Origin: Candidatus Magasanikbacteria bacterium RIFOXYD2_FULL_41_14
GTDB lineage: Bacteria > Patescibacteriota > Patescibacteriia > Magasanikbacterales > GWA2-37-8
Assembly (NCBI GenBank): GCA_001784475.1
Contig: MFRE01000022.1
Span: 1 to 44,233 of the forward strand
Direction: 5' to 3'
Length of the DNA stretch: 44,233 bases
This document shows, piece by piece, positions 1 to 44,233 of the stretch. The notes beneath the pieces are model-generated. The model did not search any database, was not told the origin of the DNA, and was given only the letters and a program-made list of their open reading frames with translations. Positions within the stretch are counted from its first letter, which is position 1. The number at the start of each line of letters is the position of its first letter. Both the position numbers and the translations under genes were made by a program.

Positions 1-55
1 AGTTATTTGTTAGAGTTTCCGAGACCGAGAAATTACTCTCGGGTGGAGGTTTGTC

Positions 56-502
56 ATGATTCTCGTTGACTTTGGGGGAGTGCAGTTCAATGTGGATGGG
101 ATGTCCAAGAAGGAGCGGTGCGACCTGGAGCGCGCCAATCTGCTGATGACTGAGATTGCGGTTCTGAAAAATGACTGGTGGACCACCGGAGTCCTCGTCT
201 TCTTGGTCGGGCTGTTTGTTAGCGCCGTCATTGGCGTGCCCACGCAGTCCTTCTTCTGGGTTGGGACTTTGGCCGTCGTCGCGCTCCTCGCTGGTATGGT
301 TATCGCGGTTGAGTTGCATCACCACAACGGCCTTACCATTACTCGCAATGTCTCCGTTCTGGAGGCGTTCCTCTTGCAGAAGAAGGGCGAGCCGTGCGCC
401 ACGCTCATCCGCGAACGGATCATTCGTTCCACGGTCCTCGCCAAGGCGCTGGAAAGGGCGGTGGCACACGCCGATGTCGCCACCGTCACCAACCTGGGCT
501 GA
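56..502 (+). CDS. Orphan GC-rich small membrane protein
   Basis: I do not recognise this 148-residue protein. It has a charged N-terminal part (about residues 17-40), two hydrophobic segments near residues 45-63 and 67-85, and a basic, helical C-terminal tail, so a two-span membrane protein with a cytoplasmic tail is likely. The ATG at 56 has a good ribosome-binding site (GGTGGAGG), which is rare in this window. Third positions are strongly G/C, unlike the AT-rich neighbours, which suggests recent acquisition or unusual expression demands. It is followed by an intrinsic terminator and is convergent with ftsK. Confidence 0.6.
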   Translation: MILVDFGGVQFNVDGMSKKERCDLERANLLMTEIAVLKNDWWTTGVLVFLVGLFVSAVIGVPTQSFFWVGTLAVVALLAGMVIAVELHHHNGLTITRNVSVLEAFLLQKKGEPCATLIRERIIRSTVLAKALERAVAHADVATVTNLG

Positions 503-560
503 ACTTCCCACCTGCCCAAAACCCCGAAAAGGTACGGGCGGACTTACAGAACATCGCAAG

Positions 561-614
561 ACCACCCCTACCTCGTTAGAATTAAAATAATTTAATTTTG
601 ACGAGGGTGGTTTT
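561..614 (+). terminator. Intrinsic terminator after orphan gene
   Basis: An imperfect inverted repeat (ACCACCC...CTCGT against ACGAGGGTGGT, with an inner AATTAAA/TTTAATT stem) is followed by TTTTG. It lies about 60 bases after the stop of the GC-rich gene. Confidence 0.65.
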
Positions 615-625
615 GCTTCTATAAT

Positions 626-656
626 AAAAATATTCGCTGTGAGGCGAATATTTTTT
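626..656. terminator. Bidirectional terminator hairpin
   Basis: AATATTCGC and GCGAATATT form a stem flanked by A and T runs. It sits between the convergent orphan gene and ftsK and can stop transcription from both sides. Confidence 0.65.
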
Positions 657-724
657 GTTGGGTGAGCGAGACCCCACCCTACCCTCCCCTTTTTATAAAG
701 GGAGGGGGTGCGAGAGAAATTATC

Positions 725-3046
725 TTATTGCGTCGATGGTTCTTCTCCAGTATCTGATTTTTTTTCAGTGTCATCATTTAACACCACTCCACCCGCATCC
801 ATTGTCATTTCATCTGGTTCCATTTCTTCTTCTGGCGGTGGCATGTGTTCACCTCCCATATGTTCGGTAAATATTTCACGTGGTTTGGCACCATCGGCCG
901 GGCCAACGATACCGGCATTTTCTAATTCATCTAGCATTCTGGCGGCGCGGGCATAGCCCACTTTTAAGCGACGTTGCAATAATGAGGCCGAGGCCTTACC
1001 ACTTTCAATTACTAATTTTTTTGCTTCATCAAACAAGGCGTCTTGATCATCTGTGCCACCGGTAAACATGTTTAATGTTCCACTTTCGGCTTTGGCAGTG
1101 ATTGCATCGTCATAACTTGGTGGTTCGTCGCCTTTTAAGTGTTCTACTACGTGGTTAATTTCTTCTTCGGAAATAAAGGCGCCCTGTACGCGTTTTGGTT
1201 TGGACATATCGGCGGTTAACAGTAACATATCACCTCGGCCTAATAATTTTTCTGCTCCGGGGCAATCTAAAATCGTGCGTGAGTCAATAATGGAAGCCAC
1301 GGAAAACGCGATGCGCCCTGGGATATTGGCTTTCATCAAACCAGTAATAACTTCCACACTCGGGCGTTGAGTCGCGACAATCAAATGAATACCGACCGCG
1401 CGCGCCATTTGGGCAATGCGGATAATTCCGGCTTCTACCTCCGCGCCAGCTTGCGACATTAAGTCTGCTAATTCGTCGATTACAAACACTATATATGGAA
1501 GAGGTTCAGAAGATGATTTATTATATGTAGCAATATCGCGTTTGCCAGCTTTGGCCAACACATCGAAGCGGCGTTCCATTTCGCCAATCGTCCATTTTAA
1601 AGCGTTCACGCATTTGGCCGGAGTCGTAATTGGGGGAGTTAATAAATGCGGAATGCCATCGTACAAAGTTAATTCTACGCGTTTCGGGTCAACCATGATA
1701 AAGCGCAAGGTTTCGGCGGTATTTTGATAAAGTAAACTGGTAATAATGGCATTGATACAAACAGTTTTGCCAGATCCGGTGGCACCCGCGACGAGCAAGT
1801 GTGGCATTTTTAATAAATCGGTCCACCAAACTTTACCGGCGACATCTTTGCCCAAAGCCACCATCATATTGTGCGGACGTTTGGTAAATTCTTCTGATTC
1901 TAAAAGTTCACGCAAAGTGACCATTGCCACTTTTTGGTTGGGCACTTCCACGCCCACCAGTGATTTGCCGGGAATGGGGGCCTCAATACGAATGGGGTGG
2001 GCCGCCAGAGCCAGAGCTAAGTCGTTGGACAAAGTAGTAATGCGCGTTAATTTTACACCGGCCGCCGGCTTGAAAGAAAATTGAGTAACGGTCGGACCAA
2101 CGCGCACTTCGCCCATTTCTACTTCAATGCCAAAATTTTTCAAAGTACTTTTAATGGTTTCGGCATTGCCTTTGATGTCTCCAGCCGATGGTTTGGATTT
2201 GGAAGTGAACAATAAATCTAAACTGGGTAAATTACGAATAATCGGTCGAGGCACGCCGACAGACTCCTCTTCCGGTTCTGGCGTTTCCGATTCTGTCCGT
2301 GCGTCTTCTTTGTTTTTTTCATCATCAGCGGAAGGGGCGATTGATTTTTGTTTAAAAACGCGCACTTCGTCGGACTCTTCATCTTCTAAATTTTCGGTTT
2401 CAGTCAGATGCGATTGGTAATCACCTTTAATCGCGAATTTTACGGGCTCATTTTTTTTGAAAGTATGAAAAAAGACGATAGTCTCACGCCCCAGCCAGCC
2501 CAATGTTAAAAATAATTTTTTGTGCATTTCTACGAGTTGGGCTAAAGTAGTATTAAATAAAAATATTAGCGATACCAGCAATAGGCCAGATAAAATTAAT
2601 ATTCCACCCCAATAACCAACATAGGATGCCATCACCCAAGCGAGCGTCAAACCTACCATACCACCGCCATAACCTTGCTCGGCGACAGTCGCCATATCAG
2701 CGAGTGGTTTTTGTAAATGAACCAAGCCGTTAAAACTCAAGAAAAATAAAACTGTGCCAATGGTGTGGGTGTGGCGATAATTGTATTCAATGTCTTTTAC
2801 CAACAGGATAGCGGCAGTAATTAATACTAACGGCACCACATAGCGAACTTGGCCAAACAAAAGTGCTAAAAATGAGTCAATAAACTGACCGGCAACGCCG
2901 GCCATTTGGAAAAAGCTTAAAACCGAAACACCGGCCAAAATAAACAACAAAACCGCCATAATCCCGTTGTTTAGCTCGGGATTAAAGTTAAAGCGGGGCG
3001 GAGCCGGTCGGCGCTGGTAATGGATCATGCGACGTTTACGAGGCAC
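725..3046 (-). CDS. ftsK: DNA translocase FtsK/SpoIIIE
   Basis: This is a 773-residue FtsK-family DNA pump that moves and dimer-resolves chromosome ends at the division septum. About four hydrophobic segments lie in residues 28-170 (membrane anchor). An acidic linker follows (about 215-265), then the alpha domain and the RecA-like motor with Walker A GATGSGKT near residue 420 and a Walker B segment (YIVFVIDELADLM). A C-terminal winged-helix gamma domain (about 675-740) would read KOPS-type sites. Length is typical for a compact FtsK. The tail is acidic. The ATG at 3046 gives a basic N-terminus. An extended -10 lies about 100 bases upstream. Confidence 0.97.
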   Translation of the reverse strand: MPRKRRMIHYQRRPAPPRFNFNPELNNGIMAVLLFILAGVSVLSFFQMAGVAGQFIDSFLALLFGQVRYVVPLVLITAAILLVKDIEYNYRHTHTIGTVLFFLSFNGLVHLQKPLADMATVAEQGYGGGMVGLTLAWVMASYVGYWGGILILSGLLLVSLIFLFNTTLAQLVEMHKKLFLTLGWLGRETIVFFHTFKKNEPVKFAIKGDYQSHLTETENLEDEESDEVRVFKQKSIAPSADDEKNKEDARTESETPEPEEESVGVPRPIIRNLPSLDLLFTSKSKPSAGDIKGNAETIKSTLKNFGIEVEMGEVRVGPTVTQFSFKPAAGVKLTRITTLSNDLALALAAHPIRIEAPIPGKSLVGVEVPNQKVAMVTLRELLESEEFTKRPHNMMVALGKDVAGKVWWTDLLKMPHLLVAGATGSGKTVCINAIITSLLYQNTAETLRFIMVDPKRVELTLYDGIPHLLTPPITTPAKCVNALKWTIGEMERRFDVLAKAGKRDIATYNKSSSEPLPYIVFVIDELADLMSQAGAEVEAGIIRIAQMARAVGIHLIVATQRPSVEVITGLMKANIPGRIAFSVASIIDSRTILDCPGAEKLLGRGDMLLLTADMSKPKRVQGAFISEEEINHVVEHLKGDEPPSYDDAITAKAESGTLNMFTGGTDDQDALFDEAKKLVIESGKASASLLQRRLKVGYARAARMLDELENAGIVGPADGAKPREIFTEHMGGEHMPPPEEEMEPDEMTMDAGGVVLNDDTEKKSDTGEEPSTQ

Positions 3047-3147
3047 AAGAAAAATTTATGTCAAAATTCATGACTCAAATAGCACGACTCATCTTTGTCG
3101 TTTCGCGTTGTGTCATGGTATTTGTATTGTGAATTATGATTATCATT

Positions 3148-3156
3148 ATTATACCA
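3148..3156 (-). promoter_or_regulatory. Extended -10 promoter for ftsK
   Basis: On the minus strand TGG-TATAAT forms an extended -10 about 100 bases upstream of the ftsK start. No convincing -35 is visible. It is divergent from the promoter at 3215. Confidence 0.5.
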
Positions 3157-3214
3157 CATTTTTAATTTTGGGGCATTGTGCATAACTATTGCGCTCGTAT
3201 TAAAATCATTTTTT

Positions 3215-3223
3215 TGGTATAAT
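3215..3223 (+). promoter_or_regulatory. Extended -10 promoter of the prepilin operon
   Basis: TGG-TATAAT on the plus strand lies about 64 bases before the AbrB-like gene. The best -35 candidate (TTGCGC) is too far away, so the extended -10 is the main support. A small AGAG/CTCT-rich hairpin follows in the leader. Confidence 0.5.
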
Positions 3224-3286
3224 ATAAATGTATCTCTTAAAAGAGATATTAAAAGAGCTATTTTAATATTTTTTTGACTTAAAAAT

Positions 3287-3463
3287 ATGACTAGGAGAAA
3301 GCTGGAAGAAAAAAATATTCGGAAACTGGGTCGGCGCGGTAATAGTTATATAATGAGTGTGCCGATAGAAATCGTGCGTGAATTAGGGTGGAGAGAAAAG
3401 CAAAAAATTCAAGTCAAACGTATTCATGGCGGTTTTACAGTGCGGGATTGGAAAAATAATTAA
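3287..3463 (+). CDS. AbrB/MazE-like small DNA-binding protein
   Basis: This 58-residue ORF is too short for the ORF track. Its core, KLGRRGNSYIMSVPIEIVRE followed by LGWREKQKIQV, matches the SpoVT-AbrB swapped-hairpin pattern (a G-N-S turn, a P-x-E-I-V helix start, then a 'G...QKIQV' strand). Such proteins are dimeric DNA binders, often autoregulators or antitoxins. No toxin gene is adjacent. The gene ends 4 bases before the most likely start of the first prepilin gene, so it is probably the first cistron of that operon and could regulate it. The family call is by eye. Confidence 0.72.
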   Translation: MTRRKLEEKNIRKLGRRGNSYIMSVPIEIVRELGWREKQKIQVKRIHGGFTVRDWKNN

Positions 3464-3467
3464 GTTT

Positions 3468-5273
3468 ATGTTTGGTAAGAAGCTGACATCAGGTTTTACA
3501 TTGGTGGAAGCGGTCGTGGCCGCCGCCATATTTTTGTTATTTGCGGTTGGAGTTTATGGCGGGTTGACTATGGTATTTAAAATTGTTTATCAGTCGCGTA
3601 TTAAAATTTTGGAAACAGCGATTTTGTCGCAAGAATTAGAAATTGCCCGCAATCTTCCCTATGACCAGGTGGGGATTATTAATGGTTCGCCGATTGGTTT
3701 GCTTCCGCACACAAAAGTTGTAACTCTTAATAACGTAAATTTTAGTTTAGTAACAACAGTGCGTAATATTGACGATCCATTTGATGGCACTATTGGCGGC
3801 TCGCCCAACGATACTTCGCCGGCCGATTATAAATTAGTGGAGATGTCGGCAATTTGTATTGGGTGTAATCAGCAGAAATTAATTAAGTTGAGTACGATTG
3901 TTTCGCCCAGACAATTAGAAGGCGCGAGCACAAATGGCGCGCTGTTTATTCAAGTTTTTGATCAAGAGGGTTTGCCTGTTTCGGGCGCTGATGTTCACGT
4001 TGTTAATACTGATTTAAATCCTAATTTAATTATTGATGATACTACCGACAGTAGCGGTTATTTGCGTATAGTTGATACGCCGACCGGTACACTTGCTTAC
4101 AATATCACGGTTTCTAAATCTGGTTATTCTTCTGATTACACTATCGTGGCCTCGGAATCAAACCCCAGTCCGGTCAAACCACCTTCTAATGTAGTTGCTC
4201 AAAATGTGACTGATATTGCTTTTTCAATTGATGAATTGGGTAGTATAAATTTTCATTCAGTTAGTACAATGTGCGCGGCAATCCCGAATGTCGGATTTAA
4301 TATTAAAGGTGCTAAGATGCTGGGGGTTGATCCGGATGTTTATAAATATGATCAAAATTTTACCACGGATGAATCGGGTGATAAAACTTTGAGTAATATA
4401 GAATTTGATAATTATCATCTGACGCCAACTGCCCTGACTTATGACATCGCGGGAACAATTCCGGCTTTTCCATTAAATTTTATCGCGGGCGCCAGTCAAG
4501 AGGTGACCGCTGTTCTCAAACCGCACACGGCCAATTCGTTATTGGTTAAAGTTTTTGATGCCGGCACGGGTTTACCATTATCGGACGCGACTGTGCATGT
4601 GACGGGGTCTAGTTATGACACCACAATTTTAACCGGTGTTGGTTATTTGAGACAGACCGATTGGACGGGCACAACTGGGCAAGTTATGTATATTGATGAA
4701 AGCCGATATTTTGCTAATAGTGGTACGATTAATGGGTCGGGTGCGACGGCTGGTAATGTTAAATTAAAAAAGGCCTCCATCAGTCCGCTCACTTATATTT
4801 CCAGCGGCAATTTGGAGTCATCCACTTTTGATTTTGGTTCTGCGGTTACTTTTCGCAATCTAGTTATTGATCCGCTGACGCAAGTGGCACAGACCGGGGC
4901 AGATTCTTTAAAATTTCAATTGGCAACTTCTAATTCTTCCACGCCGGTGAGTTGGAATTTTGTTGGGCCAGATGGCACTGCCTCAACATATTTTACCGCC
5001 TCAAATAATGTTGTCCCAGCCAGTTTAAGTGATAATCGTTATTTGCGGTACAAGGCCTATTTAAGCACGAATAATAATCGCTATACTCCGATATTGTCGG
5101 AAATTGCCGTCACTTATACGGTGACTTGCGCTCCGCCTGGTCAAGCATTTTTTAGTGGTTTAGCTGCCGCGAGTTATACTGTGGATGTCTCACGCAGTGG
5201 TTACGCGGCCAGTTCCGGTTCAATTTCTGTTTCTGGTAATTTGGATACATTTGTGAATTTGTCGCCTTTATGA
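3468..5273 (+). CDS. Prepilin-type protein with Ig-like/CarboxypepD repeats
   Basis: I chose the ATG at 3468 rather than 3426. It gives the short basic leader MFGKKLTSG directly before FTLVEAVVAAAIFL, the classic type IV prepilin cleavage motif (G^FTLVE) and hydrophobic helix. The remaining roughly 570 residues are unusually long for a pilin. They include at least two segments resembling carboxypeptidase-regulatory-like beta-sandwiches (for example VFDQEGLPVSGADVHV and VFDAGTGLPLSDATVHV) and a Thr/Ser-rich C-terminal region ending in a similar 'YTVDVSRSGY' strand. It is likely a large minor pilin or tip adhesin of a type IV pilus. The stop overlaps the next gene start. Confidence 0.85.
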   Translation: MFGKKLTSGFTLVEAVVAAAIFLLFAVGVYGGLTMVFKIVYQSRIKILETAILSQELEIARNLPYDQVGIINGSPIGLLPHTKVVTLNNVNFSLVTTVRNIDDPFDGTIGGSPNDTSPADYKLVEMSAICIGCNQQKLIKLSTIVSPRQLEGASTNGALFIQVFDQEGLPVSGADVHVVNTDLNPNLIIDDTTDSSGYLRIVDTPTGTLAYNITVSKSGYSSDYTIVASESNPSPVKPPSNVVAQNVTDIAFSIDELGSINFHSVSTMCAAIPNVGFNIKGAKMLGVDPDVYKYDQNFTTDESGDKTLSNIEFDNYHLTPTALTYDIAGTIPAFPLNFIAGASQEVTAVLKPHTANSLLVKVFDAGTGLPLSDATVHVTGSSYDTTILTGVGYLRQTDWTGTTGQVMYIDESRYFANSGTINGSGATAGNVKLKKASISPLTYISSGNLESSTFDFGSAVTFRNLVIDPLTQVAQTGADSLKFQLATSNSSTPVSWNFVGPDGTASTYFTASNNVVPASLSDNRYLRYKAYLSTNNNRYTPILSEIAVTYTVTCAPPGQAFFSGLAAASYTVDVSRSGYAASSGSISVSGNLDTFVNLSPL

Positions 5274-5881
5274 AAATGACTAGTGATGTTCGCGGGATTT
5301 CTATTTTAGAAGTGTTAGTCGCCATTGCGATATTTTTAATGGTGTCGGCGGGAACGATGGAAATTTTTATGTGGGGGTTTCGGGGGCGCGATATCGTATG
5401 GGAACAATTGTCTACACAAAACGAAGGAAGGAAAATTGTTCAAGATTTTGTTAATCAATTAAGGCGCGCGGGACAGTCAGCGGTTGGTGGCTATGCGATT
5501 GAATCAGCTGACAATCAACAAATTGTTTTTTATTCAAATATAGATATGGAAGCGTGGCGCGAACGGCTAAGGTATTTTTTGGTGGGGACGACTTTGAAAG
5601 TTGGTATAACGCGCGCGACGGGTACGCCAGTTTCTTACAATTTAGAGGATGAAGTTGTTACTGAAATTGTGCATGATGTGGCTAATACTACCACGCCGTT
5701 GTTTTATTACTATGATGAGAATTATACGGGCGTAACTAATACAACGATGTCCGCGCCGATAGATACTACCGAAGTGCGATTGGTCGGTATAAAATTATTA
5801 TTAGAAGAAAAGCCGAATGTGGCGCCGGCGCCGTTTGCGATTGAGACCAAAGTTTCCATACGAAACCTTAAAACTAATTAA
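5270..5881 (+). CDS. Minor prepilin (PilW/PilV-like)
   Basis: This 203-residue protein starts in the ATGA overlap with the previous stop, which indicates translational coupling. The leader ends in RG, followed by ISILEVLVAIAIFLMVSAG, a prepilin cleavage site and N-terminal helix with the conserved Glu at +5. The following globular part is short and beta-rich, as in PilW/PilJ-type minor pseudopilins. It probably belongs to the priming complex of a type IV pilus together with its neighbours. No pilus ATPase or platform gene lies in the window. Confidence 0.85.
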   Translation: MKMTSDVRGISILEVLVAIAIFLMVSAGTMEIFMWGFRGRDIVWEQLSTQNEGRKIVQDFVNQLRRAGQSAVGGYAIESADNQQIVFYSNIDMEAWRERLRYFLVGTTLKVGITRATGTPVSYNLEDEVVTEIVHDVANTTTPLFYYYDENYTGVTNTTMSAPIDTTEVRLVGIKLLLEEKPNVAPAPFAIETKVSIRNLKTN

Positions 5882-5994
5882 AAATGTAAAAATCAAAATG
5901 GAAAATTATTGTGTTCGCTTCGCTCACGGATTTTAAAAATTTTAAATTTTACATTGTCATTTTTCATTTTGATATTTGATTTTTACATTAGGCG
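5881..5994. mobile_element. Short inverted-repeat element, copy A (4HB/IVS family)
   Basis: The left end AATGTAAAAATCAAAATGG and the right end CATTTTGATATTTGATTTTTACATT are inverted repeats. They match the ends of the four-helix-bundle unit at 7383-7829. The interior holds GTGTTCGCTTCGCTCAC, which also occurs inside the 23S copy at 28530-28646. No gene is present. Confidence 0.75.
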
Positions 5995-6004
5995 CAAGCA
6001 AAGT

Positions 6005-7384
6005 ATGAAATGTTTGTACAAACAATTGAAATCAGATAACAGAGGCACAGCATTACTCTTTGCCCTTATCTTCGGTTCTATTGCTTTTACTTTAATTGTA
6101 GTCGGCGTGACTGGTTATGCTATTTTAGAAAATCGTGCTTCTGTGCACAAACATAATCGCGAAATGGCTTTTCAAATTTCTGAAGCTGGTGTTAATTATT
6201 ATCGTTGGCATTTAGCTCATAATAAAACTGATTATCAAGATGGTACTGGTGTGGCCGGACCATATGTCCATGATTACAAAGATAAAGATGGTTTGACAAT
6301 TGGCCATTATTCATTAAATATTATTCCGCCAGTAAGCGGTTCTACGGTCGTGACAATTGAGTCAACTGGTTGGTTGGATATTCAGCCTGATAGTAAACGC
6401 ACGTTAAAAGTGCGGATTGGTTTTCCGGCTTTGACTGATTACGCGTATTTAACAAATGTTGATATTTGGATGGGGGATATGGAGCAGGTGCATGGGAAAA
6501 TGCACGCCAATGGCGGGGTAAGATTTGACGGGACAACAGACGCGGCGATAACCTCGGCGGTCCCTACATATATATGTAAGGAATATCATGGTTGTGGCAA
6601 TCAAGAGAAACCAGGAATTTGGGGTGATGGCACTCCCGAAGATTTATGGCAATTTCCAGAGCCAGCACAAGATTTTTCGCGCGTAACCGCCAGTTTAGCG
6701 GAAATTAAACGCGAGGCAGAAAGTGGGGGGGTATATTTACATTCGTCTGGCAAACAAGGGTATCGGATAGAATTTCGCAGTGACGGTAAAATAAATGTTT
6801 ATAAAGTTAATTCTACCGAACCGAATTTTGGTCAAGATTTTTGGGGCAATGGACACGTCCAAATGGGTTGGTTTTCGGTTGATATCGCCGGTACTGACGA
6901 GGCAGTCGTTTATGATATGCCGGCGAATGGCTATATATATGTAGAAGATACTGTGTGGGTTGATGGTGTCGTCAATGGTCGGGCAAGTTTAGGGACGTCT
7001 GATGGCAAGTCAATTATTATCAATGGCAATCTAGTGTATTTAGCCAAAGATGGTTACAATACGTTGGGATTGATTTCGCAAAAAGATATTTTATTACCGT
7101 ATCACTGTACAAATTATTTAGAAATAGACGCGGCAATGTTGGCTCAAACCGGTGCGATTAAAAGATATTTTTATATGGGCAACAAATGTGAAAGTATTAC
7201 TGTGTATGGTTCAATTATCAGTGCCGATGTTTGGACTTTTGCGTGGGTGTCTGGTGGCGGGTCAATAGTGTCTGGCTATAAAAATACCAATACTACTTAT
7301 GACTCAAATTTATCGTATAATCCACCGCCGGGTTTTCCAGTTGGTTCGGAATATAATTTGGTGAGTTGGGAAGAGGTGAAATAA
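6005..7384 (+). CDS. PilX-like pilus assembly protein
   Basis: The ATG at 6005 is preferred to 5909 because the upstream residues are encoded by repeat copy A. The 459-residue product starts with a short basic leader, then a hydrophobic helix (RGTALLFALIFGSIAFTLIVVG) and the 'REMAFQISEAGVNYYRW' pattern seen in PilX/PilA-associated N-terminal regions. The large remainder is beta-rich, with Gly/Asp-rich stretches, and includes repeats resembling those of polymer-forming or DUF7305-type pilus proteins. It is likely a surface-exposed pilus-associated protein co-expressed with the two prepilins upstream. Exact role unknown. Confidence 0.75.
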   Translation: MKCLYKQLKSDNRGTALLFALIFGSIAFTLIVVGVTGYAILENRASVHKHNREMAFQISEAGVNYYRWHLAHNKTDYQDGTGVAGPYVHDYKDKDGLTIGHYSLNIIPPVSGSTVVTIESTGWLDIQPDSKRTLKVRIGFPALTDYAYLTNVDIWMGDMEQVHGKMHANGGVRFDGTTDAAITSAVPTYICKEYHGCGNQEKPGIWGDGTPEDLWQFPEPAQDFSRVTASLAEIKREAESGGVYLHSSGKQGYRIEFRSDGKINVYKVNSTEPNFGQDFWGNGHVQMGWFSVDIAGTDEAVVYDMPANGYIYVEDTVWVDGVVNGRASLGTSDGKSIIINGNLVYLAKDGYNTLGLISQKDILLPYHCTNYLEIDAAMLAQTGAIKRYFYMGNKCESITVYGSIISADVWTFAWVSGGGSIVSGYKNTNTTYDSNLSYNPPPGFPVGSEYNLVSWEEVK

Positions 7385-7829
7385 ATGTAAAATGTAAATA
7401 TCAAAATGGAAAATGACAGAGCAAAATTTAAAATTGAGTTTAAACAAAGATTATATAATTGGGTATTAAAGCTAATTAAATATATTAATTCACTACCTAG
7501 AACGCCAGTAAATGATGTGATGGGGAAACAGCTTTTACGAAGTGGCACGAGTATATTAGCTAATTATGTTGAAGCAAATTCTGCTAGTTCAAAAAAAGAT
7601 TTTATCAATTTTTTTACTCATGCTCTTAAATCGGCGAATGAATCAAAAGTGTGGATTGCTTTATTGCGTGATACTTGTAAAACTACCACAAAAGAGATAC
7701 AATGGTTATTAAGTGAGCTAATAGAAATTGCCAATGTTTTGGCATCTAGTATTCTAACGTTAAAAGGCAAAAAATAATTTTGTATTTTACATTGTCATTT
7801 TCCATTTTGATTTTTACATTTTAATTTTG
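7383..7829 (+). mobile_element. Inverted-repeat element with four-helix-bundle gene, copy B
   Basis: The ends ATGTAAATATCAAAATGG and CCATTTTGATTTTTACATTT are inverted repeats about 20-45 bases long. They bracket a single gene whose start codon lies inside the left repeat. Copies A, C and D have the same ends without an intact gene. Confidence 0.75.
7406..7777 (+). CDS. Four-helix-bundle protein (23S rRNA IVP/S23 family)
   Basis: This 123-residue, all-helical protein has the RSGTSILANYVEANSA segment typical of the family found in 23S rRNA intervening sequences and related to Avd of diversity-generating retroelements. Further family-like stretches are KKDFINFFTHALKSANESK and the C-terminal LLSELIEIANVLASSILTL helix. 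Known members form pentameric barrels that bind nucleic acid. Their function in intervening sequences is unsettled. Here the gene lies between galU and a pilus gene, not in rRNA. Its ATG is part of the left inverted repeat, so gene and repeat form one unit. Confidence 0.88.
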   Translation: MENDRAKFKIEFKQRLYNWVLKLIKYINSLPRTPVNDVMGKQLLRSGTSILANYVEANSASSKKDFINFFTHALKSANESKVWIALLRDTCKTTTKEIQWLLSELIEIANVLASSILTLKGKK

Positions 7830-7830
7830 T

Positions 7831-8700
7831 ATGTCTCAAACAATAAGAAAACTCGTCATTCCAGTAGCTGGTTTAGGAACAAGATTCCTACCTGCCACCA
7901 AAGCCCAGCCCAAAGAAATGTTGCCAATTGTGGATAAGCCGATTATTCAATATGTGGTTGAAGATGCGGTGCGTTCGGGTATCACTGATATTATTTTGGT
8001 TACTGGTCCGAGTAAGCGCGCGGTAGAGGATCATTTTAGTCCAAATTACGAATTAATAAATTGGTTAAAAAAACAAGGTAAGCACGAAGCCGCGGAGGAG
8101 CTAAAAAAAATAACCGACTTAGCGAACTTTGTTTTTATTCGTCAAAAAGGTCCGTATGGCAATGGTACGCCAGTACTATGCGCGAAAAATTTAGTTGGCG
8201 ATGAACCGTTCGCGGTAATGTGGGGCGATGAATTTTTTTATTGCCCGAAAAAACCGCATTTGAAACAATTGATGGATGTTTATGAAAAATATGGCGACCC
8301 GGTGATTACCGCGCAAAAAACCGATGATGAAGGTACAAAAAAATACGGTATTATTGATGGTATTCAGGTAGAAAAAGGTGTTTATCAAGTTAAAAAAATA
8401 ATTGAAAAACCTGGGCCGGAAAAAGCGCCATCGCGTTTGGGGATGTTTGGCGCGTTTATTTTAACACCGGATGTTTTTACCGCTTTAGAAAATACAAAGT
8501 TAGGTAAAGGTGGAGAATTATGGTTGGCCGATGCGAATGCGAAAGTGTTAAAAAAACGCCCATATTATGCCTACGAAGTAGAGGGTAAATATTATGATAC
8601 CGGTTCCAAGCTTGGCTATGTTATGGCCAATGTTGATTTTGCTTTGCGTAATCCGGCTTTGTCTAAAGATTTTAGGAAATATTTGAAAAGTGTGGTATAA
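7831..8700 (+). CDS. galU: UTP-glucose-1-phosphate uridylyltransferase
   Basis: The 289-residue enzyme makes UDP-glucose from UTP and glucose-1-phosphate for surface glycans. The N-terminal nucleotide-binding motif is GLGTRFLPATKAQPKEMLPI, followed by DKPIIQYVVEDAVRSGI, and later the EKP motif (KKIIEKPGPEKAPS) and DTGSKLGYVMA. Length and motif order fit bacterial GalU. The start is directly downstream of the right repeat of element B, so the mobile unit may have replaced its original leader. Confidence 0.97.
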   Translation: MSQTIRKLVIPVAGLGTRFLPATKAQPKEMLPIVDKPIIQYVVEDAVRSGITDIILVTGPSKRAVEDHFSPNYELINWLKKQGKHEAAEELKKITDLANFVFIRQKGPYGNGTPVLCAKNLVGDEPFAVMWGDEFFYCPKKPHLKQLMDVYEKYGDPVITAQKTDDEGTKKYGIIDGIQVEKGVYQVKKIIEKPGPEKAPSRLGMFGAFILTPDVFTALENTKLGKGGELWLADANAKVLKKRPYYAYEVEGKYYDTGSKLGYVMANVDFALRNPALSKDFRKYLKSVV

Positions 8701-8705
8701 TATAT

Positions 8706-8818
8706 TAAATTTAAAAAATCAAAAATCAAAATGGAAAATGACAGATTAAAATTTAAAAATGGCCAATAATTTTTATTTTACATTGTCATTTTCCATTTTG
8801 ATATTTACATTTTGATAT
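8706..8818. mobile_element. Short inverted-repeat element, copy C (4HB/IVS family)
   Basis: The ends match copy B (AATCAAAATGGAAAATGACAG and TGTCATTTTCCATTTTGAT). The interior reads ATG GAA AAT GAC AGA TTA AAA TTT AAA before a stop, i.e. MENDRLKFK, almost the first codons of the gene in copy B (MENDRAKFK). It is thus an internally deleted derivative. Confidence 0.8.
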
Positions 8819-8823
8819 AATCT

Positions 8824-10218
8824 ATGTCAAAATTACATAAAACAATTTCACCACTGTTGCTTATAAGCGGTATTTTTGCGCTTTTAATCACTGCCGGTTT
8901 TGGCTGTAAAGGCATGACTACAGCTGAAAAACAGCTGACCCAGCCGATTAAATTAGAGTATTGGACGATTTTTGATGATGTGGATGCTTTGCGTGCTAAT
9001 ATCAATAATTATAAAATTTCACGACCATATTTAACAGTAAATGTTCGTCAGTTAAGTGCTGATGAATTTTATCCGCGTTTGATTGAGGCCTTGGCCGAGG
9101 ACAAAGGGCCAGATATAATTTCCATTCGTAATCGCTGGCTCAAAGAATACGAGAGCAAATTAGCGCCGATGCCGGCTACTGCCGGTGATACTTTGGTGAC
9201 GGTTACCAAAACCCAATTAGGCACTAACACCACAGTTACACCCGTTAGTCGTTCTTTGCCGACTATTGGCCAATTGGACAGCGAATATGTCAAGGCAGTT
9301 AAGCAAGATGTGGTGTTGAATAATAAAATTTATGGCCTGCCTTTATCTTTAGATACTTTGGCGGTCTATTATAATAAAGATTTGTTAGATCGCGCGGGTA
9401 TTGCCCAACCACCGAAAAATTGGGTGGAGTTTCAAGCTGATGTTAAGAAAATTACCAAATACGATAGTCGTACCGGACAAGTGACGCAAGCGGGCGCGGC
9501 CTTGGGAAGTGGTAAAAATGTGGCTGGTGTGGATGATATTTTACAAGTAATTTTTGCTCAAAGCAAAGTGCCTTTTGTTAATGCTAATGGGCAGGCGGTA
9601 TTTGCCGGAGGTAATGGAAAAGATCAAAGCGCGGCGACCAATCTGGTAAATTTTTATACTGACTTTGCCAATCCCAGTCGTGATACTTATACTTGGAATA
9701 ACCAAATGGGGGCTTCGTTGGATGAGTTTGTGAGTGGCAAGGTAGGTTTTTTAATCGGGTATAGTTATCATCATTCTTTAATTAAAGCGCGCGCTCCGCA
9801 ATTAAATTTTGGTGTACTGCCTTTGTTTCAATTGGATCCAGACAATCCAGTCAATGCCGCTAACTATTGGGTAAGCGCTGTTACTGCTAAATCTAAAAAT
9901 CAAAACGCGGCCTGGAGTTTAATTGATTATTTAACTCACTCCAAAGCGACCAAAGATTATTTAGATGCCACCGGTCGGCCGTCGGCTTTGCGCGTTTATT
10001 TATCCGCTCAAAAAGAAAATTCAGCACTTTTGCCATTTGTCAGTCAGGTTTTGGTAGCGCAAAGTTGGTATCATGGTCGTAATTATGACGTTGCCTTAAA
10101 AGCGGTAAGTGATATGGTGGATAGTTGGATTATTTTGCCGCAGAAGGCGGTTGGCGTTAATGATTATCGGCAGAATTTATTAAATCAAACGGCCGCCAAA
10201 ATTAATCAAACGTTGTAG
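8824..10218 (+). CDS. Extracellular solute-binding lipoprotein (sugar ABC type)
   Basis: This 464-residue protein has an N-terminal hydrophobic stretch ending in a lipobox-like ITAGFGC, so Cys28 is the probable lipidated residue. The following body fits the family-1 solute-binding proteins (MalE/UgpB-type): 'LEYWTIFDDVDALRANI' near the N-terminus, 'KIYGLPLSLDTLAVYYNKDLLDRAGI', and a later 'AANYWVSAVTAKSKNQNAAWSLIDYL'. It would capture a sugar or oligosaccharide at the cell surface. No ABC permease or ATPase gene lies beside it, so the partner is elsewhere or the protein has another role. Confidence 0.85.
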   Translation: MSKLHKTISPLLLISGIFALLITAGFGCKGMTTAEKQLTQPIKLEYWTIFDDVDALRANINNYKISRPYLTVNVRQLSADEFYPRLIEALAEDKGPDIISIRNRWLKEYESKLAPMPATAGDTLVTVTKTQLGTNTTVTPVSRSLPTIGQLDSEYVKAVKQDVVLNNKIYGLPLSLDTLAVYYNKDLLDRAGIAQPPKNWVEFQADVKKITKYDSRTGQVTQAGAALGSGKNVAGVDDILQVIFAQSKVPFVNANGQAVFAGGNGKDQSAATNLVNFYTDFANPSRDTYTWNNQMGASLDEFVSGKVGFLIGYSYHHSLIKARAPQLNFGVLPLFQLDPDNPVNAANYWVSAVTAKSKNQNAAWSLIDYLTHSKATKDYLDATGRPSALRVYLSAQKENSALLPFVSQVLVAQSWYHGRNYDVALKAVSDMVDSWIILPQKAVGVNDYRQNLLNQTAAKINQTL

Positions 10219-10677
10219 TTGTCATTCCCGCGCAAGCGGGAATCCAGTGGTCGTCAATTGTCATCCCCGCGACAACGTGGATCCAGTAGCCGGCAATTAT
10301 CATCCCCGCGACAACGTGGATCCAGAAAAGTATGTATGTTAGAACGAAGATATTATGTATACATTTTAGCCAGTCAGAAAAATGGTACTCTATATATTGG
10401 TTTAACAAATAATTTAGTCAAAAGAATTTATCAGCATAAAAATAATTTAATTGCTGGGTTTACAAAAAAATATAATGTTCACCAGTTGGTATACTATGAA
10501 GAATATGATAATATAAATATAGCCATAAGTCGTGAAAAACAAATGAAAAAATGGGAAAGAAAATGGAAGTTAGAGTTAATAGAAAAAGATAATCTATTGT
10601 GGCGAGATTTGTATAAAGAATTGAATCCGATATATTAATTTAAAACTGGATTCCCGCTTGCGCGGGAATGACAAGAC
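10216..10677 (+). mobile_element. Palindrome-bounded unit carrying a GIY-YIG gene
   Basis: Three palindromes of the type TGTCATYCCCGC...GGATCCAG lie at 10220-10246, 10259-10286 and 10299-10325, and an inverted copy (CTGGATTCCCGC...GGGAATGACA) lies at 10646-10673. Between them is one GIY-YIG gene. The outer arrangement is the same as in the short gene-less elements between the pilin genes. Confidence 0.7.
10336..10638 (+). CDS. GIY-YIG domain nuclease
   Basis: This 100-residue protein is a single GIY-YIG domain: YYVYILASQ, then GTLYIGLTNNLVKRIYQHK with the conserved Arg, a central YYEEYDNINIAISREKQMKKW with the likely metal-binding Glu, and a basic C-terminus. I chose the ATG at 10336 because the residues upstream in the ORF track are only translated palindrome. 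Orphan proteins of this kind (often misnamed UvrC-like) are common in CPR genomes. Being enclosed by palindromes that recur without a gene suggests a role in their mobility, but this is inference. Confidence 0.85.
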   Translation: MLERRYYVYILASQKNGTLYIGLTNNLVKRIYQHKNNLIAGFTKKYNVHQLVYYEEYDNINIAISREKQMKKWERKWKLELIEKDNLLWRDLYKELNPIY

Positions 10678-10683
10678 AAAATT

Positions 10684-11604
10684 ATGCAAAATAAATTAAA
10701 AATATTAAGTGTTGTCGCCTTTGCCTTTGCCTTGGTTGGGTTTATTTTAGTGCCGGCATCGGCGGCACGGGCGACTGGGAACTGTTTGTGCGTGGACGAT
10801 TTGTCAACCGCAACAGATTTAGCAACTTATAACATGTTAAGCGCGCCAGTGTGTGAAGAGGCGGCGAATGAACCTAGTTGTGTTTCTACTGTATGTAGTA
10901 GCGTAGCAGGAACATTTTATGCCACTGACGAAGAGTGCGCCACCGCTTTGAGTGCTTGGGTGGTAAGCCGAGATAATTTAGCCACATCTTTTGCCGGGGC
11001 AACGTCTGTTGGGGAAAATGGCACTTGTTTTTGTTCGGCTGCTTTTCCGCAAGAAAAACAATTGACCGGGCTTGATAGTATTAGTGATTCTCAAAGTGCT
11101 TGTATCCCCGATGTTGCCGGTGAAGCTGCCTGTCAGGGTGTTTGCAATGATTCTAAATATCCCGGCCATAACTATAAATTTTTTACTGATACCGCTGACG
11201 GCGGTTTAAACAAATGTGAAATCGCCCAAAATGAATGGGAAAAGCAGTTGGAGTCGCTTAAAACTTCGGCCGGAAGCGTGCGTGCGAGCCAAAGCCGATT
11301 TATTCCCGATTGTTTACTCGCTGATATTTTAATGCCGGAATGCCGTGATATTAGTATTTTTGTAATGCTGGGCATTAATATCGCCCGTTATTTGTTTGCG
11401 ATTGTGGGCGCGCTGGCTTTGTTGTTTTTTATCTATGGCGGTTTTATCTTAATTTTGTCGCAAGGCAATCCGGAAAAAGTTAAAAAAGGAACCGGCTCTA
11501 TCCTTTCCGCTTTGATTGGCTTGGCCGTGGTGTTCGCCGCGTATGTGTTGGTGAACTTCTTGGGCGAGGCCGTGGGGATTAGTAGCGGGTTGAAATTATT
11601 ATAG
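10684..11604 (+). CDS. T4SS-pilin-like membrane protein, Cys-rich ectodomain (pilin 1)
   Basis: The 306-residue protein has a signal peptide (about residues 7-28, ending ARA), then about 200 residues with roughly 18 cysteines, and two C-terminal membrane helices (about 235-258 and 272-295). Between these helices is the family motif FIYGGFILILSQGNPEKVKK. The helical hairpin with a basic GNxEKVxKA loop is the VirB2/TrbC-like T4SS-pilin pattern common in Patescibacteria. The Cys-rich part would be disulphide-bonded outside the cell. It is the first of twelve paralogues between here and 21971. No VirB4, VirB6 or VirD4 gene is seen nearby. Confidence 0.8.
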   Translation: MQNKLKILSVVAFAFALVGFILVPASAARATGNCLCVDDLSTATDLATYNMLSAPVCEEAANEPSCVSTVCSSVAGTFYATDEECATALSAWVVSRDNLATSFAGATSVGENGTCFCSAAFPQEKQLTGLDSISDSQSACIPDVAGEAACQGVCNDSKYPGHNYKFFTDTADGGLNKCEIAQNEWEKQLESLKTSAGSVRASQSRFIPDCLLADILMPECRDISIFVMLGINIARYLFAIVGALALLFFIYGGFILILSQGNPEKVKKGTGSILSALIGLAVVFAAYVLVNFLGEAVGISSGLKLL

Positions 11605-11657
11605 GTTTAACAGCATTTAAGAAAATTGTGATTAAAAAACAAAATATTAGATAGTTT

Positions 11658-12671
11658 ATGTTTTTGAATAAGGATAATTTTGTTAGAAAAAAAAGTCGCA
11701 ATAAATTGTTGGTAGTAGCAATTAGTTTGTTGGTATGTTTTGTTAATGTAAACTTTGTTTCGGCGTCAACTGAAAATTACATTTTGGAGCATATTGATGC
11801 CAGGTTTCATCAGTATGATAACCCTGCGTCCGCTAGCGTTAATAAACCAAAATGTTCCACGGAAAATTTTTGTTATTGCAAGCTAAATTTTCCGGAAGTT
11901 TCCCTAGGTTATGATCTTGGCACTTGGATATCACGCTCTCGTTTTTTTGTTGGGGTTTTTAAAACCGACGCGTGGCCATTGTATGAAATCAGAATGATAT
12001 CGGCAGATTATGGTGGAAAAAATGTTGAAAAGTTATATGGTTCTAAATTGACAGTAAAAGAAGGTGAGTGTTTTATGCAGGACCAGTTAACATTTGTTGA
12101 TGGAGACAGAGATTATGAGATGAATCCGATTTTGCCAGAGGACATTACTTGTGAATATATGCTCGCCGACGGCTTTGGCTGTTGTTGTGCTAATAATACC
12201 GACGGGTCGGTGGAGTGCACCCAAACCGCGAAAGACCAAACCGACTGCACTTTGCATTGTGCTAATCCAACCGATACCGCTTATCCGGATGAGCCAAATT
12301 GTTCCGCGCGCAATCGCAAAGCCTATGTTTCCACATCCACCGTTGATATTGATTTCACTAGTATTAAAGCCGAGATGTTAAAACAACTAAACCCTTTGTC
12401 TTGGTTGGCTAAAAAAGCGGGTGGCGAGACGGCCACCGGCCAAATAAATAATTTTATTGGTGTGGCCTTAAAGTTCTTTATGTACGCCATTGGTTCGCTC
12501 TTGTTATTGTTCTATGTTTATGCCGGATTTTTGTGGATGACCGCTATGGGCAATGCGGAAAAAATCACCAAAGCCAAAACGATAATGTTCTGGGCCACAT
12601 TATCAATTGTGGTGCAACTGTTTGCCTATGCTTTGGTGCAGAGCGTGCTTAATTTATTACAAAATGGATAG
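11658..12671 (+). CDS. T4SS-pilin-like membrane protein (pilin 2)
   Basis: This is 337 residues with a signal peptide (about 15-36, ending VSA), a unique N-terminal region to about residue 168, and then a Cys-rich cassette (GCCCANNTDGSVEC onward). The C-terminal hairpin has the motif FYVYAGFLWMTAMGNAEKIT. From the GCCCANN motif to the stop it is almost identical to pilin 3, while the N-terminal halves are unrelated by eye. This points to recent duplication or gene conversion with a replaced ectodomain. No ribosome-binding site is evident. Confidence 0.8.
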   Translation: MFLNKDNFVRKKSRNKLLVVAISLLVCFVNVNFVSASTENYILEHIDARFHQYDNPASASVNKPKCSTENFCYCKLNFPEVSLGYDLGTWISRSRFFVGVFKTDAWPLYEIRMISADYGGKNVEKLYGSKLTVKEGECFMQDQLTFVDGDRDYEMNPILPEDITCEYMLADGFGCCCANNTDGSVECTQTAKDQTDCTLHCANPTDTAYPDEPNCSARNRKAYVSTSTVDIDFTSIKAEMLKQLNPLSWLAKKAGGETATGQINNFIGVALKFFMYAIGSLLLLFYVYAGFLWMTAMGNAEKITKAKTIMFWATLSIVVQLFAYALVQSVLNLLQNG

Positions 12672-12737
12672 TTTGGTCTGGTTGCTTAATTTTTAGTTAG
12701 TAAGTCATTGCAGGTTAAATGTGGTACATTGCTATAT

Positions 12738-13694
12738 ATGAAAAAAATTGTTTTAATTTTAGTGGGATTGGCAACATTTTTAGCTGTGCCCGGGATGGTC
12801 GCCGCCAGTAGTTATACTTCGGAAGATATGTATCTAAATTCTTTGTGGGAAGCAGATGGCACCGCTGCAAATATTGGGAACAATAAGACACTATGCGTTG
12901 AGACTAGTTTTTGTATTTGTCATGTGGCTTTTGATTTTAGCGCGTTTAGATCTACTCAAAAATATACCGGAAAATTTTTTGACGGGGCAAAACTCTATTC
13001 TCTCCACAATGAGTTTAATTTTTTGGATACTAATGGTGACGAAAGCATTGGCAACCCTTATGTTAGTGCTAGTTTAAAAATAAATGATAGCGGAAAAGAA
13101 TGTTTAATAAATTTTGAGGATATTCCTTGGCCTGCTAAATATGATAATTTTGTAAATTGGCCGACTATAGATTGTCATTATAATACCGCCAACGGCTATG
13201 GCTGTTGTTGTGCTAATAATACCGACGGGTCGGTGGAGTGCACCCAAACCGTGAAAGACAAAACCGACTGCACTTTGCATTGTGCTAATCCAACCGATAC
13301 CGCTTATCCGGATGAGCCAAATTGTTCCGCGCGCAATCGCAAAGCCTATGTTTCCACATCCACCGTTGATATTGACCTTGAAAGCGTAAGAGCCGAAGCC
13401 GCCAAGCAATTAAACCCTTTGTCTTGGTTGGCTAAAAAAGCGGGTGGCGAGACGGCCACCGGCCAAATTAATAATTTTATTGGTGTGGCCTTAAAGTTCT
13501 TTATGTACGCCATTGGCTCGCTCTTGTTATTGTTCTATGTTTATGCCGGATTTTTGTGGATGACCGCTATGGGCAATGCGGAAAAAATCACCAAAGCCAA
13601 AACGATAATGTTTTGGTGCACCTTGTCTATCGTCGTCCAGCTGTTTGCCTATGCTTTGGTGCAGAGCGTGCTTAATTTATTACAAAATGGATAG
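12738..13694 (+). CDS. T4SS-pilin-like membrane protein (pilin 3)
   Basis: The ATG at 12738 is preferred to 12708 because it gives the compact signal peptide MKKIVLILVGLATFLAVPGM (318 residues in total). The N-terminal ectodomain (to about residue 150) differs from pilin 2. The Cys cassette and the two-helix pilin hairpin are nearly the same, with only short differences such as DLESVRAEAAKQ for DFTSIKAEMLKQ. It probably forms or decorates the same surface fibre with a different exposed domain. Confidence 0.8.
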   Translation: MKKIVLILVGLATFLAVPGMVAASSYTSEDMYLNSLWEADGTAANIGNNKTLCVETSFCICHVAFDFSAFRSTQKYTGKFFDGAKLYSLHNEFNFLDTNGDESIGNPYVSASLKINDSGKECLINFEDIPWPAKYDNFVNWPTIDCHYNTANGYGCCCANNTDGSVECTQTVKDKTDCTLHCANPTDTAYPDEPNCSARNRKAYVSTSTVDIDLESVRAEAAKQLNPLSWLAKKAGGETATGQINNFIGVALKFFMYAIGSLLLLFYVYAGFLWMTAMGNAEKITKAKTIMFWCTLSIVVQLFAYALVQSVLNLLQNG

Positions 13695-13728
13695 TTTGAT
13701 TAGATGACTAAATTTTAGTAGTTTGTGT

Positions 13729-14517
13729 ATGATTAAAAAAATGAAAATAAAAATGTTATTTACTGCCACGATAGTTTTTATGGTCGGCCTATTTTTATTA
13801 CCAACGGCGGTTTTGGCTGGTGGTGCTTGTTTGTGTCGTGGACAAATTGGGTTAAATTGGTTGGGTGAGGTGGTTGTTCCCACAGAACAATTGAATGCTA
13901 TTTGTACTGATTATACCGATAGTGTTTGTACCATAATTGATTTTCCAATTCCAAGTGAATACGCGAAAGATAGCGCTGAATGCGACCTATTACCATTGGG
14001 TACCACGGATGAGCTTTTTGCGAAATATGAAGTTCCCAGCAGTGTGACCATGCTTCTTGACGTGGACGTTTCATTTGAGGCTACTTGCCGGTGGGTAGAA
14101 TCAGCAAATGATGGTACTTTATCTCCTGGAATGATTGGCGGGCCCGACTTAAATGGAGTAATTTCGGAAAATATGGAAGCGGCTGGATTAGAAAAAATCA
14201 CCCCGACTGTTCCGGTTAGTAAAAATGGCTGTCCGGGCGGTTATACCTGTCTCACTAACCCATTGGAAAATAAGAAAGCAGACATTCCTTTTATTATTGG
14301 CACGGTTATTAAAAGCGCTATGGGTTTGGCGGGCGCGCTCGCGCTTTTTATGGTAATTTGGGGGGCGCAGGGATGGCTCTTGGCAGCTGGGAACCCGGAA
14401 AAAATTAAAGAGGGTAGTAAAACCATTATCTGGGCAATAGTGGGTCTGTTGGTTTTGTTTATGGCATACCTAGTGCTGGCAATTGTTCTAAATACACTTA
14501 CCACCGGCGTTGTTTAA
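13729..14517 (+). CDS. T4SS-pilin-like membrane protein (pilin 4)
   Basis: Starting at the ATG at 13729 (the track start 13723 is TTG) the product has 262 residues. A signal peptide ends near LPTAVLAGG. A smaller Cys-containing ectodomain follows, and then two helices around WGAQGWLLAAGNPEKIKEG. This keeps the glycine-asparagine loop and basic patch of the pilin family. It is the fourth of the collinear Cys-rich paralogues and the most divergent of them. An extended -10 at 14587 and a palindrome pair separate it from pilin 5. Confidence 0.75.
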   Translation: MIKKMKIKMLFTATIVFMVGLFLLPTAVLAGGACLCRGQIGLNWLGEVVVPTEQLNAICTDYTDSVCTIIDFPIPSEYAKDSAECDLLPLGTTDELFAKYEVPSSVTMLLDVDVSFEATCRWVESANDGTLSPGMIGGPDLNGVISENMEAAGLEKITPTVPVSKNGCPGGYTCLTNPLENKKADIPFIIGTVIKSAMGLAGALALFMVIWGAQGWLLAAGNPEKIKEGSKTIIWAIVGLLVLFMAYLVLAIVLNTLTTGVV

Positions 14518-14586
14518 CACTAAAAATTAGTTAAAATCGGCATAATCTTAAAATTCCCAAAAGCCCTTTATTTTTTCCGCGATTTG

Positions 14587-14595
14587 TGCTATACT
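14587..14595 (+). promoter_or_regulatory. Extended -10 upstream of pilin 5
   Basis: TGC-TATACT forms an extended -10 about 140 bases before the pilin 5 start. The -35 region is weak. The transcript would carry a palindrome pair (14614-14688) in its leader. Confidence 0.4.
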
Positions 14596-14613
14596 ATTTT
14601 ATAGGTTTATCAC

Positions 14614-14688
14614 TGTCATCCCCGCATAAGCGGGGATCCAGGCAAACAACTGTAAACCTCGGCATTCCCGCTTTCGCGGGAATGACAA
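14614..14688. repeat. Paired dRS3-like palindromes
   Basis: TGTCATCCCCGC...GGGGATCCAG and an inverted CATTCCCGC...GGGAATGACA enclose a 25-base core. The layout matches the gene-less relatives of the GIY-YIG unit. Confidence 0.8.
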
Positions 14689-14734
14689 TAATAAATAAAT
14701 CAAATATGTTGATTCTGCGAAAGGGGGTGAAACT

Positions 14735-15142
14735 ATGAATAAATTGTTTTCCGGATTAATTTTGAGCGTGATGATGTTGGGTTTGGTGGCGGTCTTAGCT
14801 CCGACCACGCCGGCTCACGCCATTATTGCTGATGAAACACCAATAACTACCGATGATTTGGGGGTTGTATACGGTTCTTATACTGGTTTAGGTTCGCGCG
14901 ATGTGCGCGATACTGTCGCCTCAATAATTAGGGTTGCGCTCGGACTACTCGGCATTGTCGCCGTGGTAATTATCATAATTGGTGGTTTTACCTGGATGAC
15001 TGCTGGTGGCAACGACGAAAAAGTTGGAGAAGCCAAGAAATGGATTTTCTCCGGCGTGATTGGTCTTGCCATTATTTTGTCCGCCTACGCCTTGGCCAAC
15101 TACGTTATTGCTCAGTTGGTAACTGCTACCTCAAATACTTAG
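14735..15142 (+). CDS. Minimal T4SS-pilin (pilin 5)
   Basis: This 135-residue protein is the closest to a minimal VirB2-type pilin. It has a signal peptide (cleavage near TTPAHA), a short linker (about residues 32-52), one helix, the loop IIGGFTWMTAGGNDEKVGEAK and a second helix. It has no Cys-rich domain. The ribosome-binding site AAAGGGGGTG before the ATG is the strongest of the array, so it may be the major subunit. This expression idea is inference. Confidence 0.82.
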   Translation: MNKLFSGLILSVMMLGLVAVLAPTTPAHAIIADETPITTDDLGVVYGSYTGLGSRDVRDTVASIIRVALGLLGIVAVVIIIIGGFTWMTAGGNDEKVGEAKKWIFSGVIGLAIILSAYALANYVIAQLVTATSNT

Positions 15143-15185
15143 TAATATTTATCTGTCAGATGGGTTCTATTTTGAAAAAAATGGA

Positions 15186-15230
15186 TGGGCGCGCTTGTTC
15201 AGCTGAAAAGCCATGGAAACAGGCGCGCCC
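15186..15230. repeat. GGGCGCGC hairpin
   Basis: GGGCGCGCTTGTT and AAACAGGCGCGCCC form a strong stem between pilin 5 and pilin 6. It has no T-run, so it is not a typical terminator. Confidence 0.5.
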
Positions 15231-15274
15231 CCTTCTGGCGGTAAAACCAAATGTCATTCTGGTCAAAACGAAGG

Positions 15275-15353
15275 TGTCATCCCCATGACAATGGGGATCC
15301 AGTCGTAAACATACAGTATCAAACCATGGATTCCCGCTGTTGCGGGAATGACA
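15275..15353. repeat. Paired dRS3-like palindromes
   Basis: TGTCATCCCC...GGGGATCCAG, a core TCGTAAACATACAGTATCAA, then TGGATTCCCGC...GGGAATGACA. It is nearly identical to the unit at 16520-16598, which indicates recent copying. Confidence 0.85.
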
Positions 15354-15372
15354 CATCCCGAGTTTAAAAGAA

Positions 15373-15819
15373 ATGATACTTTCTAACATTTATATGTTTT
15401 GGAAAAAATTCTTCTCAAATATCGCAATATTTTTGGCAATTTTTTCAGTTGGAGTACTGCCGGCTTTTACTGTGGCAGTAGCCGCTCCGCCTGATCCTAA
15501 AGCCACTAATTATGGTATTAATACTGTTCAAAAGGCCGCCGGTTTACCAACTGATGTGGCCGGGCAAACGAGTATCCCCGGTTTAATTGGTGTAATTGTC
15601 GGTTTGGCGCTATCGCTCGTGGCGGTAGTGTTTTTTGTTTTGATTTTGTATTCCGGCGCGGTGTGGATGACAGCGATGGGCAATAGCGAGCGCGTAACTA
15701 AGGCCAAAACAACCTTGGAAACAGCGGCGATTGGGCTTGTGATTGTTTTAGCCGCTTATGCGATTGCCACTTTTGTGTTTAGTACTTTAGCGGGTGGTGC
15801 GTCCGCGGAGGGGGGGTAG
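15373..15819 (+). CDS. T4SS-pilin, frame ends at a G7 tract (pilin 6)
   Basis: The 148-residue product has a signal sequence (about 10-35), a linker, and the two helices with LYSGAVWMTAMGNSERVTKA between them. The reading frame ends in GGASAEGG* exactly after a run of seven G (15810-15816). With one G fewer the frame would continue through 59 more codons into a Cys-containing tail like that of pilin 8. The current state therefore encodes a tailless pilin. This may be phase variation, a fixed frameshift or an assembly error. Confidence 0.8.
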   Translation: MILSNIYMFWKKFFSNIAIFLAIFSVGVLPAFTVAVAAPPDPKATNYGINTVQKAAGLPTDVAGQTSIPGLIGVIVGLALSLVAVVFFVLILYSGAVWMTAMGNSERVTKAKTTLETAAIGLVIVLAAYAIATFVFSTLAGGASAEGG

Positions 15820-15997
15820 TTTTGACTTGAAGTGTAGCGATGTATATGGGGACAGAGGTGAGAGAGGTTTTTGTGTTAGTAATATGAGTGAGTGTACATC
15901 ATCTGCCCTAGACGCAGGTACTCTACTTAAAGTTCGGCCTGGAGAATGTTTAAAAAAGGACAAACCAATTTGTTGCACCATTGATAATAATTATTAA
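15820..15997 (+). pseudogene. Out-of-frame Cys-rich tail of pilin 6
   Basis: Read in the frame after the G tract, this stretch gives GSFDLKCSDVYGDRGERG, then CVSNMSEC and KKDKPICCTIDNNY*. The cysteine spacing and the terminal CC pair resemble the tail of pilin 8 (..GINCCK). It has no start codon or ribosome-binding site of its own that looks convincing, so it is most likely a tail that can be joined to pilin 6 by a change in the G run. Confidence 0.6.
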
Positions 15998-16030
15998 CAA
16001 ATCAAATTTTAAGATAATTGGTATGGAATC

Positions 16031-16113
16031 GTCATTCCCGTGAAAACGGGAATCCAGTCGCAATAAGTATTTTACTAAAAAACTCTGGATCCCCGATCAA
16101 GTCGGGGATGACA
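16031..16113. repeat. Paired dRS3-like palindromes
   Basis: GTCATTCCCGTG...CGGGAATCCAG and CTGGATCCCCGA...GGGGATGACA enclose a core of about 30 bases between pilin 6 and pilin 7. Confidence 0.8.
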
Positions 16114-16132
16114 GGTAAATGTAAAATTAAAT

Positions 16133-16504
16133 ATGAAAAAAACTTTTTTAATTTCTATAATGATGGTGGCATTGTTAATGCCAGTGTTGGGAGTAGTGGC
16201 GGCACAGGCTTTGGTTCTTTCAAATTCCGCTACTAAATTGGAGGATGTGGGCAAATTAACTAAAATGGAGAAGAGCTTAAGTTTTGGTATTGGCAACGTT
16301 GGCAATATGGTGCTCGCGCTTGTTGGTACAATATTTTTTGGCCTGACTGTTTATGCCGGTATCCGTTGGATGACCGCGCAAGGCAATGATGAACATATTA
16401 AAAAAGCCCAAAATACTTTAATCGCGGCCGTGGTAGGGCTAATAATTACAATGATGGCCTACGCGATTACGGCGTTTGTTACCAGTCGGGTGGGGGCATT
16501 ATAA
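16133..16504 (+). CDS. Minimal T4SS-pilin (pilin 7)
   Basis: This is 123 residues: signal peptide (to about VAAQA), a short linker, then the two membrane helices with VYAGIRWMTAQGNDEHIKKA between them and a very short C-terminus (VTSRVGAL). The helix-loop-helix is closest to that of pilin 8 (VYAGIRWMTAQG shared), suggesting they are sister genes. It is a plausible structural subunit. Confidence 0.8.
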   Translation: MKKTFLISIMMVALLMPVLGVVAAQALVLSNSATKLEDVGKLTKMEKSLSFGIGNVGNMVLALVGTIFFGLTVYAGIRWMTAQGNDEHIKKAQNTLIAAVVGLIITMMAYAITAFVTSRVGAL

Positions 16505-16519
16505 AAAAAAGCGGGCAAC

Positions 16520-16667
16520 TGTCATCCCTATGACAACGGGGATCCAGTCGCAAACATACAGTGTCAAACTCTGGATTCCCGCTTACACGGGAATGACACT
16601 ACGAAAATCCGGCGTCGTGGCGGGAATGACACTACAAATTGTCATCCCCGTGACAACGGGGATCCAG
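16520..16667. repeat. Cluster of dRS3-like palindromes
   Basis: A full pair (16520-16598) whose core matches that at 15275-15353 is followed by a partial arm (16607-16632) and a single palindrome (16640-16667). The region holds nothing else. Confidence 0.8.
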
Positions 16668-16691
16668 TAATATAGGTTTTACTAAAAAGTT

Positions 16692-17228
16692 ATGAACAAA
16701 TTTTTAAAAAATATTTTTGCTGGTAGTATTATAATAGTCGGTTTATTTTCATTATTTTTTAGCGCGCCGGCTTGGGCCGCGCCCGGCTTAAATGAGGCGG
16801 GTGGATATTTGGATACCTTGGGGGGCGGCGCCGGTTTGGAAGGCGAAATAACGATTTCTACCGGCAATGTTATTAATACTTTTTTGGCGGCCGTGGGCAC
16901 GATATTTTTTATTTTAACAATTTACGCCGGTATCCGTTGGATGACGGCCCAAGGCGCCGATGAGAAAATAACCAAGGCCAAAGATACTTTGCAAGCCGCT
17001 TTAATCGGACTCGCGATAATTTTAATGGCTTACGCGATTACGGCGTTTGTGACCGGAAGGTTGAGCCGTTCAAATATGCCGAATAATCAAGGCAGTAACC
17101 CGATTGATTCATCGTTGGAATGTACCAGCGCCGCTGTAGGTGGCCAGTGTCAAAATGGTTGTTTGGAGATTGGGAAAAAAATGATAGGGTCTTGTGATGA
17201 TTTAGGTGGAATAAATTGTTGCAAATAA
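16692..17228 (+). CDS. T4SS-pilin with Cys-rich C-terminal tail (pilin 8)
   Basis: This 178-residue protein has a signal peptide (ending near APAWAAPG), a Gly-rich linker, two helices around IYAGIRWMTAQGADEKITKA, and then a roughly 48-residue C-terminal tail with six cysteines ending in INCCK. The tail would lie on the outer face and form disulphides. It is the in-frame counterpart of the out-of-frame tail after pilin 6. Pilin 9 starts 11 bases later, so the two are probably co-transcribed. Confidence 0.8.
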   Translation: MNKFLKNIFAGSIIIVGLFSLFFSAPAWAAPGLNEAGGYLDTLGGGAGLEGEITISTGNVINTFLAAVGTIFFILTIYAGIRWMTAQGADEKITKAKDTLQAALIGLAIILMAYAITAFVTGRLSRSNMPNNQGSNPIDSSLECTSAAVGGQCQNGCLEIGKKMIGSCDDLGGINCCK

Positions 17229-17239
17229 TTTTATTATTT

Positions 17240-17749
17240 ATGAAAAAATTTCTTGTAAGCATATCTGTAGGTATTTTATTGTTAGTACCAACTATAGCGA
17301 CTTTAGCAGCGCCGGATATATTAGGTGAGGATGGTGCCGGGGGTAATCTGTTGGGGGGGATAGCGGAAAATGCCGGTTATAGCCCAAATGATACGTCTAG
17401 CACTGCTTTGTCAGCTAAAGTTGGGCAAATTGTTACTATTGCTTTATCGCTCGTGGGCACAATATTTTTTGCCTTAACAGTATATGCCGGATTTTTATGG
17501 ATGACTGCCAGTGGCAATGACGAGAAAGTTAAAAAAGCCACGGATATTTTAAAAGCCGCTTTAATCGGTCTCATATTATCTTTGGCCGCCTTTAGCATTA
17601 GTATATTTGTAACTTCAAGAATAGTGGGATATACAGTCGCGCCCGCGCCGGCCGTCGGCGCGCCTGCTTCTGCCGGTACGCCCACAACCGGGTTTTGGAA
17701 TGGATTTGCCCAAGCGGCGAGCGGCTATTGGGATATTTTGACAAGATAA
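17240..17749 (+). CDS. T4SS-pilin with Pro/Ala-rich tail (pilin 9)
   Basis: I chose the ATG at 17240 (MKKFLVSISVGILLLVP) because it opens a normal signal peptide; the track start at 17216 overlaps the previous gene. The product has 169 residues. Helices flank VYAGFLWMTASGNDEKVKKA, and the C-terminal tail is rich in Ala, Pro and Gly (VAPAPAVGAPASAGTP) without cysteines. Such a tail may be a flexible or cell-wall-spanning segment. Confidence 0.8.
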   Translation: MKKFLVSISVGILLLVPTIATLAAPDILGEDGAGGNLLGGIAENAGYSPNDTSSTALSAKVGQIVTIALSLVGTIFFALTVYAGFLWMTASGNDEKVKKATDILKAALIGLILSLAAFSISIFVTSRIVGYTVAPAPAVGAPASAGTPTTGFWNGFAQAASGYWDILTR

Positions 17750-17760
17750 TAATTATTTTT

Positions 17761-18231
17761 ATGAAAAATCAAAAGTTATTAGTATTTGGCATGGTGATAA
17801 TAGTCGCCTTAGTTGGCTTAAATATTTTTTCCGCGCGCGCCGCAAATGTGAGTGAAGAAATTGGCGGGCAATTAAGCGCAGCTGGCGCTGGGAATGGCGT
17901 GGACCTTGGCACTTACACTGACCCGCGGATGATCGCCGCCAATATAATTAAGATTGCCTTGGGATTTATTGGTATAATTTTTGTGGTTTTAATGACTTAT
18001 GCCGGTTTTTTGTGGATGACAGCGGGTGGTAAAGATGAACAAATTGAAAAATCAAAGAGTTTGTTATTTCAGTCCGTAATTGGCCTTATCATTATTTTGA
18101 GTGCCTATTCTATAACCATCTTAGCGGTTAAATTGGCCAAAGCAGAAAGGACCACTAGCCCCAGTGCCATCATTTATATTGAACAAATCCAAAATGGCCG
18201 GTCTTGCGGAACTTCAGATAGCTGTGAATAA
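17761..18231 (+). CDS. Minimal T4SS-pilin (pilin 10)
   Basis: The ATG at 17761 gives a 156-residue protein with signal peptide MKNQKLLVFGMVIIVALVGL and a cleavage site near SARAA. The pilin hairpin has TYAGFLWMTAGGKDEQIEKS as its loop. The short C-terminus carries two cysteines (SCGTSDSCE). It starts 11 bases after pilin 9 and ends 3 bases before the glycosyltransferase, so pilins 8-10 and that enzyme look like one transcription unit. Confidence 0.8.
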   Translation: MKNQKLLVFGMVIIVALVGLNIFSARAANVSEEIGGQLSAAGAGNGVDLGTYTDPRMIAANIIKIALGFIGIIFVVLMTYAGFLWMTAGGKDEQIEKSKSLLFQSVIGLIIILSAYSITILAVKLAKAERTTSPSAIIYIEQIQNGRSCGTSDSCE

Positions 18232-18234
18232 TAG

Positions 18235-19569
18235 ATGAAAACAGGAATTTTTTATCTTCTTTGTGGCGGTGGACACCTGGCGGCGTCTAAAGCCATTGTC
18301 GCTGAATGCGGTCAAAATTTTCCGGGCGAAAGCGTGGAAATTTTTGAAATAAAAAGTTCCAATCGGTTGGTTGGTTGGTTAATTGACGGCGGTTACACTG
18401 TCGCGACAAATTATCTACCTTTGGTTTGGAAATTTTTATATTGGATTTACACTCGTCGGCCCATAATCGCCACGACCGCTTGGATTTTCGGTCGTTTTTT
18501 TTATCGCGATATTAAAAAATTAATTATTGACGGTAAATTTGATAAAATCGTGTCTGCTCACTTTTTTTTAACGCCGGTAATGGTTGAAATTGTGGCAAAA
18601 TTAAATTTGAAGATTCCGATTTTTTGTTTAGTAACCGATCCTTTCACCGTTCCACCTTATTGGTTTTTAAAAAAAGAGGTTAATTATGTTGTATTTTCGG
18701 CGCGGGCGCGTGATTTTGGAGCGCGAGCCGGAATTGCAGACGACAAAATAAAAATTTTTAACCCCTTGCTTAATCCGGCATTTGTTGCTTCGGCGGTAAG
18801 TGTTTCGGCTAGCCGTGTTTCTTTGGGTTTAGAGAAATTCGATAAGATAGTGCTAGTCGCGGGCGGAGGCAATGGTTTGCCGCAGGGCATTAAAATTGTG
18901 CGGGCGTTGTGTGAAGAGTTCGCCACCTGTCATTCCAGTGCGCCCGAACGAAGTGACAAGTACTCTTGGGGTAAAAACGGGAATCCGGTCGTTAATCACC
19001 AAACGCTGGATCCCCGCTGTCGCGGGGATGACAAAACGCGCGCGAAGGACAAAGTGCGCGGAGACGACAAACCAAGTATAAAAATTATCGTTGTCTGCGG
19101 GCGTGATAAAAATTTTTATAATCAAGTTAAAAAAATACAAAAAAAATACCCGGCCATTGCACAGGTATTTGGTTTTGTTAATTTAGCGGAAATTATGCCG
19201 GCGACAGATGTTGTCGTTGGTAAAGCCGGACCGGCGGTAGTTTTTGAGAGTTTACTCCTTAAAAAACCATTAGTTTTAAATTCATATATTTGGCAACAGG
19301 AACAGGGGAATATGGAATTTGTGGTAAAAAATAAAGTGGGATATTACGAACCGAAGCCAAGTAAATTGGCGAGTCGTGTTTTAGAAATTTTGTTTGATGA
19401 TAAAAAAATTCTGGAATTAAAAGACAATATTGATAAACTTAAATTAAAAAACGGCGTGGCCGAGGTAACGCGTTATATATTAACAGAGAAATATAATTTG
19501 GGGTGCCCAACGGGAATTGAACCCGTATTGTCGGTTCCACAAACCGACGTAATAACCATTATACCATAG
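18235..19569 (+). CDS. GT28-like glycosyltransferase (MurG/MGDG-synthase fold)
   Basis: This 444-residue protein begins YLLCGGGHLAASKAI, the glycine-rich acceptor-side motif of MurG- and monogalactosyldiacylglycerol-synthase-like enzymes. The C-terminal half carries KIVLVAGGGNGLPQGI and the donor-binding ATDVVVGKAGPAVVFESLLL region, so a UDP-sugar-dependent transfer to a lipid or cell-wall precursor is likely. About 45 residues between CEEFA and SIKIIVVCGRDK are encoded by a dRS3-like palindrome pair inserted in frame. The last roughly 24 residues are encoded opposite tRNA-His, so the natural C-terminus may be shorter or recently extended. Location next to the pilins suggests surface modification, but this is inference. 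Confidence 0.8.
   Translation: MKTGIFYLLCGGGHLAASKAIVAECGQNFPGESVEIFEIKSSNRLVGWLIDGGYTVATNYLPLVWKFLYWIYTRRPIIATTAWIFGRFFYRDIKKLIIDGKFDKIVSAHFFLTPVMVEIVAKLNLKIPIFCLVTDPFTVPPYWFLKKEVNYVVFSARARDFGARAGIADDKIKIFNPLLNPAFVASAVSVSASRVSLGLEKFDKIVLVAGGGNGLPQGIKIVRALCEEFATCHSSAPERSDKYSWGKNGNPVVNHQTLDPRCRGDDKTRAKDKVRGDDKPSIKIIVVCGRDKNFYNQVKKIQKKYPAIAQVFGFVNLAEIMPATDVVVGKAGPAVVFESLLLKKPLVLNSYIWQQEQGNMEFVVKNKVGYYEPKPSKLASRVLEILFDDKKILELKDNIDKLKLKNGVAEVTRYILTEKYNLGCPTGIEPVLSVPQTDVITIIP
18928..19034. repeat. Palindrome pair inserted in frame in the glycosyltransferase
   Basis: TGTCATTCC...GGGAATCCGGTC and CTGGATCCCCGC...GGGGATGACA match the intergenic palindrome pairs. The inserted length keeps the reading frame open, so the protein gains a loop between two strands of the C-terminal domain. 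Confidence 0.85.
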
Positions 19570-19574
19570 GCACC
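19499..19574 (-). tRNA. tRNA-His(GTG)
   Basis: The acceptor GTGCCTA/TGGGCAC, the extra 5' G typical of tRNA-His, the anticodon loop TTGTGGA (GTG) and the T-arm ACGGGTTCAATTCCCGT are all present. CCA appears to be encoded, unlike in the other tRNAs of the window. It overlaps the 3' end of the convergent glycosyltransferase gene. Confidence 0.93.
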
Positions 19575-19625
19575 ATATGCCCGCGTGAGGCGGGAATTTC
19601 TAAAACACCGATTAAATACCGAGTG

Positions 19626-19654
19626 ATTATATCAAAATAAATCAAAATAATCAA
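19626..19654 (-). promoter_or_regulatory. Promoter for tRNA-His
   Basis: On the minus strand TTGATT, 17 bases, TATAAT. It lies between tRNA-Arg(TCT) and tRNA-His and points to tRNA-His. Confidence 0.7.
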
Positions 19655-19671
19655 GATGCGGTTTTAATTTG

Positions 19672-19743
19672 TCTCCTCAGCAGGAATCGAACCTGCATCT
19701 CAGCCTTAGAAGGGCCGCGTTTTATCCATTAAACTATGAAGAG
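19672..19743 (-). tRNA. tRNA-Arg(TCT)
   Basis: The acceptor CTCTTCA/TGAGGAG, anticodon stem-loop CGGCC-CTTCTAA-GGCTG (TCT) and T-arm GCAGGTTCGATTCCTGC fold well. CCA is not encoded. The first base pair is C-G instead of the usual G-C. Confidence 0.9.
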
Positions 19744-19748
19744 CCATT

Positions 19749-19781
19749 GTCCGCCCAAGGCGGGTCCGCCTGGGGCGGAAA
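19749..19781. repeat. CCGCC/GGCGG double palindrome
   Basis: TCCGCC...GGCGGGTCCGCC...GGCGGA. On the minus strand it is flanked by ATAGTTT and AATGG, which also occur, joined together, in the D-arm of tRNA-Arg(TCT) just downstream. Related copies are at 42096 and 43235. Confidence 0.75.
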
Positions 19782-19875
19782 CTATCCCGATTTTATTTCG
19801 CAATAAAATCGAGGATCCGCGATTCCGCGAGGCGGAATCGGGACAGGGTCGCTAGTATTGCGATTTTATACTATT

Positions 19876-19904
19876 TTGAAGAAAAAATCAAGTTGTGGTA
19901 TAAT
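19876..19904 (+). promoter_or_regulatory. Promoter of pilin 11
   Basis: TTGAAG, 17 bases, TATAAT, with an extended -10 TGG directly before it. It is about 100 bases upstream of the pilin 11 start, with a palindrome pair in the leader. Confidence 0.75.
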
Positions 19905-19911
19905 AATCATA

Positions 19912-19985
19912 TGTCATTCCCGGTGTATGCGGGAATCCAGAAATTTAACTACACGACTGGATCCCCGATCAAGTTGGGGATGACA
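19912..19985. repeat. Paired dRS3-like palindromes
   Basis: TGTCATTCCCGG...GGGAATCCAG and CTGGATCCCCGA...GGGGATGACA in the leader of pilin 11. Confidence 0.8.
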
Positions 19986-20002
19986 ATAAAAATATATTTT
20001 TT

Positions 20003-21037
20003 ATGAAACTAAAAATTTTTATCGCAACTTTTGTAGTTGTTTTGGTGTTGGCGCCGACGGGCGCGTATTTGGGCAATATTGCCTTCGCGCAAGAGCCAAA
20101 GCGCGACGCCACTCTTTATAATTTGGACGTGACCGGTCCGGGCGCGGGATATACCAAGACAGTTACTGTGATGAGTATTGCCCAGGCCGGATTGGGCGGG
20201 GCACTGGCCATGATTAGTATTGCCATTTTGCTGCTGCTTATTTATGGTGGTACGCGTTGGATGATCGCCCGTGGCAATGCCGAAGATGTTACCAAAGCCA
20301 AAGATATTATTGAACAAGCCCTAATTGGCCTGGTGATTATTTTGGGCGCTTGGGGTTTGGCGAGTTTTGTGTTTGGGAGGTTGCAAGGAAAAGTTAGTAA
20401 TACTGCGACTGATATTATAGGTGGCGCACAAGACGCCATTATCGGTCTGTGTGTTTGCCCAGATAATTCTTGCGAAAATCTGTATCAATTTAATTTGACA
20501 CCAACAGCGCCAGGTGAATTGGATGCGCCTGGGTTTTGTCAGGCATATTGTAATGGCGATTCAGATTATAAAATTATTAGTCCGGCGACTGGACAGGCGG
20601 ACTGTAGCGAATTTATCAGCAAACTTCCTCCAACTCCAACGCCCGATTTTCAGCTTGGGGCCTGTGTTTGTCAAAATGGTAGTTGTTTAGCTACGGCTGA
20701 AGACGATTGCTCCAGTAGTTGTACTGATTCAAGCAGTGCCGTGAATGATTGGCAGGCCGGTTTATGCCAAAATGTTTGCATTTCTGGAGTTTATGAGGCG
20801 GGTTGTGATCGTTGTCCGAACGGAGTGTGCCCACCACCATCAGATATTCCACCACTACCACTTCCGGATTTATATGATGTATGTTACTGCGGTTTGGGCG
20901 ATGGTGATTTAAAAAATGATACTTGCCACAGCGAAGTTGTTGTTAATGAGATAAATTATACCGCGATTTGGTGCGACAATTTGTGTGGAGATTTTTCAGA
21001 CAACTTTGCTCCCAATCAAGCACATGGGTGTCCGTGA
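20003..21037 (+). CDS. T4SS-pilin with long Cys-rich C-terminal ectodomain (pilin 11)
   Basis: The 344-residue protein has a signal peptide (ending near NIAFAQ), a linker, the pilin hairpin with the loop IYGGTRWMIARGNAEDVTKA (about residues 80-100), then about 200 residues with more than 20 cysteines and repeated CVCxNxxC patterns. In contrast to pilins 1-4 the ectodomain is C-terminal. The helix region is nearly identical to pilin 12 at DNA level. It has its own promoter (19876-19904). Confidence 0.8.
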   Translation: MKLKIFIATFVVVLVLAPTGAYLGNIAFAQEPKRDATLYNLDVTGPGAGYTKTVTVMSIAQAGLGGALAMISIAILLLLIYGGTRWMIARGNAEDVTKAKDIIEQALIGLVIILGAWGLASFVFGRLQGKVSNTATDIIGGAQDAIIGLCVCPDNSCENLYQFNLTPTAPGELDAPGFCQAYCNGDSDYKIISPATGQADCSEFISKLPPTPTPDFQLGACVCQNGSCLATAEDDCSSSCTDSSSAVNDWQAGLCQNVCISGVYEAGCDRCPNGVCPPPSDIPPLPLPDLYDVCYCGLGDGDLKNDTCHSEVVVNEINYTAIWCDNLCGDFSDNFAPNQAHGCP

Positions 21038-21095
21038 TAATCCTAAGGTAGTTAGTAAAGTTTTTGGTATTTATTTTTTTTGAAAAACCTTCTTT

Positions 21096-21971
21096 GTGAT
21101 AATAATGGTTTTGGTATTAGTAGTGGCTTACTTAGGTAATTATGGTTTTGCGCATGCCGCCGACTCAATTCTACACGGTTTAGACACGACTGGGCTGGGA
21201 GCCGGGTATAAGGAAGTAAGTGTAACGAACATTGTGAGTAATGGTTTGGGTGGGGCGCTGGCTTTAATTAGCATTGCCATCTTGCTGCTCCTTATTTACG
21301 GTGGTACGCGTTGGATGATCGCCCGTGGCAATGCCGAAGATGTTACCAAAGCCAAAGATATTATTGAACAAGCCCTAATTGGTCTCGTGATTATTTTGGG
21401 TGCTTGGGGTTTGGCGAGTTTTGTGTTTAATAGATTAAAAAAACAACCGATAAGCGAAGCGTTGCCAGAAATACCACACAGTATAGTTGTTGGAAATACT
21501 GACCCATCAATTGTTGGTATTTGTGTTTGTAGAACTACTAATGAATGTTCCGAAATTTTGAGCAGTGTTTATCCGGCTGATTTTGATCCTGCCACAGCCG
21601 ATGAAGCATCAGGCGATCCCAGACAGACATTTTGTGATTCAATCTGCGGGAGCGCGATAGGTATTGTGTATAATAACAATGTGAGCATGCCAAACTGTAT
21701 TGGATATTCAGTAAGTAACCTTAACCCTCAGCAGGAAACAGCGCCCGCAGTGCCACCGCCGCCGCCTCTTGAAACCATTGGCTCATGTCATTGCGATGCC
21801 GGTTTTGGGCCGTGTATTAATGTTGACCCAGTTGCTATATCTTTTGAGGACTCGGGTATAAAATGCTGGCTAGACTGTAGCTATAATGGAGGGGTAAGGT
21901 GGTATAATGGTAGAGAGATAAGCACAGGCGAGCACGCCCCCATTTACCATCCAGGTGAGAGCTGCCCTTAA
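21096..21971 (+). CDS. T4SS-pilin with Cys-rich C-terminal ectodomain (pilin 12)
   Basis: A TGA in frame at 21081 limits the start to GTG 21096 or ATG 21105. The 291-residue form has a slightly short signal peptide (VLVLVVAYLGNYGFAHAAD). The hairpin with IYGGTRWMIARGNAEDVTKA is almost identical to pilin 11, while the C-terminal ectodomain is different and has about 12 cysteines and a Pro-rich segment (PAVPPPPPLET). It may be expressed from the pilin 11 promoter. Confidence 0.78.
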   Translation: MIIMVLVLVVAYLGNYGFAHAADSILHGLDTTGLGAGYKEVSVTNIVSNGLGGALALISIAILLLLIYGGTRWMIARGNAEDVTKAKDIIEQALIGLVIILGAWGLASFVFNRLKKQPISEALPEIPHSIVVGNTDPSIVGICVCRTTNECSEILSSVYPADFDPATADEASGDPRQTFCDSICGSAIGIVYNNNVSMPNCIGYSVSNLNPQQETAPAVPPPPPLETIGSCHCDAGFGPCINVDPVAISFEDSGIKCWLDCSYNGGVRWYNGREISTGEHAPIYHPGESCP

Positions 21972-21990
21972 TGTAGTTGGATATTAGACA

Positions 21991-22019
21991 TTGACAAATT
22001 TTCAATTATTTGCTATCAT
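21991..22019 (+). promoter_or_regulatory. rpsO promoter
   Basis: TTGACA, 17 bases, TATCAT. This is one of the best -35/-10 pairs in the window and lies about 130 bases before rpsO. Confidence 0.82.
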
Positions 22020-22032
22020 TACCCCATTAATA

Positions 22033-22143
22033 ATTGGTTGTTTTGGGTGGAGAGATTGCCACGGGCTAAAAATCCCTCGCAATGACAGACCAAAACCAAC
22101 CCCGAACGGTTAGGAACATGCTCCGAAGCCGGCGGTAACTATT
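22033..22143 (+). promoter_or_regulatory. Structured rpsO leader with embedded repeat
   Basis: TTGGTTGTTTTGG pairs with CCAAAACCAACC to form an outer stem. The interior (22051-22087, GAGATTGCC...CTCGCAATGACAG) resembles another widespread bacterial palindrome type. The segment after it (CGAACGGTTAGGAACATGCTC) lies just before the start. S15 often represses its own mRNA through such leaders in other bacteria; whether this one does is inference. Confidence 0.5.
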
Positions 22144-22151
22144 ATGCATGT

Positions 22152-22508
22152 ATGTTAAATCCTAAGAAAAAGCAGTCGGTAATCAAGAAATACCAGACCC
22201 ACGAAGGCGATACCGGCAGCAGCGAAGTACAAATCGCGATTTTGACAGCGGAAATTGAAGAGCTCATTGAGCACTTAAAAGGCCATCCGAAAGACCATTC
22301 TTCTCGTCGTGGACTCTTGCGCAAAGTGAGCGCCCGTCGTCGTTTGATGCGCTATCTTAAAAAAGAAAATGCGGAGAGTTTTGAGGAAATTTCCAAGAAA
22401 TTAAAGATCAAACAGGCCCGCAAGGTGACTAAGCCCGGCGCGACTCTAGTTGATGAAAAATTAGATGAAGAGTCGGAATTAATTGACGAAGATGAACCTA
22501 GCGAATAA
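22152..22508 (+). CDS. rpsO: Ribosomal protein S15
   Basis: The first about 88 residues are typical S15, a small-subunit protein that binds the 16S rRNA three-way junction: YQTHEGDTGSSEVQIAILTA, HLKGHPKDHSSRRGLL and RRRLMRYLKKENAESF. The 118-residue protein has a C-terminal extension of about 30 residues, first basic and then acidic (DEESELIDEDEPSE), which the usual 89-residue form lacks. The end overlaps the NYN gene by 17 bases. Confidence 0.97.
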   Translation: MLNPKKKQSVIKKYQTHEGDTGSSEVQIAILTAEIEELIEHLKGHPKDHSSRRGLLRKVSARRRLMRYLKKENAESFEEISKKLKIKQARKVTKPGATLVDEKLDEESELIDEDEPSE

Positions 22509-23025
22509 GCAGAACCACCCTTTAAAACATCCCGACCAGCGCGTTGGGGTGTTTATTGATGTCCAAAATATGTACTACAGCGCTAAAAATTTATTTGGCG
22601 CCAAAGTTAATTTTGGCAATATTGTCAAAGAAGCCACGGCCGGGCGCAAATTAATTCGCGCTATCGCTTATGTGGTTTCTACCGAAGGCAAAGAAGAGCA
22701 ACCGTTTTTTGATGCTTTGTATAACTTGGGAATTGAAACTAAAGAACGACCCTTGCAGATTTTTTATGGTGGTGAAAAAAAAGCTGATTGGGACGTGGGC
22801 ATTACCGTGGATGCGATTCGTTTGTCGCCGAGTATTGATACGGTAGTTTTGGTGTCGGGCGATGGTGATTATCTGCCATTGGTAGAATATTTACGCAATC
22901 AAGGTAAACAAGTAGAAGTGGTGGCTTTTGGCGAAACCGCCTCTGGTCGTCTGAAAGAAACAGTAGATGATTTTATTGATTTAAGCGCGGATCAGAGCAA
23001 ATTTTTGATTAGAAACAGAAAGTAA
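22492..23025 (+). CDS. NYN-domain protein (LabA/DUF88-like)
   Basis: The ATG at 22492 (177 residues) is preferred to the TTG at 22483. The protein has the PIN-like NYN fold: RVGVFIDVQNMYYSAKNLFG with the first acidic residue and Asn, DWDVGITVDAIRL, and VVLVSGDGDYLPLVEYLRNQ. Such proteins are putative metal-dependent RNases. It overlaps rpsO and sits before pnp, so translational coupling and a role in RNA turnover are plausible. Confidence 0.9.
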   Translation: MNLANKQNHPLKHPDQRVGVFIDVQNMYYSAKNLFGAKVNFGNIVKEATAGRKLIRAIAYVVSTEGKEEQPFFDALYNLGIETKERPLQIFYGGEKKADWDVGITVDAIRLSPSIDTVVLVSGDGDYLPLVEYLRNQGKQVEVVAFGETASGRLKETVDDFIDLSADQSKFLIRNRK

Positions 23026-23026
23026 G

Positions 23027-23085
23027 TGTCATTCCCGTAATAACGGGAATCCAGTCGCCGGATCCCCGCTTGAGCGGGGATGACA
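23027..23085. repeat. Paired dRS3-like palindromes (short core)
   Basis: TGTCATTCCCGT...CGGGAATCCAG is followed almost directly by CGGATCCCCGC...GGGGATGACA. It is the shortest pair in the window. Confidence 0.8.
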
Positions 23086-23110
23086 AATTAGTAAATTTAA
23101 TTATTTAGTT

Positions 23111-23166
23111 GCTGGTTTGAGGACACATAGACACTCTCTCAGAGGGTCTGTAGCTCTCAAATCAGC
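23111..23166 (+). promoter_or_regulatory. Long stem-loop in the pnp leader
   Basis: GCTGGTTTGAG pairs with CTCAAATCAGC (one G-U), and inside it AGACACTC pairs with GAGGGTCT. It ends about 18 bases before the pnp start. In enteric bacteria a similar pnp leader is cut by RNase III and then targeted by PNPase. Here only the fold is seen. Confidence 0.6.
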
Positions 23167-23184
23167 TTTGGAAAGGTATCCAAT

Positions 23185-25407
23185 ATGGATATTAAAGATT
23201 GGTCCACTACCTGGGCAGGAAGAAAGCTCACCGTGGAGGTAGGGCGTTTGGCACTTCAAACCAACGCTTCGTGTACAGTACGCTATGGCGATACGGTAAT
23301 TTTAGCAACCGCGGTGATGAGTCAGAACATTCGTCCGGGGTTGGATTTTTTCCCGCTGATGGTGAATTTTGAAGAAAAATTTTACGCCGCTGGGAAAATT
23401 AAGGGTTCGCGTTTCATTAAACGCGAAGGCCGTCCGACTGAAGACGCGATTTTGTCCGGTCGTTTGGTTGACCGTGCGATTCGGCCGCTTTTTGATGAGC
23501 GCTTGCGCAATGATGTGCAAGTGATTTTGACTGCGCTTTCGTACGATAGTGAAAATGATCCGCAAGTGCCAGCAATGATCGCGGCCTCGGTGGCTTTATC
23601 AATTTCCAATTTACCTTGGGACGGTCCGATTTCAGTCGCGCGCGTGGGTAGGATTGATGGTAAATTGATTTTAAATCCAACTGTGACCGAACGTACCAAA
23701 AGTGATTTTGATGTCGTGGTGGCTGGCTCGGATGGTAAGGTGGTAATGGCGGAAGCAGGCGCAAATGATGTGGCTGATAATGATGTGCTCGCGGCCATTA
23801 AATTTGGTGCTGACAGTTTTGGCGCAATGGTTGATTTTATCAAAAAAATTCAAGCTGAAGTTGGTGAAAAGAAATTGGATTTGTCAAAAGATGTTTCGGA
23901 AGCGGAACAAAAATTACGGGCCTGGGAAGAAGAAGTGATTGCATTTGTCGGCAGTCATGCTGATGATTGGATTTTTGACGCCCCGAAGCCAGACCGTCGC
24001 GCTCGTGTGACAATGGTTGATCGTTTTACGCAAGCAGTTACCGAGATGTTAAAAATTAAAGAAGCAGATGCGGATGCCACTAAAGTTATTATTGGCCGTG
24101 TCAAAATTTATGTTGAACAAGTTATTACCGAACGAATTTTAGACAAGGGTCAGCGTTTGGACAGTCGCGCGTTAGATCAAATCCGACCATTGAATATTGG
24201 TGTGAGTTTACTGCCACGTACCCATGGTTCAGGAATGTTTATGCGTGGTGATACTCAAGTATTGTCGGTGGTTACTTTGGGCGCGCCGGGTGATGTGCAA
24301 ACAATTGATACTATGTCTGAAGACAGCACCAAACGCTATATGCACCACTACAACGACACCCCCGCCACTTATGGCGAGGCCGGGCCACTTCGGGGCGCTG
24401 GCAACCGCTCAATCGGCCACGGGGCTTTGGCGGAGCGTGCTTTGGAGCCGGTTTTACCTGATCAAAAAACTTTTCCTTACGCCATGCGCGTAGTGTCGGA
24501 AGTTTTGGGTTCCAATGGTTCTTCTTCAATGGCTTCCACTTGTGGTTCTACACTGTCTCTTATGGATGCTGGCGTGCCAATCAAAAAAATGGTAGCCGGA
24601 ATTGCTTTGGGCTTGGCGAGTGATGATAAGGGTCGCTATAAAATTTTAACTGATTTACAAGATGTGGAAGATGGTCCGGGGGGAATGGATTTTAAAATTA
24701 CCGGCACGAAAGATGGAATTACCGCTATTCAAATGGATACCAAGACCACCGGTTTGAGTTGGGAAATTGTGCAAGAGACATTTGCCAAATCAAAAATTGC
24801 GCGTTTGGAAATTTTAGCCGCCATGGAAAAAGTTATTGCCACGCCACGCGCTGAATTGTCTCAATACGCGCCTCGCATTGAAATTATTCAAATTGATCCG
24901 GAAAAGATTCGCGATGTGATTGGTCCGGGTGGCAAGATGATTAATAAAATTATTGCCGAGACCGGAGTGGATATTGATATTGAACAAGATGGTTCAGTAT
25001 TTATTACCGCTCATGAATCCGAAGGTATGGTTAAAGCCAAAAAATGGATTCACGATTTAACTCACGATCCAGCTCCGGGTGAACAGTTTGAAGGTACTGT
25101 TATGCGCATTGAGGATTTTGGCGCGTTTGTTGAAATCATTCCGGGTAAAGATGGCATGGTGCATGTATCAGACATTGCTTGGGAACGCACTAACAGCCCG
25201 CGTGATGTGCTGAAAATTGGCGATAAGGTAAAAGTAGTAGTAAAAGAAGTTGATAATTTGGGTCGTATTAATTTAAGCATGAAAGCGCTTCTACCGAAAC
25301 CGGAAGGTTTTGTAGAACCGCCACCGTTTGAACGTCGTCCGCCTCGTCAAGGTGGTTTTAGCGGAGGCGGACATGGTGGGGGCCATGGCGGTGGACGAAG
25401 ATTCTAA
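23185..25407 (+). CDS. pnp: Polyribonucleotide nucleotidyltransferase (PNPase)
   Basis: The 740-residue enzyme degrades RNA 3' to 5' using phosphate. Two RNase PH-like domains (about residues 10-225 and 310-540) are visible, the second with FMRGDTQVLSVVTLG and SMASTCGSTLSLMDAG. A KH domain (IDPEKIRDVIGPGGKMINKI) and an S1 domain (GTVMRIEDFGAFVEIIPGKD) follow. The Gly/His-rich tail (GGHGGGHGGGRRF) is an addition. A GGAAAGG site precedes the ATG. The rpsO-pnp order is conserved in bacteria. Confidence 0.98.
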   Translation: MDIKDWSTTWAGRKLTVEVGRLALQTNASCTVRYGDTVILATAVMSQNIRPGLDFFPLMVNFEEKFYAAGKIKGSRFIKREGRPTEDAILSGRLVDRAIRPLFDERLRNDVQVILTALSYDSENDPQVPAMIAASVALSISNLPWDGPISVARVGRIDGKLILNPTVTERTKSDFDVVVAGSDGKVVMAEAGANDVADNDVLAAIKFGADSFGAMVDFIKKIQAEVGEKKLDLSKDVSEAEQKLRAWEEEVIAFVGSHADDWIFDAPKPDRRARVTMVDRFTQAVTEMLKIKEADADATKVIIGRVKIYVEQVITERILDKGQRLDSRALDQIRPLNIGVSLLPRTHGSGMFMRGDTQVLSVVTLGAPGDVQTIDTMSEDSTKRYMHHYNDTPATYGEAGPLRGAGNRSIGHGALAERALEPVLPDQKTFPYAMRVVSEVLGSNGSSSMASTCGSTLSLMDAGVPIKKMVAGIALGLASDDKGRYKILTDLQDVEDGPGGMDFKITGTKDGITAIQMDTKTTGLSWEIVQETFAKSKIARLEILAAMEKVIATPRAELSQYAPRIEIIQIDPEKIRDVIGPGGKMINKIIAETGVDIDIEQDGSVFITAHESEGMVKAKKWIHDLTHDPAPGEQFEGTVMRIEDFGAFVEIIPGKDGMVHVSDIAWERTNSPRDVLKIGDKVKVVVKEVDNLGRINLSMKALLPKPEGFVEPPPFERRPPRQGGFSGGGHGGGHGGGRRF

Positions 25408-25417
25408 TTAGTAAAAT

Positions 25418-25455
25418 AAACACCTTTGAGCAAATTGTTCAGAGGTGTTTTTTTA
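25418..25455 (+). terminator. Terminator after pnp
   Basis: AACACCTTTGAGCA and TGTTCAGAGGTGT form a stem followed by seven T. Confidence 0.9.
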
Positions 25456-25630
25456 GACTAGTTGATAGCGTATGCTAAAGCATGGTCTAGTTATATTTAT
25501 CCGGTAGGATGTTTATATTTTAAGCCAAAATTCAAGATGCTCGGAAAATCATGAGTTTGGCGTGATATTCGTGTTACTTTGGTATAAGTTTGATTTTTGT
25601 TTGATTTTGTGGTTAAATATGGTGAATTAA

Positions 25631-25714
25631 GCCGGGGTGACGAAATTGGCAGACGTAACAGCCTTAGAAGCTGTCGGCCGCAAGGCCATGGAGGTTCAAG
25701 TCCTCTCCCCGGCA
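25631..25714 (+). tRNA. tRNA-Leu(TAG)
   Basis: The acceptor GCCGGGG/CCCCGGC, anticodon stem-loop ACAGC-CTTAGAA-GCTGT (TAG) and a long variable arm (CGGCCGCAAGGCC) identify a class II tRNA-Leu. CCA is not encoded. A 19-base copy of its 3' end is found 136 bases downstream. Confidence 0.95.
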
Positions 25715-25720
25715 CAAGAA

Positions 25721-25851
25721 GCGACCCAATAGTTTGGGTCGCGACTGAGGACTTGAACGCCGGAACAATATCCGCTCGCGCGGACGTGAGGCGGTGGTTA
25801 GACAAAATTTTCTCAAAAATTTTAGTCGAAACCAAGTCCTCTCCCCGGCAC
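25721..25851. ncRNA. tRNA-Leu-linked three-way-junction element
   Basis: First comes a hairpin GCGACCCAA-TAGT-TTGGGTCGC. Then GAGGACTTGAAC (25747), the exact reverse complement of the tRNA-Leu T-arm, pairs with CAAGTCCTC of the final part, which is a 19-base copy of the tRNA 3' end (25833-25851). Inside are two more stems, TCCGC/GCGGA and GACAAAATTTT/AAAATTTTAGTC, separated by GTGAGGCGGTGGTTA. The layout and core are shared with the element at 39889-40016. The transcribed strand is unknown. Confidence 0.6.
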
Positions 25852-25882
25852 TAAATTATTTTTTTAATTTTATTTTATTCGT

Positions 25883-26533
25883 ATGAAAATATTTTTGGAT
25901 ACAGCCAATGTCGGGGACATAAAAACCGCGACTGATTGGGGCGCGATTGATGGTGTTACCACTAATCCGTCCTTGGTTGCTAAAGAAGGGCGGGATTTTA
26001 AGCAAATGGTTTTAGAAATTTGTGAAATTGTTAACGGCCCAGTGTCGGCCGAAGTAATCAGTTTGGAAGCAGACAAAATGGTAGAAGAGGGCAAGGGTCT
26101 GGCCGCTTGGCACAAAAATGTTATTGTGAAAATTCCTTGTACTCCGGATGGTTTGAAAGCCACTAAAATATTAGAAGGCCAAGGTATTAAAGTTAATGTT
26201 ACTTTGGTATTTTCGGTTAATCAAGTTTTGCTTTGTGCTAAAGCCGGTGCCAGTTTTATTTCACCATTTGTGGGTCGGCTTGACGACATTGGCGAAGACG
26301 GTATGCAGATGGTTGCCGAATCAGTGGCAGTTATCAAGAATTATAATTTCAAGTCAGAAATAATTGTGGCTTCGGTGCGCAGTGTGGAACACGCTAAAAA
26401 AGCGGCTTTGGTTGGCGCTCATATTGCCACCATTCCATTTAAAATATTGTCGGAAATGTTTAAACACCCATTGACCGACAAGGGCATTGAGAAATTTTTG
26501 GCTGACTGGAAGGGCGCAGAAGGGAAAGTTTAG
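25883..26533 (+). CDS. Transaldolase (TalC/F6P-aldolase-like subfamily)
   Basis: The 216-residue protein is a short-form transaldolase. It starts [14 protein letters not shown], has [13 protein letters not shown], and carries the Schiff-base Lys83 in VIVKIPCT, followed by [15 protein letters not shown] and the SVRSVEHA segment. It would transfer dihydroxyacetone units between sugar phosphates or cleave fructose-6-phosphate. Motifs do not decide between the two. It would feed the non-oxidative pentose phosphate route. Confidence 0.95.
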
Positions 26534-26673
26534 TAAGTTTCCTATGGAAATTTGACATTTTATTAGTTAATTAGGCCTTAGCGAATTAGTTAATTTTTAC
26601 CCCCACACATTTGCCGGGTTATTGAGTAAAAATTGTATTCAAGTTATCCACATTTTGTACCCATTTCACCCCC

Positions 26674-26702
26674 TTGACAAAGTTTTTGTTATAATGTATA
26701 AT
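26674..26702 (+). promoter_or_regulatory. Strong promoter upstream of the 23S-5S genes
   Basis: TTGACA, 17 bases, TATAAT: the consensus in both boxes. It is 516 bases before the 23S start, with a terminator-like hairpin in between. Confidence 0.85.
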
Positions 26703-26708
26703 CGGCAA

Positions 26709-26932
26709 TACGTTTACATTATCCCGACTTAGTCGGGACCACGTCCATAAGACCTGGGAGAGACGCATCGCTTGGACCTCTGGGTAAGACCATCTCTGCG
26801 TAGCAGAGAAAAAAGAAGAATCTAAATAGCACATGTTTAAGATTTCTAATTCTTACTCAAAATATCCAAGCGGTTAAAAGCAGAATTATCTTCTGTATTT
26901 TATAGGGCCGCTTACGAGCGGTTCTTTTTTTT
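26709..26932 (+). ncRNA. Leader or small RNA with attenuator-like end
   Basis: The transcript from the consensus promoter would hold hairpins TCCCGACT-TAGTCGGGA and TCTCTGC-GTA-GCAGAGA and a purine-rich stretch. It also has a possible 14-codon peptide (ATG at 26833, MFKISNSYSKYPSG), and ends in the hairpin CCGCT-TACG-AGCGG with eight T. The segment AAGCGG at the end of the peptide could instead pair with CCGCTT of the terminator, an antiterminator layout. I could not match it to a known riboswitch, 6S RNA or SRP RNA. Confidence 0.5.
26905..26932 (+). terminator. Terminator-like hairpin in the rRNA leader
   Basis: GGCCGCT-TACG-AGCGGTT followed by a run of T. It would stop transcription before 23S unless overcome. 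Confidence 0.75.
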
Positions 26933-27027
26933 CAAAACGACAAAAATTTACGAGCCGGAGGTGAAGGAAATTTTGTGTCAGTTAACAATCCGCCTCGGGT
27001 GGATATACAATTAAATAAAATTTGACA

Positions 27028-27055
27028 GAGATCCTGAAACAAGTTCAGGATGACA
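27028..27055. repeat. GATCCTGAAAC/GTTCAGGATGACA palindrome
   Basis: This is a single palindrome of the ATGACA-ended type in the otherwise gene-free stretch 26933-27217. That stretch also has a GGAGG followed by a GTG with 16 codons, which I do not call a gene. Confidence 0.6.
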
Positions 27056-27130
27056 ACTAGACAATAAATATTTTCGCAGTTCGCGACGCCAGTAAAAAAA
27101 TTTTACTAGCATCGCGGATTATGAATGACC

Positions 27131-27146
27131 GTACTTTGACAATTTA
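27131..27146 (+). promoter_or_regulatory. boxA-like sequence before 23S
   Basis: GTACTTTGACAATTTA resembles the boxA elements that recruit Nus factors to rRNA transcripts, and lies about 70-85 bases before the 23S 5' end. Confidence 0.5.
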
Positions 27147-28389
27147 GTAAAGCAAATCAACAAATAGGGTAAGAGTAAGCAAAATTAAATTTGCGAAAGC
27201 ACAATTTGGTGTTTTCGTTGTACGCAATTTCAACAAGGGCACACGGTGGATGCCTTGACACTAAAAGACGATGAAGGACGTTGCAGGGTGCGATAAGTCT
27301 CGGGGAGGTCCCAAGCTACCTTTGATCCGGGAATTTCCGAATGGGGAAACCCTCTGTCGTAAGACAGAATCGTATACTGAATACATAGGTATACGAAGAA
27401 GACCTGGTGAAGTGAAACATCTCAGTAACCAGAGGAAAATAAATTGAAAAGATTCCCTTAGTAGTGGCGAGCGAAAAGGGAGCAGCCTAAACCGTATAAA
27501 TGTTTCTGTAATTGATGATTGATCTTCGGATTAGTTTGAAGTTTCAGATTAAAGGACAGACCGTTGTTTATACGGGGTAATAAGATGTAAACGCCGTTTT
27601 CTGTTAAGATGGGTGAAAAATTAACATTCCTAGTAGAAGGTCTCTGGAAAGAGCCGCCAAAGCGGGTGATAGCCCCTTACGCGAAAGGAGTTAATAATTC
27701 ATAGTTTATATTCTTGAGTAGGGCGGAACTCGTGAAATTCCGTTTGAATTTGGGCCGACTATGGTCTAAGGCTAAATACTTTTAGTGATCGATAGTGAAC
27801 AAGTACCATGAGGGAAAGGTGAAAAGCAGCCCGGTGAGGGCGATGAAATAGTATCTGAAACCGTGTGCTTACAAAGAGCCGGAGCCCGCAAGGGTGACGG
27901 TATTCCTATTGAAGAATGAGCCTGCGAGTGTGTGTATGTCGTTGCTTAAGGGCCTATGGTCCGAAGGCACAGCGAAAGCGAGTCTGAATAGGGCGACCAA
28001 ATAATGGCATATATATAACCCGAAACCGGGTGAGCTACCCATGACCAGGATGAACGACGCCGAAAGGCGTCGGGAGGTCCGAACCCACGAGCCGTGCAAA
28101 ACTCGGGGATGAGTTGTGGATAGGAGAGAAATTCTAATCGAACTCGGTGATAGCTGGTTTTCCTCGAAATAGTTTTAGGACTAGCCTCGAGCGTTTCTAC
28201 TGGTGGTAGAGCACTGGATGAAAATCGGGTCCTTCGGGATACCATTTTCAACCAAACTCCGAATACCAGAATGTATAGCTCGGGAGTCAGACAGTGGGGG
28301 CTAAGCTTCATTGTCAAAAGGGAAACAGCCCAGATCGCCAGCTAAGGTCCCTAAATCCATATTAAGTGTAAAAGGTGGTGTTAATTCTC

Positions 28390-28456
<67 letters not shown>

Positions 28457-28529
28457 AGTTTTCGCGCCGAAAATGTACCGGGGCTAAAATATGGTACCGA
28501 AGCTGCGAACTTCAGTGCGTGGCACTGAG

Positions 28530-28646
28530 AAATGTAAAAATAAAATATCAAAAATCAAAATTAAAGTGTTCGCTTCGCTCACCGATTAAATTCGGTCGCG
28601 TAGCGACTCCGCAATTTTCCATTTTGATATTTACATTTTGATTTTT
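28530..28646 (+). mobile_element. 23S intervening sequence, copy D of the 4HB/IVS family
   Basis: The ends AAATGTAAAAATAAAATATC and GATATTTACATTTTGATTTTT are inverted repeats like those of copies A-C. The interior shares GTGTTCGCTTCGCTCAC with copy A. It lies between the 23S segments GAAGCTGCGAAC and TTGGTAGAGGAACATTCC, i.e. at helix 45, a known intervening-sequence site in other bacteria. No protein is encoded. In known cases such inserts are cut out by RNase III without religation. Confidence 0.82.
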
Positions 28647-29083
28647 CAGCGTCGCGCGCTGGATTGGTAGAGGAACATTCCTTGTGCGCTGAAGTCCTAG
28701 GCGTGAGCCGGGGTGGAGCGCAAGGAAGGGAGAATGCAGGCATAAGTAACAAAAATCCGGATGAGAATTCCGGACGCCGAAAATCCAAGGTTTCCTGGGC
28801 AACGAGAATCGTCCCAGGGTTAGTCGATCCTAAGGCCAGGCCGAAAGGCGTAACCGATGGAAGAGCGGGTTAATATTCCCGCACTACTTAAGATTTGGTC
28901 AGGGTGCGCATTTTTGAGCTTAAAGCGTGTTTTGAATATATACGTTGCGCAAGCATGAGATGAAGCCTTCGGGTGGAGTCAAATTTAGGGGATAGAATGC
29001 CCAGAAAAGCCCAAAGCCGTTAAATTTTAAGTATCCGTACCGTAAACCGACACAGGTGGGTGAGGCGAGAAGCCTAAGGCGTA

Positions 29084-29114
<31 letters not shown>

Positions 29115-29347
29115 ACAGCGGCCGTAACTTCGGGATAAGGCCTGCCCTCTTCGGAGGGTTACAACAAAAGACGCACTGCGACTGTTTAACAAAAACACAG
29201 CTCTCTGCAAAAGCGTAAGCTGAAGTATAGAGAGTGATGCCTGGCCAGTGTCAGAACGTTAAGGGGAGAGGTTATTCACCTTCGGGTGGAGAAGCTTTGA
29301 GCTGAAGCGCTGATGAACGCCGGCAGTAACTATAACTGTCCTAAGGT

Positions 29348-29608
29348 AGTGAACTCAAAATTTGAGTTTACTAGGATTGGGACGGTTGTAGCAAATATTA
29401 AACACGCATCTTGATCAGCAAAGTGATCAAACATAGCCATTCAAAAAAGCTACCTTGCTTCGCAGTAATGCGAAGAGTAATCCGCTTACAGCTAAATGCC
29501 ATTTAATTGGCAGGGAAGCCATTTGGCCCCAAGAGACTATACGCTGTGCCCCGTTCGCCAACTCGCGAACGGATGAAGATTTAGTCCTACGCAAAAAAGG
29601 AAGCGTCG
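29348..29608 (+). other. Group I intron in 23S at the I-CeuI region
   Basis: The 261-base insert splits CCTAAGGT from AGCGAAATTCC (about E. coli 1923). It ends in G and follows a U, as in group I introns. Near the 3' part AGACTA (29537) and GAAGATTTAGTCC (29577) form the P7 pairing. It carries no nuclease gene. A 12-bp hairpin (GAACTCAAA/TTTGAGTTT) follows the 5' splice site. Confidence 0.8.
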
Positions 29609-30144
29609 AGCGAAATTCCTTGTCGGGCGAGTTCCGACCTGCACGAATGGTATAACGATGGTGCGACTGTCTCAACGAGGGACTCGGTGAAATTGCAAGA
29701 GAGGTGAAGATGCCTCTTACCCGCAACTAGACGAAAAGACCCCGTGAAGCTTTACTACAACTTGATATTGACACAAGCTTATTTATGTTCAGTGTAGGTG
29801 GGAGCCGCAAGGCGACAATGAGACACCACCCTTAACTAATTTTGTGCCTAATTTTCTCCCATGAATCTGGGAAAGAAGACAGTGTCTGGTGGGTAGTTTA
29901 ACTGGGGCGGTTGCCTCCCAAAAAGTAACGGAGGCGTTTACAAAGGTCAGCTTAGGTCGGATGGAAATCGACCTGGACGTGCATACGCAAAAGCTGGCTT
30001 TACTGCGAGGACAACAATTCGAGCAGTCGCGAAAGCGGAAGTAAGTGAACCGACCATCTCTCATAGGAGAGTGGAAGATCAACGAATAAAAGCTACTCCG
30101 GGGATAACAGGCTGATCGCGCCCGATAGTCCATATAGACGGCGC

Positions 30145-30180
<36 letters not shown>

Positions 30181-30216
30181 AGCTGGAGAAGGTTCCAAGG
30201 GTTTGGCTGTTCGCCA

Positions 30217-30252
<36 letters not shown>

Positions 30253-30995
30253 AGACACTTGCGACCTAATATGGTAACATATTAGTAAAATTAAGCTTAT
30301 ATCGGTGAAACCCTCCTTTCTAAAAATTTGACCGAACGGAAAGAGGGCAATACCGAGGGAAGAGAATTCGTCAGTGTGATTTTGACCAATGAAGAAAAAG
30401 CATATATTGCCGGCTTCCTCGATGGAGACGGAAGTATAATGTTTCAATTCATCCGACGCAAAGATTATGTTAATGGCTATCAAGTTCGTGCCAGTATTGT
30501 CTTTTATCAAAAAGACATTCACGTGGCGCATCTTCGGTGGCTAAAAACAAAATTAAATAGCGTTGGGTATGTACGGATCAGAAATGATAATATGGCTGAA
30601 TATACCATAGTTGGTATTCAGTTAGTACTCCAAATTTTGGAGCAATTAAGTCCATATTTAAGGTTAAAGAAATCACATGTGGACGTGGCCAGAAAAATTG
30701 CTAATCTGCTGCCGCGCTATCAACGTTTAGATAAAAAATTACTGTTAAAAGTCGGTAAATATATTGACCAATTTCAGCAATTAAATTATTCGAAACGTCG
30801 GCGCAATACAACTATGGCAGTAAGAAAATTTTTTGATACTCCCCGTAACGACTGATTCCGAAAGGATGAGATTTATGCGTCTAACGCATTTATCATACGC
30901 TTGGCCCCTACTCCTTGAAAAAGGACAAGAGGGGCGTGATATAGTCTATACCATTAGAAATAGTGGATTAAATTAATATAATATATTAATACATG
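30253..30995 (+). other. Group I intron in 23S at the I-CreI site
   Basis: The insert splits AACGTCGT from GAGACAGTTCGG (about E. coli 2593), the home of the I-CreI intron in algal chloroplasts. The exon end GTCGT pairs with the internal GCGAC (30261), placing a U-G pair at the splice site, and the last intron base is G. CGACTG (30848) and ATATAGTC (30940) give the P7 pairing. It contains a LAGLIDADG gene. Confidence 0.9.
30328..30855 (+). CDS. LAGLIDADG homing endonuclease, I-CreI-like
   Basis: The single motif YIAGFLDGDGSI indicates a homodimeric LAGLIDADG nuclease that cuts intron-less 23S alleles. Several segments recall I-CreI: LVLQILEQLSPYLRLKKSH and the C-terminal VGKYIDQFQQLNYSKRRRNT. 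The open frame begins with TTG at 30328 (175 residues). GTG at 30376 would give 159 residues, closer to the 163 of I-CreI, and no ribosome-binding site decides between them. It lies inside the intron, so expression is probably low and tied to the rRNA precursor. Confidence 0.93.
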   Translation: MTERKEGNTEGREFVSVILTNEEKAYIAGFLDGDGSIMFQFIRRKDYVNGYQVRASIVFYQKDIHVAHLRWLKTKLNSVGYVRIRNDNMAEYTIVGIQLVLQILEQLSPYLRLKKSHVDVARKIANLLPRYQRLDKKLLLKVGKYIDQFQQLNYSKRRRNTTMAVRKFFDTPRND

Positions 30996-31354
30996 GAGAC
31001 AGTTCGGTCTCCTATCTGTTGCGGGCGTAGAATGTTGAGAAGGCTCACTCCTAGTACGAGAGGACCGGAGTGGACGAACCTCTAGTGTGCCAGTTGCACC
31101 ATCAGGTGCATCGCTGGGTAGCTATGTTCGGCACGGATAAACGCTGAAAGCATCTAAGCGTGAAGCCGTCTTCAAGATTAACATTCGTTATAGACCCCTG
31201 GTAGACTACCAGGTTGATAGGCGTTAGGTGTAAGTTCCGTAAGGAATTGAGCCGAGACGTACTAATCGGTCGAGCGTACGACGAGAGCACTAAGCTGTGC
31301 TTAAAAAGTAACGCATTTGCTTTATTAAATTACAATTTAAAAAAAAGACCATCG

Positions 31355-31462
31355 TCTTGGTGGTACAAGCGGAGAGGCCACACCCGTTCCCATCCCGAAC
31401 ACGGCAGTTAAGCTCTCCTGCGCCGATGATAGCTTTCAAGCAAAAGTAGGCCACCGCCAGGA
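31355..31462 (+). rRNA. 5S rRNA
   Basis: The conserved core CACACCCGTTCCCATCCCGA and the terminal helix TCTTGGTGG/CCGCCAGGA are present. The gene is enclosed by AAAGACCAT/ATGGTCTTTTTTT, which acts as processing stem and terminator. Confidence 0.96.
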
Positions 31463-31464
31463 CA

Positions 31465-31477
31465 ATGGTCTTTTTTT
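31465..31477 (+). terminator. Terminator of the 23S-5S unit
   Basis: ATGGTCTTTTTTT is the 3' arm of a stem with AAAAAAAGACCAT upstream of 5S, and ends in a T run. Confidence 0.7.
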
Positions 31478-31552
31478 AATTGCAAAAATCTTGTAATTAT
31501 TGGATAATAATGGTAAAATACGTTGAAGGATAGTTGTAAAATAATAAATTTT

Positions 31553-32206
31553 ATGTCATTTGAATCAGTAAAGAAAGTGAGTGCCTACGTTCAGCGCCAG
31601 CTAATTAACGAACCAACTGGTCATGATTGGTATCATGTTAAGCGGGTTTGGGTGACAGCCAAGAGGATTCAAGCGATTGAAGGCGGTGATTTAGAATTAA
31701 TAGAATTGGCCGCTCTTTTACATGATTTAGGTGATTATAAACAATTGGATTTTGACGAAGAAAAAGGGATTTTGGTATTGCGTGGCATGATGGACGTTTT
31801 AGAAATTCCGGATGATATTCAGAAAAAAATAGTCAAAATTGTTGAGCAAAGTATGTTCGTGGGCGATGACACAATCTCGCCATCTACCTTGGAAGGTAAA
31901 ATTATTCAAGACGCCGATTGGATGGAAAATTTAGGGGCTATTGGCGTGGCTCGAACTTTTGCAACGGGTGGACGCATTAAAAGAGTTATCCACGATCCGG
32001 AACGTAAAGTACGCAAGCGATTGCCGCGTTCGGTTTATCTGCATAAAAAAGTTGATGGTACCAGTTTTAATTTTTTTTACGAGAAAATTTTAAAGTTACC
32101 AAAGCTAATGAATACCGAGACCGGACGTAAAATTGCCGAAGAGCGCGTTAAATTTACTAAAATTTTTATGGATAAATTTTTAAGCGAGTGGGAAGGGGAA
32201 GATTAA
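31553..32206 (+). CDS. HD-domain metal-dependent phosphohydrolase
   Basis: The ATG at 31553 (217 residues) is chosen because the upstream residues are not family-like. The HD signature is complete: GHDWYHVKRVW (first His), AALLHDLGDYK (HD pair) and QDADWMENLG (final Asp region). The family includes nucleotidases and (p)ppGpp-type hydrolases related to YedJ/YpgQ. The substrate cannot be told. It is followed 16 bases later by the aldolase gene. Confidence 0.9.
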   Translation: MSFESVKKVSAYVQRQLINEPTGHDWYHVKRVWVTAKRIQAIEGGDLELIELAALLHDLGDYKQLDFDEEKGILVLRGMMDVLEIPDDIQKKIVKIVEQSMFVGDDTISPSTLEGKIIQDADWMENLGAIGVARTFATGGRIKRVIHDPERKVRKRLPRSVYLHKKVDGTSFNFFYEKILKLPKLMNTETGRKIAEERVKFTKIFMDKFLSEWEGED

Positions 32207-32222
32207 CAAATAATTTTTACTT

Positions 32223-33200
32223 ATGCTTAGTTATAAAAAATTAGGATTTGTTAATACTCGTGCTTTGTTTAAAAAGGCACTTAGTGGTGGCTATGCTGTG
32301 CCCGCTTATAATTTTAATAATTTAGAAGGACTTCAGGCAATAGTTTTGGCTTGTTTGGAATCTCAGTCGCCAGTAATTTTACAAGCCAGTAAAAGTGCTT
32401 GTAATTATGTGGACCAATCAATTTTGCCACATTTGGTATATGGAGCGGTTTTAATGATGAAACGGGTCGCTAAAGAAAAAAAATTAAAACCGATTCCGGT
32501 TGTTTTACATTTAGATCACGGGCCTGATTTTAAAATGGTCAAACAATGTATTGACAGCGGTTTTTCGTCTGTTATGATTGATGGTTCGTCTTTAAAGTAT
32601 AAAGATAATGTGGCTTTAACTAAAAAAGTGGTTGATTATGCCCATAAATATGGGGTAACAGTTGAGGGTGAATTAGGGGAGTTGGCCGGAGTGGAGGATG
32701 ATGTTGTCGCCGAACTTTCTGATTATACCAATCCTAAAACAGTAGCGGATTTTGTCTTACGCACGGGGGTAGATTCTTTGGCTGTTTCCATTGGCACTTC
32801 CCATGGGGTGCATAAATTTAAACCCGGAGTTAACCCACATATACGTTTGGATATTCTAAAAGAGATTGAAAAACAAATTCCCAATTTTCCAATTGTTTTA
32901 CACGGAGCCTCGTCAGTACCTCATCGTTATGTGGGAGAAGCCAATAAGTACGGCGCTAATTTGATAAAAGCGATTGGTGTTCCGGAAGATCAATTGCGGG
33001 TCGCCGCCGGTCAGGCGGTGTGTAAAATTAATATTGATAGTGACAGTCGGTTGATTACCACGGCGACGTTGCGTAAAATTTTTGCCGAGAATAAAACCGT
33101 AGTTGACCCCCGTGAGTATTTGGGTGAAGTGCGTGATGTATTAAAAGAATTTTATATTAATAAAAATAAAATTGTCATGGGTAGTAATGACCGGGTGTAG
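32223..33200 (+). CDS. fba: Class II fructose-bisphosphate aldolase
   Basis: The 325-residue zinc enzyme splits fructose-1,6-bisphosphate in glycolysis or joins trioses in gluconeogenesis. Motifs include AVPAYNFNNLEGLQAIV, the metal-binding VVLHLDHGPDF, GELGELAGVEDDV, SIGTSHGVHKF (His) and IVLHGASSVP (His). Length fits the family. It probably belongs to the same transcript as the HD gene upstream. Confidence 0.96.
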   Translation: MLSYKKLGFVNTRALFKKALSGGYAVPAYNFNNLEGLQAIVLACLESQSPVILQASKSACNYVDQSILPHLVYGAVLMMKRVAKEKKLKPIPVVLHLDHGPDFKMVKQCIDSGFSSVMIDGSSLKYKDNVALTKKVVDYAHKYGVTVEGELGELAGVEDDVVAELSDYTNPKTVADFVLRTGVDSLAVSIGTSHGVHKFKPGVNPHIRLDILKEIEKQIPNFPIVLHGASSVPHRYVGEANKYGANLIKAIGVPEDQLRVAAGQAVCKINIDSDSRLITTATLRKIFAENKTVVDPREYLGEVRDVLKEFYINKNKIVMGSNDRV

Positions 33201-33268
33201 GTTATAGTAAATTAGGGGGATAAATCCTCCTTTTGTTATTCATAAAATAATATTAAAAAATAAAAAAT

Positions 33269-33805
33269 ATGACAACTGACCCAAAGAAATTTTACGAAAA
33301 GAGCAAGGGGGTAGTAAATTTATCATGGCAAGATGTTGAGCATGACACACTGGTTATTATAGATAAAATGAAAAATGATGGCTTTGAGCCCGATATGATA
33401 GTTTCTATAGCGCGCTCTGGTTTAATTCCGGCCGCTTTAATTGCCTATACGCTTGGTAATAAACAATTGTATGTGGTCAAGATTGATTTTAGCAAAACCC
33501 AACGCGCTGGCAAAGATCAAGATTTAATGGAACGACCGGTTATTACCCAAGAGTTAACTAAAGATGTGCGCGGGTTAAAGGTTTTAGTTGTTGACGAAAT
33601 GGCAGTATCTGGCTCAACTTTAAAAATGATGAAGTCCTATATGGACATGAAACAACCCCGAGAAGTGCGCTACGCGGTGTTATATAAGCAACCCTGGTCG
33701 GAGTTTTCTCCTGACTATGCTGGTAGAGAAATTGAAGCTTGGCCAATATATCCTTGGAAGGAATTGCGAAACAATGTCTTAGATCCGCGAGCAAAAATGG
33801 CTTAA
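33269..33805 (+). CDS. Type I phosphoribosyltransferase
   Basis: The 178-residue protein has the PRPP-binding loop LVVDEMAVSGSTLKMM and an upstream 'IVSIARSGLIPAALIAYTLG' segment, like xanthine/hypoxanthine phosphoribosyltransferases of the Gpt type. It would salvage a purine base. The second acidic residue of the usual DD pair is Glu. The exact base is not decided by sequence. Confidence 0.9.
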   Translation: MTTDPKKFYEKSKGVVNLSWQDVEHDTLVIIDKMKNDGFEPDMIVSIARSGLIPAALIAYTLGNKQLYVVKIDFSKTQRAGKDQDLMERPVITQELTKDVRGLKVLVVDEMAVSGSTLKMMKSYMDMKQPREVRYAVLYKQPWSEFSPDYAGREIEAWPIYPWKELRNNVLDPRAKMA

Positions 33806-33850
33806 ATTACCTTAAAATTAGCTTTATCCACAGAAACTGTCGAAAAAAAG

Positions 33851-33879
33851 TTGACAGTTTTTTGTTTTAGTATTATACT
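33851..33879 (+). promoter_or_regulatory. Promoter of the TrmB-GlcNAc cluster
   Basis: TTGACA, 17 bases, TATACT. The expected start of transcription is only about 10 bases before the ATG at 33895, so the mRNA may be nearly leaderless. Confidence 0.78.
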
Positions 33880-33894
33880 AATGTTAGCCAAAAT

Positions 33895-34641
33895 ATGGAC
33901 ATAGATATACTAAAAAAATTAGGATTTAGTGACAAATGCGTTAAAGCATACTTAACCCTTCTCCGTCTGGGTCCTGCTTCAGTGCGCGATTTGGCCCAAG
34001 CGAGCGGTTTAAATCGCGGTTCAGCTTATGATGCCCTACAATGGTTAGAAGAGCGTGGGTTAGTTGGTTTTTATAAACAAGAAACACGCCAGACCTTTGT
34101 AGCGGAAGATCCGGCCAAGCTGAAGCGCTTAGCCAAAGAAAAGCGAGTGGAATTGGAATTGGCGGAAAAAAGATTGGAGCCGATGACGCTTGAATTACAG
34201 GCAATTTATAACAGCGGTGGTCAGCGCCCAGTCGCGCGTTATTATGAAAAAAAAGAATTAAATAATATTTTAGAAGATGTATTGGCAGTGTGTGAAGGAG
34301 ACGCAGAATCAACTTATCGGATTTATTCGGCAGAAGGAGTGCGTGAATATTTATACGCTGACTTTCCGTCTTTTTCGGACGCGCGCATTGCCAAAGGCGT
34401 AAAGGTAAAAGTAATTGCTTTAGGCGCGGGAGGAGAATTGCGTGGATTTGATGAGCGCAAGTGGCTGCCAAAGGTGAAAGATACTGGAACTTATATTATT
34501 ATCTATCCGGGCAAAACCGCGTATATTTCTTTGGATGCGCGCGGAGAACCCTTGGGGGTAGTAATTGAAAATCAGGGAGTATTTGAAACTCAAAAAAGTA
34601 TTTTTGATGAACTATGGAACAAGTTACCAATAAAAAAATGA
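33895..34641 (+). CDS. TrmB-family transcriptional regulator
   Basis: The 248-residue protein has an N-terminal winged helix-turn-helix (KKLGFSDKCVKAYLTLLRLG, ASGLNRGSAYDALQWLEERG), a coiled segment (about 78-105) and a C-terminal ligand-type domain. TrmB proteins are mostly sugar-responsive regulators in archaea and are frequent in CPR bacteria. As the first gene of the cluster it may control the amino-sugar genes downstream. The stop overlaps the HAD start (ATGA). Confidence 0.88.
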   Translation: MDIDILKKLGFSDKCVKAYLTLLRLGPASVRDLAQASGLNRGSAYDALQWLEERGLVGFYKQETRQTFVAEDPAKLKRLAKEKRVELELAEKRLEPMTLELQAIYNSGGQRPVARYYEKKELNNILEDVLAVCEGDAESTYRIYSAEGVREYLYADFPSFSDARIAKGVKVKVIALGAGGELRGFDERKWLPKVKDTGTYIIIYPGKTAYISLDARGEPLGVVIENQGVFETQKSIFDELWNKLPIKK

Positions 34642-35339
34642 AAATAATTTTTGATTTTGACAACACTTTATTTGACTCCATGCAGTTGAAGTCAATGTTT
34701 CGCGATATTGCGCGGGTTAATGGTTTTTCTGATGCTGAATCTCGGGCTTTTTATTCGGCCGCCCGTAACGATGAGGATGGAATCATTGCCATTACATTAG
34801 ATCGATATTTGGAAGAGGTGCGGACGCGCTGTATTAGTGAAAATAAACAGATTGACGAAAAGGCCACGCGGGCGGCAGTTGATAAAATTAAGAAAAATGG
34901 CGTTGATCTTCTTTTGCCGGGAGCGAAAGAGTTACTGAAATTTTGTTGTAATCAAAATTTTGATTACCATCTTTTGAGTTTAGGTGTGCGTTCTTGGCAG
35001 ATGGAAAAAATGCGCTGGGTTGGTATTGATAAAATTTTTACCGACAGCAATACAGTTTTTACTGTGAAAGAAGCGGGCGGAAAAGTGGAAGCACTGCGTG
35101 AATTATTTGGTTTTGATTTTACAGGCAAGAACACGGTTTTGTTTAACGACCGCGCGGACGAATCGGACGAGCTTTTGGAAGAGTTTAGCGATTTGGTTGT
35201 TTTTTTAAGACGCGATGAACGTGATGAGCGTAGCAGTGGAAAAGTTGTCAATGATTTGTTAAAAAATTATGGTGATAGAGTTTTTATCGCCGGTAATTTG
35301 AGCGAGCTGTTAAATTCGTTTATAAATTATGCCCATTGA
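34638..35339 (+). CDS. HAD-family hydrolase
   Basis: The ATG at 34638 lies in the ATGA overlap and gives MKIIFDFDNTLFDS, the catalytic DxD (Asp6, Asp8) of HAD phosphatases. SLGVRSWQMEK is the motif II-like stretch, and VLFNDRADES supplies the acidic motif. The 233-residue protein has a helical cap. A phosphosugar or nucleotide substrate is possible given the neighbours, but not shown. Its end overlaps the next gene. Confidence 0.88.
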   Translation: MKIIFDFDNTLFDSMQLKSMFRDIARVNGFSDAESRAFYSAARNDEDGIIAITLDRYLEEVRTRCISENKQIDEKATRAAVDKIKKNGVDLLLPGAKELLKFCCNQNFDYHLLSLGVRSWQMEKMRWVGIDKIFTDSNTVFTVKEAGGKVEALRELFGFDFTGKNTVLFNDRADESDELLEEFSDLVVFLRRDERDERSSGKVVNDLLKNYGDRVFIAGNLSELLNSFINYAH

Positions 35340-36090
35340 TTTTTCTAATATAGGAGTAGTAATTTTGGCTGCGGGCCAAGGCAAGCGCATGAAAAGCCAT
35401 AAATTAAAAGTAATGCATGAATTGCATGGTCGTCCGCTTATAGATTATGTTGTCAGCGCGGTTGAGAAATCTGGGTTAGCCGTAAAACCAGTTGTGGTTG
35501 TAAATGAGCGTGATGATTCAGTGCAACAATATTTAGGTGAGCGCGCCATTTATGTGACGCAGACCGAACAGTTAGGAACCGGCCACGCACTTGCTCAGGC
35601 CCAATCATTATTGAAAGGTAAAGTTAAGCAAGTGGTAGTGCTCTATGGCGATATGCCTTTTGTGGAAAGTGAATCAATTAGTAAAATTGCTAAAAACAAT
35701 ATAGATAATAAAAGCAAAATTACTCTGATGACTGTGGCAGTTGATGAGTTTTCTGGTTGGAAAGGCGTTTTTGCAGATTACGGACGGATAATACGCTCTG
35801 ATGTAGATAATCATATTGTTGGCATTGTGGAAAAAAAGGATGCTAACACCCAACAATTAGAAATAAAAGAAATTAATACTGGATTTTTTTGCTTTGACGA
35901 ATTTTGGCTTTGGCCACATTTGCAAGCTTTGCAAAATAACAATAACCAAGCTGAATATTATTTAACTGATTTAGTAGCGATGGCGATGAACGAGGGCGTG
36001 CCGGTATCTTCTATTGCTATTGATCCACGCGAAGCCGTAGGGGTAAATAGTGTTGAGCAGTTAGAGAAAGCGGAAAAATTAATCAGTTAA
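35329..36090 (+). CDS. GlmU-like UDP-GlcNAc pyrophosphorylase domain
   Basis: The 253-residue protein is only the N-terminal nucleotidyltransferase half of GlmU. It has VVILAAGQGKRMKSHKLKVM, the TEQLGTGHALAQAQSLL motif, VVLYGDMPFVE and EINTGFFCF. The beta-helix acetyltransferase half of a full GlmU (about 450 residues) is missing, so glucosamine-1-phosphate acetylation must be done elsewhere or be bypassed. It lies next to glmS, which supports a UDP-GlcNAc role. Confidence 0.92.
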   Translation: MPIDFSNIGVVILAAGQGKRMKSHKLKVMHELHGRPLIDYVVSAVEKSGLAVKPVVVVNERDDSVQQYLGERAIYVTQTEQLGTGHALAQAQSLLKGKVKQVVVLYGDMPFVESESISKIAKNNIDNKSKITLMTVAVDEFSGWKGVFADYGRIIRSDVDNHIVGIVEKKDANTQQLEIKEINTGFFCFDEFWLWPHLQALQNNNNQAEYYLTDLVAMAMNEGVPVSSIAIDPREAVGVNSVEQLEKAEKLIS

Positions 36091-36170
36091 TTTATTAATT
36101 TGATAGTCAGATAAGTTTTGCTTTTAATTTACTGTTCAACTAATTAACAAATAAACTAATCAACCAACAT

Positions 36171-37994
36171 ATGTGTGGCATAATTGGATATATCGGCAAA
36201 AAACAAGCGCTTCCTATTTTAGTAAATGGTTTGCGTCGTTTGGAATATCGCGGTTATGATTCGGCGGGTGTAGCCATATCAGATGGTAAAAAAGTGGCGC
36301 GAGTTCGGGCGATGGGGAAAATTGACGAATTAGCGAACAAATTAAAACCGATGACTATTAGTGGTACCGTAGGAATTGCTCATACGCGCTGGGCTACGCA
36401 CGGCGGAGTGAGTGAGGACAATGCGCATCCGCACGCGGCTTGTACTGATGACTTGGTGATAGTTCATAATGGTATCATTGAGAACTATCGTGAATTAAAA
36501 GATAAATTTTTAAAAGGCCACGAATTAAAATCACAGACCGATACGGAAATTCTGGCACACTTAATTGAAATATTTTATAAAGGCAACTTAACCGAAGCGG
36601 TGCGGGCGGCGTTAAAGGAAGTTCGTGGTACTTATGGGTTGGTGGCTATGCATAGTGCCGAGCCCGATAAATTGGTAGCCGCTCGGTTAGGTAGTCCTTT
36701 GGTGATTGGGGTAGGGGATGATGAATATTTTTTGGCGTCAGATACTTCACCAATGCTGGCTCACACCAAAGAAGTTGTATTTTTGGATGATGGTGAAATT
36801 GCGGAAATTACTCCCGCGGGATTTAAAATTAGTAATTTAAATTCTAAGAGTGTTGATAAAGTAAGCTCAAAAATTGATTGGGATGAAGCCAGCGCGCAGA
36901 AACAAGGTTTTCCGCATTTTATGTTAAAAGAAATTTTTGACCAACCGGCTGTATTTATGGATGCGATTCGAGGGCGTTATAATTTGGCAGAAGGCACCGC
37001 GCATTTGGGCGGTCTTAATATGACGATTGAGCAGATGCATAAAATAAGGCGAGTGATTTTGTTGGCTTGTGGCACAGCTTCGTATGCCTCTTTGGTAGGT
37101 AAATATGCCATGGAACGTCTAGCTGGCATTCCTACCGAAGTTGATGTTGCTTCTGAATTTCGTTATCGCGACCCGATTATTGATCATCACACTTTGGTGT
37201 TTGGCATATCCCAATCGGGCGAGACGGCTGATACTTTGGCGGCTTTACGTGAAGCTAAACGTAAAGGGGCGTACGTACGCGGAATTGTGAATGTTATTGG
37301 TTCTACTATGGCGCGAGAGACCGATGGTGGCACCTATATGCATGCTGGCCCAGAGCTCGCGGTTGCATCTACTAAGGCCTATACCAATATGTTGGCGGTT
37401 TTAATTTTGTATGCGATTCAATTTGGACGTTTAAACCGTTTGACAGAAGCGACCGGAGAGCGTTTGATTGCAGCTCTTTTAGAAATTCCAGAAAAAATGA
37501 AAGAAGTATTAGCTTTAAACGATGGTATAAAGAAAATTGCCATGAAGTATAAAGACAGCGCTGGTATGTTATTTTTAGGTCGGGGTGTTAATTATCCAGT
37601 AGCACTTGAGGGGTCACACAAATTAAAAGAGATTTCTTATATTCACAGCGAGGCGTATCCGGCTGGGGAAATGAAGCATGGTGCCAATGCGCTCTTGGGT
37701 CCAAATTTTCCAGTTTTGGCTATCATTACAAAAAATCAATTGTATGAAAAAATGCGCAGTAATGTGGAAGAAGTGAAAGCGCGATATTCGCCGTTAATTT
37801 TAGTGGCGACTGTTGGCGACGAAAGCGTGTCTGAATTGGCAGATGATATTATTTACGTTCCGCCTACAATGGAATTGTTGGAACCGTTGTTAAATACCAT
37901 TGCGTTACAGTTATTTGCTTATCATAGCGCAGTGGCTTTGGGGCGAGATGTAGATCGGCCACGCAATTTAGCTAAAAGTGTTACTGTTGAATAA
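36171..37994 (+). CDS. glmS: Glutamine-fructose-6-phosphate aminotransferase
   Basis: The 607-residue enzyme makes glucosamine-6-phosphate, the first step of UDP-GlcNAc synthesis. It begins MCGIIGYIG, with Cys2 as the glutaminase nucleophile, followed by HTRWATHGGVSEDNAHPH. Two SIS isomerase domains follow (LACGTASYASLVGKYAMER, FGISQSGETADTLAALREAK). The end LAKSVTVE is the conserved tail. No glmS ribozyme was seen in the 80-base upstream gap. Confidence 0.98.
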   Translation: MCGIIGYIGKKQALPILVNGLRRLEYRGYDSAGVAISDGKKVARVRAMGKIDELANKLKPMTISGTVGIAHTRWATHGGVSEDNAHPHAACTDDLVIVHNGIIENYRELKDKFLKGHELKSQTDTEILAHLIEIFYKGNLTEAVRAALKEVRGTYGLVAMHSAEPDKLVAARLGSPLVIGVGDDEYFLASDTSPMLAHTKEVVFLDDGEIAEITPAGFKISNLNSKSVDKVSSKIDWDEASAQKQGFPHFMLKEIFDQPAVFMDAIRGRYNLAEGTAHLGGLNMTIEQMHKIRRVILLACGTASYASLVGKYAMERLAGIPTEVDVASEFRYRDPIIDHHTLVFGISQSGETADTLAALREAKRKGAYVRGIVNVIGSTMARETDGGTYMHAGPELAVASTKAYTNMLAVLILYAIQFGRLNRLTEATGERLIAALLEIPEKMKEVLALNDGIKKIAMKYKDSAGMLFLGRGVNYPVALEGSHKLKEISYIHSEAYPAGEMKHGANALLGPNFPVLAIITKNQLYEKMRSNVEEVKARYSPLILVATVGDESVSELADDIIYVPPTMELLEPLLNTIALQLFAYHSAVALGRDVDRPRNLAKSVTVE

Positions 37995-38000
37995 AATAAT

Positions 38001-38999
38001 ATGACTAAAGGCAAAACTCGTTCGAAGCAGATTCGCTCGGGGCGAAAAATCAAAGTGGTGGTTGTAGGCGGAGGTAATGGCAGTGCCATTGTTCTGCAGG
38101 CGCTAAAAAAATTTGCCGATTCTTTAGAAATTACCGCAGTGATTGGGACCGCTGATTCCGGTGGTTCATCGGGAGAGTTGCGGCGTGAGTTTGGTCTCAT
38201 TCCGTCAGGTGATATTTTGCGGGCGATTCTGGCCCTGAGCCCGACTGATTATAAAATATTGCGAAAGATTTTTTATGAAGTCCGATTTAGTGTTGGTGGC
38301 AAGTTAAATAAACATAATTTAGGTAATTTATTTTTAACTCTCGGCGGTCAATATTCAAAAAATATTGTAAAAACAATTAACGCATTATCTGAAAGCGTCG
38401 GCGCATTAGGTAAAGTTATACCCGCTACTTTAAAACCAGCCGATTTAGCGGTAGAATTAGAAAACGGCCTGATAATTAGAGGTGAGGCCAATATTGATGT
38501 TCCTAAATACAATCGTAATTGGAAGATTAATAAAGCCCTACCCACCCGCGTCCGAGTAAATCCAACGGCTGTGTCCGCGCTGTCTAATGCCGATTACATT
38601 ATTTTTGGTCCGGGTAGTTTATACACTAGCGTCATTGCCCCTTTGACCATTTCGGGAATTTATCAAAGTGTAAAAAAATCGCGTGCCCGCTTAATTGGTT
38701 TAATCACCAATTATAATCATATTTTTGGCGAGACCGGGCCAACTAATTTGAGCGGGACGATCGCGGCTTTGGAAAATAATTTACCACGGCCGTTAGATGT
38801 TATCGTTTTTAATAGCCACCAGCCAGATGTACGAGAGAAAAAATTTGCTCGACAAAAAACCTGGTATTTGTTGGAGCGAGATGATAAAAATCTGACACCT
38901 TACCGCAGCCGCTTGAAATTTTATGATTGTGGTTATAAAAAATTTCCCGGTCTTGATTTCGCCAAGTTAGGAAAATATTTGAAAAAAATAATTAATTGA
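38001..38999 (+). CDS. YvcK/CofD-like protein
   Basis: The 332-residue protein has a basic N-terminus and then VVVGGGNGSAIVLQALKKF, TADSGGSSGELRREFG and IFGPGSLYTSVIAPLTISG, all typical of the YvcK (GlmR) branch of the CofD superfamily. In Firmicutes these proteins bind UDP-GlcNAc and stimulate GlmS activity. Finding it 6 bases after glmS makes that role likely here, by inference. Confidence 0.93.
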   Translation: MTKGKTRSKQIRSGRKIKVVVVGGGNGSAIVLQALKKFADSLEITAVIGTADSGGSSGELRREFGLIPSGDILRAILALSPTDYKILRKIFYEVRFSVGGKLNKHNLGNLFLTLGGQYSKNIVKTINALSESVGALGKVIPATLKPADLAVELENGLIIRGEANIDVPKYNRNWKINKALPTRVRVNPTAVSALSNADYIIFGPGSLYTSVIAPLTISGIYQSVKKSRARLIGLITNYNHIFGETGPTNLSGTIAALENNLPRPLDVIVFNSHQPDVREKKFARQKTWYLLERDDKNLTPYRSRLKFYDCGYKKFPGLDFAKLGKYLKKIIN

Positions 39000-39015
39000 T
39001 ATCACATAATATTAT

Positions 39016-39375
39016 ATGGAATTTTTAAAAAATAAAAGAAATGATACTTATTCTGTTCAAATTATTGCCAAAGATGGCGACAGTGTCGCGGGTTGGGCGT
39101 TTTTAGTGGTAATAAAAAATGATCGTCACGATGAGCCTTATGGGTTGTTGGAAAATTTGTATGTAGAAAAAGAGCATCGTAATTTAGGGCTGGGCAGCAA
39201 ATTGGTAAACGCTGTGATAACCGAAGCTAAAAACTCGGGATGTTATAAATTATTAGCGACCACCAGATTTTCTAAGACAAAAGTGCAGAGTTGGTATAAA
39301 AAAATTGGTTTTAGTGATCATGGTACGGAATTTCGGATGGATTTAATAAAGTCCGAACCAAAACAAAGTGATTAA
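39016..39375 (+). CDS. GNAT acetyltransferase
   Basis: The 119-residue protein carries the acetyl-CoA motif EHRNLGLGSKLVNAVITEAK and the C-terminal WYKKIGFSDHG typical of GNAT enzymes. The substrate is unknown. It closes the UDP-GlcNAc cluster, and could in principle supply the acetyl step lacking in the truncated GlmU, but no sequence feature supports that directly. Confidence 0.85.
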   Translation: MEFLKNKRNDTYSVQIIAKDGDSVAGWAFLVVIKNDRHDEPYGLLENLYVEKEHRNLGLGSKLVNAVITEAKNSGCYKLLATTRFSKTKVQSWYKKIGFSDHGTEFRMDLIKSEPKQSD

Positions 39376-39392
39376 TTGATGGGGCGGAAATA

Positions 39393-39430
39393 AAAAATAT
39401 CCCTGCCAGTTGGTAGGGATATTTTTTTTA
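39393..39430. terminator. Bidirectional terminator
   Basis: AAATATCCCTGCCA and TGGTAGGGATATTT with flanking A and T runs, between the convergent GNAT and Lys-rich genes. Confidence 0.85.
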
Positions 39431-39437
39431 AAGAAAA

Positions 39438-39536
39438 CTATTTCTTTTTTTTCTTAGCGACTTTCTTCTTAGCGACTTTCTTTTTGGTCGCCTTTTTCTT
39501 AGTGGTCTTCTTGGCGGCTTTTTTCTTTTTTGCCAT
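39438..39536 (-). CDS. Lys-rich histone H1-like miniprotein
   Basis: The start is the ATG at 39536, which has a strong GGGAGGTG ribosome-binding site; the longer track ORF is upstream leader. The 32-residue product is almost only Lys, Ala and Thr in KKxxKK repeats, like the tails of bacterial histone H1-like proteins. It would bind DNA or RNA by charge alone. Its own terminator follows directly. It is too short for the usual 60-residue cutoff and easily missed. Confidence 0.72.
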   Translation of the reverse strand: MAKKKKAAKKTTKKKATKKKVAKKKVAKKKKK

Positions 39537-39801
39537 AGTTAACACCTCCCATCTTTTAGTCCCGACAAAGGCGGGACATTTTTTTCTCGCGATCGCGAGA
39601 GAAAATCTTTTAGATTTTTTACAAGACAAGCATTGTTGTAAAAAATTCTTTCGACCTATATATATTATAGAGTGAAATGAAATAAAATGAAATAGTGTAA
39701 AGGAAAGTTATGCACAGGTCTTCGTTTTGACGCGGTTGGAATTACGGCCTGTAAGCAGGTGGTGAGCAAAAAAATTAATTTTTTAAAATAAAAAATTTTA
39801 T

Positions 39802-39836
39802 AAAAAAATATTTTGATTTGTATCAAAATATTTTTT
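39802..39836. terminator. AT-rich terminator-like hairpin
   Basis: AAAAAATATTTTGAT-TTGT-ATCAAAATATTTTTT is a perfect stem with T or A runs on both sides. The surrounding 39537-39850 has no gene that I can support. Confidence 0.6.
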
Positions 39837-39853
39837 AGCGTGATAGTTTAGTG

Positions 39854-39888
39854 AAACGCTTAGCGTCCCCCTAACGACGCTAAGCGTC
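39854..39888. repeat. ACGCTTAGCGTC palindrome
   Basis: ACGCTTAGCGTC and GACGCTAAGCGT are perfect 12-base inverted repeats directly beside the tRNA-Arg-derived copy at 39889. Confidence 0.7.
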
Positions 39889-40016
39889 GTGCCCCCGGAG
39901 AGGATCGGCTTTGACTCAAATTTTCTTCCAAAAATTTGGTCTAGCCACCGCCTCCCGATCGCGCGGCGTCAGTTCGGCCGCGCGATATCGGTCCGGCGTT
40001 CGATCCTCTCGGTCGC
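39889..40016. ncRNA. tRNA-Arg(TCG)-linked three-way-junction element
   Basis: On the minus strand, downstream of tRNA-Arg(TCG), GAGAGGATCGAAC is the exact reverse complement of the tRNA's T-arm. The far end is a near copy of its 3' end (GTGCCCCCGGAGAGGATCG against GTGCCCCCAGAGAGGATCG). These arms pair (GAGGATCG/CGATCCTC). Inner stems are CAAATTTT/AAAATTTG and CGATCGCGCGGC/GCCGCGCGATATCG. The junction TAGCCACCGCCTC matches TAACCACCGCCTC in the tRNA-Leu element, while stems differ and stay paired. Confidence 0.6.
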
Positions 40017-40021
40017 AACCA

Positions 40022-40059
40022 AATTAAAACAATCCACATAAGTGGATTGTTTTAATTTG
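40022..40059. terminator. Hairpin after tRNA-Arg(TCG)
   Basis: AAATTAAAACAATCCAC-ATAA-GTGGATTGTTTTAATTT is a perfect 17-bp stem between the tRNA and its linked element. Confidence 0.75.
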
Positions 40060-40131
40060 TGCCCCCAGAGAGGATCGAACTCCCATCTTCAGGTTCGAAG
40101 CCTGATGTCCTATCCATTGAACGACGAGGGC
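40060..40131 (-). tRNA. tRNA-Arg(TCG)
   Basis: The acceptor GCCCTCG/TGGGGGC, anticodon stem-loop TCAGG-CTTCGAA-CCTGA (TCG) and T-arm GGGAGTTCGATCCTCTC are all present. CCA is not encoded. Confidence 0.93.
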
Positions 40132-40163
40132 ATTGTTAAATAAATTGTTTTTTGTTATTTGCA

Positions 40164-40230
40164 CCTATCCACTCCGACGCTTCTCTCGCGAGAAGGTTGG
40201 AGCCCCGACCTTGCGTCGGGGTTGAACGAC
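40164..40230 (-). other. Interrupted 5' copy of tRNA-Arg(TCG)
   Basis: On the minus strand GTCGTTCAA (40222-40230) and TGGATAGG (40164-40171) match the adjacent D-arm region GTCGTTCAATGGATAGG of tRNA-Arg(TCG). About 50 bases with hairpins CCCCGAC-GCAA-GGTCGGGG and CTTCTCGCGAGAGAAG are placed between the two pieces, i.e. in the D-loop. Confidence 0.5.
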
Positions 40231-40238
40231 AGGGGTTT

Positions 40239-40270
40239 AAAATACCCACCCGATAATTGGGCGGGTATTT
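40239..40270. terminator. Terminator after tRNA-Lys
   Basis: AAATACCC(A/G)CCC and GGGCGGGTATTT form a stem with A/T runs just after tRNA-Lys on the minus strand. Confidence 0.75.
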
Positions 40271-40272
40271 TG

Positions 40273-40345
40273 TGGGCCGCCAGAGGATCGAACTCTGGAC
40301 CTTATCCTTAAGAGGGATCTGCTCTACCAGCTGAGCTAGCGGCCC
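40273..40345 (-). tRNA. tRNA-Lys(CTT)
   Basis: The acceptor GGGCCGC/GCGGCCC, D-arm GCTCAGCTGGTAGAGC, anticodon loop CTCTTAA (CTT) and T-arm CAGAGTTCGATCCTCTG are present. CCA is not encoded. A 27-base copy of its 5' end and upstream flank is found at 40439-40465. Confidence 0.93.
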
Positions 40346-40396
40346 GTAAGTATTTGTATGTGTGTTAATCTCATCTAACTGAGAGACTTGTGTTTA

Positions 40397-40465
40397 CCAT
40401 TTCTCGCCCCGTAGAGAACCAGCGGTTCTTCTACCGGGGAGCTAGCGGCCCGTAAGTATTTGTAT
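40397..40465 (-). other. 5' copy of tRNA-Lys with hairpin
   Basis: The 27-base sequence GAGCTAGCGGCCCGTAAGTA (plus TTTGTAT) at 40439-40465 repeats exactly the tRNA-Lys 5' end and flank at 40333-40359. In the copy the D-arm runs into a strong hairpin (CCCCG-GTAGA...TCTAC-GGGG) instead of the rest of the tRNA. Confidence 0.6.
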
Positions 40466-40480
40466 TTATGATAATCTCAT

Positions 40481-41251
40481 TTAACCCAGGTCGTTTTTAC
40501 CTCTTTTGATTATAGTGGTCTTTGGCCCTTTCCATCCTTTTACTTTTAATGCAGCTTCGGCCGATTCAGTTTGAGCTTCTTGTTTGCTCGTACCCATTCC
40601 TTCGGCCACTAATTCTTTTTCTAAAAACGCTCCCACAACGAAATTTTTGGCATGATCTGGCCCTTCTTCTTTTAATACCTTATAGGTTGGGGTAATCCCT
40701 AAAATTTCTTGGGCGGATTCTTGAAAGCGACTCTTGGCATCCATGTGTAAATTATTTTCAAAAATGTTTTCAAGTTTTGTTAAAACAAATCGGGCGATAA
40801 ACTGCCGCGAAGCTTCATAACCATGGTCAAGATAAATGGCGCCGTTAAGGGCTTCAAATAAATTCGCCATGATGTAGTCGCGCGCTTTGGTGCCTGCGTC
40901 TTTGGCTTCGCCGTGACTCAAAAATAAATATGGTTCTAAACCAATTTCATAAGCAACCGCCGCTAGAGTATTGGCATTAACAAGCGCGGCGCGCCAATTG
41001 GTGAGTTCGCCCTCGGGATTGCCATATTCATTAAATAGAAATTCAGTCACTACCAATTCTAGCACAGCATCACCCAAGAATTCCAGACGTTCATTGTGCC
41101 CGCAAGGAAAATCCCGGTGTTCATTTAAATATGAACGATGCACAAAGGCCTGGACCAAAAGTTCCGGACGTTTAAATTTTATACCTAAATGCTTCTGTAA
41201 AAGAGCGAATTTGCGTTCTTTGATTTCCGGCAGATTCATTATTTTATTCAT
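40481..41251 (-). CDS. rnc: Ribonuclease III
   Basis: The 256-residue enzyme cuts double-stranded RNA in rRNA maturation and mRNA control. The signature NERLEFLGDAVLELVVTEFL, the second catalytic DYIMANLFEALNGAIYLD and a C-terminal dsRNA-binding domain (about residues 170-240, ending EAQTESAEAALKVKGW) are complete. The start may be the internal Met (MNLPEIKE) four codons later. The enzyme is relevant to the 23S insert and the leader stems in this window. It is the last gene of the rpmF-nusB-rnc group. Confidence 0.97.
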   Translation of the reverse strand: MNKIMNLPEIKERKFALLQKHLGIKFKRPELLVQAFVHRSYLNEHRDFPCGHNERLEFLGDAVLELVVTEFLFNEYGNPEGELTNWRAALVNANTLAAVAYEIGLEPYLFLSHGEAKDAGTKARDYIMANLFEALNGAIYLDHGYEASRQFIARFVLTKLENIFENNLHMDAKSRFQESAQEILGITPTYKVLKEEGPDHAKNFVVGAFLEKELVAEGMGTSKQEAQTESAEAALKVKGWKGPKTTIIKRGKNDLG

Positions 41252-41329
41252 AAGAGATTATTTATCTCTTATCTTATATCTCTTATGGTTAAGAAATAGA
41301 AGATAAAAGACATAATTAATTTAGATTTT

Positions 41330-41788
41330 TTATTTAACCGATTTTTTATCGGACGGATTGGTTGGTTCTCCGACCATATCTTTATAAAGCGCACCGAGTA
41401 CACCATTAACAAATTTTCCAGACGCTGGTCCGCCAAAGCTTTTTCCCAATTCAATTGCTTCGTTAATGGCAACTTTGGGTGGCACAGCATCACCGCCAAA
41501 TTTTAACTCAAAAATTCCTAGGCGTAAAATGTTCCTGTCAACAATCGTGATTTGATCAACTGGCCAGTTGGGTGCGTATTGGACAATTAGTTTGTCAATC
41601 TCAATTAAATTATTAATTATTGAGTCAATAAGTTCAGCCGCAAATTTTTTCTCAACACTAAGACCAATGCCAAATTCAGTTAAATTGTGGTCTAAAATCG
41701 CCGGTAGCCCTGCAGTGGGTCGGCCGCGGAAATCCCATTCAAACAAAGTTTGAAGGGCAATGCTTCTGGCCAAGTGGCGATTTGACAT
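41330..41788 (-). CDS. nusB: Transcription antitermination factor NusB
   Basis: The 152-residue all-helical protein starts SNRHLARSIALQTLFEWDF, with conserved VDRNILRLGIFEL and VAINEAIELGKSFGG. NusB binds boxA with S10 and protects rRNA transcription from termination, which fits the boxA-like site and the terminator-like hairpin before 23S. An inverted repeat (ATAAGAGAT...ATCTCTTAT) separates it from rnc. Confidence 0.95.
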   Translation of the reverse strand: MSNRHLARSIALQTLFEWDFRGRPTAGLPAILDHNLTEFGIGLSVEKKFAAELIDSIINNLIEIDKLIVQYAPNWPVDQITIVDRNILRLGIFELKFGGDAVPPKVAINEAIELGKSFGGPASGKFVNGVLGALYKDMVGEPTNPSDKKSVK

Positions 41789-41862
41789 AAAACCACGAAT
41801 CTTTATTCACGAATCAACGTGAATAATAGTAAATAAATAATATTCAAATTAGTACCTCACTT

Positions 41863-42081
41863 TTATTTTTTGGCTTTAGCGGATTTGACCTGGCGGTGGG
41901 CGCGTTTAGCGACATTCAATACCTGACGGCCTTTATAAGTGCCACAGCCAACGCAGGCGCGGTGCGATAAAATAACTTTGCCACATTTTGCGCAGGTAGC
42001 TCCAGTTTTAGGCGTTAAGGCAAAATGAGCGGCACGGCGACGTTTGTCGCCACTAGTTCGACGATGTCCGGGAAGTCCCAT
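41863..42081 (-). CDS. rpmF: Ribosomal protein L32
   Basis: The ATG at 42081 (72 residues) is chosen: MGLPGHRRTSGDKRRRAAH matches the L32 start, and the longer track ORF covers a repeat upstream. The zinc ribbon is complete (CAKCG...CVGCG), followed by the GRQVLN strand. The basic C-terminal extension (HRQVKSAKAKK) makes it slightly longer than usual. A CCGCC double palindrome lies just upstream. Confidence 0.95.
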   Translation of the reverse strand: MGLPGHRRTSGDKRRRAAHFALTPKTGATCAKCGKVILSHRACVGCGTYKGRQVLNVAKRAHRQVKSAKAKK

Positions 42082-42095
42082 ACAATTATAGATTA

Positions 42096-42126
42096 TCCGC
42101 CAAAGGCGGACCCGCTTATGGCGGGA
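42096..42126. repeat. CCGCC/GGCGG double palindrome
   Basis: TCCGCCAAAGGCGGA followed by CCCGC...GCGGGAAA, in the leader of rpmF; same type as at 19749 and 43235. Confidence 0.7.
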
Positions 42127-42182
42127 AATATCAAAAATAATGAGTAAATAATACCATATATTTTGCTTTTTGGCAAGAGACA

Positions 42183-42211
42183 TTGATTTATTGTGTTATT
42201 ATTGCTAGAAT
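42183..42211 (+). promoter_or_regulatory. Promoter of the FemAB-like gene
   Basis: TTGATT, 17 bases, TAGAAT, about 28 bases before the chosen ATG. Confidence 0.65.
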
Positions 42212-42238
42212 AGCACAATATTGGCAAAAAGTTGGTTT

Positions 42239-43213
42239 ATGGAGATAAAGTTAATAAACAACATAGATGAATGGCTGTCAAAGGTGGTAAATGCCTCTTT
42301 CGCCCAATCTTTCGAGTGGGGCGAAATTTTGTCTGCCGAAGGCCAAAAGATTGAGCGATTAAAGATTGTTGATAAGGGGCAAATACTGGCGTTGGCATTG
42401 GTAGTATATATTGATTTACCATTGGTTGGTTGTTATGCTTATTGCCCCAAAGGGCCAGTGGTGGTCAGTGGTGGCACTGTCGGCAATTTTGAGGAAGCAT
42501 TAAATAAATATTTCAGCGCTCGCGGCTGCACCTTTTTTAGATTTGAGCCAATAATTGCTTGGCCGACTAGCGCCAATATAAAAAAAACAATTGATTTAAA
42601 TCCGCGCGCTACCTTGGTGCTTGATTTAAATGATAATGAGGAAGCAATTTTAGCGGGGATGCATCCTAAGACCAGGTACAACATTCGTTTGGCCGAAAAA
42701 AAGGGCGTTGTGATAAAAGAAGAAAAAAATTTGGATATTTTTTTAAAACTGATGAATGTCACCGGTAAACGTGATAACTTTGGCTTGCATGCGCGTGGAC
42801 ATTATGAAGCGGTTTTGAAAAATTCAGCAGTTAAACAGCTTGTTGCTTTTTTTGATAGTAAGCCAATAGCCACAACGGTTTTAATTGAGAGCGGATCAAT
42901 TTTAACGTATCTTTATGGTGCTTCTGACTATGAATATCGCCATTTAATGTCTCCATATCTTTTGCAATGGGAAGCAATTAAGCGTGCCAAGGGTTTAGGA
43001 AGCAAATTTTATGATTTTTTTGGTGTTGCCCCAAATATTGGTTCTGTTTCTGATTATCAATTTGATAGCTACCACCAATATGCTGGTGTAACCCGTTTTA
43101 AGCTTGGGTTTGGCGGTCGTTATACGGAGTCGCCCGGCACATACGATTTTGTCATTGATAAAAAAAGATATTGGGCGTATAAAACGTTGAGGTGGATTAG
43201 ACGTCTAGTGTAA
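42239..43213 (+). CDS. FemAB/FemX-like peptidoglycan bridge aminoacyltransferase
   Basis: I chose the ATG at 42239 (324 residues) over the TTG at 42221. The fold is a double GNAT-like one: SFAQSFEWGEILSAEG, CPKGPVVVSGG, MHPKTRYNIRLAEKKGV and the C-terminal YDFFGVAPN segment are typical of FemAB/MurM proteins. These add amino acids from aminoacyl-tRNA to the stem peptide of lipid II. A role in cell-wall cross-bridges is likely, but the amino acid cannot be told. Confidence 0.9.
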   Translation: MEIKLINNIDEWLSKVVNASFAQSFEWGEILSAEGQKIERLKIVDKGQILALALVVYIDLPLVGCYAYCPKGPVVVSGGTVGNFEEALNKYFSARGCTFFRFEPIIAWPTSANIKKTIDLNPRATLVLDLNDNEEAILAGMHPKTRYNIRLAEKKGVVIKEEKNLDIFLKLMNVTGKRDNFGLHARGHYEAVLKNSAVKQLVAFFDSKPIATTVLIESGSILTYLYGASDYEYRHLMSPYLLQWEAIKRAKGLGSKFYDFFGVAPNIGSVSDYQFDSYHQYAGVTRFKLGFGGRYTESPGTYDFVIDKKRYWAYKTLRWIRRLV

Positions 43214-43222
43214 ATTAGGTTA

Positions 43223-43332
43223 GTCCTCGTAGTTTCCGCCAAATGCGGACCCGCCTCGGGCGGGTAATGAACCCTGTGCAAGAGCACAGCTCTGTACCGG
43301 GCGAGACCCAGACATAATGAATCCGTAGAATT
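43223..43332 (+). other. Interrupted 5' copy of tRNA-Arg(CCG)
   Basis: GTCCTCGTAGTTT (43223-43235) repeats exactly the first 13 bases of tRNA-Arg(CCG) at 43356. AATGAATCCGTAGAAT (43317-43332) resembles the next part, AATGGATAGAAT. Between them lie a CCGCC double palindrome (43235-43265) and a hairpin (CCTGTGC-AAGA-GCACAG). Confidence 0.55.
43235..43265. repeat. CCGCC/GGCGG double palindrome in tRNA copy
   Basis: TCCGCCAAATGCGGA followed by CCCGCC...GGCGGG. The left flank TAGTTT and right flank AATG match the joined tRNA sequence TAGTTTAATGG, as also at 19749-19781. Confidence 0.75.
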
Positions 43333-43355
43333 TAAAAAATTAGTTATTTGACAGT

Positions 43356-43427
43356 GTCCTCGTAGTTTAATGGATAGAATATCTCCCTCCGAAGGAGGTG
43401 ATGCGCGTTCGATTCGCGCCGAGGGCA
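43356..43427 (+). tRNA. tRNA-Arg(CCG)
   Basis: The acceptor GTCCTCG/CGAGGGC, anticodon stem-loop TCTCC-CTCCGAA-GGAGG (CCG) and T-arm GCGCGTTCGATTCGCGC are present. CCA is not encoded. Confidence 0.92.
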
Positions 43428-43457
43428 CAAAAATATCAGAATTTTCTGATATTTTTA
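43428..43457. terminator. Hairpin after tRNA-Arg(CCG)
   Basis: AAAAATATCAGAA and TTCTGATATTTTT form a stem with T run directly after the tRNA. Confidence 0.75.
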
Positions 43458-43459
43458 TC

Positions 43460-43585
43460 GGCACGAATCGAACGGGAAAGGGTGAAAACGGGAGTTTTCA
43501 CTCACGGAGGAAAGTCCACGAAAACCCGAAGGTTTTCGTGTGAGGAAAGAATAGACGACGTGAGATTTCGCGCCGAGGGCACAAA
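43460..43585. ncRNA. tRNA-Arg(CCG)-linked three-way-junction element
   Basis: GGCACGAATCGAACG (43460) is, with one change, the reverse complement of the tRNA T-arm. TTCGCGCCGAGGGCACAAA (43567-43585) is an exact 19-base copy of its 3' end. The two arms pair. Inside are GTGAAAAC-GGGA-GTTTTCAC and CACGAAAACC-CGAA-GGTTTTCGTG. The plan matches the elements after tRNA-Leu and tRNA-Arg(TCG), but the junction sequence differs. Confidence 0.55.
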
Positions 43586-43632
43586 TTGGCATTATTTGTT
43601 TGAGCGGATGATTAGGTTATTAAAATTTGTTA

Positions 43633-43661
43633 TTGACATCCATTTTTTTTACTTCTATAAT
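43633..43661 (+). promoter_or_regulatory. Promoter of the Nudix gene
   Basis: TTGACA, 17 bases, TATAAT, ending 27 bases before the ATG. Confidence 0.85.
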
Positions 43662-43687
43662 AGAATATACACTGTATAAATAATAAT

Positions 43688-44116
43688 ATGCCAGCCCAAA
43701 TTGGTAAAACTGAAAATGGTAACGCCCTACATTATTCTGTCGGGGCGATTATTAAATTGCAAGGCAAGTATTTGTTAATAGACAGAGCTATTAAGCCAAG
43801 TGGTTTTGCGGTTTTGGCAGGTCATATTAATGACGGCGAAACCACAGAGCATGCTTTGGCGAGAGAAGTGGAAGAAGAGGGTGGTTTGGGGATAGCGAGC
43901 GCGAAATTGGTGTGGCAAGGCGAAGTAGAAAATAACTGGTGTAGTCGCGGAATCGGAATTCACTACTGGAATGTTTTTGAGTGCGAAACAACTGGAGACC
44001 CTATGCTTTTTACAGCAGAAGCAAAAAGTATAGGTCTATATACAATTGAAGAAATGAAAAAAATGCCATTTGATCCGGCGGTGTTATATTGGATGAAGAA
44101 ATTACATATTTTATAA
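43688..44116 (+). CDS. Nudix hydrolase
   Basis: The 142-residue protein has a complete Nudix box, GHINDGETTEHALAREVEEE followed by GGLG (residues 45-68; GX5EX7REUXEEXGU). Such enzymes cut nucleoside diphosphate derivatives, often for nucleotide-pool cleaning. The substrate is not clear. It is transcribed alone from its consensus promoter and followed by a terminator. Confidence 0.94.
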   Translation: MPAQIGKTENGNALHYSVGAIIKLQGKYLLIDRAIKPSGFAVLAGHINDGETTEHALAREVEEEGGLGIASAKLVWQGEVENNWCSRGIGIHYWNVFECETTGDPMLFTAEAKSIGLYTIEEMKKMPFDPAVLYWMKKLHIL

Positions 44117-44160
44117 TTTTAATTATTTTAAAATTGTTTTGACTATTTTTTTATAAAAAA

Positions 44161-44190
44161 ACCACCTTTTCAGGTGGCCTTTGTTTTTTT
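44161..44190. terminator. Terminator after the Nudix gene
   Basis: CCACCTTTT-CAGGTGG with an A run before and T runs after; it can serve both convergent genes. Confidence 0.85.
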
Positions 44191-44198
44191 ATTATTGA

Positions 44199-44233
44199 TT
44201 AGAGCATTGTTACACTTACCACTTTGTCGCCTT
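44199..44233 (-). CDS. C-terminal end of a gene cut by the window edge
   Basis: On the minus strand the frame reads GDKVVSVTML and then TAA at 44199-44201. This is a plausible protein end convergent with the Nudix gene and its terminator. The product cannot be identified from eleven codons. Confidence 0.4.
   Translation of the reverse strand, partial: GDKVVSVTML

Follow-up and report, generated by a model that had tools for sequence, protein, structure and literature searches.

An uncultured, ultra-small Magasanikbacteria bacterium (class ABY1) encodes twelve pilin-type paralogues in a row, on the plus strand at 10684–21971 of the 44,233-nt stretch analysed (the window), and the array is found again, with its gene order kept, at 73 other loci across the class, far beyond chance. 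Our reading, at a probability of roughly 0.55, is that the cell's own type IV secretion system (T4SS) assembles the products of the locus into a heteromeric VirB2-type pilus or a short pseudopilus. The observations behind this reading are family membership, core T4SS genes in the genome, gene order, cysteine parity, faster divergence of outer domains, and gene linkage.

Profile searches support assigning the hairpins to T4SS/VirB2-type pilins. The T4SS_pilin family (PF18895) matched all twelve proteins at E 4e-11 to 7e-5, all below 1e-4; 8 of 12 passed the Pfam cut-off in the protein search and 11 of 12 in a stretch-wise genome search. TrbC/VirB2 (PF04956) matched 26 of 40 class-D orthologues (best E 2e-9), and the array's own class-D protein, g5, scored 23.2 bits (E 8e-5), short of the 27.9-bit cut-off. 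A WMTAxGNxEK-type loop occurs in g2, g3 and g5–g10, with variants in g1 (ILSQGNPEKVKKG), g4 (LLAAGNPEKIKEG) and, common to both, g11 and g12 (MIARGNAEDVTKA); the shared two-helix hairpin and loop described in the first-pass annotation are thus borne out. A hydrophobic N-terminal segment precedes the hairpin in 565 of 597 pilins, and all twelve array N-termini read as Sec-type signals.

Structure prediction, set beforehand as a test of pilin relatedness, returned a clean two-helix hairpin for g5 (AF2; helices 57–89 and 94–132, pLDDT about 86–96 across residues 61–130). The AF2 model of full-length g1 (mean pLDDT 65.7, pTM 0.35) contains the hairpin, and its outer domain is weak. A search of solved-structure sequences with the class-D profile gave no match, nor did Foldseek with the g5 model at E ≤0.001; comparison with solved structures cannot separate hairpin families. 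VIA-align with the same model listed generic hairpins only, for example ATP synthase subunit c and the coiled coils of chemoreceptors. VirB2 was not among the structure matches of the g5 model, which excludes nothing.

The twelve genes differ in what they add to the hairpin (PF18895 E-values in brackets). g1 (class A, 10684–11604; 4e-11) places a signal peptide and a 14-Cys N-terminal outer domain before a C-terminal hairpin, and its class is present at 59 of 74 loci. g2 (class B, 11658–12671; 7e-5) and its duplicate g3 (class B, 12738–13694; 2.5e-5), whose outer domain has diverged, each carry 12 N-terminal Cys, and g4 (class C, 13729–14517; 9e-9) carries 8, all counts for g1–g4 being taken after the signal peptide. 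g5 (class D, 14735–15142; 5e-11) is a bare hairpin and the candidate major subunit. g6 (class E, 15373–15819; 9e-8) is likewise bare here, and seven consecutive G at about 15810–15816 are closely followed, in a different frame, by a six-Cys stretch (15810–15997, plus strand), the out-of-frame tail noticed at first reading; 40 of 78 class-E genes have a C-terminal tail with at least four Cys. Class F comprises g7 (16133–16504; 3e-7), a bare hairpin, and g8 (16692–17228; 1e-5), which ends in a six-Cys tail. g9 (class G, 17240–17749; 3e-8) ends in a Pro/Ala-rich tail and g10 (class H, 17761–18231; 3.5e-5) in a short two-Cys tail. At the tail position, g11 (class I, 20003–21037; 1e-6) bears a 22-Cys C-terminal domain with three CxC..C..CxxxC..C modules, and g12 (class I, 21096–21971; 9e-8) a 12-Cys domain with two. 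The initial inventory of extra domains stands for g1–g5, g7–g9, g11 and g12; g10, listed as having none, has its short tail.

All twelve genes first described are confirmed, with likely start codons revised for g3 (12738), g4 (13729) and g10 (17761), but the array is not continuous: a glycosyltransferase gene (18235–19569) and two tRNA genes on the opposite strand (His and Arg) interrupt it. We rejected the glycosyltransferase as a component of the system, weak matches occurring at just 7 of 74 loci. Palindromic repeats are concentrated in the array, which holds 16 of the window's 18 half-sites. At 17 loci rpsO-NYN-pnp lies 3' of the array, which we read as shared synteny.

Cysteine parity bears on the placement of the outer domains. 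Cys counts are even in 149 of 153 C-terminal outer parts and in 140 of 145 N-terminal ones with two or more Cys. Such parity at both ends indicates that the N- and C-terminal parts very probably both lie outside the cell and are disulfide-bonded, as expected if the extra domains are exposed, which had been the initial suggestion. The outer parts also diverge far more than the hairpins between sister species (26–46% identity, taken only where at least 15 residues could be aligned, versus 53–73%). The CxC..C..CxxxC..C spacing is common to g1, g2, g3, g11 and g12, with nine modules against a mean of 0.9 and a maximum of 4 in shuffles. We claim neither domain transfer nor a common origin of the N- and C-terminal modules, because a profile built from the C-terminal modules misses those at the N-terminus, and relatives seldom show the pattern (in 6 of 90 cases at the N-terminus and 2 of 107 at the C-terminus).

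Each position in the array has kept its own identity across the class. Compared with the 73 other arrays, 87.7% of gene pairs are concordant in order, whereas 1000 shuffles gave a mean of 50.0 ± 1.9% and a maximum of 0.562. For 531 of 606 hairpins the nearest hairpin lies in another genome rather than in the same array; together with the order concordance of 0.877, this speaks against lineage-specific, interchangeable copies. Class D is the most conserved, at a mean identity of 70.5% against 45–50% for the rest, in loci selected independently of class D. The paralogues are positional orthologues across families and orders of the class, a point that appears new. Recurrence in the same order suggests a multi-part surface device for contact with other cells rather than random gene expansion. 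The early idea of a modular surface fibre or membrane structure remains sensible, but its freely exchangeable domains find no support, since each position retains its identity.

The secretion machinery is encoded elsewhere. VirB4, VirB6 and VirD4 are indeed missing from the window, but the label "without secretion machinery" fails for the genome: a genome search placed on other contigs a locus with VirB4, PrgI/VirB3 and a TrsD-like protein, as well as a gene for a VirD4-like coupling protein, so the machinery is absent from the window only. VirB4 scored 354.7 bits against NF045971 (curated cut-off 325), PrgI 41.2 (Pfam cut-off 27) and TrwB_AAD_bind, a T4CP family, 47.5 (Pfam cut-off 20.5); the TrsD match is weak, at 33 of 200 bits. 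The TrbL/VirB6 family PF04610 gave no match, and the virB4 cluster holds a 1643-residue protein with six predicted helices within its first 304 residues. Among relatives, 88 of 95 have a VirB4-type ATPase and 52 of 57 have PrgI. virB4 and the array lie on separate contigs here and hundreds of kilobases apart in complete relatives (for example G036). As virB4 is unlinked, we join it and the array into one machine from their co-occurrence. Three genomes (G005, G043 and G076) retain VirB4 with just 3–5 pilins and no solute-binding protein, so the T4SS seems not to need the array there. The array also occurs in assemblies with no VirB4 match (for example G055), perhaps owing to gaps.

In the heteromeric pilus that we favour, we infer the detailed topology, assembly by VirB4, subunit roles and host contact as follows. 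Each pilin would be exported by Sec and lose its signal peptide, then take up its place in the membrane as a two-helix hairpin whose Lys/Glu loop faces inwards and whose two termini face outwards. The ATPase VirB4, PrgI/VirB3 and a large polytopic VirB6-like protein, all encoded elsewhere, would extract and stack the hairpins. Class D (g5), which has no outer domain and is conserved best, would be the likely main subunit, and the other classes specialised minor subunits at fixed places. Their disulfide-bonded domains, displayed N-terminally (A, B, C) or C-terminally (E to I), could bind another cell or its polymers, and the adjacent orphan lipoprotein of sugar-binding type is probably a working partner of the fibre. 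Against a pilus, the large outer domains may be too big for the body of a helical filament.

There is perhaps one chance in four that the hairpin is a membrane anchor and nothing else, tethering surface proteins such as adhesins or receptors that never polymerise, its kinship with VirB2 being ancestral. The unlinked virB4 would fit this, as would hairpins elsewhere in the same genome on a 687-residue protein with Big_5 domains and on a protein of at least 3726 residues with TIG, Big and Laminin_G domains; relatives have hairpin-bearing open frames of 2200–5300 residues. However, the bare hairpins g5 and g7 have nothing to anchor, the best-conserved class, D, is itself bare, and an inert anchor would not need class-specific hairpin sequences in a fixed order.

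A variation system is improbable. Here the paralogues would be interchangeable cassettes, and switching or recombination would alter what the surface exposes, a scheme proposed for Bartonella VirB2 paralogues. Hairpin identity among array paralogues is mostly 19–64%, with two recent pairs, g2/g3 (99%) and g11/g12 (87%), whose near-identical blocks lie beside strongly diverged outer parts. In DNA, the last ~420 nt of g2 and g3 are 97–100% identical, except for a 75-nt window (75%) and the end (87%), and ~60% identical upstream; the hairpins of g11 and g12 are 92–97% identical with flanks at ~65%. The fast-diverging outer parts, the seven-G run before the g6 tail and the palindromic repeats crowding the array also fit, but each position has orthologues across families and orders. 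Of 32 G/C runs of at least seven, 10 fall in pilin genes, which is no noticeable enrichment, and we rejected poly-G phase variation.

A lipoprotein gene of sugar-binding type is linked to the pilin array. An extracellular solute-binding protein (SBP) of sugar type (8824–10218, plus strand; SBP_bac_1, PF01547, E 1e-21; lipobox-like AGFGC) heads the array at 59 of 74 loci; at 11 loci a pilin gene lies upstream of it, which puts the SBP gene inside the array. Its solved relatives bind sugars, and it is the sole SBP_bac_1 protein of the genome, an orphan with no cognate permease. This linkage to a pilin array appears new. Proteins of the SBP fold also act as receptors or adhesins. It is as improbable as the variation system that the paralogues form a hetero-oligomeric uptake or transfer channel, lining a T4SS conduit to which the lipoprotein delivers host substrates: the orphan SBP is missing in 5 of 7 few-pilin genomes versus 8 of 88 others (Fisher P 4e-4) and T4SS uptake has been suggested for Saccharibacteria (PMC11665869, PMC12857230), but one deletion or assembly gap removes adjacent genes together, receptor or adhesin roles are open to the SBP fold, and we saw no direct sign of uptake.

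A broader proposal, decidedly more tentative than the pilus itself, is an ABY1 hetero-pilus: a T4SS-driven fibre or ring of at least eight non-interchangeable pilins at fixed positions, bearing quickly evolving recognition modules, held by disulfides, at either terminus and partnered by a dedicated sugar-binding lipoprotein. It might serve as the host-contact or feeding device of these presumed epibionts, and other proteins fused to the hairpin (giant surface proteins and an M15-type peptidase) might join the same machine. The ordered classes turn the locus into named, testable parts: class D as the likely main subunit, minor subunits whose outer domains sit at a known terminus, and the linked SBP. 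If confirmed, the reading would mean that VirB2-type pili, like type IV pili, can comprise many different subunits, and the array would indicate surface molecules by which these uncultured bacteria may recognise partners.

The array resembles several known systems. Known VirB2 pilins are small, lack large outer domains and usually occur one per system. Like VirB2/TrbC conjugative pilins (PF04956), the array proteins have a signal peptide, two hydrophobic helices and a charged loop, and 26 of 40 class-D members match their profile; unlike them, most carry outer domains, and they come as many paralogues. g11 aligns to nearly the whole of NF045849, the profile for the Mbov_0395 family pilin-like protein of ICEs, at E 1e-6, its 28.2 bits falling short of the curated 40; that model spans 80 residues with no outer domain, whereas g11 has its 22-Cys domain. 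Modular type IV pilins, such as PilB of Streptococcus sanguinis (PMC8179133), share the idea of grafting a functional domain onto a pilin module for display on a fibre. Their fold and export are unrelated: type IV pilins have a class III leader with a single N-terminal helix, the array proteins Sec signals with two-helix hairpins, and a GFTLxE-type class III leader motif is absent from all twelve array N-termini. Bartonella Trw VirB2 paralogues are also tandem and, as cited in PMC12102498 and PMC12857230, proposed for antigenic variation, whereas positions here are orthologous across a whole class.

The closest relatives are other Patescibacteria arrays. VirB2-like pilin arrays of 2–11 genes are published (Quinonero-Coronel et al. 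2025, PMC12102498), and a six-pilin array of Southlakia epibionticum is reported in PMC12857230 to be essential. Taking at least two tandem divergent VirB2-like genes plus VirB4 in a patescibacterial genome as the mark of such arrays, we find twelve and a VirB4, in a genome whose nearest named relatives are Candidatus Magasanikbacteria. The locus is like those described there in phylum, Pfam pilin family, tandem divergent paralogues and a T4SS of monoderm-conjugation type in the genome. It also matches the association of comF, recG and radA with class ABY1 T4SS loci given in PMC12102498: comF adjoins virB4, and recG and radA adjoin the C8 pilin fusion. Compared with the arrays as presented in PMC12102498, this one has twelve genes rather than 2–11, orthologous positions in order, Cys-rich outer domains at both ends and a linked SBP, and does not lie near virB4; the main text of that paper does not describe ordered positions, Cys-rich outer domains or a linked SBP. 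Set against that account, this kind of array is already known, and ordered orthology, outer parts with even Cys counts and an SBP at the array head all appear to be new.

Sequence comparison confirmed that the array is a single pilin family. Each of the twelve genes at 10684-21971 (g1 to g12) encodes an N-terminal hydrophobic signal and one T4SS_pilin hairpin (PF18895). The first-pass annotation had proposed the two-helix pilin hairpin, and the extra domains are as it listed, including a Cys tail out of frame after g6. This six-Cys tail (15810-15997) starts at a seven-G run, which could be a frameshift, a slippage site or an assembly error. Four more PF18895 hairpins lie outside the array in the same genome (1.095 Mb, 28 contigs, of which the window is C22; estimated completeness 96%), whose nearest named relatives are Candidatus Magasanikbacteria, Patescibacteria.

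The window has further features in and around the array. Palindromic repeats of the GTCATTCCCGCG...CGGGAATCCAG type are found in 10217-19985, mainly in the g4-g8 gaps and the flanks of a glycosyltransferase gene that interrupts the array. Of 18 half-sites in the window, 16 fall within 10200-22100 (1.3 per kb, versus 0.1 outside and 0-0.15 in other stretches of the genome), and some palindromes lie in frame within ORFs, namely the glycosyltransferase (18235-19569) and a GIY-YIG ORF (10219-10638). The final residues of the glycosyltransferase ORF are probably not real coding sequence, because a minus-strand tRNA-His (19499-19573) overlaps its 3' end. The N-termini of three ORFs (3426-7384) directly upstream of galU and the array resemble those of type IV pilus pseudopilins, and 19 of 74 array loci contain a relative of the second one (5270-5881). 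The window also carries 23S and 5S rRNA genes (27223-31462) and no 16S gene, with an ORF resembling a LAGLIDADG homing endonuclease between them (30328-30855).

Pilin positions are conserved across genomes. We compared 13 stretches of relatives picked by pilin matches and 79 loci found via the class D gene, g5, scoring 729 hairpin ORFs in these 92 loci with a local profile. Best matches to the twelve genes ran in g1-to-g12 order, with 0.877 of informative pairs concordant across 73 independent arrays, versus 0.500 +/- 0.019 for shuffled order. For 531 of 606 hairpins, the closest match came from a different genome and not from a paralogue beside them in the array. The nearest hairpin in other genomes belonged to the same class in 84% of cases, most clearly for classes A to D (g1 to g5; 91-97%) and less so for E, F and G (g6 to g9; 68-76%). 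These comparisons indicate that the array is ordered and ancient. Class D, a bare hairpin, is by far the most conserved (mean identity 70.5% versus 45-50%, in the 13 loci not picked through D).

The outer parts flanking the hairpin diverge rapidly and mostly carry cysteines in even numbers. Against a sister species, hairpin identity is 53-73% and outer-part identity 26-46%. Near-identical DNA blocks spanning the hairpin adjoin diverged outer parts in g2/g3 and g11/g12, a pattern that duplication or gene conversion should leave if the outer parts diverge fast. Classes A, B and C account for most of the N-terminal Cys domains, and E to I for most of the C-terminal ones. Among these related, non-independent sequences, excluding ORFs at contig ends, cysteine number was even in 149 of 153 Cys-containing C-terminal parts and in 140 of 145 N-terminal parts with two or more, while 561 of 597 hairpins had none. 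A further 35 N-terminal parts had a single Cys, perhaps a start-site or signal-peptide residue. Shared descent alone explains this parity poorly, because counts range from 2 to 52. Even counts in N- and C-terminal parts alike are consistent with extracellular disulfide bonds at either end, in agreement with VirB2, both ends of which lie outside the cell.

Elsewhere in the genome, two further proteins with a pilin hairpin have DsbA-like neighbours. One pair lies at 6562-8818 of stretch L031 (contig C21). In the other, on contig C8 (L032, 8868-11101, minus strand, with recG and radA near), the hairpin precedes an M15/VanY-like motif pair (SHFSGDAMD, AWHFEY) read by eye; family searches of this protein gave zero matches. 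It is possibly a cell-wall hydrolase of the system.

The first-pass annotation described the array as lacking secretion machinery, which holds for the window and fails for the genome. A single cluster on contig C4 encodes VirB4 (NF045971, 354.7 bits against a cut-off of 325), PrgI (over cut-off), a TrsD-like protein (weak match) and a protein of 1643 aa that may be an extended VirB6, its first 304 residues containing six predicted helices; a profile search for the VirB6 family PF04610 gave zero matches. Contig C2 encodes a VirD4-like coupling protein. The absence is therefore a property of the window only. Among the source genome and relatives, PF18895 occurs in 95 of 95, mostly in 8-18 copies, PF19044 matches in 88 of 95, and PrgI in 52 of 57.

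At 59 of 74 loci, a gene for a sugar-type solute-binding protein (SBP) stands at the head of the array. A pilin gene precedes it in eleven loci, placing the SBP inside the array. It is the sole SBP_bac_1 of this genome, in which only two ABC permease genes were found, both in other cassettes that appear, from our reading of their sequences, to have their own NMT1/Tau-type binding proteins. Of the 7 relatives that have no more than five pilins, 5 lack the SBP, compared with 8 of the 88 remaining genomes (Fisher P 4e-4), a test weakened because the genes adjoin and one gap removes both; three of those five (G005, G043 and G076) retain VirB4.

The most likely product of the array is a VirB2-type pilus or pseudopilus of heteromeric build, in which bare class D would be the main subunit, the remaining classes would be specialised decorated subunits, and the distant VirB4 system would assemble them. 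Family membership of the pilins, their conserved order, Cys parity, divergence of the outer parts and linkage to the SBP are established by the sequence data; we infer the assembly, the detailed exposure of the outer parts and host contact. The chief alternative is a hairpin that serves only as an anchor, as giant surface proteins bearing the same hairpin on contig C19 would suggest. There, two neighbouring minus-strand genes (L030, 574-13826) encode surface-type proteins that each begin with it: one has 687 aa and Big_5 domains, while the other, whose end reaches a run of N, has TIG, Big and Laminin_G domains and a length of at least 3726 aa. Relatives carry comparable pairs of long open frames.

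Pilin arrays of Patescibacteria are already known. VirB2-like arrays of 2-11 pilins were reported in 2025 and suggested to aid adaptation to different hosts (PMC12102498), and a statement in PMC12857230 has the six-pilin array of Southlakia epibionticum as essential. The open-access journal literature searched held no description of positional orthology of pilins, of outer domains with disulfide bonds at either end, or of an array-linked binding protein. A module grafted onto a pilin is an established idea for type IV pili (PMC8179133).
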